In this document: in pieces, positions 1 through 64,000 of the stretch
Layout of the letters: every line of letters starts with the position of its first letter
Position numbering within the stretch: the stretch's first letter is position 1
NCBI RefSeq assembly: GCF_003171515.1
Contig: NC_089391.1
Location: 3,472,001-3,536,000, forward strand
From: Pyrenophora tritici-repentis
Lineage: Eukaryota > Ascomycota > Dothideomycetes > Pleosporales > Pleosporaceae
Reading direction: 5' to 3'
DNA: 64,000 nucleotides
Notes under the pieces: model-generated
Databases searched by the model: none
What the model was told of the DNA's origin: nothing
What the model saw: only the letters and a program-made list of their open reading frames with translations
Position numbers and translations under genes: made by a program

Positions 1-794
1 CTGTTGCGCCGCACATGATGGGGAAGTAGGTGTTCGTTGCTTGTGGGTAGCGTTTGGGGTCTGAAGTGGTATGGATGCGGTGGTGCTTTCGTTGGATGAG
101 GTCTTGGATGCGGTCTTGTAGATTCGTGGAGTTGTATCGGTGTTGGATTTTGTGTGTAGCGTGTATTGTAGATATTTGTGTTATGTTGGTTGGTCGCGAT
201 ATAGATCAACCCAGTTGATTGGAAGGTGTTCGATGACTTTAAATTGCTGTTGGCTTGTGTCTGAAGGAACGGTTCAACTCCACAGAGTACCACGGTTGCT
301 TGATGACTCTGGAGGTCTTGTTGTAATATGATGTATGTGAGTTATATGAGTATTTGTAGAGCTACGTACGTGTACTGCCCAATTGTTATACTCGATGAGG
401 ACCGTTTGTACGTCAATGATGTGCTGCTCTGTTCTTCGTATATTCAGATATCCATTCCAGTAAGTAACAGCGGACATAGCTTGGTGACGGCGTTGTTGAA
501 TTGTATGGCCTACTCTTTACGCAAACTGGAAAAAAAAAGCGACTGCGCATCTCGCGCGTCGAACAGATATCTGTCACAAAGGAGACTGTATTAACGTGGT
601 GAACCTCAATGGTTGAATGGTGGCCCTTTGAAGTGCTACCTTACAGTGCCGATAGACTCACAGTCCTCGATAGACCGTAAGTTAACCGACGCCAAGCCTC
701 TACCCTGGCCCAGTCTATCCGCCATTCGCCGTGGCCAGCTCCAGCTTCAAGCGTTGGAAAAGAAAGACACCGGATCTATATTGTCACGCCCCGT
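1..794. other. Left-edge stretch without a supported gene
   Basis: Only short overlapping open frames occur here, none with recognisable domains or a convincing exon structure. The 3' end of the ankyrin gene on the minus strand begins at 795. I see no repeat, LTR or RNA gene. Confidence 0.4.
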
Positions 795-2628
795 CTATGT
801 TATTCCCAGCACACTGCGTCCCTTCTTATCATCCCGTCTGCACTCCATGACTCTCTTCACCTCCGCCGCTCCCTCCGCACCATGGGCAAGCAGCAGCTCG
901 ATCAAGCTACTCCGCTCTCTGCCCTCCAATTTCATGGCTTTTAGTGTCGAATGTATGGGTGTTAACCCATTCTTCGCTTCGTAGTCGATGTCTGCTCCCG
1001 CTTCCACCAGGTACTTTGCGATGGGAGACGCGCCGGGAGTCTGCACGGCGAGGTGAAGTGGTGTCTCTCCGTTGTGATCCGGGCAGTCGATTGAATGACC
1101 TAGCGACGCAAGATACCTGACGGTTTCGAGTTGCCGTCCTAGAGTTGCGGCATGCATGGCGGAGTAGTACACTGCAGAAGGGGAGTTTGTGCGGGTAATG
1201 TCGGCCCCGAACTCTATGAGGAGAGTTAGGATATCCGGTGACATCTCGTATGCTGCTCGGATGAAGAAGTAGCCAAATTCTGGGTGCGATGCCATTGGAC
1301 TTGCGCCTTCCCAGATAACTCTTTCTACTTCGGCTGCTGTTGCTTCTGATGGGATGTTTGTTAGGATCCTGTCGAGTGCTGCTCTCTGGCCTGGTCCTAG
1401 CTCTTTTCTCTTGGCTTTTGTGACGGCTATCTTGTCGGATGTGATCTTCTTGTGGAAGATGGAGACGTCTGAGCCAGAAAACGTTGATGTGTACCTAGAT
1501 GCGTGTCTCGACGCATGTTTTGATGCTAGCTGTAACCGAGTGCTTGCTTTTCCTGACAAGTCAGTACACCAGCTGTAAGACTTCTTCAATCGTGACTCTG
1601 GCGCTACAAGAGTTGCATTGGGTGATAGACCGTCGTCTGTGTAGAACGTGCCACGTGACGGCGTCATTTCGTTCCGCGATGGCGGTATCTCCAGTCTTGT
1701 AACAGTTGTCCGCTCCATGGAAGAATAGGATAACGGCTGCGCATCTGTAAACGAGGGAATATTCGCCAGCCATGTGCCAATTCCCTCCTCTTTAGTTGAC
1801 GGCGCCTTTTCATTAGGACTTTTCCTTCCACTCCGCGGCGTCTCACCAAGTGCAGGTTCCAATGAGTCTGGCCGCGGGATAATGGTCCTCCTTTCTCGTT
1901 GCGATCCTGACGGAACACCTTCTCTTGATATAGCTGTTATGCATGATCGCAGTAGACGCACTGCCTGTAATAGCGAAGATAGCCTATCTCGCGCTGTTTG
2001 GTTGACATATATTTCATCCGTGTCAGTCCTTTTCAGCAGGTCATCACTTTGCGTGACAGAACCGCTAACATAGTTCTGCACCAAAGAGTCCATTGTGTCT
2101 TGCTGGCCAAATCTAAGAGCGGTGAGTAATTTTGGTCATCCGTCTCCTGATTCAATACTTACAGCGTGATGTAGTCTAGCGCCAACTCCAGAACGACCTT
2201 TGAGGCATCGAGGTCATGGCGTAAGTTCACCAACGGCCCGTCCTTGAGCGCCCTCCAATCATCCTTTGGCTGGCCGCTACAGGAGAGCTTGACGAACGCT
2301 TTATGCAAGCGCTCGCTCGTGTCATCACAAGAATCGAGCACTCGTGATACAGCATCAACAAGAGACGGGGGCAACTCGCCCCATGTCGCTGAAAAGTCGT
2401 CCTGTGCAATACCAAGAGCTGTCTTGATAACAATTAGGTGAGTGTTGATGGTGTTCAAATCGTGCCGCGCATGGCGGACTTTTCGCGCAAAACTGCTGAT
2501 GTCCGGGATGACCTGTTTTTGGCATTAGCGCTGTGGGTGCAAAGTTGAACATTTGAAGCAGCTCTAACCTGAGCAATCGAAGTCCCTAGCGCGGCGCATC
2601 GGGCAGCGACCGTGCTGGGACGCGACAT
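795..2628 (-). CDS. Ankyrin-repeat protein with fungal N-terminal helical domain
   Basis: Model of three exons read leftwards: 2628-2569, 2512-2163 and 2112-795, giving about 575 aa. Both introns (56 and 50 nt) have GT-AG ends, and all junctions keep frame. The start ATG opens a short hydrophobic-helical segment (MSRPSTVAARCAALGTSIAQ), followed across the first intron by a leucine-rich helical stretch. This resembles the N-terminal domain common on fungal NACHT and ankyrin proteins (seen as a pattern, not searched). The middle, about residues 150-370, is serine/threonine- and charge-rich and probably disordered. The last 170 residues hold at least four ankyrin repeats, with motifs such as NGETPLHLAV and NGLTPIH. 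Such proteins act in protein-protein contacts; the partner is unknown. The exon structure is strong; the function is generic. Confidence 0.75.
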
Positions 2629-3269
2629 GAGGTTATGCGTGCGCGGCGGTGGCAACCGGGACGTATCGAGGACACGAGAAGGTACCTAGACACCGCTGGG
2701 GTGTCGTGGCGGGTGTGTTGTTCAAAGGCAGCTACGTCTGTCGCCGATTTTTGAAGAGTCTGATGGGATGGTCGAGGCTGACGCTGGCCACATTACAACG
2801 TGCCGGCGTACGGCACGGATCTCAGGCTTTTGCGTGCTCGCCGGACGTTCGGTGGCACAGGACGAAAGATGCGAGGGGAAGTTCGGCGCGAAGACACCAT
2901 AAGGATTACGGACGTTTGTACGCTGCGATGCGCGTCAATTGTGAGTAATCTACAACTTTGCTTTTTCCTATAATTCCAGAATCTCGCCAAAGCAACAACA
3001 ACGGGTCTCGAGAGATTCCCCGTCTCGAGCCACCAACGGTTGCGACTGCGGTGACCTGCCTGGCTGCGCAAAAGGGGAGACACGGCTGATGTGGGTTAGG
3101 CGGACGGGAGGCGTGCCGGGGGATCCCGGTTGTGGAAATGAAGCCGACTGGGCAGTGCAGCAGTTTAATGTCCCTGTGTTTCCAATCGGAACAGCGTGTG
3201 GTATTAATCTTGGGATTTTCGTGTCTACACGTCGTCGCGGACATTTGCGAAACGATCTAATCTACAAAC
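2629..3269. other. Intergenic stretch between ankyrin and alpha-glucuronidase genes
   Basis: It lies upstream of the ankyrin start and downstream of the alpha-glucuronidase stop, both on the minus strand. Short open frames on both strands lack domains. It probably holds the ankyrin promoter and the aguA 3' UTR; no clear motif was found. Confidence 0.4.
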
Positions 3270-5777
3270 TTAATCGACGATTCCTGGAGGCAAAAAGGAC
3301 AAATAGTCAATGGGCGCCGGCTCCATGCCATCCGCCTGACCCATGATTCGCACCTCCTCTCCTTGCTCAACTTCAACACCCTGGAACGTGATACGTGTCG
3401 CGGAATGGCCATCGAGATATATCGACGGTGTGTGACCCAGCTTGTCCTCCGTATCGCCAATCCAACTACCTACTGTCCGATTGCCAAGCTCGAGTCTGTA
3501 CCTGGCCTTCCCACCGATAAAATCAAAATAGTTGACTGCTATGTCGTACGTTCCACTGGCGAATGCGACCTTGGTAGATGCAATACCCATAGTATTGTTC
3601 GTTATGGTCACGATCGCTTTGTATCCAGAAGCCGTTTCGAAGGGTTTTAAGGCAACAGGCTTGTAGCCATTTAGCGTCATGCTCTCAGCCTCGATACGAT
3701 ACGGGTGATTACCAACACGTTTGGTCTCGTCTGGGATCCCTGAGAGGTTATGGTAGAATTCGTTGATGGCGTCGCGCCAAACGAGCGAATGGCCAGCTTG
3801 GTAGATCTGTCTGTACAAGACATGGTCGAAGCGCTCGTCGTCGATCTTACCCCGCAGAAACTCCCATTGCTTCACAAACTCCTGAGCAGTAGCAGCTCCC
3901 TCGTAGTGAGCATCGTAGAAGTGCTGGATGACAGTCTTACCAGACTTGAGTTTCTGGGTATAAGGTACGTGATGGAACCACAGCAACAGGTTATCGGGAG
4001 TCTGGTCGATGTTGTCATATATCTTAGCGACCTCGGGTGGGTATAGACCAGCGTTGCCAGTTCCATTCTTCACCGTGCGGTCCATTCCGATGCTGAAAGC
4101 ATCGGCGCGTGTCCACTGTCCCCAACCATTATTGTCCTGAGAAGCTGGATTCGGTCCGAAATGCGTGTAGAGGATGTCGGTCAAGGTTTGAATGCCGAGA
4201 TTACCGCTATAGTTTTCATATGCGGGCCAAGACTTCATTGACATATCAGTAACGGTATCCATGACATGCTCATCAAAGCCAAACGTGAGACGGATCCAAT
4301 CTTGCAAGATCGTCTCAGAGTCGACCGATGCATCCCAGGCTAATCTTCCAAAAGCATAGAGATTGGACATTGCAAGATGGCTGCCCAACCAATTCGTATC
4401 GGATCCAACATTTGATACACCGGCATACCCGCCCAGAGGTCGCTTGAACCGCTTGCCGGTAATGATGTCCTTCACCTTGGACGAACGATTGTCTGACCGC
4501 ATATCAAACTCAAGAATCTCTTTCCACTGTGGTGCGAGGTACATCAAATGGCAATTTTGGCCAAGATACTCTGGGCTGATTTGAACCTCGAAAGCCGTAC
4601 TCGTATAACGGAGAGACCCAAATAACGGCGAAGCTGGCTCACGGACCTGAAAGTCGATTGGGCCAAACTTGATCTGAACCACAACGTTCTCGTTGAATTT
4701 GCCGTCGAGGTCCTGGAAGAACTGGACTTGCGCGTTTGCACGATCATCGCGCCAGTTTGATTCGTTGATATGGTTGTCGTACACAAAAGCGCGGAACATG
4801 ACCACACCGCCGTGAGGCTCCAGAGCCCTTGCAAACATGTTGGCACCATCTGCGAGCGTCCGGTTGTACGTCAACGGTCCAGGCTGGCCCTCACTGTTGG
4901 CCTTGACGAGATAACCGGCAAAATCTGGGACGTTGGAGTATATTTGTTCGGTAATGTTCGCCCACCATGCATCCACTTTGGGGTCCAACGGATCGAAAGT
5001 GCCCAGCGACTGGTTTGGGGACGCAAAGTTGAGCGAAATTCCAATCTGGACTCCATACGGCCTCATAGCATCAGCCACTCTGCCAAGACCCTTGACATTT
5101 CGGTCGCTGAGCAAAGTAGCGTTTGCGTTGACATTGTTGATTATTACGCCATTGACACCGACGGAAGCAAGCAAACGCGCGTACTCGGCGATGCGGGTAG
5201 TGTTGTCGATCACATAGCCATCGCGGAAGAATATTGAAGGGCCAGCAAACTCGTGTTCGATACTTCCATCCATGTTGTCCCACTCATTTGTCCATCGGAT
5301 AGGCACCTGCGGATTGTAGACCTTGGAACCGTACGTGACGTTGTTTTGCGCGAGTTGGGAGAGGTATTCAAAAGCACCATACAGGGCACCGCGCTCATTC
5401 TGCCCTACAATGATGACCTTCTCTGGACTCATGCTAAGGAAAAATCCGTCCATTTCCATGTATTCGTTTTCATTAAGATTGCCATATTCATTGAAGTACG
5501 CATCTTCGATGCCAACAATGATGGCTGCATCACTGTCTGATGGTGTAGTGCTCAGGTTGAGCTGGGTACCGGTGATGCCCAAGATGCCCTTTTGGAGCTC
5601 CTTTCCAGCTGTATACACAGGACTGAATGTGGTGCTGTTCAGGACGATGAGTGTTGAAGGGACGGATTGAGCACATGGCCCGTCTGGGATAGGAGCGTAT
5701 CGCAGCCAGCCTTGGGACCCATTTTCGGCAATGACGCAACCAATGGCGCAGAAAAAGGGTACAAGGTACAACCGCAT
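3270..5777 (-). CDS. aguA: Secreted alpha-glucuronidase, GH67
   Basis: Single-exon gene of 835 aa, matching the usual length of fungal GH67 enzymes (about 840 aa). The ATG at 5777 was preferred to an in-frame start 34 codons upstream because it opens a signal peptide (MRLYLVPFFCAIGCVIAENG). The family removes 4-O-methyl-glucuronic acid from the ends of xylo-oligosaccharides outside the cell. Landmarks: a KANSEGQPGP block near residue 300 that carries the family's general-acid Glu; a GPIDFQVREP block near residue 376 with the paired acidic Asp; and a PEYLGQ block near 405 with the second acidic Glu. Many N-x-S/T sites fit a secreted glycoprotein. No frameshift or stop is seen. It is likely controlled by xylan-inducing regulators, but no regulator site was identified. 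Confidence 0.93.
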   Translation of the reverse strand: MRLYLVPFFCAIGCVIAENGSQGWLRYAPIPDGPCAQSVPSTLIVLNSTTFSPVYTAGKELQKGILGITGTQLNLSTTPSDSDAAIIVGIEDAYFNEYGNLNENEYMEMDGFFLSMSPEKVIIVGQNERGALYGAFEYLSQLAQNNVTYGSKVYNPQVPIRWTNEWDNMDGSIEHEFAGPSIFFRDGYVIDNTTRIAEYARLLASVGVNGVIINNVNANATLLSDRNVKGLGRVADAMRPYGVQIGISLNFASPNQSLGTFDPLDPKVDAWWANITEQIYSNVPDFAGYLVKANSEGQPGPLTYNRTLADGANMFARALEPHGGVVMFRAFVYDNHINESNWRDDRANAQVQFFQDLDGKFNENVVVQIKFGPIDFQVREPASPLFGSLRYTSTAFEVQISPEYLGQNCHLMYLAPQWKEILEFDMRSDNRSSKVKDIITGKRFKRPLGGYAGVSNVGSDTNWLGSHLAMSNLYAFGRLAWDASVDSETILQDWIRLTFGFDEHVMDTVTDMSMKSWPAYENYSGNLGIQTLTDILYTHFGPNPASQDNNGWGQWTRADAFSIGMDRTVKNGTGNAGLYPPEVAKIYDNIDQTPDNLLLWFHHVPYTQKLKSGKTVIQHFYDAHYEGAATAQEFVKQWEFLRGKIDDERFDHVLYRQIYQAGHSLVWRDAINEFYHNLSGIPDETKRVGNHPYRIEAESMTLNGYKPVALKPFETASGYKAIVTITNNTMGIASTKVAFASGTYDIAVNYFDFIGGKARYRLELGNRTVGSWIGDTEDKLGHTPSIYLDGHSATRITFQGVEVEQGEEVRIMGQADGMEPAPIDYLSFLPPGIVD

Positions 5778-7113
5778 AACTGATTGCGGGGAGGCGTGTG
5801 CAGTCCAACACCGACGTGTCGGAATAGACCCAGTAGTACCTAGGTAGTAGCTGATGCTATCAGCTTTATACCCAGACAACTAACCATACCTTGTCCGAGG
5901 CGACGGTCAAGACGTCATTGAGATTTTTCCGCGCAAGAATTGTCGTGATATTTCCGTCCAGGCAACACATGATGAAGTCGAACAGCCGTACTTCAGGCTA
6001 AAAGCTGGGCATGTATTCAAGCTATTGCCAAGTTTGTCAAGCGTGTATAGCCTAGCCCCAGGTTAGCAAGGCAAACGTGGGGGAATAATGCGGGGAATAA
6101 GCGCAGAATCAGCGTCGAGCGAATCAGTCCATGCTAATGGCAGCCGATGTAGCGTGCATCTCGGTCTTTATAGACGTGCAAGCGGAGATGGAATACTTGG
6201 TAGGCTGAATACTTACGATGGTGCTGATGGAGTACGAGATGAGCCCGGTGAGGCTGGTGAGACTGGTGCGCTAGCGCCGAACCTCCGGGGAAAGAGCGCC
6301 ACAGGGTCTCTTCAAGATCTCGTGGACCCAACCACAGTTTCGTCTGCACGCCATTACAACCCTCTCGTTGTCGATAGCTACCATAGTTCTGATAAAGACG
6401 ATAGCTACAGGCTAGTACCTCTTATTCAAGTTTGATGGGATGCACGCAATGTGGCAGTCAAGATGGGCGTGGTAAGTTATAATGTGAGCGCATTGTTGTT
6501 ACAACAAGACTGCGTTGTGAAAATCTGCTGCTAAGCATCGACATCATTTATACACACCATCATAATGTGAGCGCATTGCTAGAGGAATCGAATAGTTAAC
6601 GAAACAAGAATCTCATCCTTTGATGCTCCGTAGCGAAGACAATTGACAGTTCTAGAGTGCATGTACACCATCGTACGTGTCTCTCACCTGTGAGTTCGTT
6701 GCTTTGTGCGAAGCCACTCACTGGGATATACCTTTACCCATCACACGTATAACCACCACACTTATGACTAGATAAGGCGACAACCTCCTCCTACCCTTTA
6801 CAACCAACCATCTGCCACCCAACCAGATCTGTTCTATATCCACAAAGCCACTCTAACTCAGGAAGCGTCTCGTCACTCGATCACCGGAACAAGATAGTAA
6901 GAGTCTCTTCTCGCAGGCACCACTCTCGCAGCACTGCACTGAGATCTGAACTTTGCTAACTTGAGTAGCGCATAGAAGCCCAACTGCACTACTTAATTCC
7001 AGACATACCCTAGGTTAGCACACTACGAGCCTGGTCGACGGAGCAGAGAGCAACCAGAACACTGCTAATAACCTCTGACAGTATCAAGATCCACTTCGCT
7101 CCTCTACCTCAAC
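5778..7113. other. Divergent intergenic region of aguA and a hypothetical gene
   Basis: It separates the start of aguA (-) from the start of the 7114 gene (+), so it should hold both promoters. A 17-bp direct repeat, ATAATGTGAGCGCATTG, occurs at 6479-6495 and 6562-6578. An open frame at 6088-6435 (+) is low-complexity, and a competing minus-strand frame at 6134-6349 ends near a GTAAGTATT donor-like site. Neither is supported as a gene. Confidence 0.4.
6479..6578. repeat. Pair of 17-bp direct repeats in the intergenic region
   Basis: ATAATGTGAGCGCATTG occurs twice, 83 bp apart, between aguA and the 7114 gene. The core TGAGCGCA is nearly palindromic. It could be a regulator binding site or a chance or old repeat; nothing else supports a role. 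Confidence 0.5.
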
Positions 7114-8457
7114 ATGAACGCCGCATTTCCTCCAGAGTTTCATGGTTTCTCAGAAGAAGGAGACAGCGGAATGCCCACGACTTGGTCGCTAGACATCCTT
7201 GTGAAGCGCGCCCAAGCTGAGATACCGGACTATCATGAGGTGACTGCAAGTCACGACATTAGGTTCGCCGGTCCGTTTGGAGACGCACAGATTCCCAATA
7301 GGAAGCACATCATTCCAGCCGAGGCGTCAGAGATGATGCTCATCGTTGGTTCGTACGTTCATGAATCAAACGCATCCGAAACTATTGTCTATGCTTTTGT
7401 GTATGGGGTAAACGCGAACCAAATTGGTTTCATGTATATGGATGAGCAAGGCAAAGCTGAACGTCTTGACGTCTGTAGATGCAAGGAGATCAACTTCCAG
7501 ACCCCGTTTTGCTACCTCGGCGACAACGACTTAGGTCAGCAGTCAGTTCGCCTCATGCTACGGCCGTTTCTCTTATTCAACTTCCTTAGTGCAAACTATC
7601 TCGATACTATCACGCACTACAAGAGTTTCTGGACAGATCTCACAAAAGCATTTTCATGGATCGCCAACAAGGGTCGCAGACCCGATACAGGCTTGAGTAA
7701 GCCGAAAACATCAGCTAAAGCGGCAAACCCAAAGTCTAGTAAGAACATTAATCTTCATATCTTGCAAGTAAATGAAACTAACCATATTTAGTGCTTCACG
7801 AGTATTTTGCCGAGGATTCTACTTCTAAGCCTCAAGCAGTAGCATCAAAGCTCGAAGAAGATGAGGATCCAGTTCAACGTAAGCCCCCACAAACTCTTAC
7901 TTCAATATCCTTTAGTCTAACACACCAAAGCTCGAATCAAACGCCGAGACTATGGTGGTTCCAGTACCATTGTAAGTGCAGCCCGACCTTCACATACCAC
8001 TCAGCTGACCGATATCTTTTAGCAAAATCCGCAATCCGTCCCTGTCTCGCCCTCGACCCCCGAAGAACCGCCCGTAACCCATGATCATGAAGCAGGCCTC
8101 CAAGCATTGGCATCACAGCACGAAAAAGAAGTTACCAGGCTCAGGAACGAGCTGGATGCGATGAGACAGCGTAGTGATCTCGTCCACAACGCATACAACG
8201 GACTCAAGCGGAACCACGACCAGCTCTCGATAGCGTATAGTAAAGCTGTCAAGGATATCCACCAGGTTCGTGCGCGTTATCTAGAAAGCTCAGAGAGCAG
8301 TAAGAGGTGGAAAACACGGGCTGAAGACGCTGAGAAACGAGAAACGACACTCAAAGCCCAACGCCGTGAAGACAGAGCTAAGATGGCTCGAGCTCGCCAG
8401 TTGCTTGAGACGTCAGAATCAGACGATGAAGCAGAGGTAGTTGGGGCCCCGTCTTGA
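7114..8457 (+). CDS. Hypothetical protein with C-terminal coiled coil
   Basis: Model of four exons: 7114-7738, 7792-7878, 7931-7971 and 8023-8457, giving 395 aa. All introns are GT-AG, two have CTAAC-type branch sites, and the frame runs through every junction. The first 200 residues are a globular-looking domain that I do not recognise, with alternating hydrophobic strands. The middle is charged and rich in proline and serine. The last 120 residues form a heptad-rich coiled coil (about residues 280-370) ending in an acidic tail (SESDDEAE). No signal peptide or membrane segment is present. The coiled coil suggests self-association or a scaffold role, but no function can be assigned. The start ATG is the first in frame after a long CA- and CT-rich leader. 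Confidence 0.7.
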
Positions 8458-9450
8458 AGGGGGGTGGTACTTTTGATTTTCTAGTTTATTGTTTTCTAGT
8501 TCATTGGTTTCATTCACGGCACTGGTATGTGTCTTTCTGGCGGAAAAGGTCTGATTTCGGCGTTTGCATATATCTTCCATAGGTTTACTCCCTGGATTCA
8601 GAGCACAATGGCTCTAGGATAAGCGGCTGTAGGGGTAAAACATGAACACATATACCCACCAAAACTACTCTGTTCCTGCACTCACTATACGTTCCAGAAT
8701 CACCAATGTCCTTCCCACCACTCTTCTGTCACCCATATACATTGAATTTGGCCAGCTATTCAACGCATTCTCTGCCGCATCTCTCCCCTCGACGAGAAGT
8801 AGAACCGCATTTCGGTAACAGATTAAAACAATAGTAGCCATTCCATAACCTTATACCACCTACTTCAGCTCGATTGAGCTATGTATACCTAATAAATCAC
8901 AAAAACACCATGTAGAGCCGTGTAGTCAAAGAAAACATAAAGATAAAATTTACTATCACATAGCATTACGACCCCAACACACCACAGTACCGCTCTAGGA
9001 CCGAGCCACGTAGTCGCCTATATTCGCGCAGTGGCTATTCTTTACCCTTCCTTATACTATACCTCTGAGATGAGCACCAGTTAACAAAATAGGGTTTCAC
9101 TAATACATTACATGTAGTGAGGAAACAGAGTTACGGTAGCACTACATCGCAAACTTAATACATGACTGCGCTATCACCTCGACACTAATAGATATATTAG
9201 CCGCAGTGATACAAATGCCCAACCTAGCGCATTCAAAACAACATGACCATGAATCTCCACCATGAACGCCTACTCCCATCCGTCTCCTAAAATCTCCTTA
9301 TCTTTGAGATCCGTGCGTTACCCACAGTATTAAGACCACCATGAACCTCAGTTCCTCGCAGCAGAGATTATGAAATGTTGGTCAGCTCACACATACGAAT
9401 TCATCGTCACAAGCAGAACGAAAACACTGTCAATAAACAATTATCATTAG
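8458..9450. other. Intergenic stretch left of Copia-1
   Basis: About 1 kb with no open frame of note. It is moderately AT-rich and ends with the ATTAG target duplication (9446-9450) next to the Copia-1 LTR. Confidence 0.5.
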
Positions 9451-9693
9451 TATTGAAAAGCTGGCACTATTAGTAGTAGTATGACTACCTAATAGAGCGC
9501 TCTCTAAGGCACAACGGTAGTGGTGGTACGACTCGTATTGTATTGACTAAGGAGCTATTCACACGTTCGTAGATCCGTGTTGCGTGCAGCTGCGTCCAAG
9601 CTCCCCGCTAGGACCCACCTGCACGTGTCACCAATCATGTGACTACTCCTCCGCTTGATACCACCAAGTCACTTACGGACTGTATTCTCAACA
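9451..9693 (-). repeat. Copia-1 3' LTR
   Basis: 243 bp, matching 14955-15197 base for base on reading. On the minus strand it starts TGTTGAGAATACAG and ends CTTTTCAATA, so the termini are TG...TA rather than the usual TG...CA. It is flanked on the left by the target duplication ATTAG. Confidence 0.95.
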
Positions 9694-9703
9694 CTCCCCC
9701 ACA
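9694..9703 (-). other. Copia-1 polypurine tract
   Basis: The minus strand reads TGTGGGGGAG directly before the 3' LTR. It is the expected primer for plus-strand DNA synthesis, and the same G-rich form precedes the 3' LTRs of the two non-autonomous elements in the window. Confidence 0.8.
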
Positions 9704-9721
9704 GGCCTTACGTGACTTGTT

Positions 9722-11914
9722 CTAGTGCCCTTCATCAATAACTCCCAGCATCTTCTTAAACCTTTCGAAAGCAACTCTCTGCAGTGGCTTAGTCATTCCG
9801 TCGGCAACCATCTCGTCAGTCGGAATATAAGAAATCTGGAGCTTCTTCTGCTCAGCTAGGTCTCTAATGAAGTGGTAGCAGATGTCAATGTGCTTAGAAC
9901 GTTCGTGCAGATGCGGATTCTTCACCAGTGCAATCGCTCCCTGATTGTCACCGTACATCTGGACTGTGATACCGTTCTCATTGACGTATTGGTGCAGGCC
10001 GAGATCTCTGAGTACTTGAGCTGCCCACTGTCCCTGCTTGGCGTACATGGCTTGTGAGATGTACTCAGACTCAGCACTTGAGGTTGCCACTGACTTCTGC
10101 TTCTTTGCTGCCCAAGAGAATGGTCCTCCATAGAACATTCCGACTCCCCCAGACATGCTCTTCCGGTCTGTCTTATCGCTTGCCCAGTCAGCGTCGGTGT
10201 AGATCCCAAACTCGTTTTGGTGATCTCCTCCTGGACCGAAGCGAATCTTCTGCTTTACTGTTGACCGTAGATATCTCATTAGATTCTTTAACGCAGTCCC
10301 GTGCATCTCTACAGGGTCTCTCATGTACTGGGCTAGTCGTCCAAGTACAAAGGCAATGTCTGGTCTCGTGAATACCATTGCGTACATTAAGCTTCCAATA
10401 ATCTGTGAATATTGTGTGGAGTCGATTCTGGCGTCTTCAGGAGTAGCAGGCTTTAGGTGTTCGTAGTCTGCAGCAGGGATCTTCTTTGACTTGTACTTTG
10501 CTGAGGTGATACCATACTTATCTAGGACTGTCTCTAGGTACTGCTGTTGATCGAGGTAAATAGCTTTGTTAGCTCTATCGCGGGTGACTCTAACTCCAAG
10601 GATCTTTCGAATCTCCCCCAGGTTCTTGGAGTTGAATCTCGTAAGGAGCATTTCGTCGAACCAGGCTAGGTCTGAAGTGAGTTTCGCGGCAGCAGCAATG
10701 TCGTCAACATAAACCAGTAGTGAAATACCTCTGCCTTTATGCGTGAATAGGCAGGGGTCTGCAAGGCTCTGTGTAAAACCGATCTCAGTTAAGAACCCCT
10801 TAAGTAGCAGGTTCCAATCTCGTCCAGCTTGCTTAAGTCCGTAAAGACTCCTCAAAACCTTCAGAACGTTGCCTTTCTTAACTTTTACCCCAGCTGGTGT
10901 TGTGAGGTAGATGTCTTCTTTTAAGTATGACTCAGTGAATGCGTTCTTGATGTCCCACTGCCAGCATTCCATGCCCTGTTTGGCAACAGTAGCAAGGAAT
11001 AACCTTAAGGTGTCCATTCGTACTGTCGGGGCGAAAGTCTCGGTGTAGTCAATCCCGTGTTGTTGACTGAACCCTCGAGCAACAAGTCTGGCCTTGAACC
11101 TCTCAATCGTACCATCAACTTTAAGCTTGACAGTAAACACCCATTTTGTGGTGACGAGGTTTGCACCCTGGGGTGGAATAAGCTCTTCCCAAGTTCCGTT
11201 CCCCACAAGAGTCCTGATCTCTTCCTCAATTGCCTCTTTCCACTTCAGTGCGTTCTCTGGGTCGCTTATAGCTTGTTTATAGGTCTGAGGGATTCTAATG
11301 CCTTTAACTTCTGTTGCTGCGAAAGCTTTGCCGCTAAGTTCTGCTCGTCCCGTGACATCGAGGTTTCCACTTACAATCACCGTATAGAAGGCTTTAACAA
11401 TCGTCTCGTGTGCAGACTCTTCATGGTGGTGCGTAGATGTCGGTATTTCAGTTGTGGGGTCTTCGTCAGCTCGGCTCTCTCGTAGGACAGCTAGCATAGC
11501 TTTGACAATTTTGGCTTGGCGATGTTCATCCTCCATGTCGTCAAATGTATCTCGCTTTCTCTTTTGGGTCCGAGTCCTGAAGTGATACCTAGCTGATGGT
11601 TCGGCTGCTACTGGGTTGGTAACTTCGTCTACCTCCATTTCTTCGCTCTCATCCTCTACTGTTGGCGCGGGTGGAGTGATGGTAGGTGATGGGTGCGCAG
11701 GTGCTGGCGTAGGCGGCGATGGTGGCGGCGGTGATGGCGGCGATGGTGGCGGCGATGATGGCGGCGGCAATGGCGGCGATGATGGCGGCAGTTCAATATC
11801 AACATCCAGGGCGTCGGGTTTAGTTAGTTGATTTAGGTTCTTCTTTGGTCTTCCTCTGGCTTTCCGTGGGATGAGCTCATTAGATGTGCCCATTGGACCT
11901 GATTTGACTCTCAA
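9722..11914 (-). CDS. Copia-1 reverse transcriptase and RNase H region
   Basis: 730 aa as read. It opens with a lysine-rich and then a strikingly proline/serine-rich linker (about residues 40-75, encoded by the GGC/GAT repeat at 11690-11810), followed by an acidic stretch. The RT_2-type reverse transcriptase starts near residue 220 (GTWEELIPP, then TKWVFTVKLK). The catalytic motif LLVYVDDI is intact. RNase H follows with YTDADWA, the SSAESEY block and YGDNQGA, and the tail is HIDICYHFIRDL. Its start is not a true gene start: it continues the integrase frame after a one-base shift at the G run at 11931-11934. All core catalytic motifs look intact, so the domain could be functional in an unshifted copy. 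Confidence 0.92.
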   Translation of the reverse strand: MRVKSGPMGTSNELIPRKARGRPKKNLNQLTKPDALDVDIELPPSSPPLPPPSSPPPSPPSPPPPSPPTPAPAHPSPTITPPAPTVEDESEEMEVDEVTNPVAAEPSARYHFRTRTQKRKRDTFDDMEDEHRQAKIVKAMLAVLRESRADEDPTTEIPTSTHHHEESAHETIVKAFYTVIVSGNLDVTGRAELSGKAFAATEVKGIRIPQTYKQAISDPENALKWKEAIEEEIRTLVGNGTWEELIPPQGANLVTTKWVFTVKLKVDGTIERFKARLVARGFSQQHGIDYTETFAPTVRMDTLRLFLATVAKQGMECWQWDIKNAFTESYLKEDIYLTTPAGVKVKKGNVLKVLRSLYGLKQAGRDWNLLLKGFLTEIGFTQSLADPCLFTHKGRGISLLVYVDDIAAAAKLTSDLAWFDEMLLTRFNSKNLGEIRKILGVRVTRDRANKAIYLDQQQYLETVLDKYGITSAKYKSKKIPAADYEHLKPATPEDARIDSTQYSQIIGSLMYAMVFTRPDIAFVLGRLAQYMRDPVEMHGTALKNLMRYLRSTVKQKIRFGPGGDHQNEFGIYTDADWASDKTDRKSMSGGVGMFYGGPFSWAAKKQKSVATSSAESEYISQAMYAKQGQWAAQVLRDLGLHQYVNENGITVQMYGDNQGAIALVKNPHLHERSKHIDICYHFIRDLAEQKKLQISYIPTDEMVADGMTKPLQRVAFERFKKMLGVIDEGH

Positions 11915-11922
11915 GTTCAGGT

Positions 11923-13200
11923 CTATCTTTCCCCTGGCACCTTCTCATTAGTTTGGATGACGCTAACTCTATGCGTATATCCAAGGTCAGGAGAGTAGAC
12001 TTTGAACTGCTTGTCTGTAGTTTCAGAATATCCCATAAAGACGCCTGCTCGACCACGGTGCACTAACTTGTCTAATCTCCCTTTCGCTGGCAGCGTCTTT
12101 GGATTGAGATAGGTGTAACACTTGCTCCCCCAGACTCGTACGTGGTCTACGCCTGGGCGTTTCCCTGAGAATACCTGCTCTGGAGACGTGGGTTTTCCCT
12201 CGACCAGCGGTCCTGTTGGCAGTCTATTGCGGATGTAGGCGTCAGCCTCAGCGGCCTCGTCCCAGAACTCAATAGGAAGTTGTGCATCATCGAGCATTGC
12301 CCTCATTGCGTGTTCGGCAGTCTGGATGCTTCGCTCCACTGGTCCATTTTGATTCGAGCTCGCAATTACGGTGTAGTCGGCCTGAACCCCGTCTTCAGTT
12401 TCCCACTGGTTTATCACAAGCTTTAGTTCTGGCGCATTGTCTGATCTGCAGGCCTTCACCTTCTTCCCAGTCTGGAGCTCTACCTTTGCCTTCCATCTGC
12501 GTAGCTCTAGGATAGCCTGGTCCTTGGTTTTCAGTGGTATCGACCAGTTCTTTCGGGAGTGGTTGCAGATTATTTGCATAAGGTAGTTATTTCCGCGGAG
12601 TGATGTAGGGAACGGTCCAGCTAAGTCAAGAGATACTAGTGCTAGTACCTCCTTTTTGTGTTCTGCTAGGATTTTGTTCATCTTATTCCTCATCTTGCCT
12701 TTAAGGCATGGGTCACAGAAGCGCCTGTGGGCTGGGGGTACTTTAATCTTTTCAATTGTCGTTACCTTATACAGGTTTCGTAGCATTGCTGGGCCGTAGT
12801 GAGCAAACCGTCTGTGCATTAGCCTGTAGTTCCGGCGATCTTTCTTCGTGGACTTGTCTTCTTCGGATTCGTCTGGGTCCTGGTCGGATTGTGTCTCGGG
12901 TTGTGTCTCCTGACTTTCCTCCGCAGTGCTTTGATCGTTGCTGTCGGTCCGAGTCTTGCCTGCAATAAACGCCTTTCCTGAGTACTTGCTTGCAATGTGG
13001 CTTACGATGTACAGACCGTCCTTCTGTGCTGCTTGTACTGCGATTCTTGATTTGTCCTTAAAATACATGTTCTTGTCATCAAAAATGCCTTGAAGTCCCT
13101 CCCTACACAACCGTCTTGCTGCGATTAGATTCACGCCGAGCTTAGGTACGTAGAGAACCTTTCGGAGTAATCCTGTTGTCCCATCCAGTGCCTTCATCAT
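11923..13200 (-). CDS. Copia-1 GAG-pre-integrase and integrase region
   Basis: 425 aa as read. It starts with the end of the protease fold (VLYVPKLGVNLIAARRL). The integrase zinc-binding region follows (MHRRFAHYG ... FCDPCLKGK, HHCC type). The core has SLDLAGPFP (first catalytic Asp), CRSDNAPE (second Asp) and NGPVERSIQT (Glu), so the D,D,E triad is present. It ends with VFMGYSETTDKQFKVY, which is typical for copia. The ATG at its start overlaps the stop of the upstream gag-protease frame by 4 bp, but the protein alignment shows the true join is a -1 shift about 35 bp earlier, at the G run at 13235-13238. Confidence 0.92.
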   Translation of the reverse strand: MMKALDGTTGLLRKVLYVPKLGVNLIAARRLCREGLQGIFDDKNMYFKDKSRIAVQAAQKDGLYIVSHIASKYSGKAFIAGKTRTDSNDQSTAEESQETQPETQSDQDPDESEEDKSTKKDRRNYRLMHRRFAHYGPAMLRNLYKVTTIEKIKVPPAHRRFCDPCLKGKMRNKMNKILAEHKKEVLALVSLDLAGPFPTSLRGNNYLMQIICNHSRKNWSIPLKTKDQAILELRRWKAKVELQTGKKVKACRSDNAPELKLVINQWETEDGVQADYTVIASSNQNGPVERSIQTAEHAMRAMLDDAQLPIEFWDEAAEADAYIRNRLPTGPLVEGKPTSPEQVFSGKRPGVDHVRVWGSKCYTYLNPKTLPAKGRLDKLVHRGRAGVFMGYSETTDKQFKVYSPDLGYTHRVSVIQTNEKVPGER

Positions 13201-14546
13201 AACAGTACCACGTTGGGTAGAATGAAGAAATCCTCCCCAACCTGGATAGTGGTGAGCGGCGTGCGCTTTAGCGGTCCTCTAAACAGGTTTCTCTTGTCAG
13301 TCATGTGTGATGAAGCACCAGTATCAGCAATCCAGTTCGCCGGTGTGCTTTTACTAGCTTGTTCCGCAGAGATATGGCAGTGTTGCGTACATTCTGTTTC
13401 CACGGATGTAGACTCGTGGCTGGTCTCGCTGTCCGTGCCTGAGGAGCCATTGTCCGTTCCAGAGTCAGAATCCTGATTCTTGGCTGCGTACCCATGCTTG
13501 CGCCTCGAGGTTGTCTTGACTGTAGGCTTGACAGGTTTGTCAGATCGCTTCTTGTTCTCATTTCTAGAAGGTCTCTTCGACTTGGCTGCGCGTCTCTCAG
13601 CTCTTTCGTCTTTCTCTCGAAGTTTTCTTCCGAATTCCTGAATTTCACCCTTGTATTTGCAGTCTCGGGCCCAGTGTTCTCCCTTACAATGGAGGCATCC
13701 TGTGGATGGGCCTAATTCAGGCGATGTAGAACGGGGGCGGTCGCGCATCGAGGAGTCCGAGCTTCTATGGTCATTCGGGTGACGGTACTTCGGGAATGCT
13801 ACATTTGCATGCTCAGCCGTGTCGTTCAGTCGCAGCTCCTTCGTGCGGAGTGCAGCAATCTTTTCGTCAACCGTGAGAGAGGTCTGGACATCGAGATAGT
13901 CGATTACTGATCCGTAGCTTTCTGGAAGAGCGCGTAGCATGATCTGGAGAAGTGCCTCATCATTGTAGAGTCCCTTGGCAGCAGGCTTAGCTGCAATAAT
14001 CTTGCGGCGGTATTCTTTTAGCTTTGCCCACGTGTAGTCGACATCCTTCTCGTCTTTCCAGGTGAAGTTCTGAAGCTTGGTCATGATGTTGTTGGCTGTC
14101 AACTGATCAGTCTTTGAGTACTTGACCTTCAGTGCGGTCCAGAGGGCAGATGCAGTCTCGTACTCGTCTGCGAGAGCGTCGTCATCATCAAGGAGACTGT
14201 TTGTGATGTAGAACAGTGCCTTAGCCTCATCCTTGTCGTATTCCTTTGCCTTTTCAGCGTTCCATGTACCTCCCAGTCGTTCGAAGTCGCTTGTCAGGCC
14301 TAGGACGCTTGCTTGTTCTGTAGGGTTGACAGTGCCGGCCGGGTCTTGAGAGGTGTTGGCAGTTGATGTGGAGGTGCCAGCTCCATGTCGTGCAATCCAG
14401 GCGTACGCGTGCTTCGTGACTTCGATAGTGTAGAAGATTCCCTTTCCCTTCAGCTTCAGTTTGTTATTGCGGAACCATTTCTCGTGATTCTCCTTCGTCA
14501 GCTTTGGGATCTTAGGCTCCTTATCGTATCTGTCGTCGCTGCCCAT
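13197..14546 (-). CDS. Copia-1 Gag and protease region
   Basis: 449 aa from the ATG at 14546. The N-terminal half matches a UBN2-type copia Gag (helical, with ALWTALKVKY and YDEALLQIMLRALPESY style blocks). A zinc knuckle is visible as CLHCKGEHWARDC (C-x2-C-x3-H-x4-C, one residue shorter than the usual CCHC). A very charged linker rich in K, R and S follows. The aspartic protease active site is WIADTGASSHMT. The frame ends about 12 codons after the G run at 13235-13238, inside the protease fold. A one-base slip or a sequence error there would restore the rest of the protease. Confidence 0.92.
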   Translation of the reverse strand: MGSDDRYDKEPKIPKLTKENHEKWFRNNKLKLKGKGIFYTIEVTKHAYAWIARHGAGTSTSTANTSQDPAGTVNPTEQASVLGLTSDFERLGGTWNAEKAKEYDKDEAKALFYITNSLLDDDDALADEYETASALWTALKVKYSKTDQLTANNIMTKLQNFTWKDEKDVDYTWAKLKEYRRKIIAAKPAAKGLYNDEALLQIMLRALPESYGSVIDYLDVQTSLTVDEKIAALRTKELRLNDTAEHANVAFPKYRHPNDHRSSDSSMRDRPRSTSPELGPSTGCLHCKGEHWARDCKYKGEIQEFGRKLREKDERAERRAAKSKRPSRNENKKRSDKPVKPTVKTTSRRKHGYAAKNQDSDSGTDNGSSGTDSETSHESTSVETECTQHCHISAEQASKSTPANWIADTGASSHMTDKRNLFRGPLKRTPLTTIQVGEDFFILPNVVLL

Positions 14547-14697
14547 CTTCGCGGTTGTGCTTTTGACTGTCTGTGACGCGTCAAATGCCGTAGTTGTGTG
14601 TGGTTTCGAGGTGTAGGGGGTGTTTAGTGGGTTTGTAAACGTTTTGGCGTCTGCGCCCTTCAGCTTTCTCTAGCTGGAACCGTATGCTCGTTTTCGG

Positions 14698-14885
14698 TGT
14701 GTGAGAAGCTCGTCTCGTCTTCCGTGTGCGAGAAGCCCGTCTCGTCTTTCGTATGCGAGAAGCTCGTCTCGTCTTCCGTGTGCGAGAAGCCCGTCTCGTC
14801 TTTCGTATGCGAGAAGCTCGTCTCGTCTTCCGTGTGCGAGAAGCTCGTCTCGTCTTCCGTGTGCGAGAAGCTCGTCTCGACTTTC
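14698..14885. repeat. 27-bp minisatellite in the Copia-1 leader
   Basis: About seven head-to-tail copies of a 27-bp unit of the form GTGTGCGAGAAGCTCGTCTC plus GTCTTCC, with alternating GCTCG/GCCCG and CTTCC/CTTTC variants. It lies between the primer site and the gag start, in the untranslated leader. Each unit contains the near-palindrome GAGAAGCTCGTCTC, so the RNA could form a series of hairpins. The length is likely to vary between element copies. Confidence 0.9.
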
Positions 14886-14940
14886 GTGGCTTCAGATCAC
14901 CTTGATCTGGTGGGTCGCCGAACCGTAGAGCACCGAGCAA

Positions 14941-14954
14941 CCGGGCTCATAACC
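14941..14954 (-). other. Copia-1 primer binding site (initiator tRNA-Met half)
   Basis: The minus strand reads GGTTATGAGCCCGG directly after the 5' LTR. It is complementary to the anticodon arm of initiator tRNA-Met (CCGGGCUCAUAACC), the half-tRNA priming known from copia and Ty5-like elements. The same site occurs in three other elements of this window. Confidence 0.85.
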
Positions 14955-15197
14955 TATTGAAAAGCTGGCACTATTAGTAGTAGTATGACTACCTAATAGA
15001 GCGCTCTCTAAGGCACAACGGTAGTGGTGGTACGACTCGTATTGTATTGACTAAGGAGCTATTCACACGTTCGTAGATCCGTGTTGCGTGCAGCTGCGTC
15101 CAAGCTCCCCGCTAGGACCCACCTGCACGTGTCACCAATCATGTGACTACTCCTCCGCTTGATACCACCAAGTCACTTACGGACTGTATTCTCAACA
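14955..15197 (-). repeat. Copia-1 5' LTR
   Basis: 243-bp copy identical on reading to the LTR at 9451-9693, followed by the target duplication ATTAG at 15198-15202. It should contain the element's promoter. It also contains the palindromic CACGTG in a GCACGTGTCACC context. Confidence 0.95.
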
Positions 15198-15279
15198 ATT
15201 AGATAAGTTTCATAATTATCTACATGGCCTGCCTTTCCGCAGCCAACATTGGATAACTAAACGCATTCATAGAAGCGCT

Positions 15280-17497
15280 TTAGTTACCAATAGGGGTATC
15301 GCTCAACGGCTCACCCTTGGACCAGTGGTTGATCCAGTTGAAAATCTCCGTGTGCCAAACCAAGCTGTTCTCCTGCTTGAGCACCCAGTGGTTCTCGTCG
15401 GGGAAGTTGAGGAACCTGCTGGGGATGCCACGTGCCTGGAGGATGTTGAACAGACTGAGACCGTCGCTCTCGGGGAGACGGTAGTCCTTGGTGTTGTGGA
15501 TGACGAACTGGGGGGTAGAGAAGTTGGCAATGTGGTTCTGGGGGTTCCACTCGCGGTAGGCGGGTGAGTCCCAAATGTTGCCGTCGTAGTCGTGGCGGAT
15601 GAACCAGAGTTCCTCGGAAGCCCAGGCGCCTTCGGTGTTGGAGATACCGTCGTGGGTGACGAGGCACTTGAACTCGTTGCCGAGGTCGTTAGCTTGAATC
15701 CAGTTGGTCATGTAACCACCGTAGGAAGCACCGGCGGCAATACCGTTCTTGGTGTCGATCCAGGGCATGCTGGTGTTGACGTAGTTCCAGGCGTTGACCA
15801 GGTCTTGGTATGGCCAGCTGCCCCATTGGCCCTGGATAGAGTCGGTGAGGAACTGTCCGAAGCTAGTGGAGCCGGTTGGGTTGGGAGCTACGATAATGTA
15901 ACCCTGGTCAGCCCAGACCTGAGGGTTCCAGCGGTTGGACCAGCTGTTACCCCAGTTACCCTGGGGACCGCCGTGGATGTAGAAAGCGAGCGGGTAGGTC
16001 ACGTTTTCCTGGTAGTAGCTGGGCTTGACAACGTAGGCCTGAAGCTGCTGCTTGAGCTCGGGGTTGGAGCCGTTAAAGAAGATCTCAGAGACAGTGTGCG
16101 AGCCGAGACCAGCGAGATTGGGGTCGACCTGAGACGCGTCGAAGAGGGTGTTCTTGACGCCATCCTTGAGGATGTACCACTCACTGGGGGTCCAGATGGC
16201 GGTAGCGGCAACAAACAGGGAGCCGTCAGGGAGGAGCGCGAAGGTCGAAACGGACGTGTTGGAAGTCATAGGCTCGGGGACGAAGCTCTCATCGGCATCC
16301 ACGGGGAAGTTGAAGATCTTGACGCGGGCGTAGTCATCGGCGGTGACGTAAATGGAAGAGTCGTCAGCGGCCCAAGTAAGGGGTCCTTGAACCCAGCGGT
16401 CGAAACCAGTGCTGAGTGCCTTCCAGTTGCTGACAGCAACACCAGTACCCTCGACAGCCACGTCAACAGTGTAGAGCTGGAATCGGTCTGACTCGTAGTA
16501 GTCTTCATCTTGCTGGACGTACGCGAACTTACAGCTGTTGCTGGAGAAAGAGGGCAAGCTGGATGCGCCCTTGTGGCCAGCCTTGTACGCCTCGGAGTCG
16601 GGGCCGTTGAAAGCGACCGGTGGCTCGGAAGAAGCAAAAGCACCGAGGTAGGCGTATGAGGCTGTGTAGTTGGCCTTGTTCAGCTCGGGAGCCTTGCTGA
16701 CGAAAGCGTACATGGAGCCGTCAGGGCTGAGGTCGTAGTCGCTCATGTCGCCGAATGGCTGAATGGGGGTCTCAGGCTGAGTAGCGGTGAAGTTGATTCC
16801 GTGCTGTAGGTTACGCATACCAGCGCCAGAAAGCGCATAGCTGCTGTTCGCCGAGAGAGTTCCAGCGAAGACGTTGTAGCGGTTCTTCGTCAGCCAAGTG
16901 TCCCAGTGACGCACGTAGATATCTGAGTAGTAGCGTGCGGTTGAGTGAGGGGTGACTTCAGTCTCCGGGTTGACTGCAGTGCCGTTGGGGTAGGCCATGC
17001 AGTTGACCAAGAAGTGCATGTCTCCGGTAGGAGTCTTGGAAACCTTGAGTCCATTGTAGGGCGCATCAAGAGAAGCAACCATGGTGCTCATGTTGGGGCT
17101 CTTGATGTCGCCAATCCACAGGGTAACACCGCCGGGAGTCTCCTCGTTGGTGCCATTAATGTAGATGATGCCCGTCTTGCTACCGGGAATCCAGGCGACC
17201 TCGTTGATCTCGCTGGCATTGAGACCTGAATTAGTGATCTCGCCAGTGGTGAGATCGATGAGGTTCATGCCAGCCGAGTTCGCGTGCTCCTCGAAGGAGT
17301 ACTGGGTGTACGGGAACAAGGCAACCGAGCCATCAGGGCTGGGATCAGCAGCACTGCGGCGGACGGTGCTCAGGAGCAGCCTGTGGAATTATTAGTATGG
17401 ATTTGCAACCAAAGATGTGAAGGTATACATACTCGGGTGTGAAGGCACAGGCGCCTGTGGCAGCCAAAGCCGCGGCAACACTGAGGTAACGAGCCAT
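15280..17497 (-). CDS. dpp5: Secreted dipeptidyl-peptidase 5 (S9 family)
   Basis: Two exons, 17497-17433 and 17380-15280, with a 52-nt GT-AG intron, giving 721 aa, the length typical of fungal DPP5. Exon 1 encodes a signal peptide (MARYLSVAAALAATGACAF). Residues up to about 440 form the WD-like beta-propeller, and the C-terminal part is an alpha/beta hydrolase. The catalytic Ser is in GAASYGGYMTNW (about residue 574), the Asp in NTKDYRLPESDG (about 654) and the His in DENHWVLKQ (about 686). The family releases dipeptides (typically X-Ala, His-Ser and Ser-Tyr) from peptides outside the cell, working after secreted endoproteases. Long antisense frames across this gene are shadows of its GC-rich codons. 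Copia-1 sits directly downstream but leaves the coding region intact. Confidence 0.93.
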
Positions 17498-19128
17498 TGT
17501 ATGCGACCAGCTTCGTGAAAGCTCAATTGGACAAGGTCGATGGTCGGACGAAGCTCAAGCAGGGCAACCAGCTTATTTGTATAATGAGCTGCGTAGTATG
17601 CAGGGCCTAGCGAGGAAGCATTTTACCAGCGGGGTCCACGTTGTACTGGGACCGGTACCTGGGAGTGACATTCATTCTAGTTGGCTAGAGGCAACGGCGA
17701 TGCCATCATTCTCCCTGTACAGCGGTCCATGCTAAGCCAAAGGCGTCGGAAGCGGGGCGACATTCACGATATCTCCTTCCAGTTGTAGGCTAGGGCTGCG
17801 GGCAGACAAACAAGCTCGGGCGAGGTGGATTATCAGAAAGCATGTTTTCGCCTTGTCCTATCGCGAGCCTGTCGACCTATCCCGCGTCCCTGGCTCCGCA
17901 ATGTGGGCTTACTTGGCGCCGAGCGGGGCGATTGTCCGCAACAGGCAGGTCGCAAATGTCCAACACAACTCTACAATCGCGTTTTCCACATTTATCGCGC
18001 AATGCGGCGTCGCTGTCTCGTCCAGATGCTGACTGCGAGAATGAGGACGGTGATAGTGCGGATTCTATACCGGCTGCCTCGGTCTGCCTCGGGTCAGTTG
18101 CACGACTAATACTATCTGCTCCTCCATCGCCGATATCCGCGAACCGATTGCCGCCGAGACCTGCTTTGCTAGGCCTAGGGAAGCTTTTATCAGCCTACTA
18201 TTTTGGCGTTGCCCAGGTGGTGATGAGTGCGAGCTAGCCGGTGGCGTGGCATCGTGCCTAATGTGCTCATGCGCCTGATAACGATGGGAACCGTGGTGTC
18301 CGAATATGTGCAAGGCGAGCAGCGAGGTGCAGTAGGATCGTTGCGCCTTGCAGCTTGTCTGCTTCTAGACGCCTTCCGGTGGCGTAGGCGGGTGGAGACT
18401 TGTTGACCCGGGAAGCTGTTCTTGATGTGTTCATCGAGTCGAGAGAATTGCTTTCAGTCGCTTCCTGAGTTCCATGCTCTTTGAATCCTGTGTGTGTATC
18501 TTGTCGGCTTGGTGAAGATGACGGAGATTGCATGTCCTCTGATGGATGACTGAGAGAGCACGGGCCACCGAAGCCGACGGGTACCGACCGATGCAACCGA
18601 GCGTAGGCGACCCAGACTCTGACATTACTCGATCCTCCTCATATCCATGTCATGGTACAGAGGACACGAGTGAAACGCAAGCACAATCAGGTTCGCTTCC
18701 GTTGTTGACCAACCAAATATGGCTGTCAAGCAGGTATGGAGACGGTACCTAGGTTGGCTCGAAGGTGGGAGTAAAACTTCACATTCGTTGGGTTGTAAAG
18801 CAAGATAAAATCGAGCGCTTTCTTGGTCGGCATATCGCACAAGTACGTTTGAATTATGTCACAGTATAATCGTACATCAACACCGGCTACGCAGGACACT
18901 CCATCACGATACATGCACTCTTTCCCACCAACATCTAATTCCAGGAGGGACCAGTCATGCTTGTAAAACCACAGAACTCACAACTCCATTTGCTACTATC
19001 ACCAAGCAGGCACTAGAAACAATTGTCAGTTCTCTCAAGCAAACCTTATCCTCTATTAGAAACATGCCGATCAACGTCACGACAACTTCAATCTCCACAT
19101 CCCTCTATCCCAACAAAACCCCTCCAAA
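17498..19128. other. Intergenic stretch, dpp5 promoter side
   Basis: It contains the dpp5 promoter at its left end. Overlapping open frames at 17842-18237 (+) and 18267-18596 (-) are compositionally odd, lack domains and conflict with each other, so no gene is called. A pyrimidine-rich leader precedes the 19129 gene. Confidence 0.4.
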
Positions 19129-19575
19129 ATGCCGTTGAAATACACATCACTGCCCCTACCTCCAAACTCGATATCCTACACGCACCCCCTCAACCCTATC
19201 CTCCCTACCCTCACCACTCATATCCTAAACTACCAGAACCAAGTCATATTCTTCTCCTCCCACCTCTCCGCCGCCCAACCTGCTATAGACTCATTACCCG
19301 CCCATGACAACAGGAAGATCGGTCACGAGCGCTTAACACCCCTACTGGGATATGCAAAGGCGAGACTGAAACACTTAGTCGACACGACTACAAGCGTTGT
19401 GGAGATGCAGGCTGAAAAGCCGAATAGAGCGCTGACGAACGAGGCTGAAAGGGCGAATGCAGAGATTGGAAGGGAGCTTGTGGGGATAGGGGAGGTGTTG
19501 GATGAGATGTGGGATTTGATCATTTCAGAGAAATGGGGAGAGGAGGAGCTAGGGACGGCGGAAGAGTTCGATTGA
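19129..19575 (+). CDS. Small hypothetical protein
   Basis: Single exon, 148 aa, with the ATG in a good AAAATGCC context. The N-terminal 45 residues are rich in proline, leucine and threonine. The rest is predicted helical and charged, ending in an acidic tail (EEELGTAEEFD). There is no signal peptide or recognised domain. The even amphipathic helical pattern from about residue 70 to 140 argues for a real protein. Function unknown. Confidence 0.5.
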   Translation: MPLKYTSLPLPPNSISYTHPLNPILPTLTTHILNYQNQVIFFSSHLSAAQPAIDSLPAHDNRKIGHERLTPLLGYAKARLKHLVDTTTSVVEMQAEKPNRALTNEAERANAEIGRELVGIGEVLDEMWDLIISEKWGEEELGTAEEFD

Positions 19576-19739
19576 GTTAATTGTACATGGGATGTGCCGA
19601 TGGGGTGTATGATAGTTGCTGGATCCTCTTCCACACAAACCGAACAGATTTTCGAGCTGCAGCGTCGCATGCTCATGTCTCAATGATTCGTTGTTGCATT
19701 TTACAAATTCTACATATTTGTAAACTATGCTTGTTGTTC

Positions 19740-20550
19740 TTATTCTTGTCCTTCTTTCTCTCTTTCTTCGTCTTTGGCGTCCACGTAGCGTTTCTCGTAC
19801 CGCTCCGGTATATAGTCAATGTACTTCATCACAGTGACGATGCTAGTATCCAAGGTTTCATATTTCCATATTTCCTCGCCGTGCACGTCGTCCACCGGGG
19901 CTACACATGTATCCCCTCCCAGCTCTCGGCATTCTCTTGGGTGGTTATGATATGGATTTTTCCCATAAAACTGGAAATCGCCCCGACTAGGAATCTCTGC
20001 GTCAAAACATGAGATTAACTCGATATCCTCACAGGGTGTGTGCTCTTCCCAGCCAGGCTGAATAGAGTCTAGGAACGCATTTATGTCCCCCTCATATGTG
20101 TTCCCCCGCTCCGGCAATAACAGGGGCCCTACACTGAGCCATTTGTGATTGCGATTCGCTTTGTTGCACTCGTTGAACTGTCCAGGGTGAATTTCCACCT
20201 TGTACCCTGTCTTCACAGCCTCAAGAAACTTCTTCTGCTTTATCCAATCTTTCACATCATCCAAACCAAAGAAGTCAGCGTGAGCCATGAGCTTATTGTA
20301 TCCGACGTAGCCAAAACCCTTCTCTCGTGACCACGGCAATGAACAGACACTAGGTCGCTTGATATGAGCGAACAGCGTCAGCCATATGTCGGAATCCGCA
20401 TCGATGGGCAGCGCTCCGTCGGGAAGCAAGTCAACGGACTATTTTCTATTGAAAAGTTGCTCGAAGAATCGGCCGAGTAAGAGAATCGATTTTTGCGCTC
20501 GAAATTTGCGGCCGTTAACGTCGAGGATAATATGGTCGGTTTGGGGAAGT
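19740..20550 (-). pseudogene. BTB/POZ (T1-type) protein, N-terminal part interrupted
   Basis: The longest open part (20429-19740, about 229 aa) starts in the middle of a T1/KCTD-like BTB domain: DGALPIDADSDIW, then HIKRPSVCSLPW, KGFGYVGYNKL and DVKDWIKQKKFLEAVKT. These match, block for block, the intact BTB gene at 34014-34833. The missing front of the domain (DHIILDVNGRKFRAQKSIL) lies directly upstream in the same frame, at about 20455-20545, but an in-frame TAG at 20439-20441 separates the two. A further TAA lies before it, and no splice pair was found that removes both. Either the gene is inactivated or I have missed an intron. The C-terminal half is an unrecognised acidic domain. Confidence 0.6.
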
Positions 20551-20640
20551 TAAGTTAGGATGGGATTAAGAAGGCGCGATCGGAGCATGCGAGACATCTA
20601 CGTCCATGGCATTGGAGTTGGAAGCCATTCTCAAGTATGT

Positions 20641-21444
20641 CCTCTGAGAGGGAAGTGACAATGGAGTGTGTAAGTGGTCTTATTAAGGGTCAAGGAGATG
20701 ATGAAGCGTGTACAAAAGGTACGGCAGTCGCGTTCGAGACGCGCCAAGACGTCACCCCACATGTCGTCACCGGTGGTTCATCGCGTCAGCGTCATCGACG
20801 TCTTCCTACCCATCAATTGCTAACTTCTACACTTTCATAGTTTCTGGAGGGTTCTTTTTCTCTCTCTCCGTGTGCGAGACAAATTATAGCTCTGGACCGC
20901 CGATCTTAGTCATGTCCGCCCTCAGTAATGCTTACTATTTCTCATTGGCGACTTATGCTTAGTATTGAGTTCGCTCCACAGTCAAGATTCCGTATTTTCT
21001 GAAATACAGTCTATTTTCTGTCTCAGGTCTCCAGAAAACACCGTCTAGCAATCATTGGCGCAAGTACATCTATGCAGAGTACTAACAATCAAAATCATAA
21101 TGTCCACAAAATGCATGAGTTTAGAGGCGTGTTAACTATAACGTTGCTCCCTAGCGCGTTTTAGCAGCTAGAAGGCCTCAAGAGTATAAAACCACAAGTG
21201 AATAGAATGCAGACACACAAGGCGCGGGCCTGGGGCGGTGAAAGGTGAAGACCCTTAATCATACCTTTCACACTTTCGGTGCAAGCGTAAACGGAAATGC
21301 GACTCGTCACCGCAATTTGCGCGCATTCATTCACAGCCCCCGCCAAACCGAAGAGTGTTTCGCGCAGATACTACGTTCAAAAAAGGCGTGTTATAACCAA
21401 GCTCCTCACACCCGTACAAGACAAAACTCTGCACTGCAACGACG
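20641..21444. other. Intergenic stretch
   Basis: No convincing open frame; short frames at 20637-20962 have no domains. It ends in the promoter and leader of the 21445 gene. Confidence 0.4.
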
Positions 21445-21942
21445 ATGGACATCTGGAATGACCCCGACGATGAGATTCCTACAGCCAATGCCGATACTCC
21501 TATGACCGACAACGAGAGTCCTACAGCCAGCACCGTCGGTCTGGGATCCCCACCCGTGTCATCAGACTCCTCCAACTCCTCTGAGCTACGTCCCCCGCTG
21601 CGCAAATCCCCACTCACCCAAGATCAAATCGACCGCATCGCCCTCTACATACTGTGTAGTGAGTACGTCTCAGCCACCGAGAACAAAATCGTGGACATTC
21701 AGGTTCACATTGGACGCGAATGCGACCAGCCGGGTGCGAAGGGTCTCAAGAAGGATCTAGCCAAGGCGCAGTCAACCTTACACAAGCTCAAGGAAGAGAA
21801 AAAGAGGAACGTGTGTGCGCTCAGTCAAGAACAAGAGAGGCTAAAGAAGTCGGTGGGAGAGGGCGCAGAACTAGCCAAGAAGCAGTTGAAGGAGATTGAT
21901 GTCTATCTAGAGAGGGTGAAGACGAGGCCCTGTCTGCGCTAA
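21445..21942 (+). CDS. Small acidic protein with C-terminal coiled coil
   Basis: Single exon, 165 aa. The first 55 residues are acidic and rich in serine, threonine and proline, probably disordered. Residues 60-155 form a long charged helix with heptads (KKDLAKAQSTLHKLKEEKKR and SQEQERLKKSV blocks). No signal peptide or catalytic motif. The family was not recognised. The coiled coil suggests a structural or binding role. Confidence 0.55.
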   Translation: MDIWNDPDDEIPTANADTPMTDNESPTASTVGLGSPPVSSDSSNSSELRPPLRKSPLTQDQIDRIALYILCSEYVSATENKIVDIQVHIGRECDQPGAKGLKKDLAKAQSTLHKLKEEKKRNVCALSQEQERLKKSVGEGAELAKKQLKEIDVYLERVKTRPCLR

Positions 21943-22244
21943 TTGTTGCGCGATCTGTAGATGATCATGGCGACTTAAAAGACTGGAAGTTTGGACATTT
22001 GGACTCGGCATTTGGCCTGGTCATGTCTGTATGAGAGGCTACACGATCTCTTGGATCGCCTTCCCAATGCTTGGCAGTTTTTGTACTTTTACGAAGGGCG
22101 CGGCGGGCAAGGCCGTCTTGTGTCCACTGGAATACCCAACATGAGAAATGAAGAGCGCTGCTAGATGCGCCAGTAGTCACAAGCTGATAAGAACAAACGT
22201 CATACCTCTCAGAACTTTACTTGTCCAAGAATAAATACGAGCTC
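21943..22244. other. Stretch between the coiled-coil gene and the miniature LTR element
   Basis: 3' flank of the 21445 gene. No gene is seen. It ends with AGCTC (22240-22244), the left target duplication of the miniature element. Confidence 0.5.
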
Positions 22245-22307
22245 TGTTGAGACAAAAAGTGAACACACTTTGCCCCTGCGTTGATTGGTACATATACCTT
22301 CTCAACA
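22245..22307 (-). repeat. Miniature element 3' LTR (63 bp)
   Basis: Identical to 22505-22567. The minus strand starts TGTTGAGAAGGTATATG and ends TTTTGTCTCAACA, with inverted termini TGTTGAGA/TCTCAACA. Confidence 0.9.
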
Positions 22308-22504
22308 CACCCCCGCAATTAAGGCAGGGAGACAAAGTAATGCGAGTGGTTTGCAACGCAGGCCCTTCACGGTGCTGACTCCGGCTCTGGCCCTACTCGG
22401 CGCTGGCCTCATGCTCTGACCCTTACTCGGCTCTGGTCACTCACCCAACCAGCAGTTCCTTCGCGAACATGCTGATGCGCTGAAAGCGACCCGGGCTCAT
22501 AACC

Positions 22505-22567
22505 TGTTGAGACAAAAAGTGAACACACTTTGCCCCTGCGTTGATTGGTACATATACCTTCTCAACA
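22505..22567 (-). repeat. Miniature element 5' LTR (63 bp)
   Basis: Identical to 22245-22307. It is adjoined on its inner side by the initiator tRNA-Met type primer site and on its outer side by the target duplication AGCTC. Confidence 0.9.
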
Positions 22568-23104
22568 AGCTCGTTAATATGGCAAAATTCCCACTCCCCG
22601 CGTATCGCCCCATCATATCGCATATCCGATACGAGAGATCCGGGGAAAGATAGATTAGCCAGCTCGCTAAGCAATGCAGCAGAACATAGCCATATGAAGG
22701 CTTCCGCAGCAGCCAAACAATGGTGACTGTATGTGCTCCGAAGCACATCGCTTCAGCCAATGCCTAGAAGTGAGTGTGCCAGCTGGTGGTGCTGGTCTAA
22801 TAGCGCAGATTGGTAGGTGTGCGCATCAAGCTATCTTTGGCATGCGATGGAAGCAGTCTGAAGATAGAGATTCTTGCAACAACGATGTCAGCGGCGTTTT
22901 GGTTACGAAGTCGCAGGTACATAGATCGCAGACTTCTCGCTCTGGTCCTTCCAGTGCACCATAACCACAGCATCCCTAGCATCGCGATATTTGGATACCA
23001 ACTTTCCATCATACCCTACACTCTACCTAAGTACCTCGCAAGCTGCACTCCAATACCAATCAACCCTGCCAATAAACTCCAGCAATCAATCCGACCGACC
23101 GAAC
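22568..23104. other. Promoter-side flank of a small secreted protein gene
   Basis: Open frames on the minus strand (22441-22760) run into the miniature element and are not supported. The right end is the leader of the 23105 gene, rich in C and A, with CAATCAATCC just before the start. Confidence 0.4.
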
Positions 23105-23329
23105 ATGCATCTCACCATCCTCACCACAGCGGCCTTGAATTCCCTCACCCTGGCCCTTGCCGCGCCAAAAGACCCTTACCCAGCACCCTGTGGCCGCTCT
23201 ACGCCATCAGGCATTTGCACGACGCAACCCACGTGCGTAAAGAAGGGCGGTTTCTATGTGCAGAGGGATTGTCCCTTTTATAATGTGCAGGATGTTGGGT
23301 GTTGTTATGATATCGCGGATGGGAAGTAG
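23105..23329 (+). CDS. Small secreted cysteine-rich protein, effector candidate
   Basis: Single exon, 74 aa. The start chosen is the ATG at 23105 because it opens a signal peptide (MHLTILTTAALNSLTLALAA, cleavage expected near residue 20); the open frame extends further upstream without a signal. The mature protein is about 54 aa with six cysteines spaced C-x8-C-x5-C-x11-C-x9-C-C, an even number that fits three disulphides. The ending CCYDIADGK is polar. Small size, secretion and cysteine content are usual criteria for fungal effectors or surface peptides. No named family was recognised. The miniature LTR element lies 537 bp upstream. Confidence 0.7.
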   Translation: MHLTILTTAALNSLTLALAAPKDPYPAPCGRSTPSGICTTQPTCVKKGGFYVQRDCPFYNVQDVGCCYDIADGK

Positions 23330-24174
23330 AGGGGTAACAGGATGGAAGGGGGGAGGGATGTGGTGATGGAGGATCTGGGATGGGAACTGTATTCTGAATA
23401 TGCAATCAGAAAATGTGTAGTCTTGGTGCTGGGGCGAAAGAGAAATGTTCAAAAGTTCTGGTAGTGTCCGGGTCATGCTGTTGTGTGTTGTTGAGTCTGT
23501 GTTTACGGTAGCCTTGAATCAGGACCCAGTGTGCGGGATATCTTTTTTGACAATAACCCGGTGCTCGGTTGCGCGATAGGCAGTCAATTGTCCAGGTTGA
23601 TCCTCCTTTCTCTACACGTCTCTTACATGCAGTGCGGATACAGGAGGTCGGATGAAGGGACGGCAGGCACAGATACCGAGGCACCGTTATGTAAGCGCGG
23701 CTTCTGGCGATCGGCCGTCATCGGATTTGAGTTCCGCATCTCTCCGGCGCAATTTCTGGTCTTATGATTCACGAAATTTTGCAGATCCCCACAAACCCAA
23801 ATAACCACATTTTCCACTTTAACAGGATTCTGTTGCCCTTTGCACGCCACCTTTACCCTGCAACAACTCGCTACCACCAGACTGGTGTCTGGTACCGCAC
23901 CTCCACTTTGGAACTACCGGCCATTACCCCAAATTATCAAAAACGCCACAATGGATTCAAAATTCGAAGCGGACTGCTAGGCGCCTGTCAGAGTGCAGAA
24001 AGCTACATCAACGTTTCGGCGTGAAAGCCAAGTACGTCACGTCAGCATGCGTCCCGTCATGACAACGACTCCAGATATTGTTGTTGTGTCACGCTTGGCC
24101 TATGATGGCCTTACCTTTTGTTATACAGCCGCGGATACCCCTGCTCATCACTATCCAGGAGTTTCACGGTCCCT
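23330..24174. other. Intergenic stretch
   Basis: 3' flank of the small secreted protein gene and 5' flank of the 24175 gene. Overlapping short frames on both strands have no domains. No repeat was recognised. Confidence 0.4.
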
Positions 24175-25326
24175 ATGGCTCCTCCTTCAGCGTGTCATAC
24201 CTTGACCGCTAACTCACACCAACTCAAAAACACTCACGATGGGGACTACCCCAAGACCACGTACCCGAAAGTACCCAAGCGCAGGAGGTCGCGAGGGGGG
24301 CTGGTGGAGATGCGTAAGAAGTATCGAAAAGGTAACCTGGTGGCGCAGAGCCCACGATGTCCTCTCCTCGAGGTTTTCCAAGAGTATGGTTTACTGGAGA
24401 ACATCTTGTCGAACCTTTCCTCGGACGACCTACTGGCCCTACTTTTGTCATCAAAGTCTATACATGGAGCGATTGTTCCGCAGTCAGGCAGCTTGGAGAA
24501 TCTTCTAGGTAGGCTGAGTTGTTCCGGAAAGGGTGTGAAAATCCGCAAGAAGTACCACAAAAAGTCGTGTTTCTTTGACGCGTATAACTGCACCGAGCAT
24601 GTCACTTGCGGTGCTACACAAAATGGCGTTGAATCGAAGCCTTGCGTCAAATGCAAAGTCACGACATGCGACGAATGCCGCATCCACTGTGTTTACCAAA
24701 GTATTTTCGAAAAGCCATGCGAGGACGACGAGTTGCCCAACTTCAGCGGCTTTGTTATGTTGTCTTCTTCGGAAGTACCCATCCTAAGTCCGCACCACCT
24801 TGCAGTCGATCAGTCGGAACCCTATTGGCAGAAACCGACAGCTGGACTAGTCGCCCCACATCATGATCAAGGGTTCATCGACATTCCATGCGACGAAGAC
24901 AGTTATGGTCCACCAGAGTGTGTTGAACGCCTTCTAGACGTGGATCTTGGGCAACATAATTTGGCTGGTCCAGGATCTTCAAGTGTGGCTGCCCCATCAC
25001 CCGTTCTGAAATCCTTGCACAAAGTTACCGAACGAAGAAAGCGCTGGTTCTGCGATACTTGTATCCCTTCTGATGTTGAGAAACGTAGGGAAGGATGCCA
25101 AATGTATACGTGTCAATGCAGTCTAAGAAGTCGCTTTCTCGATCGATGGCTATGTTTACGATGTTACGAAGCAGAAGAGGCCACCCTTTCCACAGCCTTT
25201 CCCAACCACACGAAACACTGCAGCTGTGGACAGCAGTCTGGACGCGAAACCTGCTTGTGGTGTTGGGGAGAAATATTGCGTCCCGATATTGACCATAACA
25301 CTCACGCGGTTCTTCACACAAACTAA
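24175..25326 (+). CDS. F-box-like protein with cysteine-rich zinc-binding region
   Basis: 383 aa from the first in-frame ATG; the true start could be later, or there could be an upstream intron, because the first 45 residues look unlike conserved protein. Residues 70-115 resemble an F-box (GLLENILSNLSSDDLLALLL). Several CxxC pairs follow: CVKCKVTTCDEC near residue 165, CDTC and CQCSLRSRFLDRWLCLRC near 295-335, and CSCGQ and CLWCWGE near 355-370. This suggests two or more zinc sites. F-box proteins join substrates to SCF ubiquitin ligases; that role here is inference. A related gene follows 500 bp downstream in the same direction, so the pair arose by tandem duplication. Confidence 0.65.
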   Translation: MAPPSACHTLTANSHQLKNTHDGDYPKTTYPKVPKRRRSRGGLVEMRKKYRKGNLVAQSPRCPLLEVFQEYGLLENILSNLSSDDLLALLLSSKSIHGAIVPQSGSLENLLGRLSCSGKGVKIRKKYHKKSCFFDAYNCTEHVTCGATQNGVESKPCVKCKVTTCDECRIHCVYQSIFEKPCEDDELPNFSGFVMLSSSEVPILSPHHLAVDQSEPYWQKPTAGLVAPHHDQGFIDIPCDEDSYGPPECVERLLDVDLGQHNLAGPGSSSVAAPSPVLKSLHKVTERRKRWFCDTCIPSDVEKRREGCQMYTCQCSLRSRFLDRWLCLRCYEAEEATLSTAFPNHTKHCSCGQQSGRETCLWCWGEILRPDIDHNTHAVLHTN

Positions 25327-25833
25327 ACATCCACGGATGTTCTCGAGATGCCGGAGTAGGTTAGCACTTGTCAAAACCTCCAGCACGGTCAACCAAGCAG
25401 CCAACAACCGCATACTCCACTCTTTTCTTGGGTCTTGGGATTTCCTTTCTCTGCTACCTTTTCAAGAAATAGTTCCATATACCCCTCCCTGTAACATCAC
25501 TGTGTATAATCCATAATGTTTTCGTTCTCACTCCAGCGTCATGACTCCTCTTACCTGTTGTTGATGTACATAGCTTGTCCCAGATACCGACAGCGTAACC
25601 TGACAGCATCAAGATGAGGCACTGCAAACGGCCACCTGACTTGAATCTCATGTGTTGGACCTCATGTGGTTTCCTACCGCCGTCCTTTGATACTAGCAAA
25701 CAATACACCCTGCCCACGTGGCGTGCTAGTCGGTTTGTTCATATTCTACGGTGTCATTCTCACACAGCTTACAAGCAACATGATAACATAAGAGGCGCTC
25801 TCTCTTCCACTGGATTGTGTCCGTTAAGCCACC
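25327..25833. other. Spacer between the two cysteine-rich paralogues
   Basis: About 500 bp. Short frames only; it should contain the promoter of the second paralogue. No motif was recognised. Confidence 0.4.
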
Positions 25834-26916
25834 ATGTCGGACAATACTAATCGCATCGTACAGGCTCTGAGCCAACCGCCTATCCTCGATTCTCTGTCTT
25901 GTTACACGTCAACTACCACCCTTGTTCGTCTAGGTCTTGTGTGCCGCACGATTGGATTAGAGATGCTCGATGAAAGAAGCAAAGTCAAAGAAGTTTTGCT
26001 GAAGCGCACGAGGTGCGACGGCGTTGGGATGCGCATTCGTGGCATTTTTCACAAGCCGCCACCAGATAACTGGCGACCTCTCCATACTACGCCCAGATGC
26101 CAAGCAGATAATCTAGAATACAAAGAGCGCCCCTGCGATACATGTGGGGCCATGACGTGCGATGAATGCCGCGCTCATCTTGTCTATCGTCAGAACACTT
26201 GGGATTCTGACATCTACCCAGGCTTGTTGCGCTGTTGCTATGTCCTACTAGATTCTGAACTACGCAGTGTGTGCCGAACAGACCCAGGAGGGCGCACTTC
26301 GAATGCCTTTGGCTACTTTGACTGGGATGAGAGCATCATCCACAACGACCTGGGATATGGTCAGCCCGAGGCGGCTCACTTAAGCATTCCACTTGCTTTG
26401 GAAAATGAATTATTCTTCCTCACCTGATACCCCCCTAGCATCGAGAGCTTTATGGAAGCTAGACTCAGTAGTGTCTTTCGGACTGGAGTATTTGACATAG
26501 ACACGCCAAGAGACATCATAAATCACATCATTGAAGATCCCATTCTTCGAGCCTCAGAATCTCGGAAGCGCTTCTGCTGTCACGGCTGTTGGAAAACAGA
26601 AATCAGCCACAAAGAAGTCTGCGGGTGCTCATTTAAGAAGCGCCTCTACGACCGCTGGACTTGTCTCCGATGCCATCTGGACGAGTGGGTTAGAGAAAAC
26701 GATTATCGAGTCAAAGCGCATATACAAATGGCACCATCATTGCAACCATACTTTGATTACATCCTCGCATGGTTAAATGGACCCGAAGACAAGCCAATCC
26801 AACCATTGAGCACGCACACACTGATAGACGAGGAAAGCGTTTGCTTGTGTGGCAAACCGCCAGAAATGGTATATTGTGGCTGGTGCAAAAGGCTCATTTC
26901 GGCCTTTTTAGGGTAG
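25834..26916 (+). pseudogene. Cysteine-rich F-box-like paralogue interrupted by a stop
   Basis: Reading from the ATG at 25834, the protein parallels its neighbour at 24175: CDTCGAMTCDECRAHLVY matches the neighbour's CVKCKVTTCDECRIHCVY, and later CGCSFKKRLYDRWTCLRCHL matches CQCSLRSRFLDRWLCLRCYE. An in-frame TGA at 26425-26427 cuts it after 197 aa. The frame stays open from there to 26916, and the homologous C-terminal zinc motifs all lie beyond the stop. I tested the few GT-AG pairs that could remove the TGA, and none keeps frame. It is either an inactivated copy or a truncated protein. A recent single-base change is likely because the rest is well preserved. Confidence 0.6.
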
Positions 26917-28830
26917 ATCAAGATGCGATGGAGGCTCCTCCGGTATGAGTGCACATGGAATACGACTCGTGAGCGAAGTTACATGGCACTAGCCGAGCAT
27001 AACATGTAGCGAATACCACTTGACCTGATCCTGATGTTTTCCGCCACCGAGGTGAAACTCAATGACTAGTGTGGAACATGTCTGGACTCGGGGCTGTAAG
27101 CGGAAAGTTCCTGGTTTTTGATTAGGTCTCGCTCAACCTGGAGCGTGAGCAGTGACCAAGCAGGGTAAGATATGCGATTCTAGAATTTCTTTTGCTTACA
27201 AACGGTGTATTGAAAACGTTGAGACACACGTTGGGCCATGATATTGGGTACCCAGCTCCAGATCGGCGTTGTCGTTGTGCGTAGTCGATCTTGTCAAGGT
27301 ACGTCATTCGTGTATTATACCGGAACGCGCGTTGTACGCAGACATGCCAAGCGTGTACTTTTGCCAAACCAGGGCAGGCTACTCCGCCAGGCTCCGACTA
27401 GTGTGCATGACTTCCATAGTGCCTTGGTGTCCTCATAGCATGTACATCACTCCCGGCACTAGGAATTAGTTTGACAAGCGTAAGCGCAGCCGTAAGCGAG
27501 TCGATTTGGAGCCAAGGCTCAACACAAGTGGACGACTAGGGCGGTGAAGTGAAGGGTCCAGGCCATGTGGTCTGGCTGCAGATGATATGATATTCTGGAA
27601 GTGGGCCAAGTTCGGAAGTGTTCATGCTTGTGGAAGCGTTCATCCGGGTGAGGCTCTTAGGCTTTTCCCCGATACTTGGGCGTGCGGTGGTGTTGGCGCA
27701 TGCACCATGGTGGACATGGCATTTGTCGCACGTGTGCCGCTAACCCTCGGCGTAAGACACGAACATGGACAGAGGACGAGTGGTGAGAGAGAATGGCGAC
27801 CAGGTCGGCGGAACGGCCGTCATCATCGTCATGACCAATACGGAGAGGGTGGCGATATCCAGGGACAAAACGTGTCATGGCCAGGAGTCAAGAATAAGCT
27901 TGCGAGCTCGAGGCGCGACAAGTGCGAACCCTGGGCCTTTGTGATTATCCAGCACCATGATAAGGGCCGACTTTGGTGTTGGAGTTCAACGGCTCTCCCT
28001 CTCGGGAGCGGGGACGCTAGCGGATCACTACTCGTTACGTCACGGGTAGGTTTCGTTCCTCGGGCAGCGTCACAAGAACTTGGCTCCACCAGCACCACTG
28101 CCACCGCGCATGGCCGCGATGGGGTGAGGCTCGAAAGTGTGCATGGATCGGCGACTTGTCAAAAGAGGGCTGAGCGATTAAAGACTTTGCGCATCGTCGG
28201 AGGAAGCCGTGTGTTGGTCCTACAACAGTATATACGCCGACCCCAGATTTTCTTGTAATGGCGGCGTCCATGCGTCTACTGGCAGTGGCAGCACGCTCCG
28301 GACAAATCTTCTGGCTTGTGCAGATGGAACAAATGGGCCTTTTCTTGAACCCTGGATGATGATGACGCTGCCCCGGCCGCCTTCTAGAATGGCAGTAATC
28401 GAATGATATAACGCTTCGCCTATCGCACCGCTGCGACACTGGCGGATCCAACCGGGAGCAAATTTCTTCCATGGACCTTCTAGCGTTCTTCTGGAAGAGC
28501 AGTCTTCGGCCCTATTTGACGCCCATTAATCGCGGCACTTTCTCATTGGTACGCTGCATGCACTCGACGTGCAAGGATCGCCCGAGCTGCAGCCCCGTCT
28601 CCACCTTTAGTTCCTAGCATCAGCCGCATTACTCTCTACCACGACTGCATTCTGCAGCCATTGATTCACTGCTTCTTCACCTTCCGACAAACTTCCCAAA
28701 TTGTGTCAGCATAAACTCACTTTCCCATCGCCACCGCGCCTGCTTTACGCCACCAGTGTACGATGACGGCATGAAAAACTCCGGTCCAACAACTTGATCC
28801 TCCCCAACAAACTAATCCCTTGGCCCTGAG
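26917..28830. other. Intergenic stretch upstream of the Zn2Cys6 regulator
   Basis: Long frames at 27587-28258 (+) and 28035-28472 (-) overlap each other, are arginine-, histidine- and glycine-rich and show no domain, so neither is called. The right end is a CT-rich leader before the regulator. Confidence 0.4.
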
Positions 28831-30706
28831 ATGGCCATGGCTCCGCGGAAAGGAACGCGACGAGCGTGTGATCCGTGTTCTATCAGTATGTCTTGATATC
28901 GTCACAACACCATGTGTCATGCAGCTAACGTACTTTTTCTCTACAGGAAAAGTCCGATGCGACGGCAATGACCCCTGTTCGAGATGCGAGGCTGCGAGGT
29001 AAAGAATCTCTGTACTAGCTTTCGTCCGAGAAACCCACTAACTTTGCACCTCACAATTCAGCTGGGACTGCACTTATCTCAAGACTCACGGAAAGAGCGG
29101 GCCCAAAGGCCCACGTCGAACCACCGAAGCTGCCATTAGGAGGCTGCAAGAACGCAGCAAGTGCAGCCGTGCGAACTCTAGAAGCAATAGCGAAACTAGC
29201 TACGATACCGGAAGTCCGGTCCCTGCAGACTTGCCCTACCTGGATCCCATTCCTCTTCTAAGCGACCATGATGCCGAATCCCGGGCCTGGCCGGATATCA
29301 AGAGCCCACCAGTCTCCGTTTCTCACCACCAGGAACCCCAGAGAATTTCCACAGCATGCTTGTCGCAATACCTGGAGCATTACCAGAAGCGTGGATATGG
29401 CATATGGCCAGTCGTCGACACCGATGCGCTCACCGGACGACTCCTGACGCATCCCAATGATTTCGAGGCCTACGCATTGGCAAATGCCATTTGTGCGGCT
29501 ATTGTGAGCCAGTTTTCCATCGGTATCGAGCCCGGCAGCCCAGTTGAAGGCCACTATCGCATTCCGAGTGCCGTTTTCGAATTTGAAGCCAAGAAAGCGA
29601 GGAACGAATCTGACCATTTGGAGAACGTCACCATCTACTCTTTACTTGGAAGCTTTTTTCTGCATGTTTACTCCGCAAATGTCGGACGTATGAATGCCTC
29701 CACCGTCTTGTTGGGAGAAGCAATCTTCAAAGCACACATCTTGGGTTTGCACAAGACCACGCACTACCAAACCTTGGCCGCTGAGCAGACACAATATGCT
29801 TTACGCGTTTACTGGCTTCTGTTCATCACTGAGAGAGCACATTCCTTGCAGCATGATGTGCCGACAACACTGAAACGAACTCCGGATCTTCCGCGACTCG
29901 AGGATTTACAAGATGGATCCGTTACACCTGCATTCGTCCAGCTCTGCCGTCTTTTCAACATCTTGGATGTCACCATCACCGCCGAACCTGCAAGTGCGCG
30001 CCAGGCGCTCGCACTAGCCCAGCAGCAACTTAGCTGCGATGAAGACCCCCGGAGCCTGGAGAATGAAATACAGCGCGCGGACATTACTATGACGCAGCAA
30101 TGGATGCGTATTTTCCTTTGGCAACATGCGCTCAACGTGACGAATTTGAGTAGCCGGGCCAGTCAGGATGAGGAGTTTTCGTTTCGCTTTCCGGCCAAGG
30201 TGGCGCAGAACGTGCTCTCGAATCTGAGCAGTCTCTCACGGCAGAGTGTTGAAGCGCATGGACCTGGCATGGTAGGACATAATTTCACCGACTTTGACTA
30301 ATTGACTAACGATATCTAGGAATCGAAGATATTTGACGTGGCCAACTCGCTCGCCGACGTCATGATGATAATGCCGTCCCTGAACCACGAATCGCGCTTC
30401 GACGTCGGCCCTAGAGACCTCATCCATTCGCTCGCGCAAGTGCTTGGTAATTTCCGCGGAGGAAACCCCTCTGTCATCAACATATTGCAAGGAAAATTGA
30501 CTACGCTTGGGTTTGCCGCCGGATCACCACAGAAATTGATTGATCTTTCATCGCCAGAGGAGGAGTATGAGGAATGGCACGGTCGAACCATGTCTGCGCC
30601 ATCAACGTACCCGTCTGGCCCACGAGAGACGCCCATATCGCCATCTCTCCAGTCAAGCATGAGCATGGACGGGTCGCTGATGCATCAACCGCACGGGTTC
30701 CAATGA
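28831..30706 (+). CDS. Zn(II)2Cys6 fungal transcription factor
   Basis: Four exons: 28831-28885, 28947-28998, 29062-30271 and 30320-30706, giving 567 aa. The three GT-AG introns are 48-63 nt, and the first two interrupt the DNA-binding domain. The zinc cluster is complete, with Cys 13, 16, 23, 29, 32 and 39 (C-x2-C-x6-C-x5-C-x2-C-x6-C), starting RACDPCSIRKVRCDG. It is followed by a basic GPKGPRR linker of the kind seen in sugar-utilisation regulators. The middle carries the fungal-specific regulatory domain, with YLEHYQKRGYGIWPVVD and VYWLLFITERAHSLQHDVP. The C-terminus is serine/proline-rich. It should bind CGG-type sites in the nucleus; the target pathway is unknown. A second ATG two codons downstream could also start it. 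Confidence 0.88.
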
Positions 30707-33700
30707 GCGAGACTAGTCAAACATCGGGACTACACTTTGTCACACAATACGAAAGGCCAAATTTCGCTTTCCTCTGCATACAACGTTTACCATCTGAATG
30801 CATCAGTCCCATATCCGATCCGACCGACCGACCGACATACCGACCTCCTTCCGCCGTCAGCACGTTTCACAATCATCGGAAGCCAACTCACCACCAAACC
30901 ATCAGAGCAAACGATCAAAAACAGCATAGAGTACGACAGCCTCCGAGCAAATGTCCACCCTAACCGACACACCGACGTTATGTGCGGACCGAACCGTGAT
31001 GATGGTAAGCGGACGTTTGACCCCAGAAAGGGTAGTCGTAAACGCGTGCGCAAGCAAACTTCCTACTCAACCTCGTTCTCCACCTCCGCCGACAGCGACG
31101 ACAAGGAAACTTCCGTCTGCCGCGCAAAAACCCCATCCAATCAAGAAATCAATCACGAAACATTATTTCCGATCCCGAGGGTTTTCCGTCCTCCGCCGCT
31201 GCTTTTCTGTTGTTCCCCCCCCCAAGCCAAACGGGCCGTTGCCGTATTTTTTTCTTCGCTCGCTCGCCGTTGGCAACCGGGCCGAAAATGCGGTGGGCTG
31301 GGTTTTTCTGCGCGCGCGACGTACGTGCGTGCGTCTGTGTTTGTGCGTTTCGGCAATGGAAACTCAATGTAGCAAAAGCCAGGTTTGGAGATGACATGAT
31401 ATGTCACTCGCTGCACTGTTGTTGTTTTTTATACTGGCGGTGTCCGGGTGCTGATGACGAAAACGTACGTACGTACGTACGCACCGTCGTGCCAACTAGT
31501 GTTTCTGGAAGCGAGGGCGATGAGACAGTGGTGATGACAGTTTTGTGCTCAGGCCTATGCATGTAGTGCCTGGTCGGAGATGGGCACCGCGTTTGTGATG
31601 GGGGCGGTGAAGAGCGGGATACGGCGGATGCAGATGTGTCGCTGCTGTGAGGGTGCAGGCGATCGAGGGAAAGTTTGCGATAGAAGTGAGACTTAGGGTG
31701 ATTCATGAGGTGGGGATGAAGGTTTTCGGGGCCATGGCACTGGGAGAGAGGGATGTCAGATTGGGACAAGGAAGTTGTTTCATCGGCGATGGCTGGAGTT
31801 GGATCGGAGTTTGGGGTGATGCTGAGTTTGAGTCAGTTGGGCAGAGACTGTATAGATTGAGTGTGGGAGTTATACGATGCAAGGCGTTGAAGACATAAGA
31901 GCGTAGAGTAGGGAAAGAGAGAGGAGTGGTAGACTATAGAGTATAGACTGACGGCAACGATAAAGATATCTCACTTGAAAGCTCAATACTTCCATACTCT
32001 ACCGCCCTCTTCCCCAGATGCCATCACAAACACATTTGAGTATCCCGCCTCCTCCCCCCATCTCCGCTTACCCAGCACACACTATTCCTTTCTCCTGTTC
32101 TAGTAAAATCACCTCACATACCCCCTTTCTACTCGTCTACCCACCTACACTATCTAATCTTCTCCTCTCCTTCTTGACTACCAGCCCGTTCTTCTAGTTT
32201 TCATCTCTAGAACTATGCTATAACACTGTACTATACCATCATCTCCACCATAGCCCGCAAATGCATATGCGATATAATGCTTAGTGGAGAGTCCGAAATC
32301 ATGATTTATGAAACGATTTCACTTTCCGGCATAGGAGGAAACCATGGAAAAAGGGAGAGAAGTGAGGGATACGGCAGATAAATGCGACGATATGGTAGCC
32401 AGACTTGGGACTAGTATTTAAGGTGAATCTTAGGTAATTTTCGATCGCTTGATGAAATGGTGTAGTTTGATGTTGTGTGTAGACGGATATAGGCGGATAC
32501 AGATGGCACTGATTGCATGAGGATGTTGACATATGCAGCAGGAATAACAGATGATAAGGGAGAGATAGGATAGAGAGTAGGAGTTTATGCTAGAAAATGT
32601 GTTGGTTTGTGACGATCAAGAATTCGGTGCTACTACGTGTACAATCATGTCTGGTAGCCAGGCATGTGCTATGATGCTTCCTACCTAACCTTGTTCCTGT
32701 AAACCTAAGATGCGTCTCAGCCTCAGGCATGCTATGTCGTGCTACGAAACTGTGCTCTTTCCCACTAAAACATATCTACACATGCACAATAACGCAGTGT
32801 GCATACCCCCATCTCATCCCATCCCTACCACACAACCGAAGCCGAACAGGCCCCCAGAACCGAATCGAACCAAATCTCAACCCGTACAAGGCACACACCA
32901 TCAGCCCAGATACAATGCATACCTATACCGCCACCACCCCCCACCTATACACTCTACATACCCTACGCATACCGGTACTAGCCTATCAGCGGGGAACCCT
33001 TCCCGTCGTATATGCCGGAAGTCCGAGCTGAGGTAAGCAAGCACATACGGTATAAGTGTAAGTGCCGATAAAGCTGATAACACGAGATACGAAAAAGATG
33101 ACAAGTACGAATGTATAAGGTTTGTCATATTATAGGTGATGGTTACGATAGGCTTGGAGATTGGAGATTGGAGATTGGGGGGGAAGGGGGGGGATATTTT
33201 TAGAAACAAGGGGGAGACAGGAAGATGGGAGGGGTACGCGTGGTATGTGGGTCGATGAGATAAGGTGGGATGGGAGTGCGGCGCACGAGTATACGATGGT
33301 TTTAAGGGAGATGGTCGATTGTGCCGAGGGTTTGGTTTTGGTGCTGCAACTTCGCGATCGCAAGACGGGCAGCTTCACCCTGGTTGTGCTGTAGCTGTGT
33401 CTAAGGATGTTGCGTAAGCTTGGTGTGGAGGACTATGCTGGCTGCTTTTGCTTACTACACTCCACGGGTATGCGTCCTGTTGCGATCGCGAGGTTGTTGC
33501 GTTGTCGTAATCTTTTGGGGTCGTTCTGTGGGTTCGTTGGGTCGGCGAAGTATTAAGTTTCTACCTTGTATTGCTGCGTATAGAAGTAGGTAAAGCTGTG
33601 TTCCTAACCCTAATCAATTCGAGCGTGGTAATGCTTCGCTTATTACGGTGTAAGACGGTGAGCAGGAGGAGTTTTCATCCTCGATGGCGAAAGCCAATAT

Positions 33701-34013
33701 ACTACACATACTGTCGAACCAGCATCTACAGTATGACTCTTCTCTTTAATATTACTAGGGCACATACTTACCTAGGTACTTAAACCTCACGGCGTGGAGA
33801 GAAGACATTGCAGCACTACAAACTTTCGCTGAAATGAGTTAGCGTAGAGTTCACTTCCTCGCGGTGAACGTTGAAACGATGAAATGGTAGCACGTGGAGT
33901 ACTTCATCGCTTAATATATGTTCCTCGTGATATCAGAGCACATGGCAGCTTCCCATACCACTAAGCGCAAATTTTTTCGAAGCTGGCTCCATTTCATCTA
34001 CTCAACCGCAGCC
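30707..34013. other. Long gene-poor stretch
   Basis: 3.3 kb with no supported gene. It contains simple sequence, including a CGTACGTACGTACGTACG run near 31465 and C-rich or G-rich runs near 31217 and 33177-33192. Frames at 30737-31394 and 32710-33036 are low-complexity and lack domains. The left end is the 3' UTR of the regulator. Confidence 0.45.
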
Positions 34014-34833
34014 ATGTGCGACGCCAACGTCAGCGATCCGGACTTCATTGCCGATCAGCAGAGCGAGTTGGAAGAACCCGGCATTGACAGCAGCTTTCTG
34101 ACAGCTCATTTGTTTGAATACCTGAAGGCTTCCACGGCTTCCACACCTCAATTCCCCAAAGTCCTCACGCTCGACATCAGCGGTCACAAGTTCAAGGTTT
34201 CCCGTGACATTCTCGAGGCGGGATCAGGACTGTTCGCGCTCCAGCTCTCTGATAACTTCACCTGGGAACCTCAGGCTGATGGCTCTTACTTCATGGATGC
34301 CGATCCTGAGCTCTTCGAACATCTGATCCGGTTCATGCGCAGGCCCGAATCGTATCCGCTGTTCTACGATCAGGCCAAGGGCTTTGACTATGACTTGTAC
34401 CGCCGGTTGGAGGCTGAGGCCGAGTACTTTCAGATTAATTTGTTGACTGAGTGGATCAAGAGTGAGGTATGTGTATCGTCATTTGTGCCCCGTATTTTGT
34501 TAACGCAGTGCGAAGAAGTACCTGGAAGCAGTCAAGACGATTACTACCGCTGTTTCTTCACGCGTCATCAGCGACACCAGCTTGCTTACGATGGACCACG
34601 CACCACTTTCTCAGAATAGGAGTCAGGAGTATCATTTCATTCCGCGTATCATCAAGTCATATGTATGTCCTCGCAATATCGTGGTCCATATGGGTCAAAA
34701 GGACAGGTGCGGCATGGCTTGCAACAAGGCAAGGGGTGATTTGCCTGATGCGTATGAGGAGAAGTATTACACCCAAGTCATCGTTGTCAACAAGCAAGTA
34801 ATCTTCGATCGGGCAATCTGCCAGGTTGAGTGA
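34014..34833 (+). CDS. BTB/POZ (T1/KCTD-type) domain protein
   Basis: Two exons, 34014-34466 and 34516-34833, giving 256 aa. The intron starts GTATGT; the acceptor chosen (AG at 34514-34515) restores the family-typical WIKSE|KYLEAVKT. The alternative AG at 34508 breaks frame. An in-frame ATG at 33918 would add 32 residues; 34014 has the better context. The BTB domain spans about residues 55-155, with VLTLDISGHKFKVSRDIL, DGSYFMDADPELFEHLIRF and FDYDLYRRLEAEAEYFQ. The C-terminal domain contains IPRIIKSYVCPRNIVVHMG and is unrecognised. BTB domains mediate oligomers and can link to Cullin-3. The broken gene at 19740-20550 is a relative. Confidence 0.8.
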
Positions 34834-36075
34834 GAAGCGGAGACTGGCTTACGTGGTGGACATGCTTGAAAGTAACTAGGGATTCTTCGAGAGTTTGAAA
34901 TTTCGGAAACACTGAGTCTCACATTCGAATTGATCTGAATCATGTAATACAGAGCGAGGCTCTGATACATAGGAATGCAAATTCACCTAGTTTTTCTTCA
35001 AAGATGATCTTGACATAGAGACATATCAAACCAAGTCCTAAGCACCGCACGTACCTGCCAACTACACCAGGCAGTAATCCCTCTCTCCCCTCTAACGCAA
35101 TCAACATGTCCCCGCCAGCCTCGAAATCTTCGTCAAGAGAAACTGATCACGGACCCTCGTAGTCTCCTGCCGCCTTCTTGTTTGACTGCTCAGCCGCGTG
35201 AAGGCTATACGAACAGCAGCAGATTATCAACCTTATTGTAGAATAAGGCACGATTTCGAATGTACCCTTGCCGAGACTAGATCCATGATATGATCATCCA
35301 CAGTTTATGGCCATTGAAATGCTCACCCGATTCAAGTAAGAATTCAAAGATGATTATATCTGGAGCTCTGTGTTCTGCGCTGTTCCATGACCAGCCGTAC
35401 TAAGAGCCTAGATCAAAGGACTTGAGACTCTTGAAACCTTCTAAAAAATCTTTCATTGGGATCAGAACTGTTTGATGGGATTGTGTGACCTGCCCCTCCC
35501 ACGTTGAATGGGCCTCAACCAACAACAGTACACCGTATCTTTCTGGCGAAAGCGAACCTTGGAATGGAACTGCATACCTGCATTCAAGCGTGTCGAGCAG
35601 CTCCGAACATGCGCTGCATGCTTGGTAACTGAGACTGAAGATTGAATTTTAGGCAACAGCAAAGACCTGGGTCAGGGAATAACAAGTTCTCCTCTTCAAG
35701 TGCTGGCCAAAGTCTTGGCATTGTACATCACTTGCTAAGACTGCACCCAGGTATCATCGATCAGTCCCTCATATGTGCATCTGAGTAAAAAACCAAGTAA
35801 TGTAGCTATGAGGAACCTAGTCATAATCAGTGAGAGAGTACTTGCGCATCAATCCGCGTTGTTACAGTGATGTTCCAAATGTAGACCTTTCACTATTCAC
35901 CGCACGCTGCATGCGGATAGCGTGCTACGCCTGGCCAGTAGCTGTAGACCCCGCTCATTTGAGGAACTAAACAAACAAAAACCTCCTCTACCACCTCACC
36001 TCCGACAAACACTCAACCAGCTTGTGCCATCTTGTGCCCACTGACCCCACTAACCCCACTAACCGCAGGATCAAG
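34834..36075. other. Intergenic stretch
   Basis: No open frame of note. It contains the 3' flank of the BTB gene and the leader of the 36076 gene, which has short CCACTAACCC repeats just before the start. Confidence 0.45.
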
Positions 36076-38322
36076 ATGCCGCCACGCTCGCCCAGCAGCT
36101 TGAGTACGACAAAGCTCGTCCAAGACGTCAAGTCGCTGTGGGACAGAACTAAGAATTATGCAGGACTCAAAGAGGCGCTCGCGCTGCTTGATCTCGCCGG
36201 CCTCGCCGAATTGGAACAGCAGTTCCTGGCCACTGATGCGTTCCTCAAGCCATGGTCCGCCTTCCGCGATTCGGTCCTCCACTTGCATCCTAATGCGATG
36301 TCGCAGCCGACAAAAGTAGCCAAGGACCAAGGTGACAAAGGCGTCTCGCGCACGGACTTGTTGTGGTTTTACACACAGTACGATGAAGGTCTGCTTCGCT
36401 ATGATCCCCGCTCCGACCCGAACCACCGTGAGTACACAGAAGACAGCAGTGTTTGGTGTGTCATCGACAAGAGCCACTGGAACCTCGAGTCATACGAAAA
36501 GCATCTGTTCGCCTGGATGTTGCAGGTGTTCAAGGTTGGCAAGAAGCGCAATCCACAGGGCTTCCAATACTTCGAGCTTCGCAATGTCTGTACTGCATGG
36601 GAGGCTGTCATGCTGCCTATCGTCAATGCAGTGCGTTCCTCATACAGCACCAAAGGCAAGCACCACTATGGTCGTCTCGCAATGTTCGTCGAAGCCCGGT
36701 GTCCTTCTGGTCTCGCCTTTCCAAAAGGCAATGTCCACATCCCGGCAAGCTTGCTTTCGCCATCGCCCTACCGTGTCATATCCAAGCCCGGAGAAACCGG
36801 CGAGTACATGTCAGCCTCCCATCGGCGCAAGGCAAGTATTGCAGCACTCACTAAGGAAGACTATGACGAGACAGACAAGGAGTTGCGCACTGTATACCCT
36901 CAATACGGTGGCTTATTCGAGCGCCCAAAGTACAAAGTCAAGATGGATGAATGGCTGGCCGAGCAGCTAGTGCGTGCAGAGCGTAAGAAGGCTGCAGCAG
37001 CGCTTGAGAATACAGCTCATCATCGACCTGCTGACTTTCTTGAACGTCGTGACGGAAATAAGCGCCAGGAACAAGGCAGCGACGAGAGCCCGATGAGGCG
37101 CTATTCCGACAACATCCGTCGCTCGCTATCGCGAAGCTTTTCCATGAAATTGCCGCCAAAAGAAGAGGCAAAAGAGTCAACCAAGAACAAGTTGTATGAG
37201 CTTCGCAATCTTGCCGAGGGTTCACCTCCACGCACCCGTATTCTATTGCCATCTGAGAAACGTAGGGCTAAGAAACTCGAAGATGAGAAGCGCGAGGCTG
37301 AGAGGCGCGAGCTTGAGGGACGCGAGACTGAAGAAGGCGAGACTGGGGGTCACAAGATGGAGAGAGACGAGAGTACCATGTCCTTGGAGTCGAACAGGAC
37401 TACCATCATCACGCCTTGGCCCCACCAAGAAGCGGACAGCAGTCCTTCCGACCAGAGCACATACAGCTATATCCGCCGTTCGAATCCCTTTGATCTTTCC
37501 GATAGCCTGGCAGCCCTGGATGTGGGTTATGGCGCCAACCAGACAGTGTATTCGCCCATGAATCAGTTGAGCGCAGTACCCAAGCCGCTACACCGAGATG
37601 ATCAACGTAAAAAGGAGATTACATCGTTGTCCTCGATCCAGGAGAAGAAGTCTTTCACAGATGCACGTACACCAAGCTACGAGGGCAACGACTGGGAGGG
37701 CGAGATCTCGTTGACAAAGCTTGATACAGTCCGGAGGAACAGCGCTCGTTCTGCAGAGCATAACCGGCCTGCATATCCGCCTACACGTCTCCCTGTTCCA
37801 ATCAACCCAACTCCTTATGCTGGTAATCTTCGCATCGCATCAAGACACGGCAACGCACCGCCTAGAGCTTTCGGAAGCCCAGGTGAACCACTTCCGATGC
37901 CTGTTCCCTGGCCAGGCGCGCCTCTCCCGCCTCTTCCACAAAAGAGTCCGGAGCGAATGAAGAGCTCCAAGGGCCGTTTCGACAACTCCCGACCGCAACA
38001 GGTGAAGCGCAACGAGTCTGAGCGAAGCGTTCCTCGCATCGTGTCCAAAAAGAACATTCGTTCCGCGCTCGGAGGAGATTCCCGAGAGAGTTCGGCAGAA
38101 GAATTGACTTTGCCACCTTCTATCCCGATGATTCAGGGACCGGCCCGGTCGGTGAGTCCCGGGGGCACCAGGTTGCAGACATTCAACACCAACCTGTTCC
38201 CGCGCAAGGAGGAGCGCAAGGGCACCCCCGTTGGGGCATGGGTGGGCACGGAGAAGGCGAGGCCTGTGGGCCCTTCGTATGAGATGAACGTTCTGGAAGG
38301 AGACAAATATCGGGAGTCCTAG
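36076..38322 (+). CDS. Large hypothetical protein with disordered C-terminal half
   Basis: Single exon, 748 aa from the ATG at 36076 (AAGATGCCG); the frame is open for 18 codons upstream, but that part is low-complexity. Residues 1-290 look globular and conserved, with WDRTKNYAGLKEALALLDL, TDLLWFYTQYDEGLLRYDP and FELRNVCTAWEAVMLPIVNA. The rest is charged and rich in proline and serine, with a K/E/R coiled-coil-like stretch near residues 395-430 (SEKRRAKKLEDEKREAERR) and many SP and RRxS motifs that could be phosphorylated. There is no signal peptide or membrane segment. The family was not recognised, but this layout is common in fungal signalling and cell-polarity proteins. Function unknown. 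Confidence 0.75.
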   Translation: MPPRSPSSLSTTKLVQDVKSLWDRTKNYAGLKEALALLDLAGLAELEQQFLATDAFLKPWSAFRDSVLHLHPNAMSQPTKVAKDQGDKGVSRTDLLWFYTQYDEGLLRYDPRSDPNHREYTEDSSVWCVIDKSHWNLESYEKHLFAWMLQVFKVGKKRNPQGFQYFELRNVCTAWEAVMLPIVNAVRSSYSTKGKHHYGRLAMFVEARCPSGLAFPKGNVHIPASLLSPSPYRVISKPGETGEYMSASHRRKASIAALTKEDYDETDKELRTVYPQYGGLFERPKYKVKMDEWLAEQLVRAERKKAAAALENTAHHRPADFLERRDGNKRQEQGSDESPMRRYSDNIRRSLSRSFSMKLPPKEEAKESTKNKLYELRNLAEGSPPRTRILLPSEKRRAKKLEDEKREAERRELEGRETEEGETGGHKMERDESTMSLESNRTTIITPWPHQEADSSPSDQSTYSYIRRSNPFDLSDSLAALDVGYGANQTVYSPMNQLSAVPKPLHRDDQRKKEITSLSSIQEKKSFTDARTPSYEGNDWEGEISLTKLDTVRRNSARSAEHNRPAYPPTRLPVPINPTPYAGNLRIASRHGNAPPRAFGSPGEPLPMPVPWPGAPLPPLPQKSPERMKSSKGRFDNSRPQQVKRNESERSVPRIVSKKNIRSALGGDSRESSAEELTLPPSIPMIQGPARSVSPGGTRLQTFNTNLFPRKEERKGTPVGAWVGTEKARPVGPSYEMNVLEGDKYRES

Positions 38323-39205
38323 ACTCCGGATTTGGTCGCTGATGAGACCTCGTGGAGGATACACAGGCTGAACTTTAGCGCCGATGGCGCATCCCAGATA
38401 CCTGGTAGTCGCCTGGAGGCTACATTTCAACAATAAGAGAATGTCTCGATATATATGTAGCCATCATGTGATGTCAAGATGTTGAACATATGTGATGAAA
38501 AGCGGACGTGTCGCCGTTATCTAAGTTGTAGTCGGATGCGAAAACACCACGCTAAGCCCTTTATGCCACTAGCGTCGGACTACGTCATACATACAAGTAT
38601 ATGCGCATTGCAATTAACATAGTCTCTAGATACTAAGTAGTAACTGTATAGGTGATAAATTGGCCTACTAGTATTCATGCTATTAAGATGAGTGCGGAGT
38701 GCGTAGGTTCTCCCTTACAGGGCGTTGCTGCAGAAGCCGGGAATGCAAACACGGCTTATACCCCAACTAAACACCAATGTCCTGCACGTACTATGGAACA
38801 TTGAAGATCATACAGATATGTCTTTATGTCTTTCCACCCCCCCCCCCCCGTACCAATATTATCCCTTCACAAAGTCCGCAATGACGTGCATCTTCTTCAG
38901 AATGCAACATTTCGAACCCATACAATCTCGCCATTCCACCACAATACTACCGGCGACTCACAGTCACCTCACTAACTAAAGAGACAACAAATAGGCCCTA
39001 TTTTCCGACTATTAACAGTTTTGATGCATCTGTGGTACCCACGGCTCCCGAAAAAGCTATCCTTGTTGCTGAACGACCATTGGGAATGTATGCCAGCAAC
39101 AGCAAGTCCAGGTCAACGATATTCAGCTATCACCAAGCCACTCCATATGAACCTACTACGAGGAAGAAAAGATGCGCGCCGTGCTTTGACGATCGCATAT
39201 TAGCG
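38323..39205. other. Intergenic stretch with a poly-C run
   Basis: 3' flank of the 36076 gene and 5' flank of the first spherulation-type copy. A C-only run lies around 38837-38850. No gene is supported. Confidence 0.45.
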
Positions 39206-40268
39206 ATGAGCGTAACTCTAACGCTTGCGTTGTTTCTTGCGATTGGCATACCACTTGCTGCCACACTACCACGGAAGATGATAACGCCGCTGCCAGTCAA
39301 CGTACTGATCCCAATGTACTTCAAGCCAGAGTTGGGGTCCTGGGATAGACTGCACGATGCGTTTGTACCCCCTGTTACAAGTCATTGTGACTATCAACAG
39401 GACACAGCTAACATTGTTCCCGCAGGGCCATCAGATACCCCGAAACCACCTTCACCGTCGTCATCAACCCAGAAAATGGGCCAGGAAGCACCGTATGGCC
39501 GACCGCAGAGTACATCGACGCCATCGAGTCGTTGAGCAAATATGAAAACATACGTATACTAGGCTACATCGACACCGATGGCGGGAAAAGAGATAACGCG
39601 ACTATACGTCAAGAGATCGCGGTGTATGTCGGTTGGCACAATATTAGTAAGAGCTTGACGCTTTCTGGCATATACTTTGATCGCACGCCATACAAGAACC
39701 AAGGCCACGCATAAGCGTATCTCCAAAACATTAGCGCAACGGTGCGACTATCAGACGGATTTGGTGCTCAGGCTTTCGTAGCGCAGAACCCTGGGCATGT
39801 GCCTGATGAGGGATTGATGGTATACAAGCCTAATGTGACTGTGGTGTTTAGACTCCGCAACAATCAATTCAATCCGGTCACTCTCCTAGACCCACTTACC
39901 TATCTAGGTAGGGCTTAAACTCCTATAGGTAACTACTAGGCTTAAAGCGGTAATCAATCAATCCAATCTGAACCTTCTAGGACCCACTTAATTGATTGTT
40001 GCGGACTGTGGTGGTGTTTGAGGGCGCGTATACAGACATGCCGAGTCAAGGGGCGTTGCACGAGATGCTGGGGGCATTGAAGGATGGGCAAGAGAACTCC
40101 GCTATGCCTTTGCATTCTGTGCCCAATGTACTTGGAAGGACTGGCTTGCGCAAGATCGTTGATGACGTAAGGAGGGATGTTGAATGGCCGTATGTGACAG
40201 ACTTGACAGAAGATGCGTATAGTGGGTTTGGAGGATTGCTGGAGACGTGGTTAGATGTCACTTGGTAG
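39206..40268 (+). pseudogene. Spherulation-specific family 4 gene, inactivated copy
   Basis: Exon 1 (39206-39360) encodes a signal peptide (MSVTLTLALFLAIGIPLAAT) and the family start VNVLIPMYFKPELGSWDRL. A 65-nt intron (GTTTGT...CGCAG) leads to exon 2 from 39426: TFTVVINPENGPGS, then IRILGYIDTDGG and SGIYFDRTPY. These are the hallmarks of the spherulation-specific family 4 (TIM-barrel-like, secreted). An in-frame TAA at 39712-39714 cuts it after GHA; a CAA-to-TAA change would explain it. The frame then continues to 39849, is interrupted by a 161-bp MITE (39850-40010), and resumes exactly in frame to the stop at 40266-40268. A second copy lies just downstream. Confidence 0.8.
39850..40010. mobile_element. 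161-bp MITE inside the spherulation-type pseudogene
   Basis: The insert is flanked by perfect 9-bp direct repeats GTGGTGTTT (39841-39849 and 40011-40019). Its ends carry the inverted repeat TCCGCAACAATCAATT (16 bp exact) starting 4-5 nt inside each end, and it has no coding capacity. Removing the insert and one duplication restores the spherulation frame (VTVVF then EGAYTD), so the boundaries are well fixed. A 9-bp duplication suggests a Mutator-like family; the terminal bases are uncertain by one or two nucleotides. Confidence 0.85.
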
Positions 40269-40408
40269 GGAATGGCGGATAGTGAGGTCACACCGCTCTC
40301 GTTTTGAAGTAGTGCTTATGATGCGATTGTGATGAGTCAGCACGCCTTTGGGCTGGAAAGGACACGAGGTACATTCATCCATCACTCCAACCCACACATT
40401 TATCAGCC

Positions 40409-41271
40409 ATGTCGCAAAATTCCAAGTCTTCGATCCTTCTTCCGTTGTATATCTATCCGAATCTAGGCGCATGGGAGCCTCTGTACACAGCGTAACGAAT
40501 TTCCCCATTCCCTTGCCACCTTCGCTTATTGACATCTGCAGCATCGCTAAACACCCGGATGTCCAATTCCTTGTCATCCTCAATCCGAACAGCGGACCGG
40601 GTGCCGCCCCATGGTGGCCGAATGCAGACTACATCCGGGAGATACCGCGGCTAAATGCGCTGCCCAACGTAAAAACTTTGGGTTATATTTGCGCGACATA
40701 TTGCAAGCGTTCCCTGAAAGCTGCTCTCGATGACATCGAGATATATGGAGCGCGGGGCCGAAATGATGTGTGCCAGGGTGTTGACGGTGTGTTTGTGGAT
40801 GAGACTGTGAATCTGTATTCGCACGAAGCGAAGAATTGGCTCGATTCCGTCGATCGCAAGGTCGCGCATAGCTTGAATCATATCAAAAGCCCGATCGTAT
40901 GTTGATATCGTCGTTTTGGGTGTTGTCGCCAGGACACGTGCATGCTAACTGCGGAACAGGTCATTCACAATCCTGGCACGGCAGTGAATACTGCGCTCAG
41001 CAATCCGGGGCCGGACATTACAGTCGTCGTCGAAACGTCGTTCAAGCATTTCATGACGAAAGAATACCAGGAATGGCTTGCCACGTCGCCTTATGGTCGT
41101 TCGCGGGCTGCTTACATGGTACATTCAGTGCCAGAAGGAGAAGTCAAGAGCCTGACCTTATCGTTGCGTGAAAAGGCGGGGTACCTGTTCATAACGAGCG
41201 CATCCACGGGCTTTTACGAAAGCTTTGGAAGTAGCTGGGCTGGTTTTGTCGATACGATGGCCGAAACTTGA
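40409..41271 (+). CDS. Spherulation-specific family 4 protein, intact copy
   Basis: Three exons: 40409-40491, 40542-40896 and 40960-41271, giving 249 aa. Introns of 50 and 63 nt have GT-AG ends, and all phases agree. The family blocks are present: SSILLPLYIYPNLGAWEPLY, FLVILNPNSGPGAAPW, NVKTLGYICATYCKR and GVDGVFVDETVN, ending with AGYLFITSASTGFYESFGSSW. Family members are thought to be glycan-active or structural proteins with a TIM-barrel fold; the exact reaction is not established. Unlike the upstream copy, this one starts directly at the barrel (MSQNSKSSILL) and has no signal peptide, so it is probably intracellular or missing a first exon. The tandem arrangement points to duplication. 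Confidence 0.82.
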
Positions 41272-41427
41272 GATATCGCTGTAGTTGGTGTTTGGAGGTG
41301 GTAGGTTACCTGGCCCGCGGTGTTTTAGGCAGCGCATGTAGCACAATTCCATGTTCCTAGAAAGCTTTGTTTGCTCAAGCATCTCTGAAGATGTCAATAC
41401 CTCAGGAACCCCAAGTGCAATGCGATC

Positions 41428-42806
41428 TCAGGAATCTTCATTCTCATGCTCATGCACGCCTGTGCCGCTGTCGCTTCTGAGTCTCCTATGCGAGAAACAG
41501 TCCTCCTGATAAAGGGCTTCTTCGATGGTAGCCCATATCCTACACCGATTCCAGAACCCATGAGGCAAGTCGGCTAGACGATCATCGCATCCGGCAATCG
41601 GGAACCGCTTCATGGCGAGAAGCTTAGCAGCACCCTTCCAATCCCAGGATGCAGTTGGGTCCATATGCAGCTCATTTTTCTCTTGAAGGTCACGCTCAAT
41701 CCACTTGGTGTCCAAGTCCCACATGTGGGGATGCAAGCTGCCATCGCGAAGGCTGTTTCGCCAGAATGTCGAGTCGAGAGGGAGCTGTATCGCCAAAGCC
41801 TTTGATGTACGATGCAGTGCTATGATGGAACTAATAGGAAGATTTACACATACTTCTTCCAGTAGTTCGGCGGGCAAGCGCTCTAATGCCCGAGGTTTCT
41901 GTGTCGTTGTAAACTTGTAGCTTGGTTCGTCCCTGCTACGCGGAGAGCTTTTCAAAACGCTCTGGACTACTATGGCGGCGTCGGTCTTCTCGAGGGGATC
42001 ACAATAGAACTTCTGTAAAGCATTAGCTTCACGGTTGGCACGATCTGGCATCAACCCACATCGTATTCACCTGCCCACCATTCCAGTCTGGTCATACCGA
42101 GCACACTACGAGGTCCGTATAGGGAGGAACGAGAAGATTGATCGAATATATCCTTCACCATGTCATTTCCGTTTAAGGTTGAAGAGTTCTGTTGGGATAA
42201 GCGAGTGTTTAGCAGACGGCTCAGAAATTCCAGTGCAGGTTTTCGATCTTCATTGTTGCGTCTGGAAAGATGGTGATCTATAGCACGACAACTTGTATCT
42301 ATGCAGGCCTCATGCAGAGGAAACAAGCTTCCATGGTCCGGGCTATAGGACAGAGTGTCGAACAAAATATCATCTTGCCCGGCAGGACCAGCGACCTCAA
42401 AAAACCCGGTTCCAGCAGCGCGGAAGGAAGAGGGATCAGAGAGAAAGACACCTCGAATTCCAGAGAGATTATTTGGACTTTTGGGGAAGTCAGCTACAGT
42501 GGTAGAAATGAGATTGGCTACTTACGTTGCTTCTGAGGTGACTACCATGTGGTCAACATCACCAGTGTTACCGAGTAGACGAAATCGATATAGCCACTGA
42601 ATCACGTCAATAAAGGACATTTGACACGTTGATTCGCGACTGCGGTTTCGTACCTGATAACGTGGGTCTTTGGGATCAATGTTGTAGACGTCGCCGTCGA
42701 GGTCGAATGGGCCGCCGCAGATTACACAAAAGGTCCCGGCTTCCATGGCGTGTTGCGCGTCACTCTTCCATTCATTGTGCGTCTGCGAGGAGGTGAAGTT
42801 GCCCAT
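41428..42806 (-). CDS. F-box protein with N-terminal CxxC region
   Basis: Four exons read leftwards: 42806-42654, 42596-42526, 42477-42060 and 42012-41428, giving 408 aa. The three introns of 47-57 nt have GT-AG ends, and all phases agree; alternative acceptors and donors break frame. The N-terminus has FCVICGGPFDLDGD, a zinc-type CxxC common in fungal F-box proteins. The middle (DTLSYSPDHGSLFPLHEACI) also follows that family. The F-box lies near residue 235 (RALERLPAELLEEVCVNLPI). The C-terminus ends in an acidic, histidine-containing tail. The likely role is substrate selection for an SCF ubiquitin ligase; the substrate is unknown. It converges with the spherulation gene, with 156 bp between the stops. 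Confidence 0.8.
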
Positions 42807-44332
42807 GTTTACATGCTGCAATTCGGTCAAAGTCGTGATAAGGTTGCGGCACGCAGGATGTTATTGTGCAGAAAGGTGAAAAGTGATCGTCGCGTCGTTT
42901 CAAAAGGAAGCTACAGCCGTGCACGAAACGAAGATAAGCAAATCTTGTGCCAAATCTTGTCTTAAATCTTGTCGCAATTGGGATGTTTCTGGCCAAGTTT
43001 GTCCGGTGGCACCGTGGCACCGGCTGTCATCGATGACGGTAGCGCAAACCGCCTGTGTAGCAATGATTGGCGGTGTACCGGTGTCGTCCCGTCTTTCCCA
43101 ATCTGGTATAGTGAGCTGACCCACCACGTCCGAAGCAGCCCCGGGGTCTCTTTTGTCTCCTACCCACGTACACATAGAGAGCCGCTGGCTATGCTGACTG
43201 TCAATATTCCAACTCATACCGCTCATAGGGGCGCTTTCTCAGCTACCTTCGCCGCGCTGATGAGCCGTAAGAGCCATGTTCCACGCTGTTGCGCATTGTT
43301 CGCGATGACATCAATTACTGCCATTGTTTGGCGCGCTTGCCGTCTCTCTCTCCCAGCTACCTCCGAAAAAGGCATCCGGAAACAAGTACGGTGCAGCTAC
43401 TAGTCCCACGGCTCAAACAAGATTCAATCAAGTGATGCTTCGTGGCAAAAGCAATTATCCACTCTGTTCCGCTGCGTAGCAGGCGGCTTAGACGGTCATC
43501 CCTGGGTCTTCAGCTAGTACCATATGCGCGTCTTTCACGAAACAGGTCGCTAGTAACATGGCGCCCATGCGCCCAGAAACCGTATCCAAGAAAAGAAGCC
43601 AAACGGTGCGGATGTCCGGATGTCCAGATGTTCGGTGAGCAAATGTTCTGCCAGCTGAACTTTTACCGTCTGGCATCAACCATCTACCCGACATCATCTT
43701 TCCGTCTGAAATCATTCAATCCACACATACTTACATTCTTAGTCCATGAGCAGCTCTGAGCTTTTGTAATTACATCCCATGTCTCGCATTTTACCACACT
43801 TCAGAGTCGGTATTGCACGCGTCCAACATACGAACTGGCGCTCACTCAAACGCTCACTCGGCCCGATGAGTCCCACCGAATGTTGGCTCCAGTCTGACAG
43901 ACGAATAGCAAAGCTACATTTCACCATCTGTCGTTCGGTAGCGCTTACTCGTAAGTTGTCTACGAGGACGAGGTAATGTTAGAGGGGGGGGGGAACATGT
44001 TTGTATAAAGTATAAAGGTCATGTCTTTCTCTCCATACCACAATCAATATCCTTCCATTCAAAGTCATCGAACACTTTCGGGTCAAGCAGATTCATTTAT
44101 ATCGCGATCACCAGTTGGTGCACAAGCCAAAACAACACGGATCAATATTCTATCAAACCAAAATTCTCGGCTTTTTCCAGCTTACCATACGCTACGCGGC
44201 CTCCTCCCTACTCTTCCTCGCTGAATACTACCCAAAGCCAAAGCTATCACATCAACCATTCCAATCCAACTACTTCCTCTCCATCGATTCCGCTTTGGAC
44301 ATTCTATCAGCAAGCAAATCGATCGCGCAAAG
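42807..44332. other. Intergenic stretch
   Basis: No gene supported. Repeated short words such as TCTTGTCTTAAATCTTGTCGC occur near 42945-42975 and a G run lies near 43985. The right end is an AC-rich leader before the 44333 candidate. Frames at 42969-43403 and 43442-43759 lack domains. Confidence 0.4.
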
Positions 44333-44843
44333 ATGAGATTCATCTTGTTCACTCTGCTTGCCTCCACGGCTCTAGCCCAGAATATATATTGTGGTGTAGT
44401 AGCTTGTCGCGTGTTCGGCGTTAGGTAATCGGCGCTAGGGTTGAGTATTTTAGGACGACTCCGCGTAGAGGAGCTCGACATCATCGGATCATCTTATCAT
44501 CAGTTATCGTACACCATTCTTAATACTACCGTTTGTTATTCGGATACCTTCCTTTTCTCTACTCTCTACCGATTGCGGGTCGGCAGCCTCTCTTCTGACT
44601 ATTGAGACTATCCCTCTACCACAATATTCCTTCACCGGCTGCGACCATGACGCGATTCGACAAACTTATTACAAATGCGGAACGGCGAAAAATTGCGCAT
44701 ACCTTAATACTGATTGCTACAGGCGGTGCATTCGCCCAGGCACTGCAGAAGGTCGAAACAACTGGGCCTTATCTACTGATATCATTAATGCGGCTGGGCT
44801 TCATATACAATGTGGCTGCATGTGCCGGTTGGTAATTCCCTGA
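44333..44843 (+). CDS. Small secreted cysteine-rich protein, hidden by frame
   Basis: Proposed two exons, 44333-44395 and 44607-44843, giving 99 aa. Exon 1 encodes a textbook signal peptide (MRFILFTLLASTALAQ) and then NIYCG. The proposed 211-nt intron starts GTAGT, has a long CT tract, a CTGAC branch-like site and an AG at 44605-44606 that keeps frame. Exon 2 carries eight cysteines spaced C-x11-C-x5-C-x6-C-x3-C-x27-C-x-C-x-C and ends CMCRLVIP. The longest open frame in this stretch is a different one, so a frame-length caller would miss this gene. The cysteine pattern and secretion suggest an effector or defensin-like peptide; no family was recognised. The intron is unusually long for this window and is the weak point. 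Confidence 0.5.
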
Positions 44844-45025
44844 AAGAGCCAGGGTATGATTCACAAGGGGTGGACATGCTATAGACGTTTTTGGGTATGG
44901 TCCAAGATACGGTGAATGAGTGCTAAAGAAGAGTGCCAGATTAATGACAGGTGGGTCCATGTGAAGAAACGGTATCGCTCAGAGAACATCTAGAAATCGA
45001 GATAATCGATGAGAACAATATCAAT

Positions 45026-45162
45026 TGTTGAGAAAGAATGACTCTCTCAGTCATGGCATGTAAGTGTGTCAATTGCTAACTATACAAAGCTCGGCTAATA
45101 TAGAGCGGTGTGGGTCATGTGACTTAGCGTCCTCGTGACAGGTGACCGGAATATTCTCAACA
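45026..45162 (-). repeat. Split element 3' LTR (137 bp)
   Basis: Identical on reading to 52475-52611. It begins TGTTGAGAAAG and ends TATTCTCAACA on the plus strand and contains GTCATGTGACTTAG, similar to a GTCACATGA word in the Copia-1 LTR. Confidence 0.92.
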
Positions 45163-45384
45163 CTCCCCCATAAGCCGATCAGCTGTACCCACTACTTTGT
45201 ATAGGTCTTGCAGTCGAAGCTTCTTCTCCCTTTATATGCTTCCACTGAACGCCTTGCATGCACTTTCCAACACTCCCCCAGAAGTGCCTTGTCAACAAGA
45301 ATGAAACCTCCCTGTCACCCTATAGTGGCCGTTACGTTGCGAGTCCCTCAAGTAAAGTGAGGTATCGGCCGAGTGAAGAGTTGA

Positions 45385-45483
45385 GGAAAGAAGGTCGAGA
45401 AAGAAGGTCGAGAGAGAAGGTCGAGAAAGAAGGTCGAGAAAGAAGGTCGAGAAAGAAGGTCGAGAAAGAAGGTCGAGAGAATT
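45385..45483. repeat. 13-bp minisatellite (GAAGGTCGAGAAA)
   Basis: About seven tandem copies of GAAGGTCGAGAAA, with GAGA variants, inside the non-autonomous element. A short open frame across it encodes only a K/E/R repeat and is not a gene. Confidence 0.88.
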
Positions 45484-45556
45484 TTCGCGTTTGAAAATCA
45501 AGGTAGAATCGATATCACCAACATACCGACTCTCCCTCGACTCCTACGTGAGAGTC

Positions 45557-45730
45557 AGCGCTCCCTCAGCTTGGTACTCCCAGTACTCTAGCTGTGTACG
45601 CTCTCCTCTGTCCCAGCGCTCCCCCAGCTTGGTACTCCCAGTACTCTAGCTGTGTACGCTCTCCTCTATCCTAGCGCTCCCCTAGCTTAGTACTCCCAGT
45701 ACTCTAGCTATGTACGCTCTCCTCTCTTGT
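45557..45730. repeat. 58-bp tandem repeat, three copies
   Basis: Three units of about 58 bp starting AGCGCTCCC, each containing TACTCCCAGTACTCTAGCT and TGTACGCTCTCCTCT. The units differ by a few transitions. They lie inside the non-autonomous element. Confidence 0.88.
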
Positions 45731-45832
45731 TGTCCCCGCTCCGTTCCTCCGCTCCTGCCTCCTTGTCTGTGTCCTATTCAGGGCTCCAGACCCTAACACC
45801 CTTATTCTCCCCCATCGTTATATAAGCCTTTG

Positions 45833-46029
45833 TGTTGGAAGGCCTTGTACGATCGTACGGTGAATAACAGTAGCTAAGGTAATCTTGTGTATTGGTATTC
45901 TGGTGTATGATGATTCTACGAATGTGGGGGCTACGAAGGTATACATAGCGTTGGGTCCGAGTTGGGCCGAAGTAGGATCGAGGCGGTACATTGGGCCTTA
46001 TTAGGCGACACACCGTGTGTATGCCGACA
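45833..46029 (-). repeat. Copia-2 3' LTR (197 bp)
   Basis: Identical on reading to 51638-51834. TG...CA ends; outer flank CTTTG. Confidence 0.92.
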
Positions 46030-46123
46030 CTGGCAATCTTTTCTTATTGTAACGACTGATGTAAGGAAAAACGGGTCTTCTAAAAAGGGCACAATGAGAG
46101 GGATTCCAAATAGGCATATGTGC

Positions 46124-47173
46124 CTACTCCGTAGGTCGCTGCACAGATCCCTCTACTCGGATTGACAGCTTGTTGCTTTCGATGAAACGTTCTAACGCGC
46201 GATTTGGTGTTGCTTTCGTGAATGCGTCCGCGGGGTTGTCCTCTCCGTTGATCCAGCGGATCTCAGTGATCTCGCGACGCTCGTATGACTGCCGAAGCGC
46301 CATGATGTCGATCATCAGTCGCTTCTCAGCAGTTGTTCCGAGTTTGACGAGGCATTCATACAAGGAGTATGAATCCGTACACACAATAAGTGGGATCGGT
46401 GGTAGACCTAGGCGTCCTGTAATTATCTTGAGGGTTGTTAGGATAGCGATAGCGATGTCGACACCGCTAACCATGCCGTACGTTTCTGAGGCAAGAACGC
46501 TCCGGGTAACGCGTTTGCATTTGGTCGAACTCCAATGGATTACGTTACCACGAATATCAAACGTGCTGTCTTGTCGACTCGACTCATTCGCAAGGATAAG
46601 TAGGTACCCTAGCTGTGAGCTAAGGTCTTGGTTGTTCGCGAAGGATCCGTCTGTGAACACTACCAGCTTTGCTGTAGCGAGGTCGAGAGGGACGTATCGC
46701 AGGCCTCGTTGTATGCTCTCAGATTGCCACTGCAGCCGGCGGTTAAGCTTCACGTATTCTGTGTCCTTAGGTTGTTGTATTTGCGCAGCCGCGGAAAGAT
46801 CGAACGATGCTTCAGGTTGGCATATCGACGCAATGTACGCGCCACGCGCGCGCTGCTCCATGTACTTCTGTGCTCGGTTTGCTGCCTTCGGATCAATGAT
46901 TTCGATCTTGGCACCTTGTCCCTTCTGCGTAAGTAGAATCGTGTCTCCGCGCAACGTTAGAGTACATCCGTTGAACTCGAGTGATACTTCTTTGGACAGT
47001 CTCTCCTTGGGCTTAGCTCGAAAATTGGCTTTCTGGAGCGCAGCGTCTTCTGCACCAGAGAATGCAGGCGTCCCAATCGCGAGAGTATCGTCTGTCTGCA
47101 GGCCCACTATTCCAAACGCTTCCCGTCTCCCGTTCGTGATCAGGAGGCACGGGTCATACGTTGATGTAGCCAT
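46124..47173 (-). CDS. Copia-2 reverse transcriptase end and RNase H
   Basis: About 349 aa. The reverse transcriptase catalytic block reads FGIVGLQTDDTLAIG, with QTDD in place of the common YVDD; the DD pair is kept. RNase H follows with LVVFTDGSFANN, ASETYGMVSGVDIA and CTDSYSLYECL, and ends with INGEDNPADAFTKATPN. The true frame starts upstream, near the A run at 47283-47289, where one extra base shifts it out of the integrase-RT frame. The first catalytic RT part (ITQAYPQAQTELF) lies before the shift. Confidence 0.88.
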   Translation of the reverse strand: MATSTYDPCLLITNGRREAFGIVGLQTDDTLAIGTPAFSGAEDAALQKANFRAKPKERLSKEVSLEFNGCTLTLRGDTILLTQKGQGAKIEIIDPKAANRAQKYMEQRARGAYIASICQPEASFDLSAAAQIQQPKDTEYVKLNRRLQWQSESIQRGLRYVPLDLATAKLVVFTDGSFANNQDLSSQLGYLLILANESSRQDSTFDIRGNVIHWSSTKCKRVTRSVLASETYGMVSGVDIAIAILTTLKIITGRLGLPPIPLIVCTDSYSLYECLVKLGTTAEKRLMIDIMALRQSYERREITEIRWINGEDNPADAFTKATPNRALERFIESNKLSIRVEGSVQRPTE

Positions 47174-49403
47174 GTCGAGCTCCTTGCAGTGGTGTCCTTG
47201 GTACGTAGCAAACCAGTGGACTCCTGCTTCCGCGATTCCATAGAGTGGCTTGATTACGCGAATAATTGTTCCCTTGGGATACTTTTTTTATAAGCTCCTT
47301 TGGGAGGTGCGCTAAAACCGTGCGGAATAGCTCTGTTTGTGCCTGTGGGTACGCTTGCGTGATATCTCGTAGTTCCACAACCATGCCCTCATCGAGTAAT
47401 GCAGGCGCTAGGGCTAGAATCAGGCGCTGGCTGGCTCGTTGGATGGTTGGCGACTGCGTCAGGATCTCGTGTTTGCCCTCGTCATTGTAACCTTGAACAA
47501 CGAGGCGTGATTTCTCGTACGGGACCATGGTCTTGCCTTTGACTTCGCGGACCATGCGCGATTTGAAGATACGATACCCGCCGTGTAGAGTTGGATCAAA
47601 CAGCTCAAAACTGAATACTCCACGGCCGACGAGGTCGTCGATCTCCTTCTGATCGGATGCTTCGAATGGAGCGCCCGGGACGTTAATCACGCCGTCATTG
47701 CGTAGCTTGACGGCCAGGGCGTAATCGTCCTCCTCCTTCTTCGACAGGTACTGCACCTTGGGCTTGTTCTTTGATCCAGGTGGGCGGCCCCGCTTGCGCG
47801 GCTGAGCCGCTTGGTTGGCTTCCGCCGGTGGTACCGGTAGTGGCGGTTCATCAGCAATCGCTTCGTCTGTGGTCGGAGATCCACCTGTGCCTTGATCTGC
47901 GCCGTCTATCGCTGTAGTCAGATCGCGATAGTACGGTTTTACGACAGTGGATCGGAACGTCGTTGGGCCGTTGATCATGTCTACAGTAACATCGTGGTCC
48001 TTCATATCGATGACTCTATACGGCCCTTGCCATCCATTCTTCTCGCGCCATACCATCACCTCACTCTGAAGAGGCAGTGACAGTACCCCGTCTGTAGTAG
48101 GCCCATTCCTGGTACCAAGTGCGTTGCTCACCGCATGTTCCGCTGAGGCCTTCCGCAGCGCCCTCATCGCTTTCTGGATTGCCTCCGCGCGATGGGTTAT
48201 CGAGGGAGATGGTGGTGAATCCATGGATATCCGGGGGTATGCACCGAAGACGAGCAGCGTGGGTACGAGCCCGTCTGGGCCTGCGGTGTCGTTGACGGCC
48301 TTGACTGCCATCTGCAACACTGCGGCGTCGCTGGTGCCAGTGTCAAGCTCTGTCCTCAGGATCTCGTACGCGCGTCTGAGCGGTGCGTGGTATCTTTCTA
48401 CCTTGCCGATAGACCAATGGGCCTCGGTTGGCACTTGTTTACATGTGATTCCCATGATCTTCGCCTCTGATCTGAATTCGACTGACGCGAAGTTGGTGCC
48501 GGCGTCGTGGGTGACGATATCTGGCGGCCCTTGGTATGTATCAATCCAGAGCAGGCGGAGTGCTTCCCAGGTGTCTTTCGCGCTCATAGACGGTAGAAAT
48601 CGCGCGCCGTTGAATGTTGTAGCCGAATCGATCACGTGAAGCACTGGTTTCCCACTCAGATACATCACATCTACGAGGATCTCGAAGTTGAATTCCCGAT
48701 CATCTTTCAGCCTAAACTTGAATCGGCGCGGCGCTGGATCATGCGCTTGGCAGTGATGGCAGAACGTTTGGATCTCTCGGAGCAGCCGTTCATCCACGTC
48801 CTCGTGTCCTGCGCGTTTGAGCAATCGTATCAGCCGTTCGACGGCTGGATGCCCGAACCTCCGGTGTAAGCGTCGGAGCTCAGTCTCCGTAAGGAATACG
48901 CGCGCGCGCTCTGCCTTGCTTAGGTGGAACCACGGGTGTCCCCATTTGCGAATCACTGGAAAGGTAGCTTTTCCTTGTACCAGCTGGTCCGTAGTATTGT
49001 TGAAGTACACGTGGAGCCGGTCCATGTCTTTCAGACAGAGGAGAAACGGGGTGGGTGCGTTCAAGACCTCAAATTTGATCTTTCCAATCTGTGTCGATAC
49101 ATGTGCGGTTCCAATCGAAGTAGTGACGCTTCCTTTGCCAAATTGCACAGATGCGTTTCCAGCAGTAGACGTATCTAGAGTTACGGTGGGGTCCTCAGTT
49201 TGGAGCGCCCAGAACTGCTCCTTTCCGGCTGTCGATACATTTGAGGCACCAGTGTCAGGAAGAATGCCTTGGTACGTGATTCGCGAGTATCGATCCTCGA
49301 TAAGGAACTGCGTTGCGGGCGTAATAGGCTCCTTGCACCTGTAGACGTCTTCTCCAGTCACGTGGTGCAAAAAGGCCTGATCTGTGAGGTACTTAACTGC
49401 CAA
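47154..49403 (-). CDS. Copia-2 protease, integrase and reverse transcriptase start
   Basis: 749 aa as read. Protease: GILPDTGASNVS near residue 47. Integrase zinc-binding region: LRRLHRRFGHPAVERLIRLL ... FCHHCQAHDP. Integrase core: NFEILVDVMYLSG (Asp), IVTHDAGTNFAS (Asp) and SIGKVERYHAPL (Glu). A lysine/arginine and proline linker with an AT-hook-like RKRGRPPGSKNKP follows near residue 560, then the reverse transcriptase start (IFKSRMVREVKGK). The last 45 residues, after KELIKK, are an out-of-frame tail caused by the A7 run. The real protein continues from the gag frame through a -1 shift at the G run near 49460, so no separate start codon is proposed. Confidence 0.88.
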   Translation of the reverse strand: MAVKYLTDQAFLHHVTGEDVYRCKEPITPATQFLIEDRYSRITYQGILPDTGASNVSTAGKEQFWALQTEDPTVTLDTSTAGNASVQFGKGSVTTSIGTAHVSTQIGKIKFEVLNAPTPFLLCLKDMDRLHVYFNNTTDQLVQGKATFPVIRKWGHPWFHLSKAERARVFLTETELRRLHRRFGHPAVERLIRLLKRAGHEDVDERLLREIQTFCHHCQAHDPAPRRFKFRLKDDREFNFEILVDVMYLSGKPVLHVIDSATTFNGARFLPSMSAKDTWEALRLLWIDTYQGPPDIVTHDAGTNFASVEFRSEAKIMGITCKQVPTEAHWSIGKVERYHAPLRRAYEILRTELDTGTSDAAVLQMAVKAVNDTAGPDGLVPTLLVFGAYPRISMDSPPSPSITHRAEAIQKAMRALRKASAEHAVSNALGTRNGPTTDGVLSLPLQSEVMVWREKNGWQGPYRVIDMKDHDVTVDMINGPTTFRSTVVKPYYRDLTTAIDGADQGTGGSPTTDEAIADEPPLPVPPAEANQAAQPRKRGRPPGSKNKPKVQYLSKKEEDDYALAVKLRNDGVINVPGAPFEASDQKEIDDLVGRGVFSFELFDPTLHGGYRIFKSRMVREVKGKTMVPYEKSRLVVQGYNDEGKHEILTQSPTIQRASQRLILALAPALLDEGMVVELRDITQAYPQAQTELFRTVLAHLPKELIKKVSQGNNYSRNQATLWNRGSRSPLVCYVPRTPLQGARHGYINV

Positions 49404-49435
49404 TCTTTGGTCCTCATCATCTTCGTCTTGCTCCT

Positions 49436-51274
49436 CTAGGAAGAACTGGTCGACTTCTTCCCCTCGTACGCGACGAGAAATGTGCTAAACTCCATTTGCT
49501 CTCCCGTAATCGCGCAGTGTGTGATGTACTGCGCTTTTGAGCGTTTTCTTTCTTCAAGCGTGTGGTTTGTGGACCAACAGCCTGTCTTGCTGCAGACGTA
49601 ACATTTCTTGTCGATTTGTGTGTTGACTCCAGAGCGGTGCTGAAGCCCACCGCGTCCGCGGGTGAATCCGCTGCGTCCACCACGAGGGTTGTAATTCCCT
49701 CGCAATCTTCCAGAGCTGTTGTTGTTGTACCGACGATCCAAGTAGTACTGGCTATCCGTATCCGCCTCAGTGAAGTTGACGGAGACGGTCATGGCGAGTG
49801 AGTTTTCGATTGACGATCGCAGATCTCCAAACAGAACCTCGCATTCTAGAGACGGCTTGTAGAGTGCCATCTCGAGCTCCTTCACGCCTCGGCATGCTGT
49901 GATTACAGTCGTTCGGAGCGCGTATTCTCCCATGTACTGCTGTCCAAGTGCTCTTTGACACAATTGGAGCTTGTCCAGCATGATGTCAAGGACCTCGTGG
50001 AGGTTCTTTTCGGGGTTCTCCCTGCGGACTTTGACAAACGATGTCGTCGTCCAGTCCGCGTAGTAATGGCCGTGGTTGACGTCTGTGTCGAAGTGGTTCT
50101 TGAGCTTTGTGTAGGCAGTCAAGAACGTATCCATCCGCTGATCGACGAAGTGGAGGTAATACTCCTCTGCGCGGCCGTCGAGAATCCGTGGAAAGACTGC
50201 ATGGAACTGCCCTGGCTCGATGTCTGCGTGATAACAGATGCTGTAGAAGATTTTCAATTTATCGTCTAGGAGGTCGTACGGCTTTCCCGTATACTTTTTG
50301 TCTCGGTCCCACATTTTCACGAAGACATTGATCGTCTTAGGATCTAGTTTCTCATTGCTAAACTCGATTGGTGGAACTGCCTTGTACGGGTCTGTTTCAC
50401 CAGAGGGCACAATTGGGGGAACGCTCGGTCCCTTCGGACGTTGCGGGTATGCTGGTGTATACTCGCGGAATCGGTCGAAGTTGTTGTAGGTGAGGGGAGG
50501 TTGCTGACTTTGGACGCGCTGATAGGCTGGCTGCGGTGCGGATTCAGTTGTCTCTACAGGCTGGCTTCGGATTGGTTGGTTTTGGGCTTTCTCAATCGTT
50601 TTTGCTAGCTGGTCCTGAATCTGTTGTTCTTCCTCAACGGTCTCCTGTCGTCCTTGCACACGGGCGTGGGTCTGGTCTTGATCGCGGGTTTGCCGACTGT
50701 CTACGTCTCGGCCTCTTGTCCTTACAGGCGTTTGGGTTCGGCTCTGGGCCTGGCTTGATAATCTCCTGTCTGTGGACTGTACTGATCCTTCACTGCGTTG
50801 TTGCCGTAGTGCCCGCTCTTGCAACATGTGCGCAGCTGATCGTGTGTCAAACACAGCCGACTGGAATACGTCCTGAGGCCATTCTAGGTACTCCTCCATG
50901 CGTAATAACCTAGCTAGAGACTCACTAGGTGCCATATTAATACGGCCAGTATACACTCCCTTAAAGCGGAGGATCCGCTTTAGTTCCTTTGTGTATATTG
51001 GCTGGGCACGTAGGAACATTGCCTCTGTCCATCCTTCAAAGTCCTGACGGAACTCCCAAAAGAGTTCTTCATCTGCTGTTGGTCGATCTGTATAGTCCGC
51101 AATCGCACGCGCAATGTACGTTGTTGCTGTAGTAATCCCTACCTCATCGTCTGGAGCTTCAACGTTGTCCTCCCAAATCTCTGGATCGATGTGATGCCAT
51201 TCTCTTGGTTTTATGTTTGTGGTCCCTAGTAGCGCCTCTAGTGTGGGTACCACTCTTCTACTACTGCTCGCCAT
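49436..51274 (-). CDS. Copia-2 Gag
   Basis: 612 aa from the ATG at 51274 (the frame is open further upstream without an ATG). The N-terminal part contains a helical domain (EELFWEFRQDFEGWTEAMFL). A long glutamine-, arginine- and proline-rich linker follows, then a second conserved domain (FVKMWDRDKKYTGKPYDLL ... FHAVFPRILDGRAEEYYLHF). It ends with an RGG-rich stretch and a knuckle-like CYVCSKTGCWSTNHT. This layout is typical of a fungal copia lineage. The frame stops nine codons after the G run at 49460-49463. Confidence 0.85.
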   Translation of the reverse strand: MASSSRRVVPTLEALLGTTNIKPREWHHIDPEIWEDNVEAPDDEVGITTATTYIARAIADYTDRPTADEELFWEFRQDFEGWTEAMFLRAQPIYTKELKRILRFKGVYTGRINMAPSESLARLLRMEEYLEWPQDVFQSAVFDTRSAAHMLQERALRQQRSEGSVQSTDRRLSSQAQSRTQTPVRTRGRDVDSRQTRDQDQTHARVQGRQETVEEEQQIQDQLAKTIEKAQNQPIRSQPVETTESAPQPAYQRVQSQQPPLTYNNFDRFREYTPAYPQRPKGPSVPPIVPSGETDPYKAVPPIEFSNEKLDPKTINVFVKMWDRDKKYTGKPYDLLDDKLKIFYSICYHADIEPGQFHAVFPRILDGRAEEYYLHFVDQRMDTFLTAYTKLKNHFDTDVNHGHYYADWTTTSFVKVRRENPEKNLHEVLDIMLDKLQLCQRALGQQYMGEYALRTTVITACRGVKELEMALYKPSLECEVLFGDLRSSIENSLAMTVSVNFTEADTDSQYYLDRRYNNNSSGRLRGNYNPRGGRSGFTRGRGGLQHRSGVNTQIDKKCYVCSKTGCWSTNHTLEERKRSKAQYITHCAITGEQMEFSTFLVAYEGKKSTSSS

Positions 51275-51637
51275 TCCTACTGCCGGTGTCCTGGCTACCG
51301 GTGCTCTTTCCGATGATGTTCTCTCTCCTGCTATTGTGTTCTTGTTGACGCTTGTTGCGCTAGCTGCGTTCGCTAGAGATGCGTCGGTGGTCGTGGGTTG
51401 TACACGGGTCAAATCTCAACCGGTCGGTTGGCGCGTGTATAGACGGCGTCTTGGAACGCTTCTGATACGGCTGTAACGGTCGGTCGCTAGCCACGAACGA
51501 CGCCTGATATAGCTAACAGTGAGCTTAGCATAGATAACTCCGCCTTGCTGATATAGGCAATCTAGGGAACGCGCGGGGTAAAGAATCTATCTCTTCTTAA
51601 CCTAACTGTCTGTGACTGCCGTGCAATCACTGATCAG

Positions 51638-51834
51638 TGTTGGAAGGCCTTGTACGATCGTACGGTGAATAACAGTAGCTAAGGTAATCTTGTGTATTGG
51701 TATTCTGGTGTATGATGATTCTACGAATGTGGGGGCTACGAAGGTATACATAGCGTTGGGTCCGAGTTGGGCCGAAGTAGGATCGAGGCGGTACATTGGG
51801 CCTTATTAGGCGACACACCGTGTGTATGCCGACA
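51638..51834 (-). repeat. Copia-2 5' LTR (197 bp)
   Basis: Identical on reading to 45833-46029; outer flank CTTTG at 51835-51839. Confidence 0.92.
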
Positions 51835-52247
51835 CTTTGCTTCTTTGCGTTTATTTAACGAAATCCTTTGGAAAGAAGATAAAAATCGATCGAGAAATCG
51901 GGTGGGGGTAGGTGGGTAGCGTTCGAGAGAGTAAAAAAACTTCGAGCACCGTCAAACGGTAGGTTTTCGAGTTTAAGGAATTGAAAGTAGCTGTCGAACT
52001 GTAGCTACTAGTTTAAAAAGAAGGTCTCGAAAGGTTACTATCGATAGGCAGGCAATTCGAGTTGTTTTCGGAAGAATCGATGGTTACCGTCGGTAGGTAG
52101 GTATTCGAATCGTTGTCAAAAGGTTGGTTGAAAAGGGATAGAGCAACCATTGCTCTCTTCGACTCGCGCGTCGGAATTGGGTATAACTCGCCCAAGGTAT
52201 CTTCGAGACGCTCCCAGCTTCTCCGGACGATAGTCCATTTTTCTTCG

Positions 52248-52344
52248 GACTTAATACCCTTCGCGGTAGCCAGGGCGACGGCCCAGTGTCTTCAGGACTT
52301 AATACCCTTCGCGGCAGCCAGGGCGACGACCCAGTGTCTTAGAA
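52248..52344. repeat. 48-bp tandem repeat, two copies
   Basis: Two units starting CTTAATACCCTTCGCGG, then CAGCCAGGGCGACG and CCCAGTGTCTT, with a few differences. They lie in the leader side of the non-autonomous element. Confidence 0.8.
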
Positions 52345-52460
52345 TATAGAAGGCGACGACCTCCTGGGTTGTTCTGGCGTAGACACGCATATACCAGCTT
52401 GCTGCCCATATCGAAGAAACGACACTCCGGACACTCACAATGCACACGCAAGCGCGTAAG

Positions 52461-52474
52461 CCGGGCTCATAACC
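52461..52474 (-). other. Primer binding site of the split non-autonomous element
   Basis: The minus strand reads GGTTATGAGCCCGG directly inside the 5' LTR, the same anticodon-arm initiator tRNA-Met site as in Copia-1, the miniature element and Copia-3. Confidence 0.85.
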
Positions 52475-52611
52475 TGTTGAGAAAGAATGACTCTCTCAGT
52501 CATGGCATGTAAGTGTGTCAATTGCTAACTATACAAAGCTCGGCTAATATAGAGCGGTGTGGGTCATGTGACTTAGCGTCCTCGTGACAGGTGACCGGAA
52601 TATTCTCAACA
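52475..52611 (-). repeat. Split element 5' LTR (137 bp)
   Basis: Identical on reading to 45026-45162; followed by the target duplication TCAAT at 52612-52616. Confidence 0.92.
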
Positions 52612-53947
52612 TCAATTTTACATCGCACGGTCTTCATGTGCCAAAGGAACCACAGGCGCACTTACCTAGCGATGGAGTCCTGACAGCAAACGCTGATTTA
52701 GGAATTGATCACACATGCCCAGATTCTCATCAACCCAGATTTTCCTTGTCGCCAACACCATCGTGTTTCATAGACTTGAGAAAGAGACGTGGGTATCTAA
52801 ATTCGGGATGGCATGTAAGCACTAACGTTGGTGATCTTGTCCAAGTGCATCCACGGCTTGGTATGAGGTCGTGTTAAGATGCTCACTGCGCTAGTCTTTT
52901 GGGTCACTTCCAAGTTGGGCACGGAACTGCCGCAAGCGCGACTAACCTAGAAAGACAACTGCCCCTATGAACACGACAGAAATCTGTGTATGACTTGGAA
53001 CTAGACTTTGCAGCATTTTCTACACCTATGCATTATCTAGAATCTTCTTTTTTAGTTACAGTACGTCACAATATAGCATACGGGCAAGACGTTACCTACT
53101 GTAAGTACCGAGGTACCTGTTAGAGTTTGCTACCTGCCGCAGTTTGCTACCTACCACAATTTCCTACTTGCCGTAGTTTGCTACCTACACATGTGCTTAA
53201 ATACCAGCACGCCGATTCCTCTGCGTGTCAAGGATCAGAAACGGAGGGTTGTATTGAGAGCAGTTTTCAATTTGTATTGTGGTATACACTACTATGGTAT
53301 CGTCGGTGACGTCAAGAGATGAAGTGGGCTACCCCCGGAGCTCACTATACTCATGGTCCAACAGACATCGATGCAATAGCTTTCTGTACGATTCTAGGCC
53401 TTGTATCTCATTCTTAGACTTTTGACTCTCTCTAACACGTAACGAGCTAGGCCGCGTACGGAGCGCAGTACCCGACATTCTAGGAATATGACGAGTATTG
53501 ACTGGCATCATCCCGATTTATGATTCGCTGGAGGTGCTGGAGGCGCCACAGAGAGCTTTAGGCCAACATATGTCTGCTATTATATAATTCCTAGTGGGGA
53601 TCAACCTATGCAGTGGTGAGGTAGAGAGACTTCTACCGCCACTGGTCACCCGGGCAACCTCTGTGTTTCCTTTCACTCAGGCCTTGCCACTAGCTCCTAG
53701 GCAGCCGTGTGCTCAGACCCCATTTGTCTTTACTGACTCATACAACTGCCCCTCACACCTATATAATTTCTTCCCATCGAGCAGTGGTTCGCTCTCCACC
53801 ACACCCATTACCTTTTTGATACACGAAACAGCTGGCGATCGCAACACTGACTTGTAAGTTAAATTTTTCATCTCGATTAACCTGGGGGCTTTTAACCCAC
53901 CATATGATCGCTCAAACTGGACCTTTGAGCAGGTAGACTGACTATAT
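52612..53947. other. Intergenic stretch with a short tandem repeat
   Basis: No gene supported. A 17-bp repeat of the form GTTTGCTACCTGCCGCA occurs four times, with changes, at about 53125-53192. The right end leads into the DUF6604-type pseudogene. Confidence 0.45.
53125..53192. repeat. 17-bp tandem repeat, four degenerate copies
   Basis: Units GTTTGCTACCTGCCGCA, GTTTGCTACCTACCACA, ATTTCCTACTTGCCGTA and GTTTGCTACCTACACAT. The differences are mainly G/A and C/T transitions. Confidence 0.7.
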
Positions 53948-55462
53948 GTGGCAAGTACTCTGACTACGCGCACAACGGGGCGCTACGAAACGATCAAGGC
54001 GCATACAAACGTGGCCATTTCCTGGATAGTGGAGACGGCTTGCGCCCACGGAAATGGTGTGCGCGCTTTTGATGATACACAAGACCAGGGAGCCACATCC
54101 ACCAGTGTAGGTAGCACGGTCCCAAAACCCGGCCGCCTCAAAGGAAAGGCCCGCAAAGAAGCGAAGCAAAATGCTCAGAAATCGGCCGGAACGACAACAT
54201 ACAGGGTCTCTACTGAGGAGATATTACGTCAGGGTCAATACCTGCAGGATCTTGGCGTGACCATCGTCATGTTGAGTAATGTGTGGTGTTCATTCAGAGA
54301 AGCTGTTCGGGGCCGTCAGAAATACGCCGACAAATTCGCACAGGAGCAACCGGAACACCAAGGCAACGCCGGACACGTATACTTTCTCGATGTGCTACGT
54401 CGAGTTACAGAAATGCTGTCAGAGGTCATTCAAGTTCAAAGGATCTCTTCTAGTCAAAATGAAACACAAGAAAACAGCTCTAGATTCTCCAACTTGTTTG
54501 AAGCCCTGAGCATTGACGAAGTCGATGAACCGATCGAGAGCCAACCTCATGATGACCCGGTCACTGATGACTCGGCTCTTAAGGAATCGAATAAGCCTTC
54601 GACGACACGTTATGAGCCAGCCATTGATGTATCAGAGGAGCTCAACCTCCGTTGGTATTGCTTTCGCGATGAAGTAATTTCTATAACTGGGTGGGTATCC
54701 CAGATGTGGGCAGGCTATACGAAATCCGGCAATATCAAGGACCTATGGCTTGTCACACTGCTATCCGACCTAGCCATTGAAATGATCTTCAAACTATATG
54801 AAGAGCTACCCGAGAAGTTAAAAACGGATGAAGAATCGACCAAAGTGGTGAACTTATTGTTTGAGAATTGAGACATCCCTTGTCTCGCCACGGGAGCATT
54901 CAATAACACCAAAGTGAAGACGTTGGACTGGCCAATATCTATCAGGTACTTTACTAAGCGACACCCCAATTTTGAATATCCCGGCATAGAACGCCTTGAG
55001 GGTTTGAATACCACAATAATTCAGTACGTCAGCGAACTTTCAGTGGAGCTGCGGGCTCGTCGCGACAAGTGGGAAACGGGTAGTTTCCATTCCATCAGCA
55101 AGGCTAGTCTCGACCAGATCTCACGGTCGATCAGTGCCAACCTAGGGGCCAGTGGCTTTCAATTTCCGCGCGCTATTGCGAGTCACATGTTGTTAAATAT
55201 TATCAACGCATGTAGTTCGAATATTGAAGTACCTTTTCATTGGGCTAAAAAGCTTGCAGAATTCCGCACTAGACAGTTGGAGCTTTTCGGGGTTGACAGG
55301 TGTGAACGGTCTGTAGGTACTGTATTCCAGCTACCTAATCCAGATGCTATTTACAGTCGAGATGAAGAGAAGAAGAGGAAAGTGGGCGGCCATCTCGCTT
55401 TGTTTGGGTTGGCGCACGGCGCACGGGCTGCTGGGGGAAGGAGTGATAGAAGGAAGGAAGCG

Positions 55463-55585
55463 TGTTGCACGCTAGCAGGGCTATCCCTACACTCTCTCAT
55501 TCCTCACATATATATAGCTTCCCTCGTTCATAGCTATACAATCAACTCAGTCCTTCATCTCTTCTTCCATATCACATACGTGAGA
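55463..55585 (+). repeat. Copia-3 5' LTR (123 bp)
   Basis: Identical on reading to 60502-60624; contains CACATATATATAGC, a TATA-like word. Followed directly by the primer site. Confidence 0.92.
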
Positions 55586-55598
55586 GTTATGAGCCCGG
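55586..55598 (+). other. Copia-3 primer binding site
   Basis: GTTATGAGCCCGG directly after the 5' LTR, complementary to the anticodon arm of initiator tRNA-Met; shared with Copia-1 and both non-autonomous elements. Confidence 0.85.
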
Positions 55599-55705
55599 AT
55601 TTGCCTACTGCAATCTTTTAACCACTGAAGTTCACTCAACTGCCATCTCTTTGGCATCTATCTCCCGACAACCTATCCCAACTTTGCGATACTCTGCTAT
55701 CTAGA

Positions 55706-58700
55706 ATGGCATCAGTTGAAACCCAGAGGTCTACTAAGACCGTTGTCATCCTGACAAAACCAGAGGACTGGTCCCTTTGGCTCTTTCAACACAAGGATAA
55801 GGCAGTGTCACATGGAGTATGGGAGTACTGTAATCCAGCAGTCTCTACACCACCCACTCTTACGCCAAAACCTGAACGCCCTATACTCCCAGATGGAGAC
55901 CTTACGGCCGAAGTTCTTCAAGTACAGCGAATGAAGCTCAGCGAGTGGGAATGGAAGTACAAGGAGTGGCACCAGAAAGACAAAGCTCTCAAGGAGATCT
56001 GCACTGACGTGGCATCAACAATCTCCACTTCTTTGATTCCTCTCATCCAGAATGACGCAACTGCACACGCACGACTAGCCAAGCTCAGAGCCCACATAGC
56101 CCCATCCGACCCTACCCGAAGAAGAGAGCTTAGGGTGAAATACGACGCTCTACGATCACCTAAACCGCGCAACACAAGCGTGGACAAATGGCTAGACGAA
56201 TGGATACGCGTCACTGACCTCATGGCTATGCTTGACATGCCTGAGATGAAAGGAGGACAAGTTCAAGAAGAATTCCTTGTCACAGCCAACAAGCTACATG
56301 AGACCTGGGCTACAGCTGAGCTCCGCAAGCTTTTGGATCTACAGGAAAACCCAGCGGTAAAAGACTTAGATCTACCGACAATCAATACCCTAGTTGCTAG
56401 CTTCCGTCAATTTCTCCGCATTATAAAACCCCAAGGATCGACCTTTGGAACATTCGGCGCCTCTCTCGGCATCGCTGACAGCAGCGGGTCTACCAAGGCC
56501 AATACTACCGAAGAAGGACCTAGCCAGAATCAGAAACCTCAAGCGAAGCATAATCATCCACCAGGCAAATGCATCTGTTTAGAAGAACATTGGTATTCAA
56601 ACTGTCCCTACATCAATCCTGCAGTTCGCCGAGCAGGATGGACACTAGACCCAGAGATTGAAGCCAAGTTTAAAAAGGCTAAGAAGAATCCAAGAATTGC
56701 CAAGCAGCTTCAGAGAGCTGCGGAAAGGCAAAACGCGAAGGCTACATCCGAACCAACCACAACGCCTATTGCCTTTGATGCCCAAGCCCATGGCGATCAT
56801 CAACCCCACAGCATGGCTTGTTCTTTTCAGGCCTTCTCTACCAATCATGTATCCAACCCACCTTACATCAACCGATGGATCATGGATCCTGGATCAAATG
56901 TTCACGTCATCAACTCCAAATCATGGAGATGGACCCACACTCGGTACAGTACAGCTGACGAAGCTTTGTACGCTGGCTCACAGTCAGTCTCTATCAGCGA
57001 ATGGGGAAATGTTATCATTCCAGTCAGGACACCAAATGGTATACAGGACATCCAGCTTACCCACGTTGCCCTAGTGGAGGGTTTCTTTGCCAACATCCTC
57101 AGCCTCTCACGCTGCAAGGACATGAAGATTCACTTTGATTCTGGAAAGAATCACCTATACCAAGCGACTCCAAACAACGTTGTTACTCTCCTAGACTACC
57201 ACGCAGGTCACTGGCTCATAGACGCGGATGATGGGAAACGTCCAAACGCCAACTCACTGCAATCCATGGCTGCATTTAGGCCATCACATGATCCAAAGCC
57301 TCATCTTAAGGCTACTGCTACTGAAGCACATCACATCTGGGCCCACCCAGGGCCAGATACCATCCGCCATCTTGAAGCAGCTGTTCGAGGCTTCAAACTC
57401 CAAGGCAGTGATCCTCCACAATCCTGGAAGGAATGCGAAGACTGCATTCTTACAAAGATGAACAAACAGATCTCACGGCGTACACCAGACACGGTCTCTA
57501 CTCGGCCATTCGAACGCATCGCTATTGACCTGGTATACCTAGTCCCTCAAGGAGAAGAATGCTACAACGGCGACAAATACGCTCTACACGCTGTCTGCCA
57601 ATTCTCTAAGTGGCATGAGATCTCTTGCCTTCCAAATCGACTTAAAACCACTCTTATTCCCGCTGTCTTCAATCTCATTGAGAAGATCCAGCGACAGCTT
57701 GGCTACAAGTACGTTGTCATCATCATTAGATCTGACAACGAGAAAGGACTTGGTCGCGACTTTGCTGCAGCGTGCAAGAGCATTGGAATCAAGATTGAAA
57801 CAACGGCTGAGAACACTGATGAGCAAAAAGGTCTCCAAGAGGCAGCAGGCAGGACTATTATGCAGCGCACTCGCGCTCTGCGCATTTCATCAGGACTGCC
57901 AAAAGACCTCACTAATGAGCTCGCTGTCGCAGCAGTACAGCTGCTCAACACTACACCAGTCCATTCACTTGGATGGAAGACACCTCATGAAGTTGTTTTC
58001 AATACAAAGCCCTCGGTAGCTCACTACTCACCTATTGGGTGCAGAGCCTATGTCTATCGCAGAGACATCAAAGCTGCTGACAAGACTGAGCCACGAGCTC
58101 ACATCGGATACCTCGTTGGATACGACTCATCAAACATCTACAGAGTCTGGATACCGACACTCGACCGCGTAATTAGGACTAGAGACGTTATCTTTAAGTG
58201 GCAATTCTCTTATAAGGACGATAAACTCAACAACATCACTACAAACAAGATCACTGAACAAGAGGTAGAGACTCTAGATCTCGAACAACCTCATTTCACT
58301 GCTACTGCTAAAGATCTCTACACCACTGAGCAACTGGACCAGCATCTTGAAGAAATAGAGATTTCCGCCGCATATTCGGACAGAAGCCCAATGGACTTAA
58401 CTAAAGGAACCATGAGTCCTTCACGCTCACCATCACCAACCAACTCAACAATAGCTGTCCTACAGCGCCCAACTCCATCAATGGAATCTCGCCATGCATA
58501 CGACATACCTGGCTATCTCCCAGATCGGCACAACAACAATGCACCACAAGCTTTGCATCCAGACATTGGAGATCACAATGTAATTACTGGAAGCAGACGC
58601 AGCCGCGCTAAGAAGGGACAAGACAGAGTTTCATCAAACTTCTTTACCTACTATGGAACCTTTGCAACTTCCCTTCACCCAACACTCTATGAGAAGATTA

Positions 58701-58810
58701 CAGCCATTACTCCAAAGACTAGGCTTCATCGAGATCAGATGCCTGAACCACCTAAGCGGTTCAAAGACGTCGTTTCTCATCCCAGGCCGATTTGTACTGG
58801 AACGCCATGA
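55706..58810 (+). CDS. Copia-3 Gag, protease and integrase polyprotein
   Basis: 1,034 aa from the ATG at 55706. Gag spans about residues 1-250. The knuckle is shortened, CICLEEHWYSNC (C-x-C-x3-H-x4-C). The protease site reads RWIMDPGSNVHV, so DPG replaces the usual DSG or DTG; the catalytic Asp is kept. The pre-integrase zinc region is HHIWAHPGPDTIRHL ... CEDCILTKM. The integrase core has RIAIDLVYLV (Asp), IIRSDNEKGLG (Asp) and EQKGLQEAAGR (Glu). A short polar linker follows. The frame ends nine codons after the CCC run at 58781-58783, where a one-base shift leads into the reverse transcriptase frame. Confidence 0.92.
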   Translation: MASVETQRSTKTVVILTKPEDWSLWLFQHKDKAVSHGVWEYCNPAVSTPPTLTPKPERPILPDGDLTAEVLQVQRMKLSEWEWKYKEWHQKDKALKEICTDVASTISTSLIPLIQNDATAHARLAKLRAHIAPSDPTRRRELRVKYDALRSPKPRNTSVDKWLDEWIRVTDLMAMLDMPEMKGGQVQEEFLVTANKLHETWATAELRKLLDLQENPAVKDLDLPTINTLVASFRQFLRIIKPQGSTFGTFGASLGIADSSGSTKANTTEEGPSQNQKPQAKHNHPPGKCICLEEHWYSNCPYINPAVRRAGWTLDPEIEAKFKKAKKNPRIAKQLQRAAERQNAKATSEPTTTPIAFDAQAHGDHQPHSMACSFQAFSTNHVSNPPYINRWIMDPGSNVHVINSKSWRWTHTRYSTADEALYAGSQSVSISEWGNVIIPVRTPNGIQDIQLTHVALVEGFFANILSLSRCKDMKIHFDSGKNHLYQATPNNVVTLLDYHAGHWLIDADDGKRPNANSLQSMAAFRPSHDPKPHLKATATEAHHIWAHPGPDTIRHLEAAVRGFKLQGSDPPQSWKECEDCILTKMNKQISRRTPDTVSTRPFERIAIDLVYLVPQGEECYNGDKYALHAVCQFSKWHEISCLPNRLKTTLIPAVFNLIEKIQRQLGYKYVVIIIRSDNEKGLGRDFAAACKSIGIKIETTAENTDEQKGLQEAAGRTIMQRTRALRISSGLPKDLTNELAVAAVQLLNTTPVHSLGWKTPHEVVFNTKPSVAHYSPIGCRAYVYRRDIKAADKTEPRAHIGYLVGYDSSNIYRVWIPTLDRVIRTRDVIFKWQFSYKDDKLNNITTNKITEQEVETLDLEQPHFTATAKDLYTTEQLDQHLEEIEISAAYSDRSPMDLTKGTMSPSRSPSPTNSTIAVLQRPTPSMESRHAYDIPGYLPDRHNNNAPQALHPDIGDHNVITGSRRSRAKKGQDRVSSNFFTYYGTFATSLHPTLYEKITAITPKTRLHRDQMPEPPKRFKDVVSHPRPICTGTP

Positions 58811-60363
58811 AAAAGGAGATAGACGACTGTTGGAAGAAAGGTTGCTTCGAGAACACCAAAGTAACTCCATTCACTGCTGATGCAGAGACTCTGCCCCTCA
58901 TGTGGGTATACACTAACAAGTTTGACGAAGATGGCTACTTCTTGAAAGCTAAAGCGCGACTTGTGGTCAGAGGTGATCTCCAAACACAATGGGGTGACAC
59001 CTACGCTGCTACACTAGCAGCTAAAACCTTTCGAGCTCTCATCGCAATGTCAACTAAGTTTGGACTACTTATGTTCCAATACGATGCCATGAACGCATTT
59101 CTCAATGCTCGGGTACCTAGGAAACTGTACTGCAACACACCTGAAGGCTTCACAACTCAATTTGGAGCTCTGCTTCTCCTCCGCCGAGCCTTATATGGCC
59201 TAAAGGAAGCACCTCTACTATGGTACCAGGACCTGGCCAACACACTCCAAGATCTTGGCCTCAAACAAATCCCAAATACGCCATGTCTCTTTGCCAACAA
59301 CAGTCTTATTGTCTTCTTCTATGTTGATGATATAGTTGTCCTAGTACATCCATCGAAGCTGGACATCCACAAGGAATTCCAGGACAAGCTCTTCAAGAAG
59401 TATGAGCTTAGATCGATGGGTCAACTCAACTGGTTCCTCGGTATACGCGTAGTTCGCGATATCTCTCAACAATCAACTTGGCTGATTCAAGACGCCTTTA
59501 TTGATAAGGTAGCACATAAGTACAACTTGATGGAAGGAGCAACTACCTTACCTGATTTTCCAATGGCTGAAACCAACCTTGAGCCAAACACTGTGGTAGA
59601 CAAAGCACTAAAGAAAAGATACCAGCAATTAGTTGGCTCCTTAGCCTACATCTCAGTGTTCACAAGACCTGATATCTCACTCACCCACTCAATTCTCTCC
59701 CGGTATCTCAACAATCCTGGAGAACAACACCTACGCGCTGCAATTCATGCCTGGCGCTTCTTGGTCAAGACACGCAATTTCGCCTTAAAAGCCTCAGCAC
59801 TCACTCCTGACAACACTGGTTACTCAATCCCCGGGACTGCTTTTAACCCTGAGCCTATCTTCTTTGGAGCTGCAGACGCTTCATTTGCAGACGATCTGTC
59901 TACTAGACGTAGCTCAGATGGCTATCTATTCAAGCTCTTTGGAATGCCAATTGACTGGAAAGCTACGAAACAACGGTCTGTTACAAAGTCAACTACAGAA
60001 GCCGAACTCTACGCTCTCAGCCGTGCTGCGTCAGAGTTCATTTGGTGGAACAATCTCTTTGATCAGCTTAATTTCAAAACAGACATCACCCCAGTCATCT
60101 ATTGTGATAACAAGCAGACAGTGGGAATTGTGACAAAGGCCACAGAAAGACTTCAAACCAAGCTCAAACACGTCGATATTCACCAACTCTGGCTACGTCA
60201 AGCAGTTGAGAGAGGAGAGGTGAATGTACAATGGATTTCTACTGCCCAAATGCCTGCAGACGGTCTTACAAAGGCACTGCCAAAGCAAAAGCACGTTAAC
60301 TTCACACGTCAACTAGGACTTGAGGATATCACTAAACGTCTCCTCAGTCTTCACAACAACTAA
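58792..60363 (+). CDS. Copia-3 reverse transcriptase and RNase H
   Basis: About 523 aa, overlapping the end of the upstream frame by 19 bp. Reverse transcriptase: PLMWVYTNKFDEDGYFLKAK, the first catalytic region QYDAMNAFLNARVP, YGLKEAPLLWYQ and the intact YVDD in FFYVDDIVVLV. RNase H: FFGAADASFADD, STTEAELYALSRAASE, YCDNKQTVGIV and HVDIHQLWLRQAVE. The apparent ATG at 58807 is incidental; the true frame joins Gag-integrase by a -1 shift. All catalytic motifs look intact. Confidence 0.92.
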   Translation: MYWNAMKKEIDDCWKKGCFENTKVTPFTADAETLPLMWVYTNKFDEDGYFLKAKARLVVRGDLQTQWGDTYAATLAAKTFRALIAMSTKFGLLMFQYDAMNAFLNARVPRKLYCNTPEGFTTQFGALLLLRRALYGLKEAPLLWYQDLANTLQDLGLKQIPNTPCLFANNSLIVFFYVDDIVVLVHPSKLDIHKEFQDKLFKKYELRSMGQLNWFLGIRVVRDISQQSTWLIQDAFIDKVAHKYNLMEGATTLPDFPMAETNLEPNTVVDKALKKRYQQLVGSLAYISVFTRPDISLTHSILSRYLNNPGEQHLRAAIHAWRFLVKTRNFALKASALTPDNTGYSIPGTAFNPEPIFFGAADASFADDLSTRRSSDGYLFKLFGMPIDWKATKQRSVTKSTTEAELYALSRAASEFIWWNNLFDQLNFKTDITPVIYCDNKQTVGIVTKATERLQTKLKHVDIHQLWLRQAVERGEVNVQWISTAQMPADGLTKALPKQKHVNFTRQLGLEDITKRLLSLHNN

Positions 60364-60501
60364 AACTCCTGAACTACCCAGCAATACAGCGGGCTGGTTC
60401 TAATACATGGACTTTATTCACTCCTTTTCACCTTTAAACTGGAGACAGCTACCTTAGTCTCTACACTACAGCCTTACGCTTCACTACAGTCTGGGGGGGT
60501 G

Positions 60502-60624
60502 TGTTGCACGCTAGCAGGGCTATCCCTACACTCTCTCATTCCTCACATATATATAGCTTCCCTCGTTCATAGCTATACAATCAACTCAGTCCTTCATCTC
60601 TTCTTCCATATCACATACGTGAGA
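60502..60624 (+). repeat. Copia-3 3' LTR (123 bp)
   Basis: Identical on reading to 55463-55585, preceded by the polypurine tract and followed by the target duplication AAGCG. Confidence 0.92.
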
Positions 60625-61847
60625 AAGCGACTAGGCCAGCGGCCTATTCATGTGACCTAGGGCTCAGCCCGTTACAACAGGGTGATATATCCTCCACCTA
60701 CAATTATCTTGGCCAAGGAATACGATGCTCTGGTCTCATGGACACGGAATTGGCCTGGTCAGGCGACGAGATACGCAGCAATTCGAAACATCGACTCGAT
60801 TCATCCTCTCGCTGGATACCATCGCGACATGTGGAAGCATTTCGACATGCCCATCGCTGTTAAGGAGAATGTCTGTGAACAGTATTCTCATCTTCCCGAC
60901 CACGAAGGAGATCAACAAGCGCGTTTGAAGTACAGCGAAAACTTCATCATGCCACTAGAAGATCCCAACTTCTTGCGCAAGAAAAACCCGCTTGTGCCCG
61001 GAAACTAGCTCTTGATCTGTGTTTCCGACATCTCGAAATAGGCTACCATTTTGCAACGTACAACTGTTAGTTGTTTGCAATGTGCCACCTCTACGACGCC
61101 CTTCGACAGCTTGGTTACCTAGATACTGCGTGGGTGCAACTCGACAAAGTGATGAGCTTGCACATCAGCTCACTGTTTCTCGGCCAAGTTCGAACAGAAA
61201 GTCCGCGATCAATGGCAAACCGCGCTTTTCTCGACTGTGGGGCACCTCCTGAGCTTTTTCGATCGTCTGGTTCCAATAGGAACCGTCGTGAAAAGAATTT
61301 CGAGAAGCTTTTGGTAAAGAGTACGAACAAGTCGGGTGCTTTTGATTGGTCGCCGATGATGGCCATCGTCGCAGACCACCTTCATGACCGAGAGCCGCTG
61401 CGACGCACGTTGTTTCGCTTGGATGAAGAAATGGTGGCACAAGAGTCCAAAGCAACTGGACGCTCAAACACAAAGTCTTTCCTTGAAAACAGTGATCCCA
61501 TCGCCTTTCTCGAACGTCTGCGCGATCAAGTCAAGCATTTCAACCTTCACTTTGCAGCAGACTACTATGGGCCGGTCCGCACTTGCGGCGGGCTATTTGA
61601 GACCATGGTACCAGACGATGAACAGCAAAAGGGACATTCGGTGCAGAACCCGGCCACTGCAGACCTATGCGCAGTCTTGTCAATATTGGGGGAACTTGCG
61701 GTATTGAGCGAGAGGGCTCGTCCAGGTACGCCTGCTGAGAAGTCGCCTGTTGCTACGCATATCGCCGGCGTTCTGAAGAACTACATCCAAGGCGGTATGA
61801 GTGTTGCTGAGCTACATTCTAAGTTCAAATACAGAGAATCCGAGTAG

Positions 61848-62485
61848 ACATGTCAGAATGGTCGCTTTCGAACGACTGCAAGCAGGGAAAGCTACTTCCT
61901 GACTTCGCGATCGGAGGATCAATAAAAACTGTGTGTCGGAAACGTTAATTTGCATGTATTGGTTTGTATATTGGTTAGAGGCGGATTGAATGAGGCAATG
62001 TTCAAGGATATAATATGAAGATAGTATGATAGTTTAGGTTAGATGGATATTTTTACAGAATAAGACACTTATATACAGACTTGTCATTAAGCAAACGCGT
62101 TTGAATAGTTTGTTTGATTTGCTTGACTATAAGCAAATTAAACAAACCAAACGCTGCCTATAGAAATATACAAACAAATCAAACGTACGATCGAAATTTG
62201 TTTAGTTTGTTTGACTGTTTGACTAATATTACATAGCGAGCTGTTCTATAGATGATGTCCTAAGGTGTTTTAAGATCGACTTTAATGATGTTTTTGAGAT
62301 AGCGGAGGTAGCAATTTCGCGATAGTTTTCTTGTGTTGCATCTAGCTTAGTCATTATATAACTACACGAGCGTCGCTAGCCGTCGATGACCGCTATCTTA
62401 TATCCTATCTCCCATCTTCTATATCGCTGTTAGCCATCTTTTGCAGCTACACTACCCTCTCTACAGCACGTTTTAGTGTTTCTCG
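61848..62485. other. AT-rich flank with hAT-type subterminal repeats
   Basis: Between about 62092 and 62222, short words such as GTTTGTTTGA, CAAACAAATCAAAC and their reverse complements recur. This fits the subterminal transposase sites of a hAT element whose transposase starts at 62486. The exact left terminus was not found. Confidence 0.45.
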
Positions 62486-64000
62486 TTGCCTAACACGCCG
62501 AAAATGCCGCTTCGTAACCTAAAACGCGCCGCCGAGGGCACCCCCAGCCCCCACGGCCCCCACAAGCGCGCCAAAACAGCTAAAGGCAGTGCATCGCAGC
62601 CTATCCTGATGGACGATTCGCAGCCTGAGCTGTCTATCCGCACCTCGCCACGTAAAGCCCTAGCTGCTGCAGCAAGCCAGGCTACCGAAGACGCGCCGTT
62701 CGAGTCGCAGTTGCGCGACGCTATACTAGAAGCTACTATACAACCGCCGGCCGAGGGTAGTAGGGCTGCTACGGAGGCTACAAGTGAGGCTATCGAAGGT
62801 GGGGATAATACTGGCTTTGATGACGAGTTTACGGACAACTTTGACGGCATTAATTAGAAGCGTTTACCGCGTTTTACGAAGCTGCTGCGTACGTTAAAGC
62901 GCAACAAAAGTTGGGTATATTAGTACGGTTACCGCGTTGCCTCTCTCCGTAAGCCTTATCGTACGTTCTTTGTTTGCAAATACTGCTATTATCGTAAGAT
63001 CTTTTGCGCCTATCTAGAGGTTACAAAGTCGACCAGTAACGCTATCAACTACCTCGCGCAGAAGCTACTTAGCCACGGCTACGATCGCAAGGGCAAACTA
63101 GATTCGATTACACTACCGCGAGGCCAAACGACGCTTAAGATAATAACCAAGGGCGGTGTCGATGTACCTTAAGGCGTCGCTAACAAGCTCGGAAACTTTG
63201 ACGTACAGCGCTTTCGATACGCCGCTGTTACGTGGCTTGTCGATAATAACTACCCTCTCCGCGAGTTCGAAACGCCTGCGTTTAGGCAGATAATAGAGTT
63301 TGCTAACCTAGAGGCAGCTAACGCGCTATAGGTAAGTCATAACAGTGTAGCTAGCTTCGTGATAAGGCTGTATCGCTATATAGAGCCGCAGGTTGTTCAG
63401 ATGCTCTCGTCGGCTATTAGTAAAATCTATATAAGCTTCGATGGCTGGACGACAAAAGGCGGCAAGCGCGGCTTCTTTGGAGTTGTTGCTCATTTTGCTG
63501 ACGCCGACGGCACTATCAGGGACCTACCTATCGCGCTGCCTCAGCTTACGGGCGCCCACACGGGCGAGAGGATAGCTGAAGTTGTCGGCAATATAATCGA
63601 TGTCTTCGGTATAACACGTAGCTAGCTTAGGTACTTTGTGCTCGACAACGCGTACGCTAACGACACCGCCGTCACCAAACTCGCCCAACGCTTTGAATTT
63701 ACAGCAAGCCATCACCGCCTCCGCTGCGGCCCTCACACACTTAACTTAGTCGGACAGATGATTATCTTCGGCTTTGATAAGGACGCGTACGATAATAATT
63801 AGGACGAGCACAAAACAGAGGCAGCCTACCTACAAGAATAGCGGCAGCAAGGTCCGCTTAGTGTACTAATCGATATCATCAACTACATCTAAACACCGCA
63901 ACAACATGATCTTTTTGCTAATTGCCAGCGCCGTGTTAACGCTAAGGCTCCCGACTAAAAGCAGGAAATACTCGAGCTAGTAAAGCCAGTCGTCACGCGC
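62486..64000 (+). pseudogene. hAT transposase, riddled with stops, runs off the window
   Basis: One frame, read through stops, gives a hAT transposase. An N-terminal disordered part with the nuclear-signal-like PHKRAKTAK comes first, followed by a BED-like zinc region (RTFFVCKYCYYRKIF, then HGYDR). The core has KIYISFDGWTTKGGKRGFFG, VAHFADADG and FVLDNAYANDTAVTKLA (catalytic Asp region), and RLRCGPHTLNLVG follows. At least eight in-frame stops occur, all TAG or TAA, for example after INYI, ITRS and DNN; several fit CAG/CAA-to-TAG/TAA or TGG-to-TAG changes. No frameshift is needed, so point mutation alone explains the damage. The element continues beyond the right edge. Confidence 0.8.

Follow-up and report, generated by a model that had tools for sequence, protein, structure and literature searches.

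A complete miniature LTR retrotransposon (TRIM) in Pyrenophora tritici-repentis and its composites with Copia elements, joined at a shared half-tRNA primer site

A non-coding sequence of only 323 bp, bounded by two terminal repeats, raises the question of whether it constitutes a complete retrotransposon and, if so, which elements of the same genome enable its copying. The locus is situated within a 64,000-bp stretch of contig NC_089391.1 of Pyrenophora tritici-repentis (hereafter the window), where the element occupies positions 22245-22567, has TG...CA termini and carries two 63-bp LTRs identical to each other. An earlier sequence-only reading had described it as a complete miniature LTR retrotransposon of 323 bp with identical 63-bp LTRs, flanked by the duplicated target sequence AGCTC and devoid of coding sequence. 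Our inspection agreed with this description: the LTRs and duplications were located at the positions given in Table 1, and no frame of at least 45 aa lies wholly within the element, the longer frames crossing its ends.

The same reading had listed a primer site and a polypurine tract, which are indeed present, although on the minus strand only; it had not named the strand and had overlooked the half-tRNA character of the primer site. The element reads in the minus direction, since it is there alone that the primer site, a 14-nt complement of the tRNA-Met anticodon arm, adjoins the 5' LTR and that GCGGGGGTG adjoins the 3' LTR. The plus-strand reading was rejected: in that direction the left LTR is not followed by TGG, nor is the right LTR preceded by a run of purines. 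The predicted fold of the element RNA had a z score of -4.06, which we do not interpret, since the LTR repeats can pair by themselves.

Table 1. Features of the 323-bp element and its target site (window coordinates)
Feature	Position	Strand	Basis
Left target site duplication, AGCTC	22240..22244	.	Sequence; own 5-bp duplication in 7/7 full-length copies
63-bp LTR (3' LTR in the functional, minus orientation)	22245..22307	-	Identical to the other LTR
Polypurine tract GCGGGGGTG, adjoining the 3' LTR	22308..22316	-	Sequence; use as a primer inferred
Internal region, 197 bp, gene-free	22308..22504	-	Identical in the C3 composite
Primer binding site, 14-nt complement of the tRNA-Met anticodon arm, adjoining the 5' LTR	22491..22504	-	Sequence
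63-bp LTR (5' LTR in the functional orientation)	22505..22567	-	Identical to the other LTR
TATATGTA, possible TATA box in the 5' LTR	22549..22556	-	Weak; sequence read by eye
Right target site duplication, AGCTC	22568..22572	.	Sequence

The plus-strand sequence directly preceding the right LTR, CCGGGCTCATAACC, matches 14 nt of the anticodon arm in three tRNA-Met genes, which were found by a pattern search. ARAGORN identified all three as tRNA-Met with the anticodon CAT (arm sequence GCGCCGGGCTCATAACCCGG), and we take them to be initiator tRNAs. The 12-mer GGGCTCATAACC occurs 142 times in the genome, compared with 7 occurrences of its reversed control, as expected if many Copia elements prime in this way. 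Adjacent to the 5' LTR, the same 14-nt primer site occurs in the 323-bp element and in a Copia element of this genome, Copia-1.

A search of the 40.9-Mb genome with the 323-bp query yielded 25 matches. Seven are full-length copies (323 bp, 98-100% identity), all flanked by perfect 5-bp direct repeats that differ from copy to copy (ATATA, AGCTC, AAAAT, ACAAC, TGCAT, GTATA and AGATC). Four of these copies are identical, while the others show 2, 3 and 5 differences from the window copy. Five further matches represent a sister family of 361 bp (78% over query positions 1-316), whose members are mutually identical and have five distinct perfect 5-bp duplications. Solo LTRs were also found, two of the 323-bp-family type and six of the sister type, with perfect 5-bp duplications in all eight cases. 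The last five matches comprise a decayed 52-bp fragment (L025), omitted from the duplication counts, and four matches within three composite insertions described below; L016 is the left LTR of one of these composites, that on C3, and not a solo LTR. The genome search for copies had been set as a test by the sequence-only reading, and the seven full-length copies with distinct duplications exclude a single-copy sequence. In one copy, L006, the two LTRs differ at site 23/283, and L005 and L007 carry the alternative base in both LTRs; judging by these bases, L006 may be a within-family recombinant.

The element is thus a complete, non-autonomous TRIM (terminal-repeat retrotransposon in miniature). 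It consists of two LTRs and a non-coding internal region, has a total length below 1000 bp, and on the minus strand its internal region is bounded by a putative primer site and polypurine tract; in the two sister families, 12/12 full-length copies are inserted independently, each within its own target duplication. The multiple independent insertions, each with its own duplication, uphold the earlier description as a complete miniature LTR retrotransposon, and the element looks recently active.

The sequence-only reading had also supposed that such elements are novel in fungi. This did not hold, as TRIMs have been published from Cochliobolus heterostrophus, Zymoseptoria tritici, rusts and some Agaricomycetes. 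Among these are (i) seven TRIMs related to Copia-1_CH in C. heterostrophus (PMC4112212), (ii) one TRIM in a Z. tritici library (PMC12612061, PMC10652580) and (iii) the Helenus TRIMs of rusts (Pucciniales) and Agaricomycetes (Kojima 2024, PMC10886601). According to the latter, Helenus elements mostly have anticodon-loop primer sites, with iMet dominant, generate 5-bp duplications and have Copia as the inferred helper. The TRIM of P. tritici-repentis is similar in its size class, its 5-bp duplications, its iMet anticodon-loop primer site and its inferred Copia helper. In contrast, Helenus LTRs are described as holding a tRNA-like sequence with Pol III boxes (PMC10886601), and we found no tRNA-like sequence in the TRIM LTR: an Rfam search of positions 21900-22920 returned no family at E<=1, ARAGORN detected no tRNA in the window, and GGTTC (box B) is absent from both strands of the LTR. 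The hosts also differ, Helenus being described from Pucciniales and Agaricomycetes (PMC10886601), whereas the element described here resides in a pleosporalean ascomycete. We therefore rejected membership of Helenus, whose LTRs would be expected to show a tRNA-like sequence with boxes A and B (GGTTC), although the anticodon-loop primer site and the 5-bp duplication match.

By description rather than by sequence, the element may also be likened to the Copia-related TRIMs of C. heterostrophus, another pleosporalean host (PMC4112212), and to the plant element SMART (292 bp), which is of similar size, non-coding and with Copia as the inferred helper, as cited in PMC10886601. The element belongs to the TRIM class already known from fungi, half-tRNA primer site included, and is not a Helenus element. 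Apart from its very short LTR and its evident recency, it is an ordinary TRIM.

The sequence-only reading, correct in recognizing a miniature LTR retrotransposon, had overlooked the fusion of some copies to Copia parts. Such fusions make up 3 of the 15 insertions containing TRIM internal sequence, each bounded by one 5-bp target duplication around the whole. The shortest (C1:2645417-2645898, minus strand) is a hybrid flanked on both sides by GCTTT, which has no internal LTR and is composed of a 223-bp Copia-type LTR with the tip AATA, the primer site, the TRIM-A body and a 63-bp TRIM LTR. The other two are five-part composites with an internal LTR, outer LTRs alike and a single duplication around the whole. 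The first (C3:1183852-1192494; flanked by ATATT) is framed by two copies of one TRIM LTR. Between them lie, in order, a primer site with a Copia body, then a Copia LTR, and finally a second primer site with the TRIM-A body. Its outer LTRs are identical, its TRIM-A body is identical to that of the window copy, and its first primer site, after the left TRIM LTR, has one changed base. The second (C5:2475123-2480810; flanked by CATAC) is framed by two copies of one Copia-1 LTR, which enclose, in order, a primer site with the TRIM-B body and LTR and a second primer site with a Copia body; here too the outer LTRs are identical, and the TRIM-B body and LTR are identical to those of free copies.

The Copia body of the C3 composite includes a hAT transposase frame between its gag and RVT_2 frames (843 aa, including a hAT dimerisation domain; L057, 3157-5688), which is probably a nested hAT transposon.

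The joints of the three composites are strikingly asymmetric. All five LTR/primer-site joints are heterotypic, and all five polypurine/LTR joints are homotypic, the polypurine end of the Copia bodies being GAGGGGGAG as opposed to GCGGGGGTG of the TRIM. In all three insertions the transition between TRIM and Copia parts coincides with the LTR/primer-site boundary or lies no more than about 2 bp from it. The outer LTRs and the inner TRIM LTR of the C5 composite are identical to free copies and not chimeric; in the C3 composite the TRIM LTRs conform to the TRIM type, and any difference in kind of the Copia LTR is confined to the tip.

We also examined the Copia elements of this genome. The 235-bp LTR of Copia-1 shows no variation among the 40 occurrences scored out of 125 candidates. 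Scoring covered 40 of 125 and 40 of 111 candidates in the two LTR searches, which makes the LTR copy numbers minimum values, and 150 of 407 in a further candidate search. All eight free Copia-1 5' junctions that were compared agree with the C5 composite in the LTR and in the first 60 bases of the body, and 5-bp duplications were present in 11/11 checked insertions with both ends in hand. Among 73 exact AACA/GGTTATGAGC sites (39 + 34 matches), a set that leaves out the C1 hybrid (AATA), TRIM copy L007 and other AATA-tipped Copia sites, the LTR and body classes agree in 69: 11 are TRIM, 33 belong to the Copia-1 class and 25 to a third Copia class. At the four mixed sites the TRIM is paired only with the Copia-1 class (2 and 2). 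None of the 25 sites of the third class is mixed with the TRIM, which, with only three composites, is not telling alone. The tips of the TRIM-A LTR (TGTTGAGAA...CTCAACA) are closer to this third class than to Copia-1 (TGTTAAGAA...TCTAACA), so that the third class may also act as a helper. No kinship of the TRIM body to any Copia element was detected by blastn in the genome search.

Several further Copia-type sequences were observed. A member of the third class lies in the window at 45026-52611 (minus strand), with identical 137-bp LTRs and TRIM-like LTR tips; it shares the half-tRNA primer site and is flanked by the 5-bp duplication ATTGA. The window also contains Copia-type frames (9722-14546) between identical 243-bp repeats at 9451-15197 (minus strand), with a tRNA-Met primer motif at 14943, and Copia-type frames (55706-60363) between identical 124-bp repeats at 55462-60624 (plus strand), as well as a GH67 alpha-glucuronidase gene (3270-5777, minus strand). 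The product of this gene shares 90% identity with a protein from Pyrenophora teres f. teres, its best match among the 120 listed, 88% with a second protein and 82% with one from Alternaria, which suits a Pyrenophora species other than P. teres. On C18 (17681, 22835, 27988) and C31 (2921, 8075), Copia-1 LTR/primer-site junctions are spaced 5153-5154 bp apart, as in LTR-sharing tandem arrays.

We infer the identity of the helper (Copia) and the copying mechanism from these sequence comparisons. It is quite probable that Copia elements of this genome that share the half-tRNA-Met primer site copy the TRIM in trans, and that a template switch at this site generates the composites. According to this model, TRIM RNA would enter Copia particles, where the anticodon arm of initiator tRNA-Met would serve the Copia enzymes as primer; these would then copy the RNA and insert the product with a 5-bp duplication. 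In LTR elements, plus-strand strong-stop DNA carries, beyond the LTR, a copy of part of the tRNA, which pairs with the complementary primer-site sequence on the minus strand. Were both RNAs reverse-transcribed inside a single particle, a plus strand that terminates in LTR and primer site could pair with the minus strand of the other element and continue there. One such switch would give a Copia LTR, TRIM body and TRIM LTR, as on C1, and two switches would give LTR-body-LTR'-body'-LTR, as on C3 and C5. An intermolecular transfer of this kind would explain why the LTRs are of parental type, where the joints lie, why they are asymmetric and why only one duplication flanks each insertion. With slightly better than even confidence, we therefore propose the shared half-tRNA primer site as a hinge, at which co-copied Copia and TRIM plus strands swap minus-strand templates, producing two-LTR hybrids and single-insertion composites.

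One detail counts against plain plus-strand transfer. The Copia LTR of the C3 composite has the tip AACA beside the primer site, as in the TRIM, whereas AATA is found at 22 other sites sharing the same Copia flank, the C1 hybrid included (e.g. C2:158846-158868), and 39 of 40 scored matches to this LTR end two bases before that tip. The joint on C3 may therefore lie 2 bp inside the LTR, which such a transfer does not predict; single changes at that base do occur, since the plain TRIM copy L007 also has AATA at its 5' LTR tip. The AACA tip would be better explained by a switch just inside the LTR during minus-strand synthesis, in which the composites arise from template switching between co-packaged RNAs at the U5/primer site, followed by an R-to-R jump and ordinary plus-strand transfer, the TRIM itself being copied as described above. 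This route yields the same five-part products as those on C3 and C5. It needs extra steps, however, for the one-switch hybrid on C1, which has two different LTRs (223 and 63 bp) within one duplication, and we consider it rather unlikely. The C1 hybrid favours the plus-strand route, and either route may have produced the composites on C3 and C5.

Recombination at the DNA level, either between neighbouring insertions after integration or between circular TRIM cDNA and Copia, appears very improbable as the source of the composites. It can also create tandem, seemingly LTR-sharing Copia arrays such as those on C18 and C31 (spacing about 5154 bp), but each whole composite has a single 5-bp duplication around it, which disfavours post-integration recombination, the outer LTRs of the C3 and C5 composites are identical, and homology at the joints is limited to the primer site and a few bases of the LTR tip. 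As for the TRIM itself, its lack of coding capacity would suit a non-replicating remnant, left when a larger LTR element suffered a chance deletion. Such an origin is extremely improbable given seven copies of the same length and five sister copies, 12/12 with their own duplications, and a genome search in which no larger element with the same internal region was found, the composites excepted. The reading that we prefer therefore remains a TRIM copied in trans by Copia, with strand transfer at the shared primer site.

In the literature searched we found neither this 323-bp family nor any primer-site fusion of a TRIM with its helper; both results are weak evidence of novelty, as most subscription papers lay outside the search. 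LTR swapping between autonomous and non-autonomous elements has reportedly been observed in soybean, to go by the title of Du et al. 2010. A search of IMG/VR contigs with the start of the LTR, allowing one ambiguous base, gave 0 matches, which is uninformative for fungi. In grasses, LTR-body-LTR-body-LTR insertions in one 5-bp duplication were ascribed to co-packaged RNAs (Sabot and Schulman 2007, PMC1950507), and the C3 and C5 composites share with these complex insertions the three-LTR layout inside one 5-bp duplication. The grass insertions (PMC1950507) involve two similar autonomous elements, a proposed R-R switch and chimeric LTRs, whereas those described here combine a TRIM and Copia with different bodies, have their joints at the primer site and are accompanied by a two-LTR hybrid. 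The chimeric LTRs of that R-R switching model were not seen in the C3 and C5 composites, whose LTRs are of parental type, the C3 tip aside. Recombination during bursts of ONSEN was likewise ascribed to two co-packaged RNAs; it takes place within one autonomous family, and the LTR products mostly fit a first template switch in R (PMC5668417).

The more interesting part is the occurrence in one genome of what would be zero-, one- and two-switch products, rather than the TRIM itself. If the primer site does act as a hinge, P. tritici-repentis holds these products side by side. The helper of a TRIM is usually inferred from sequence likeness, as in PMC10886601, whereas the fusions described here would point physically to candidate helpers, and also to the step at which parasite and helper exchange ends, namely strand transfer at the primer site. 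Co-packaging and intermolecular strand transfer would thereby become testable by sequencing.
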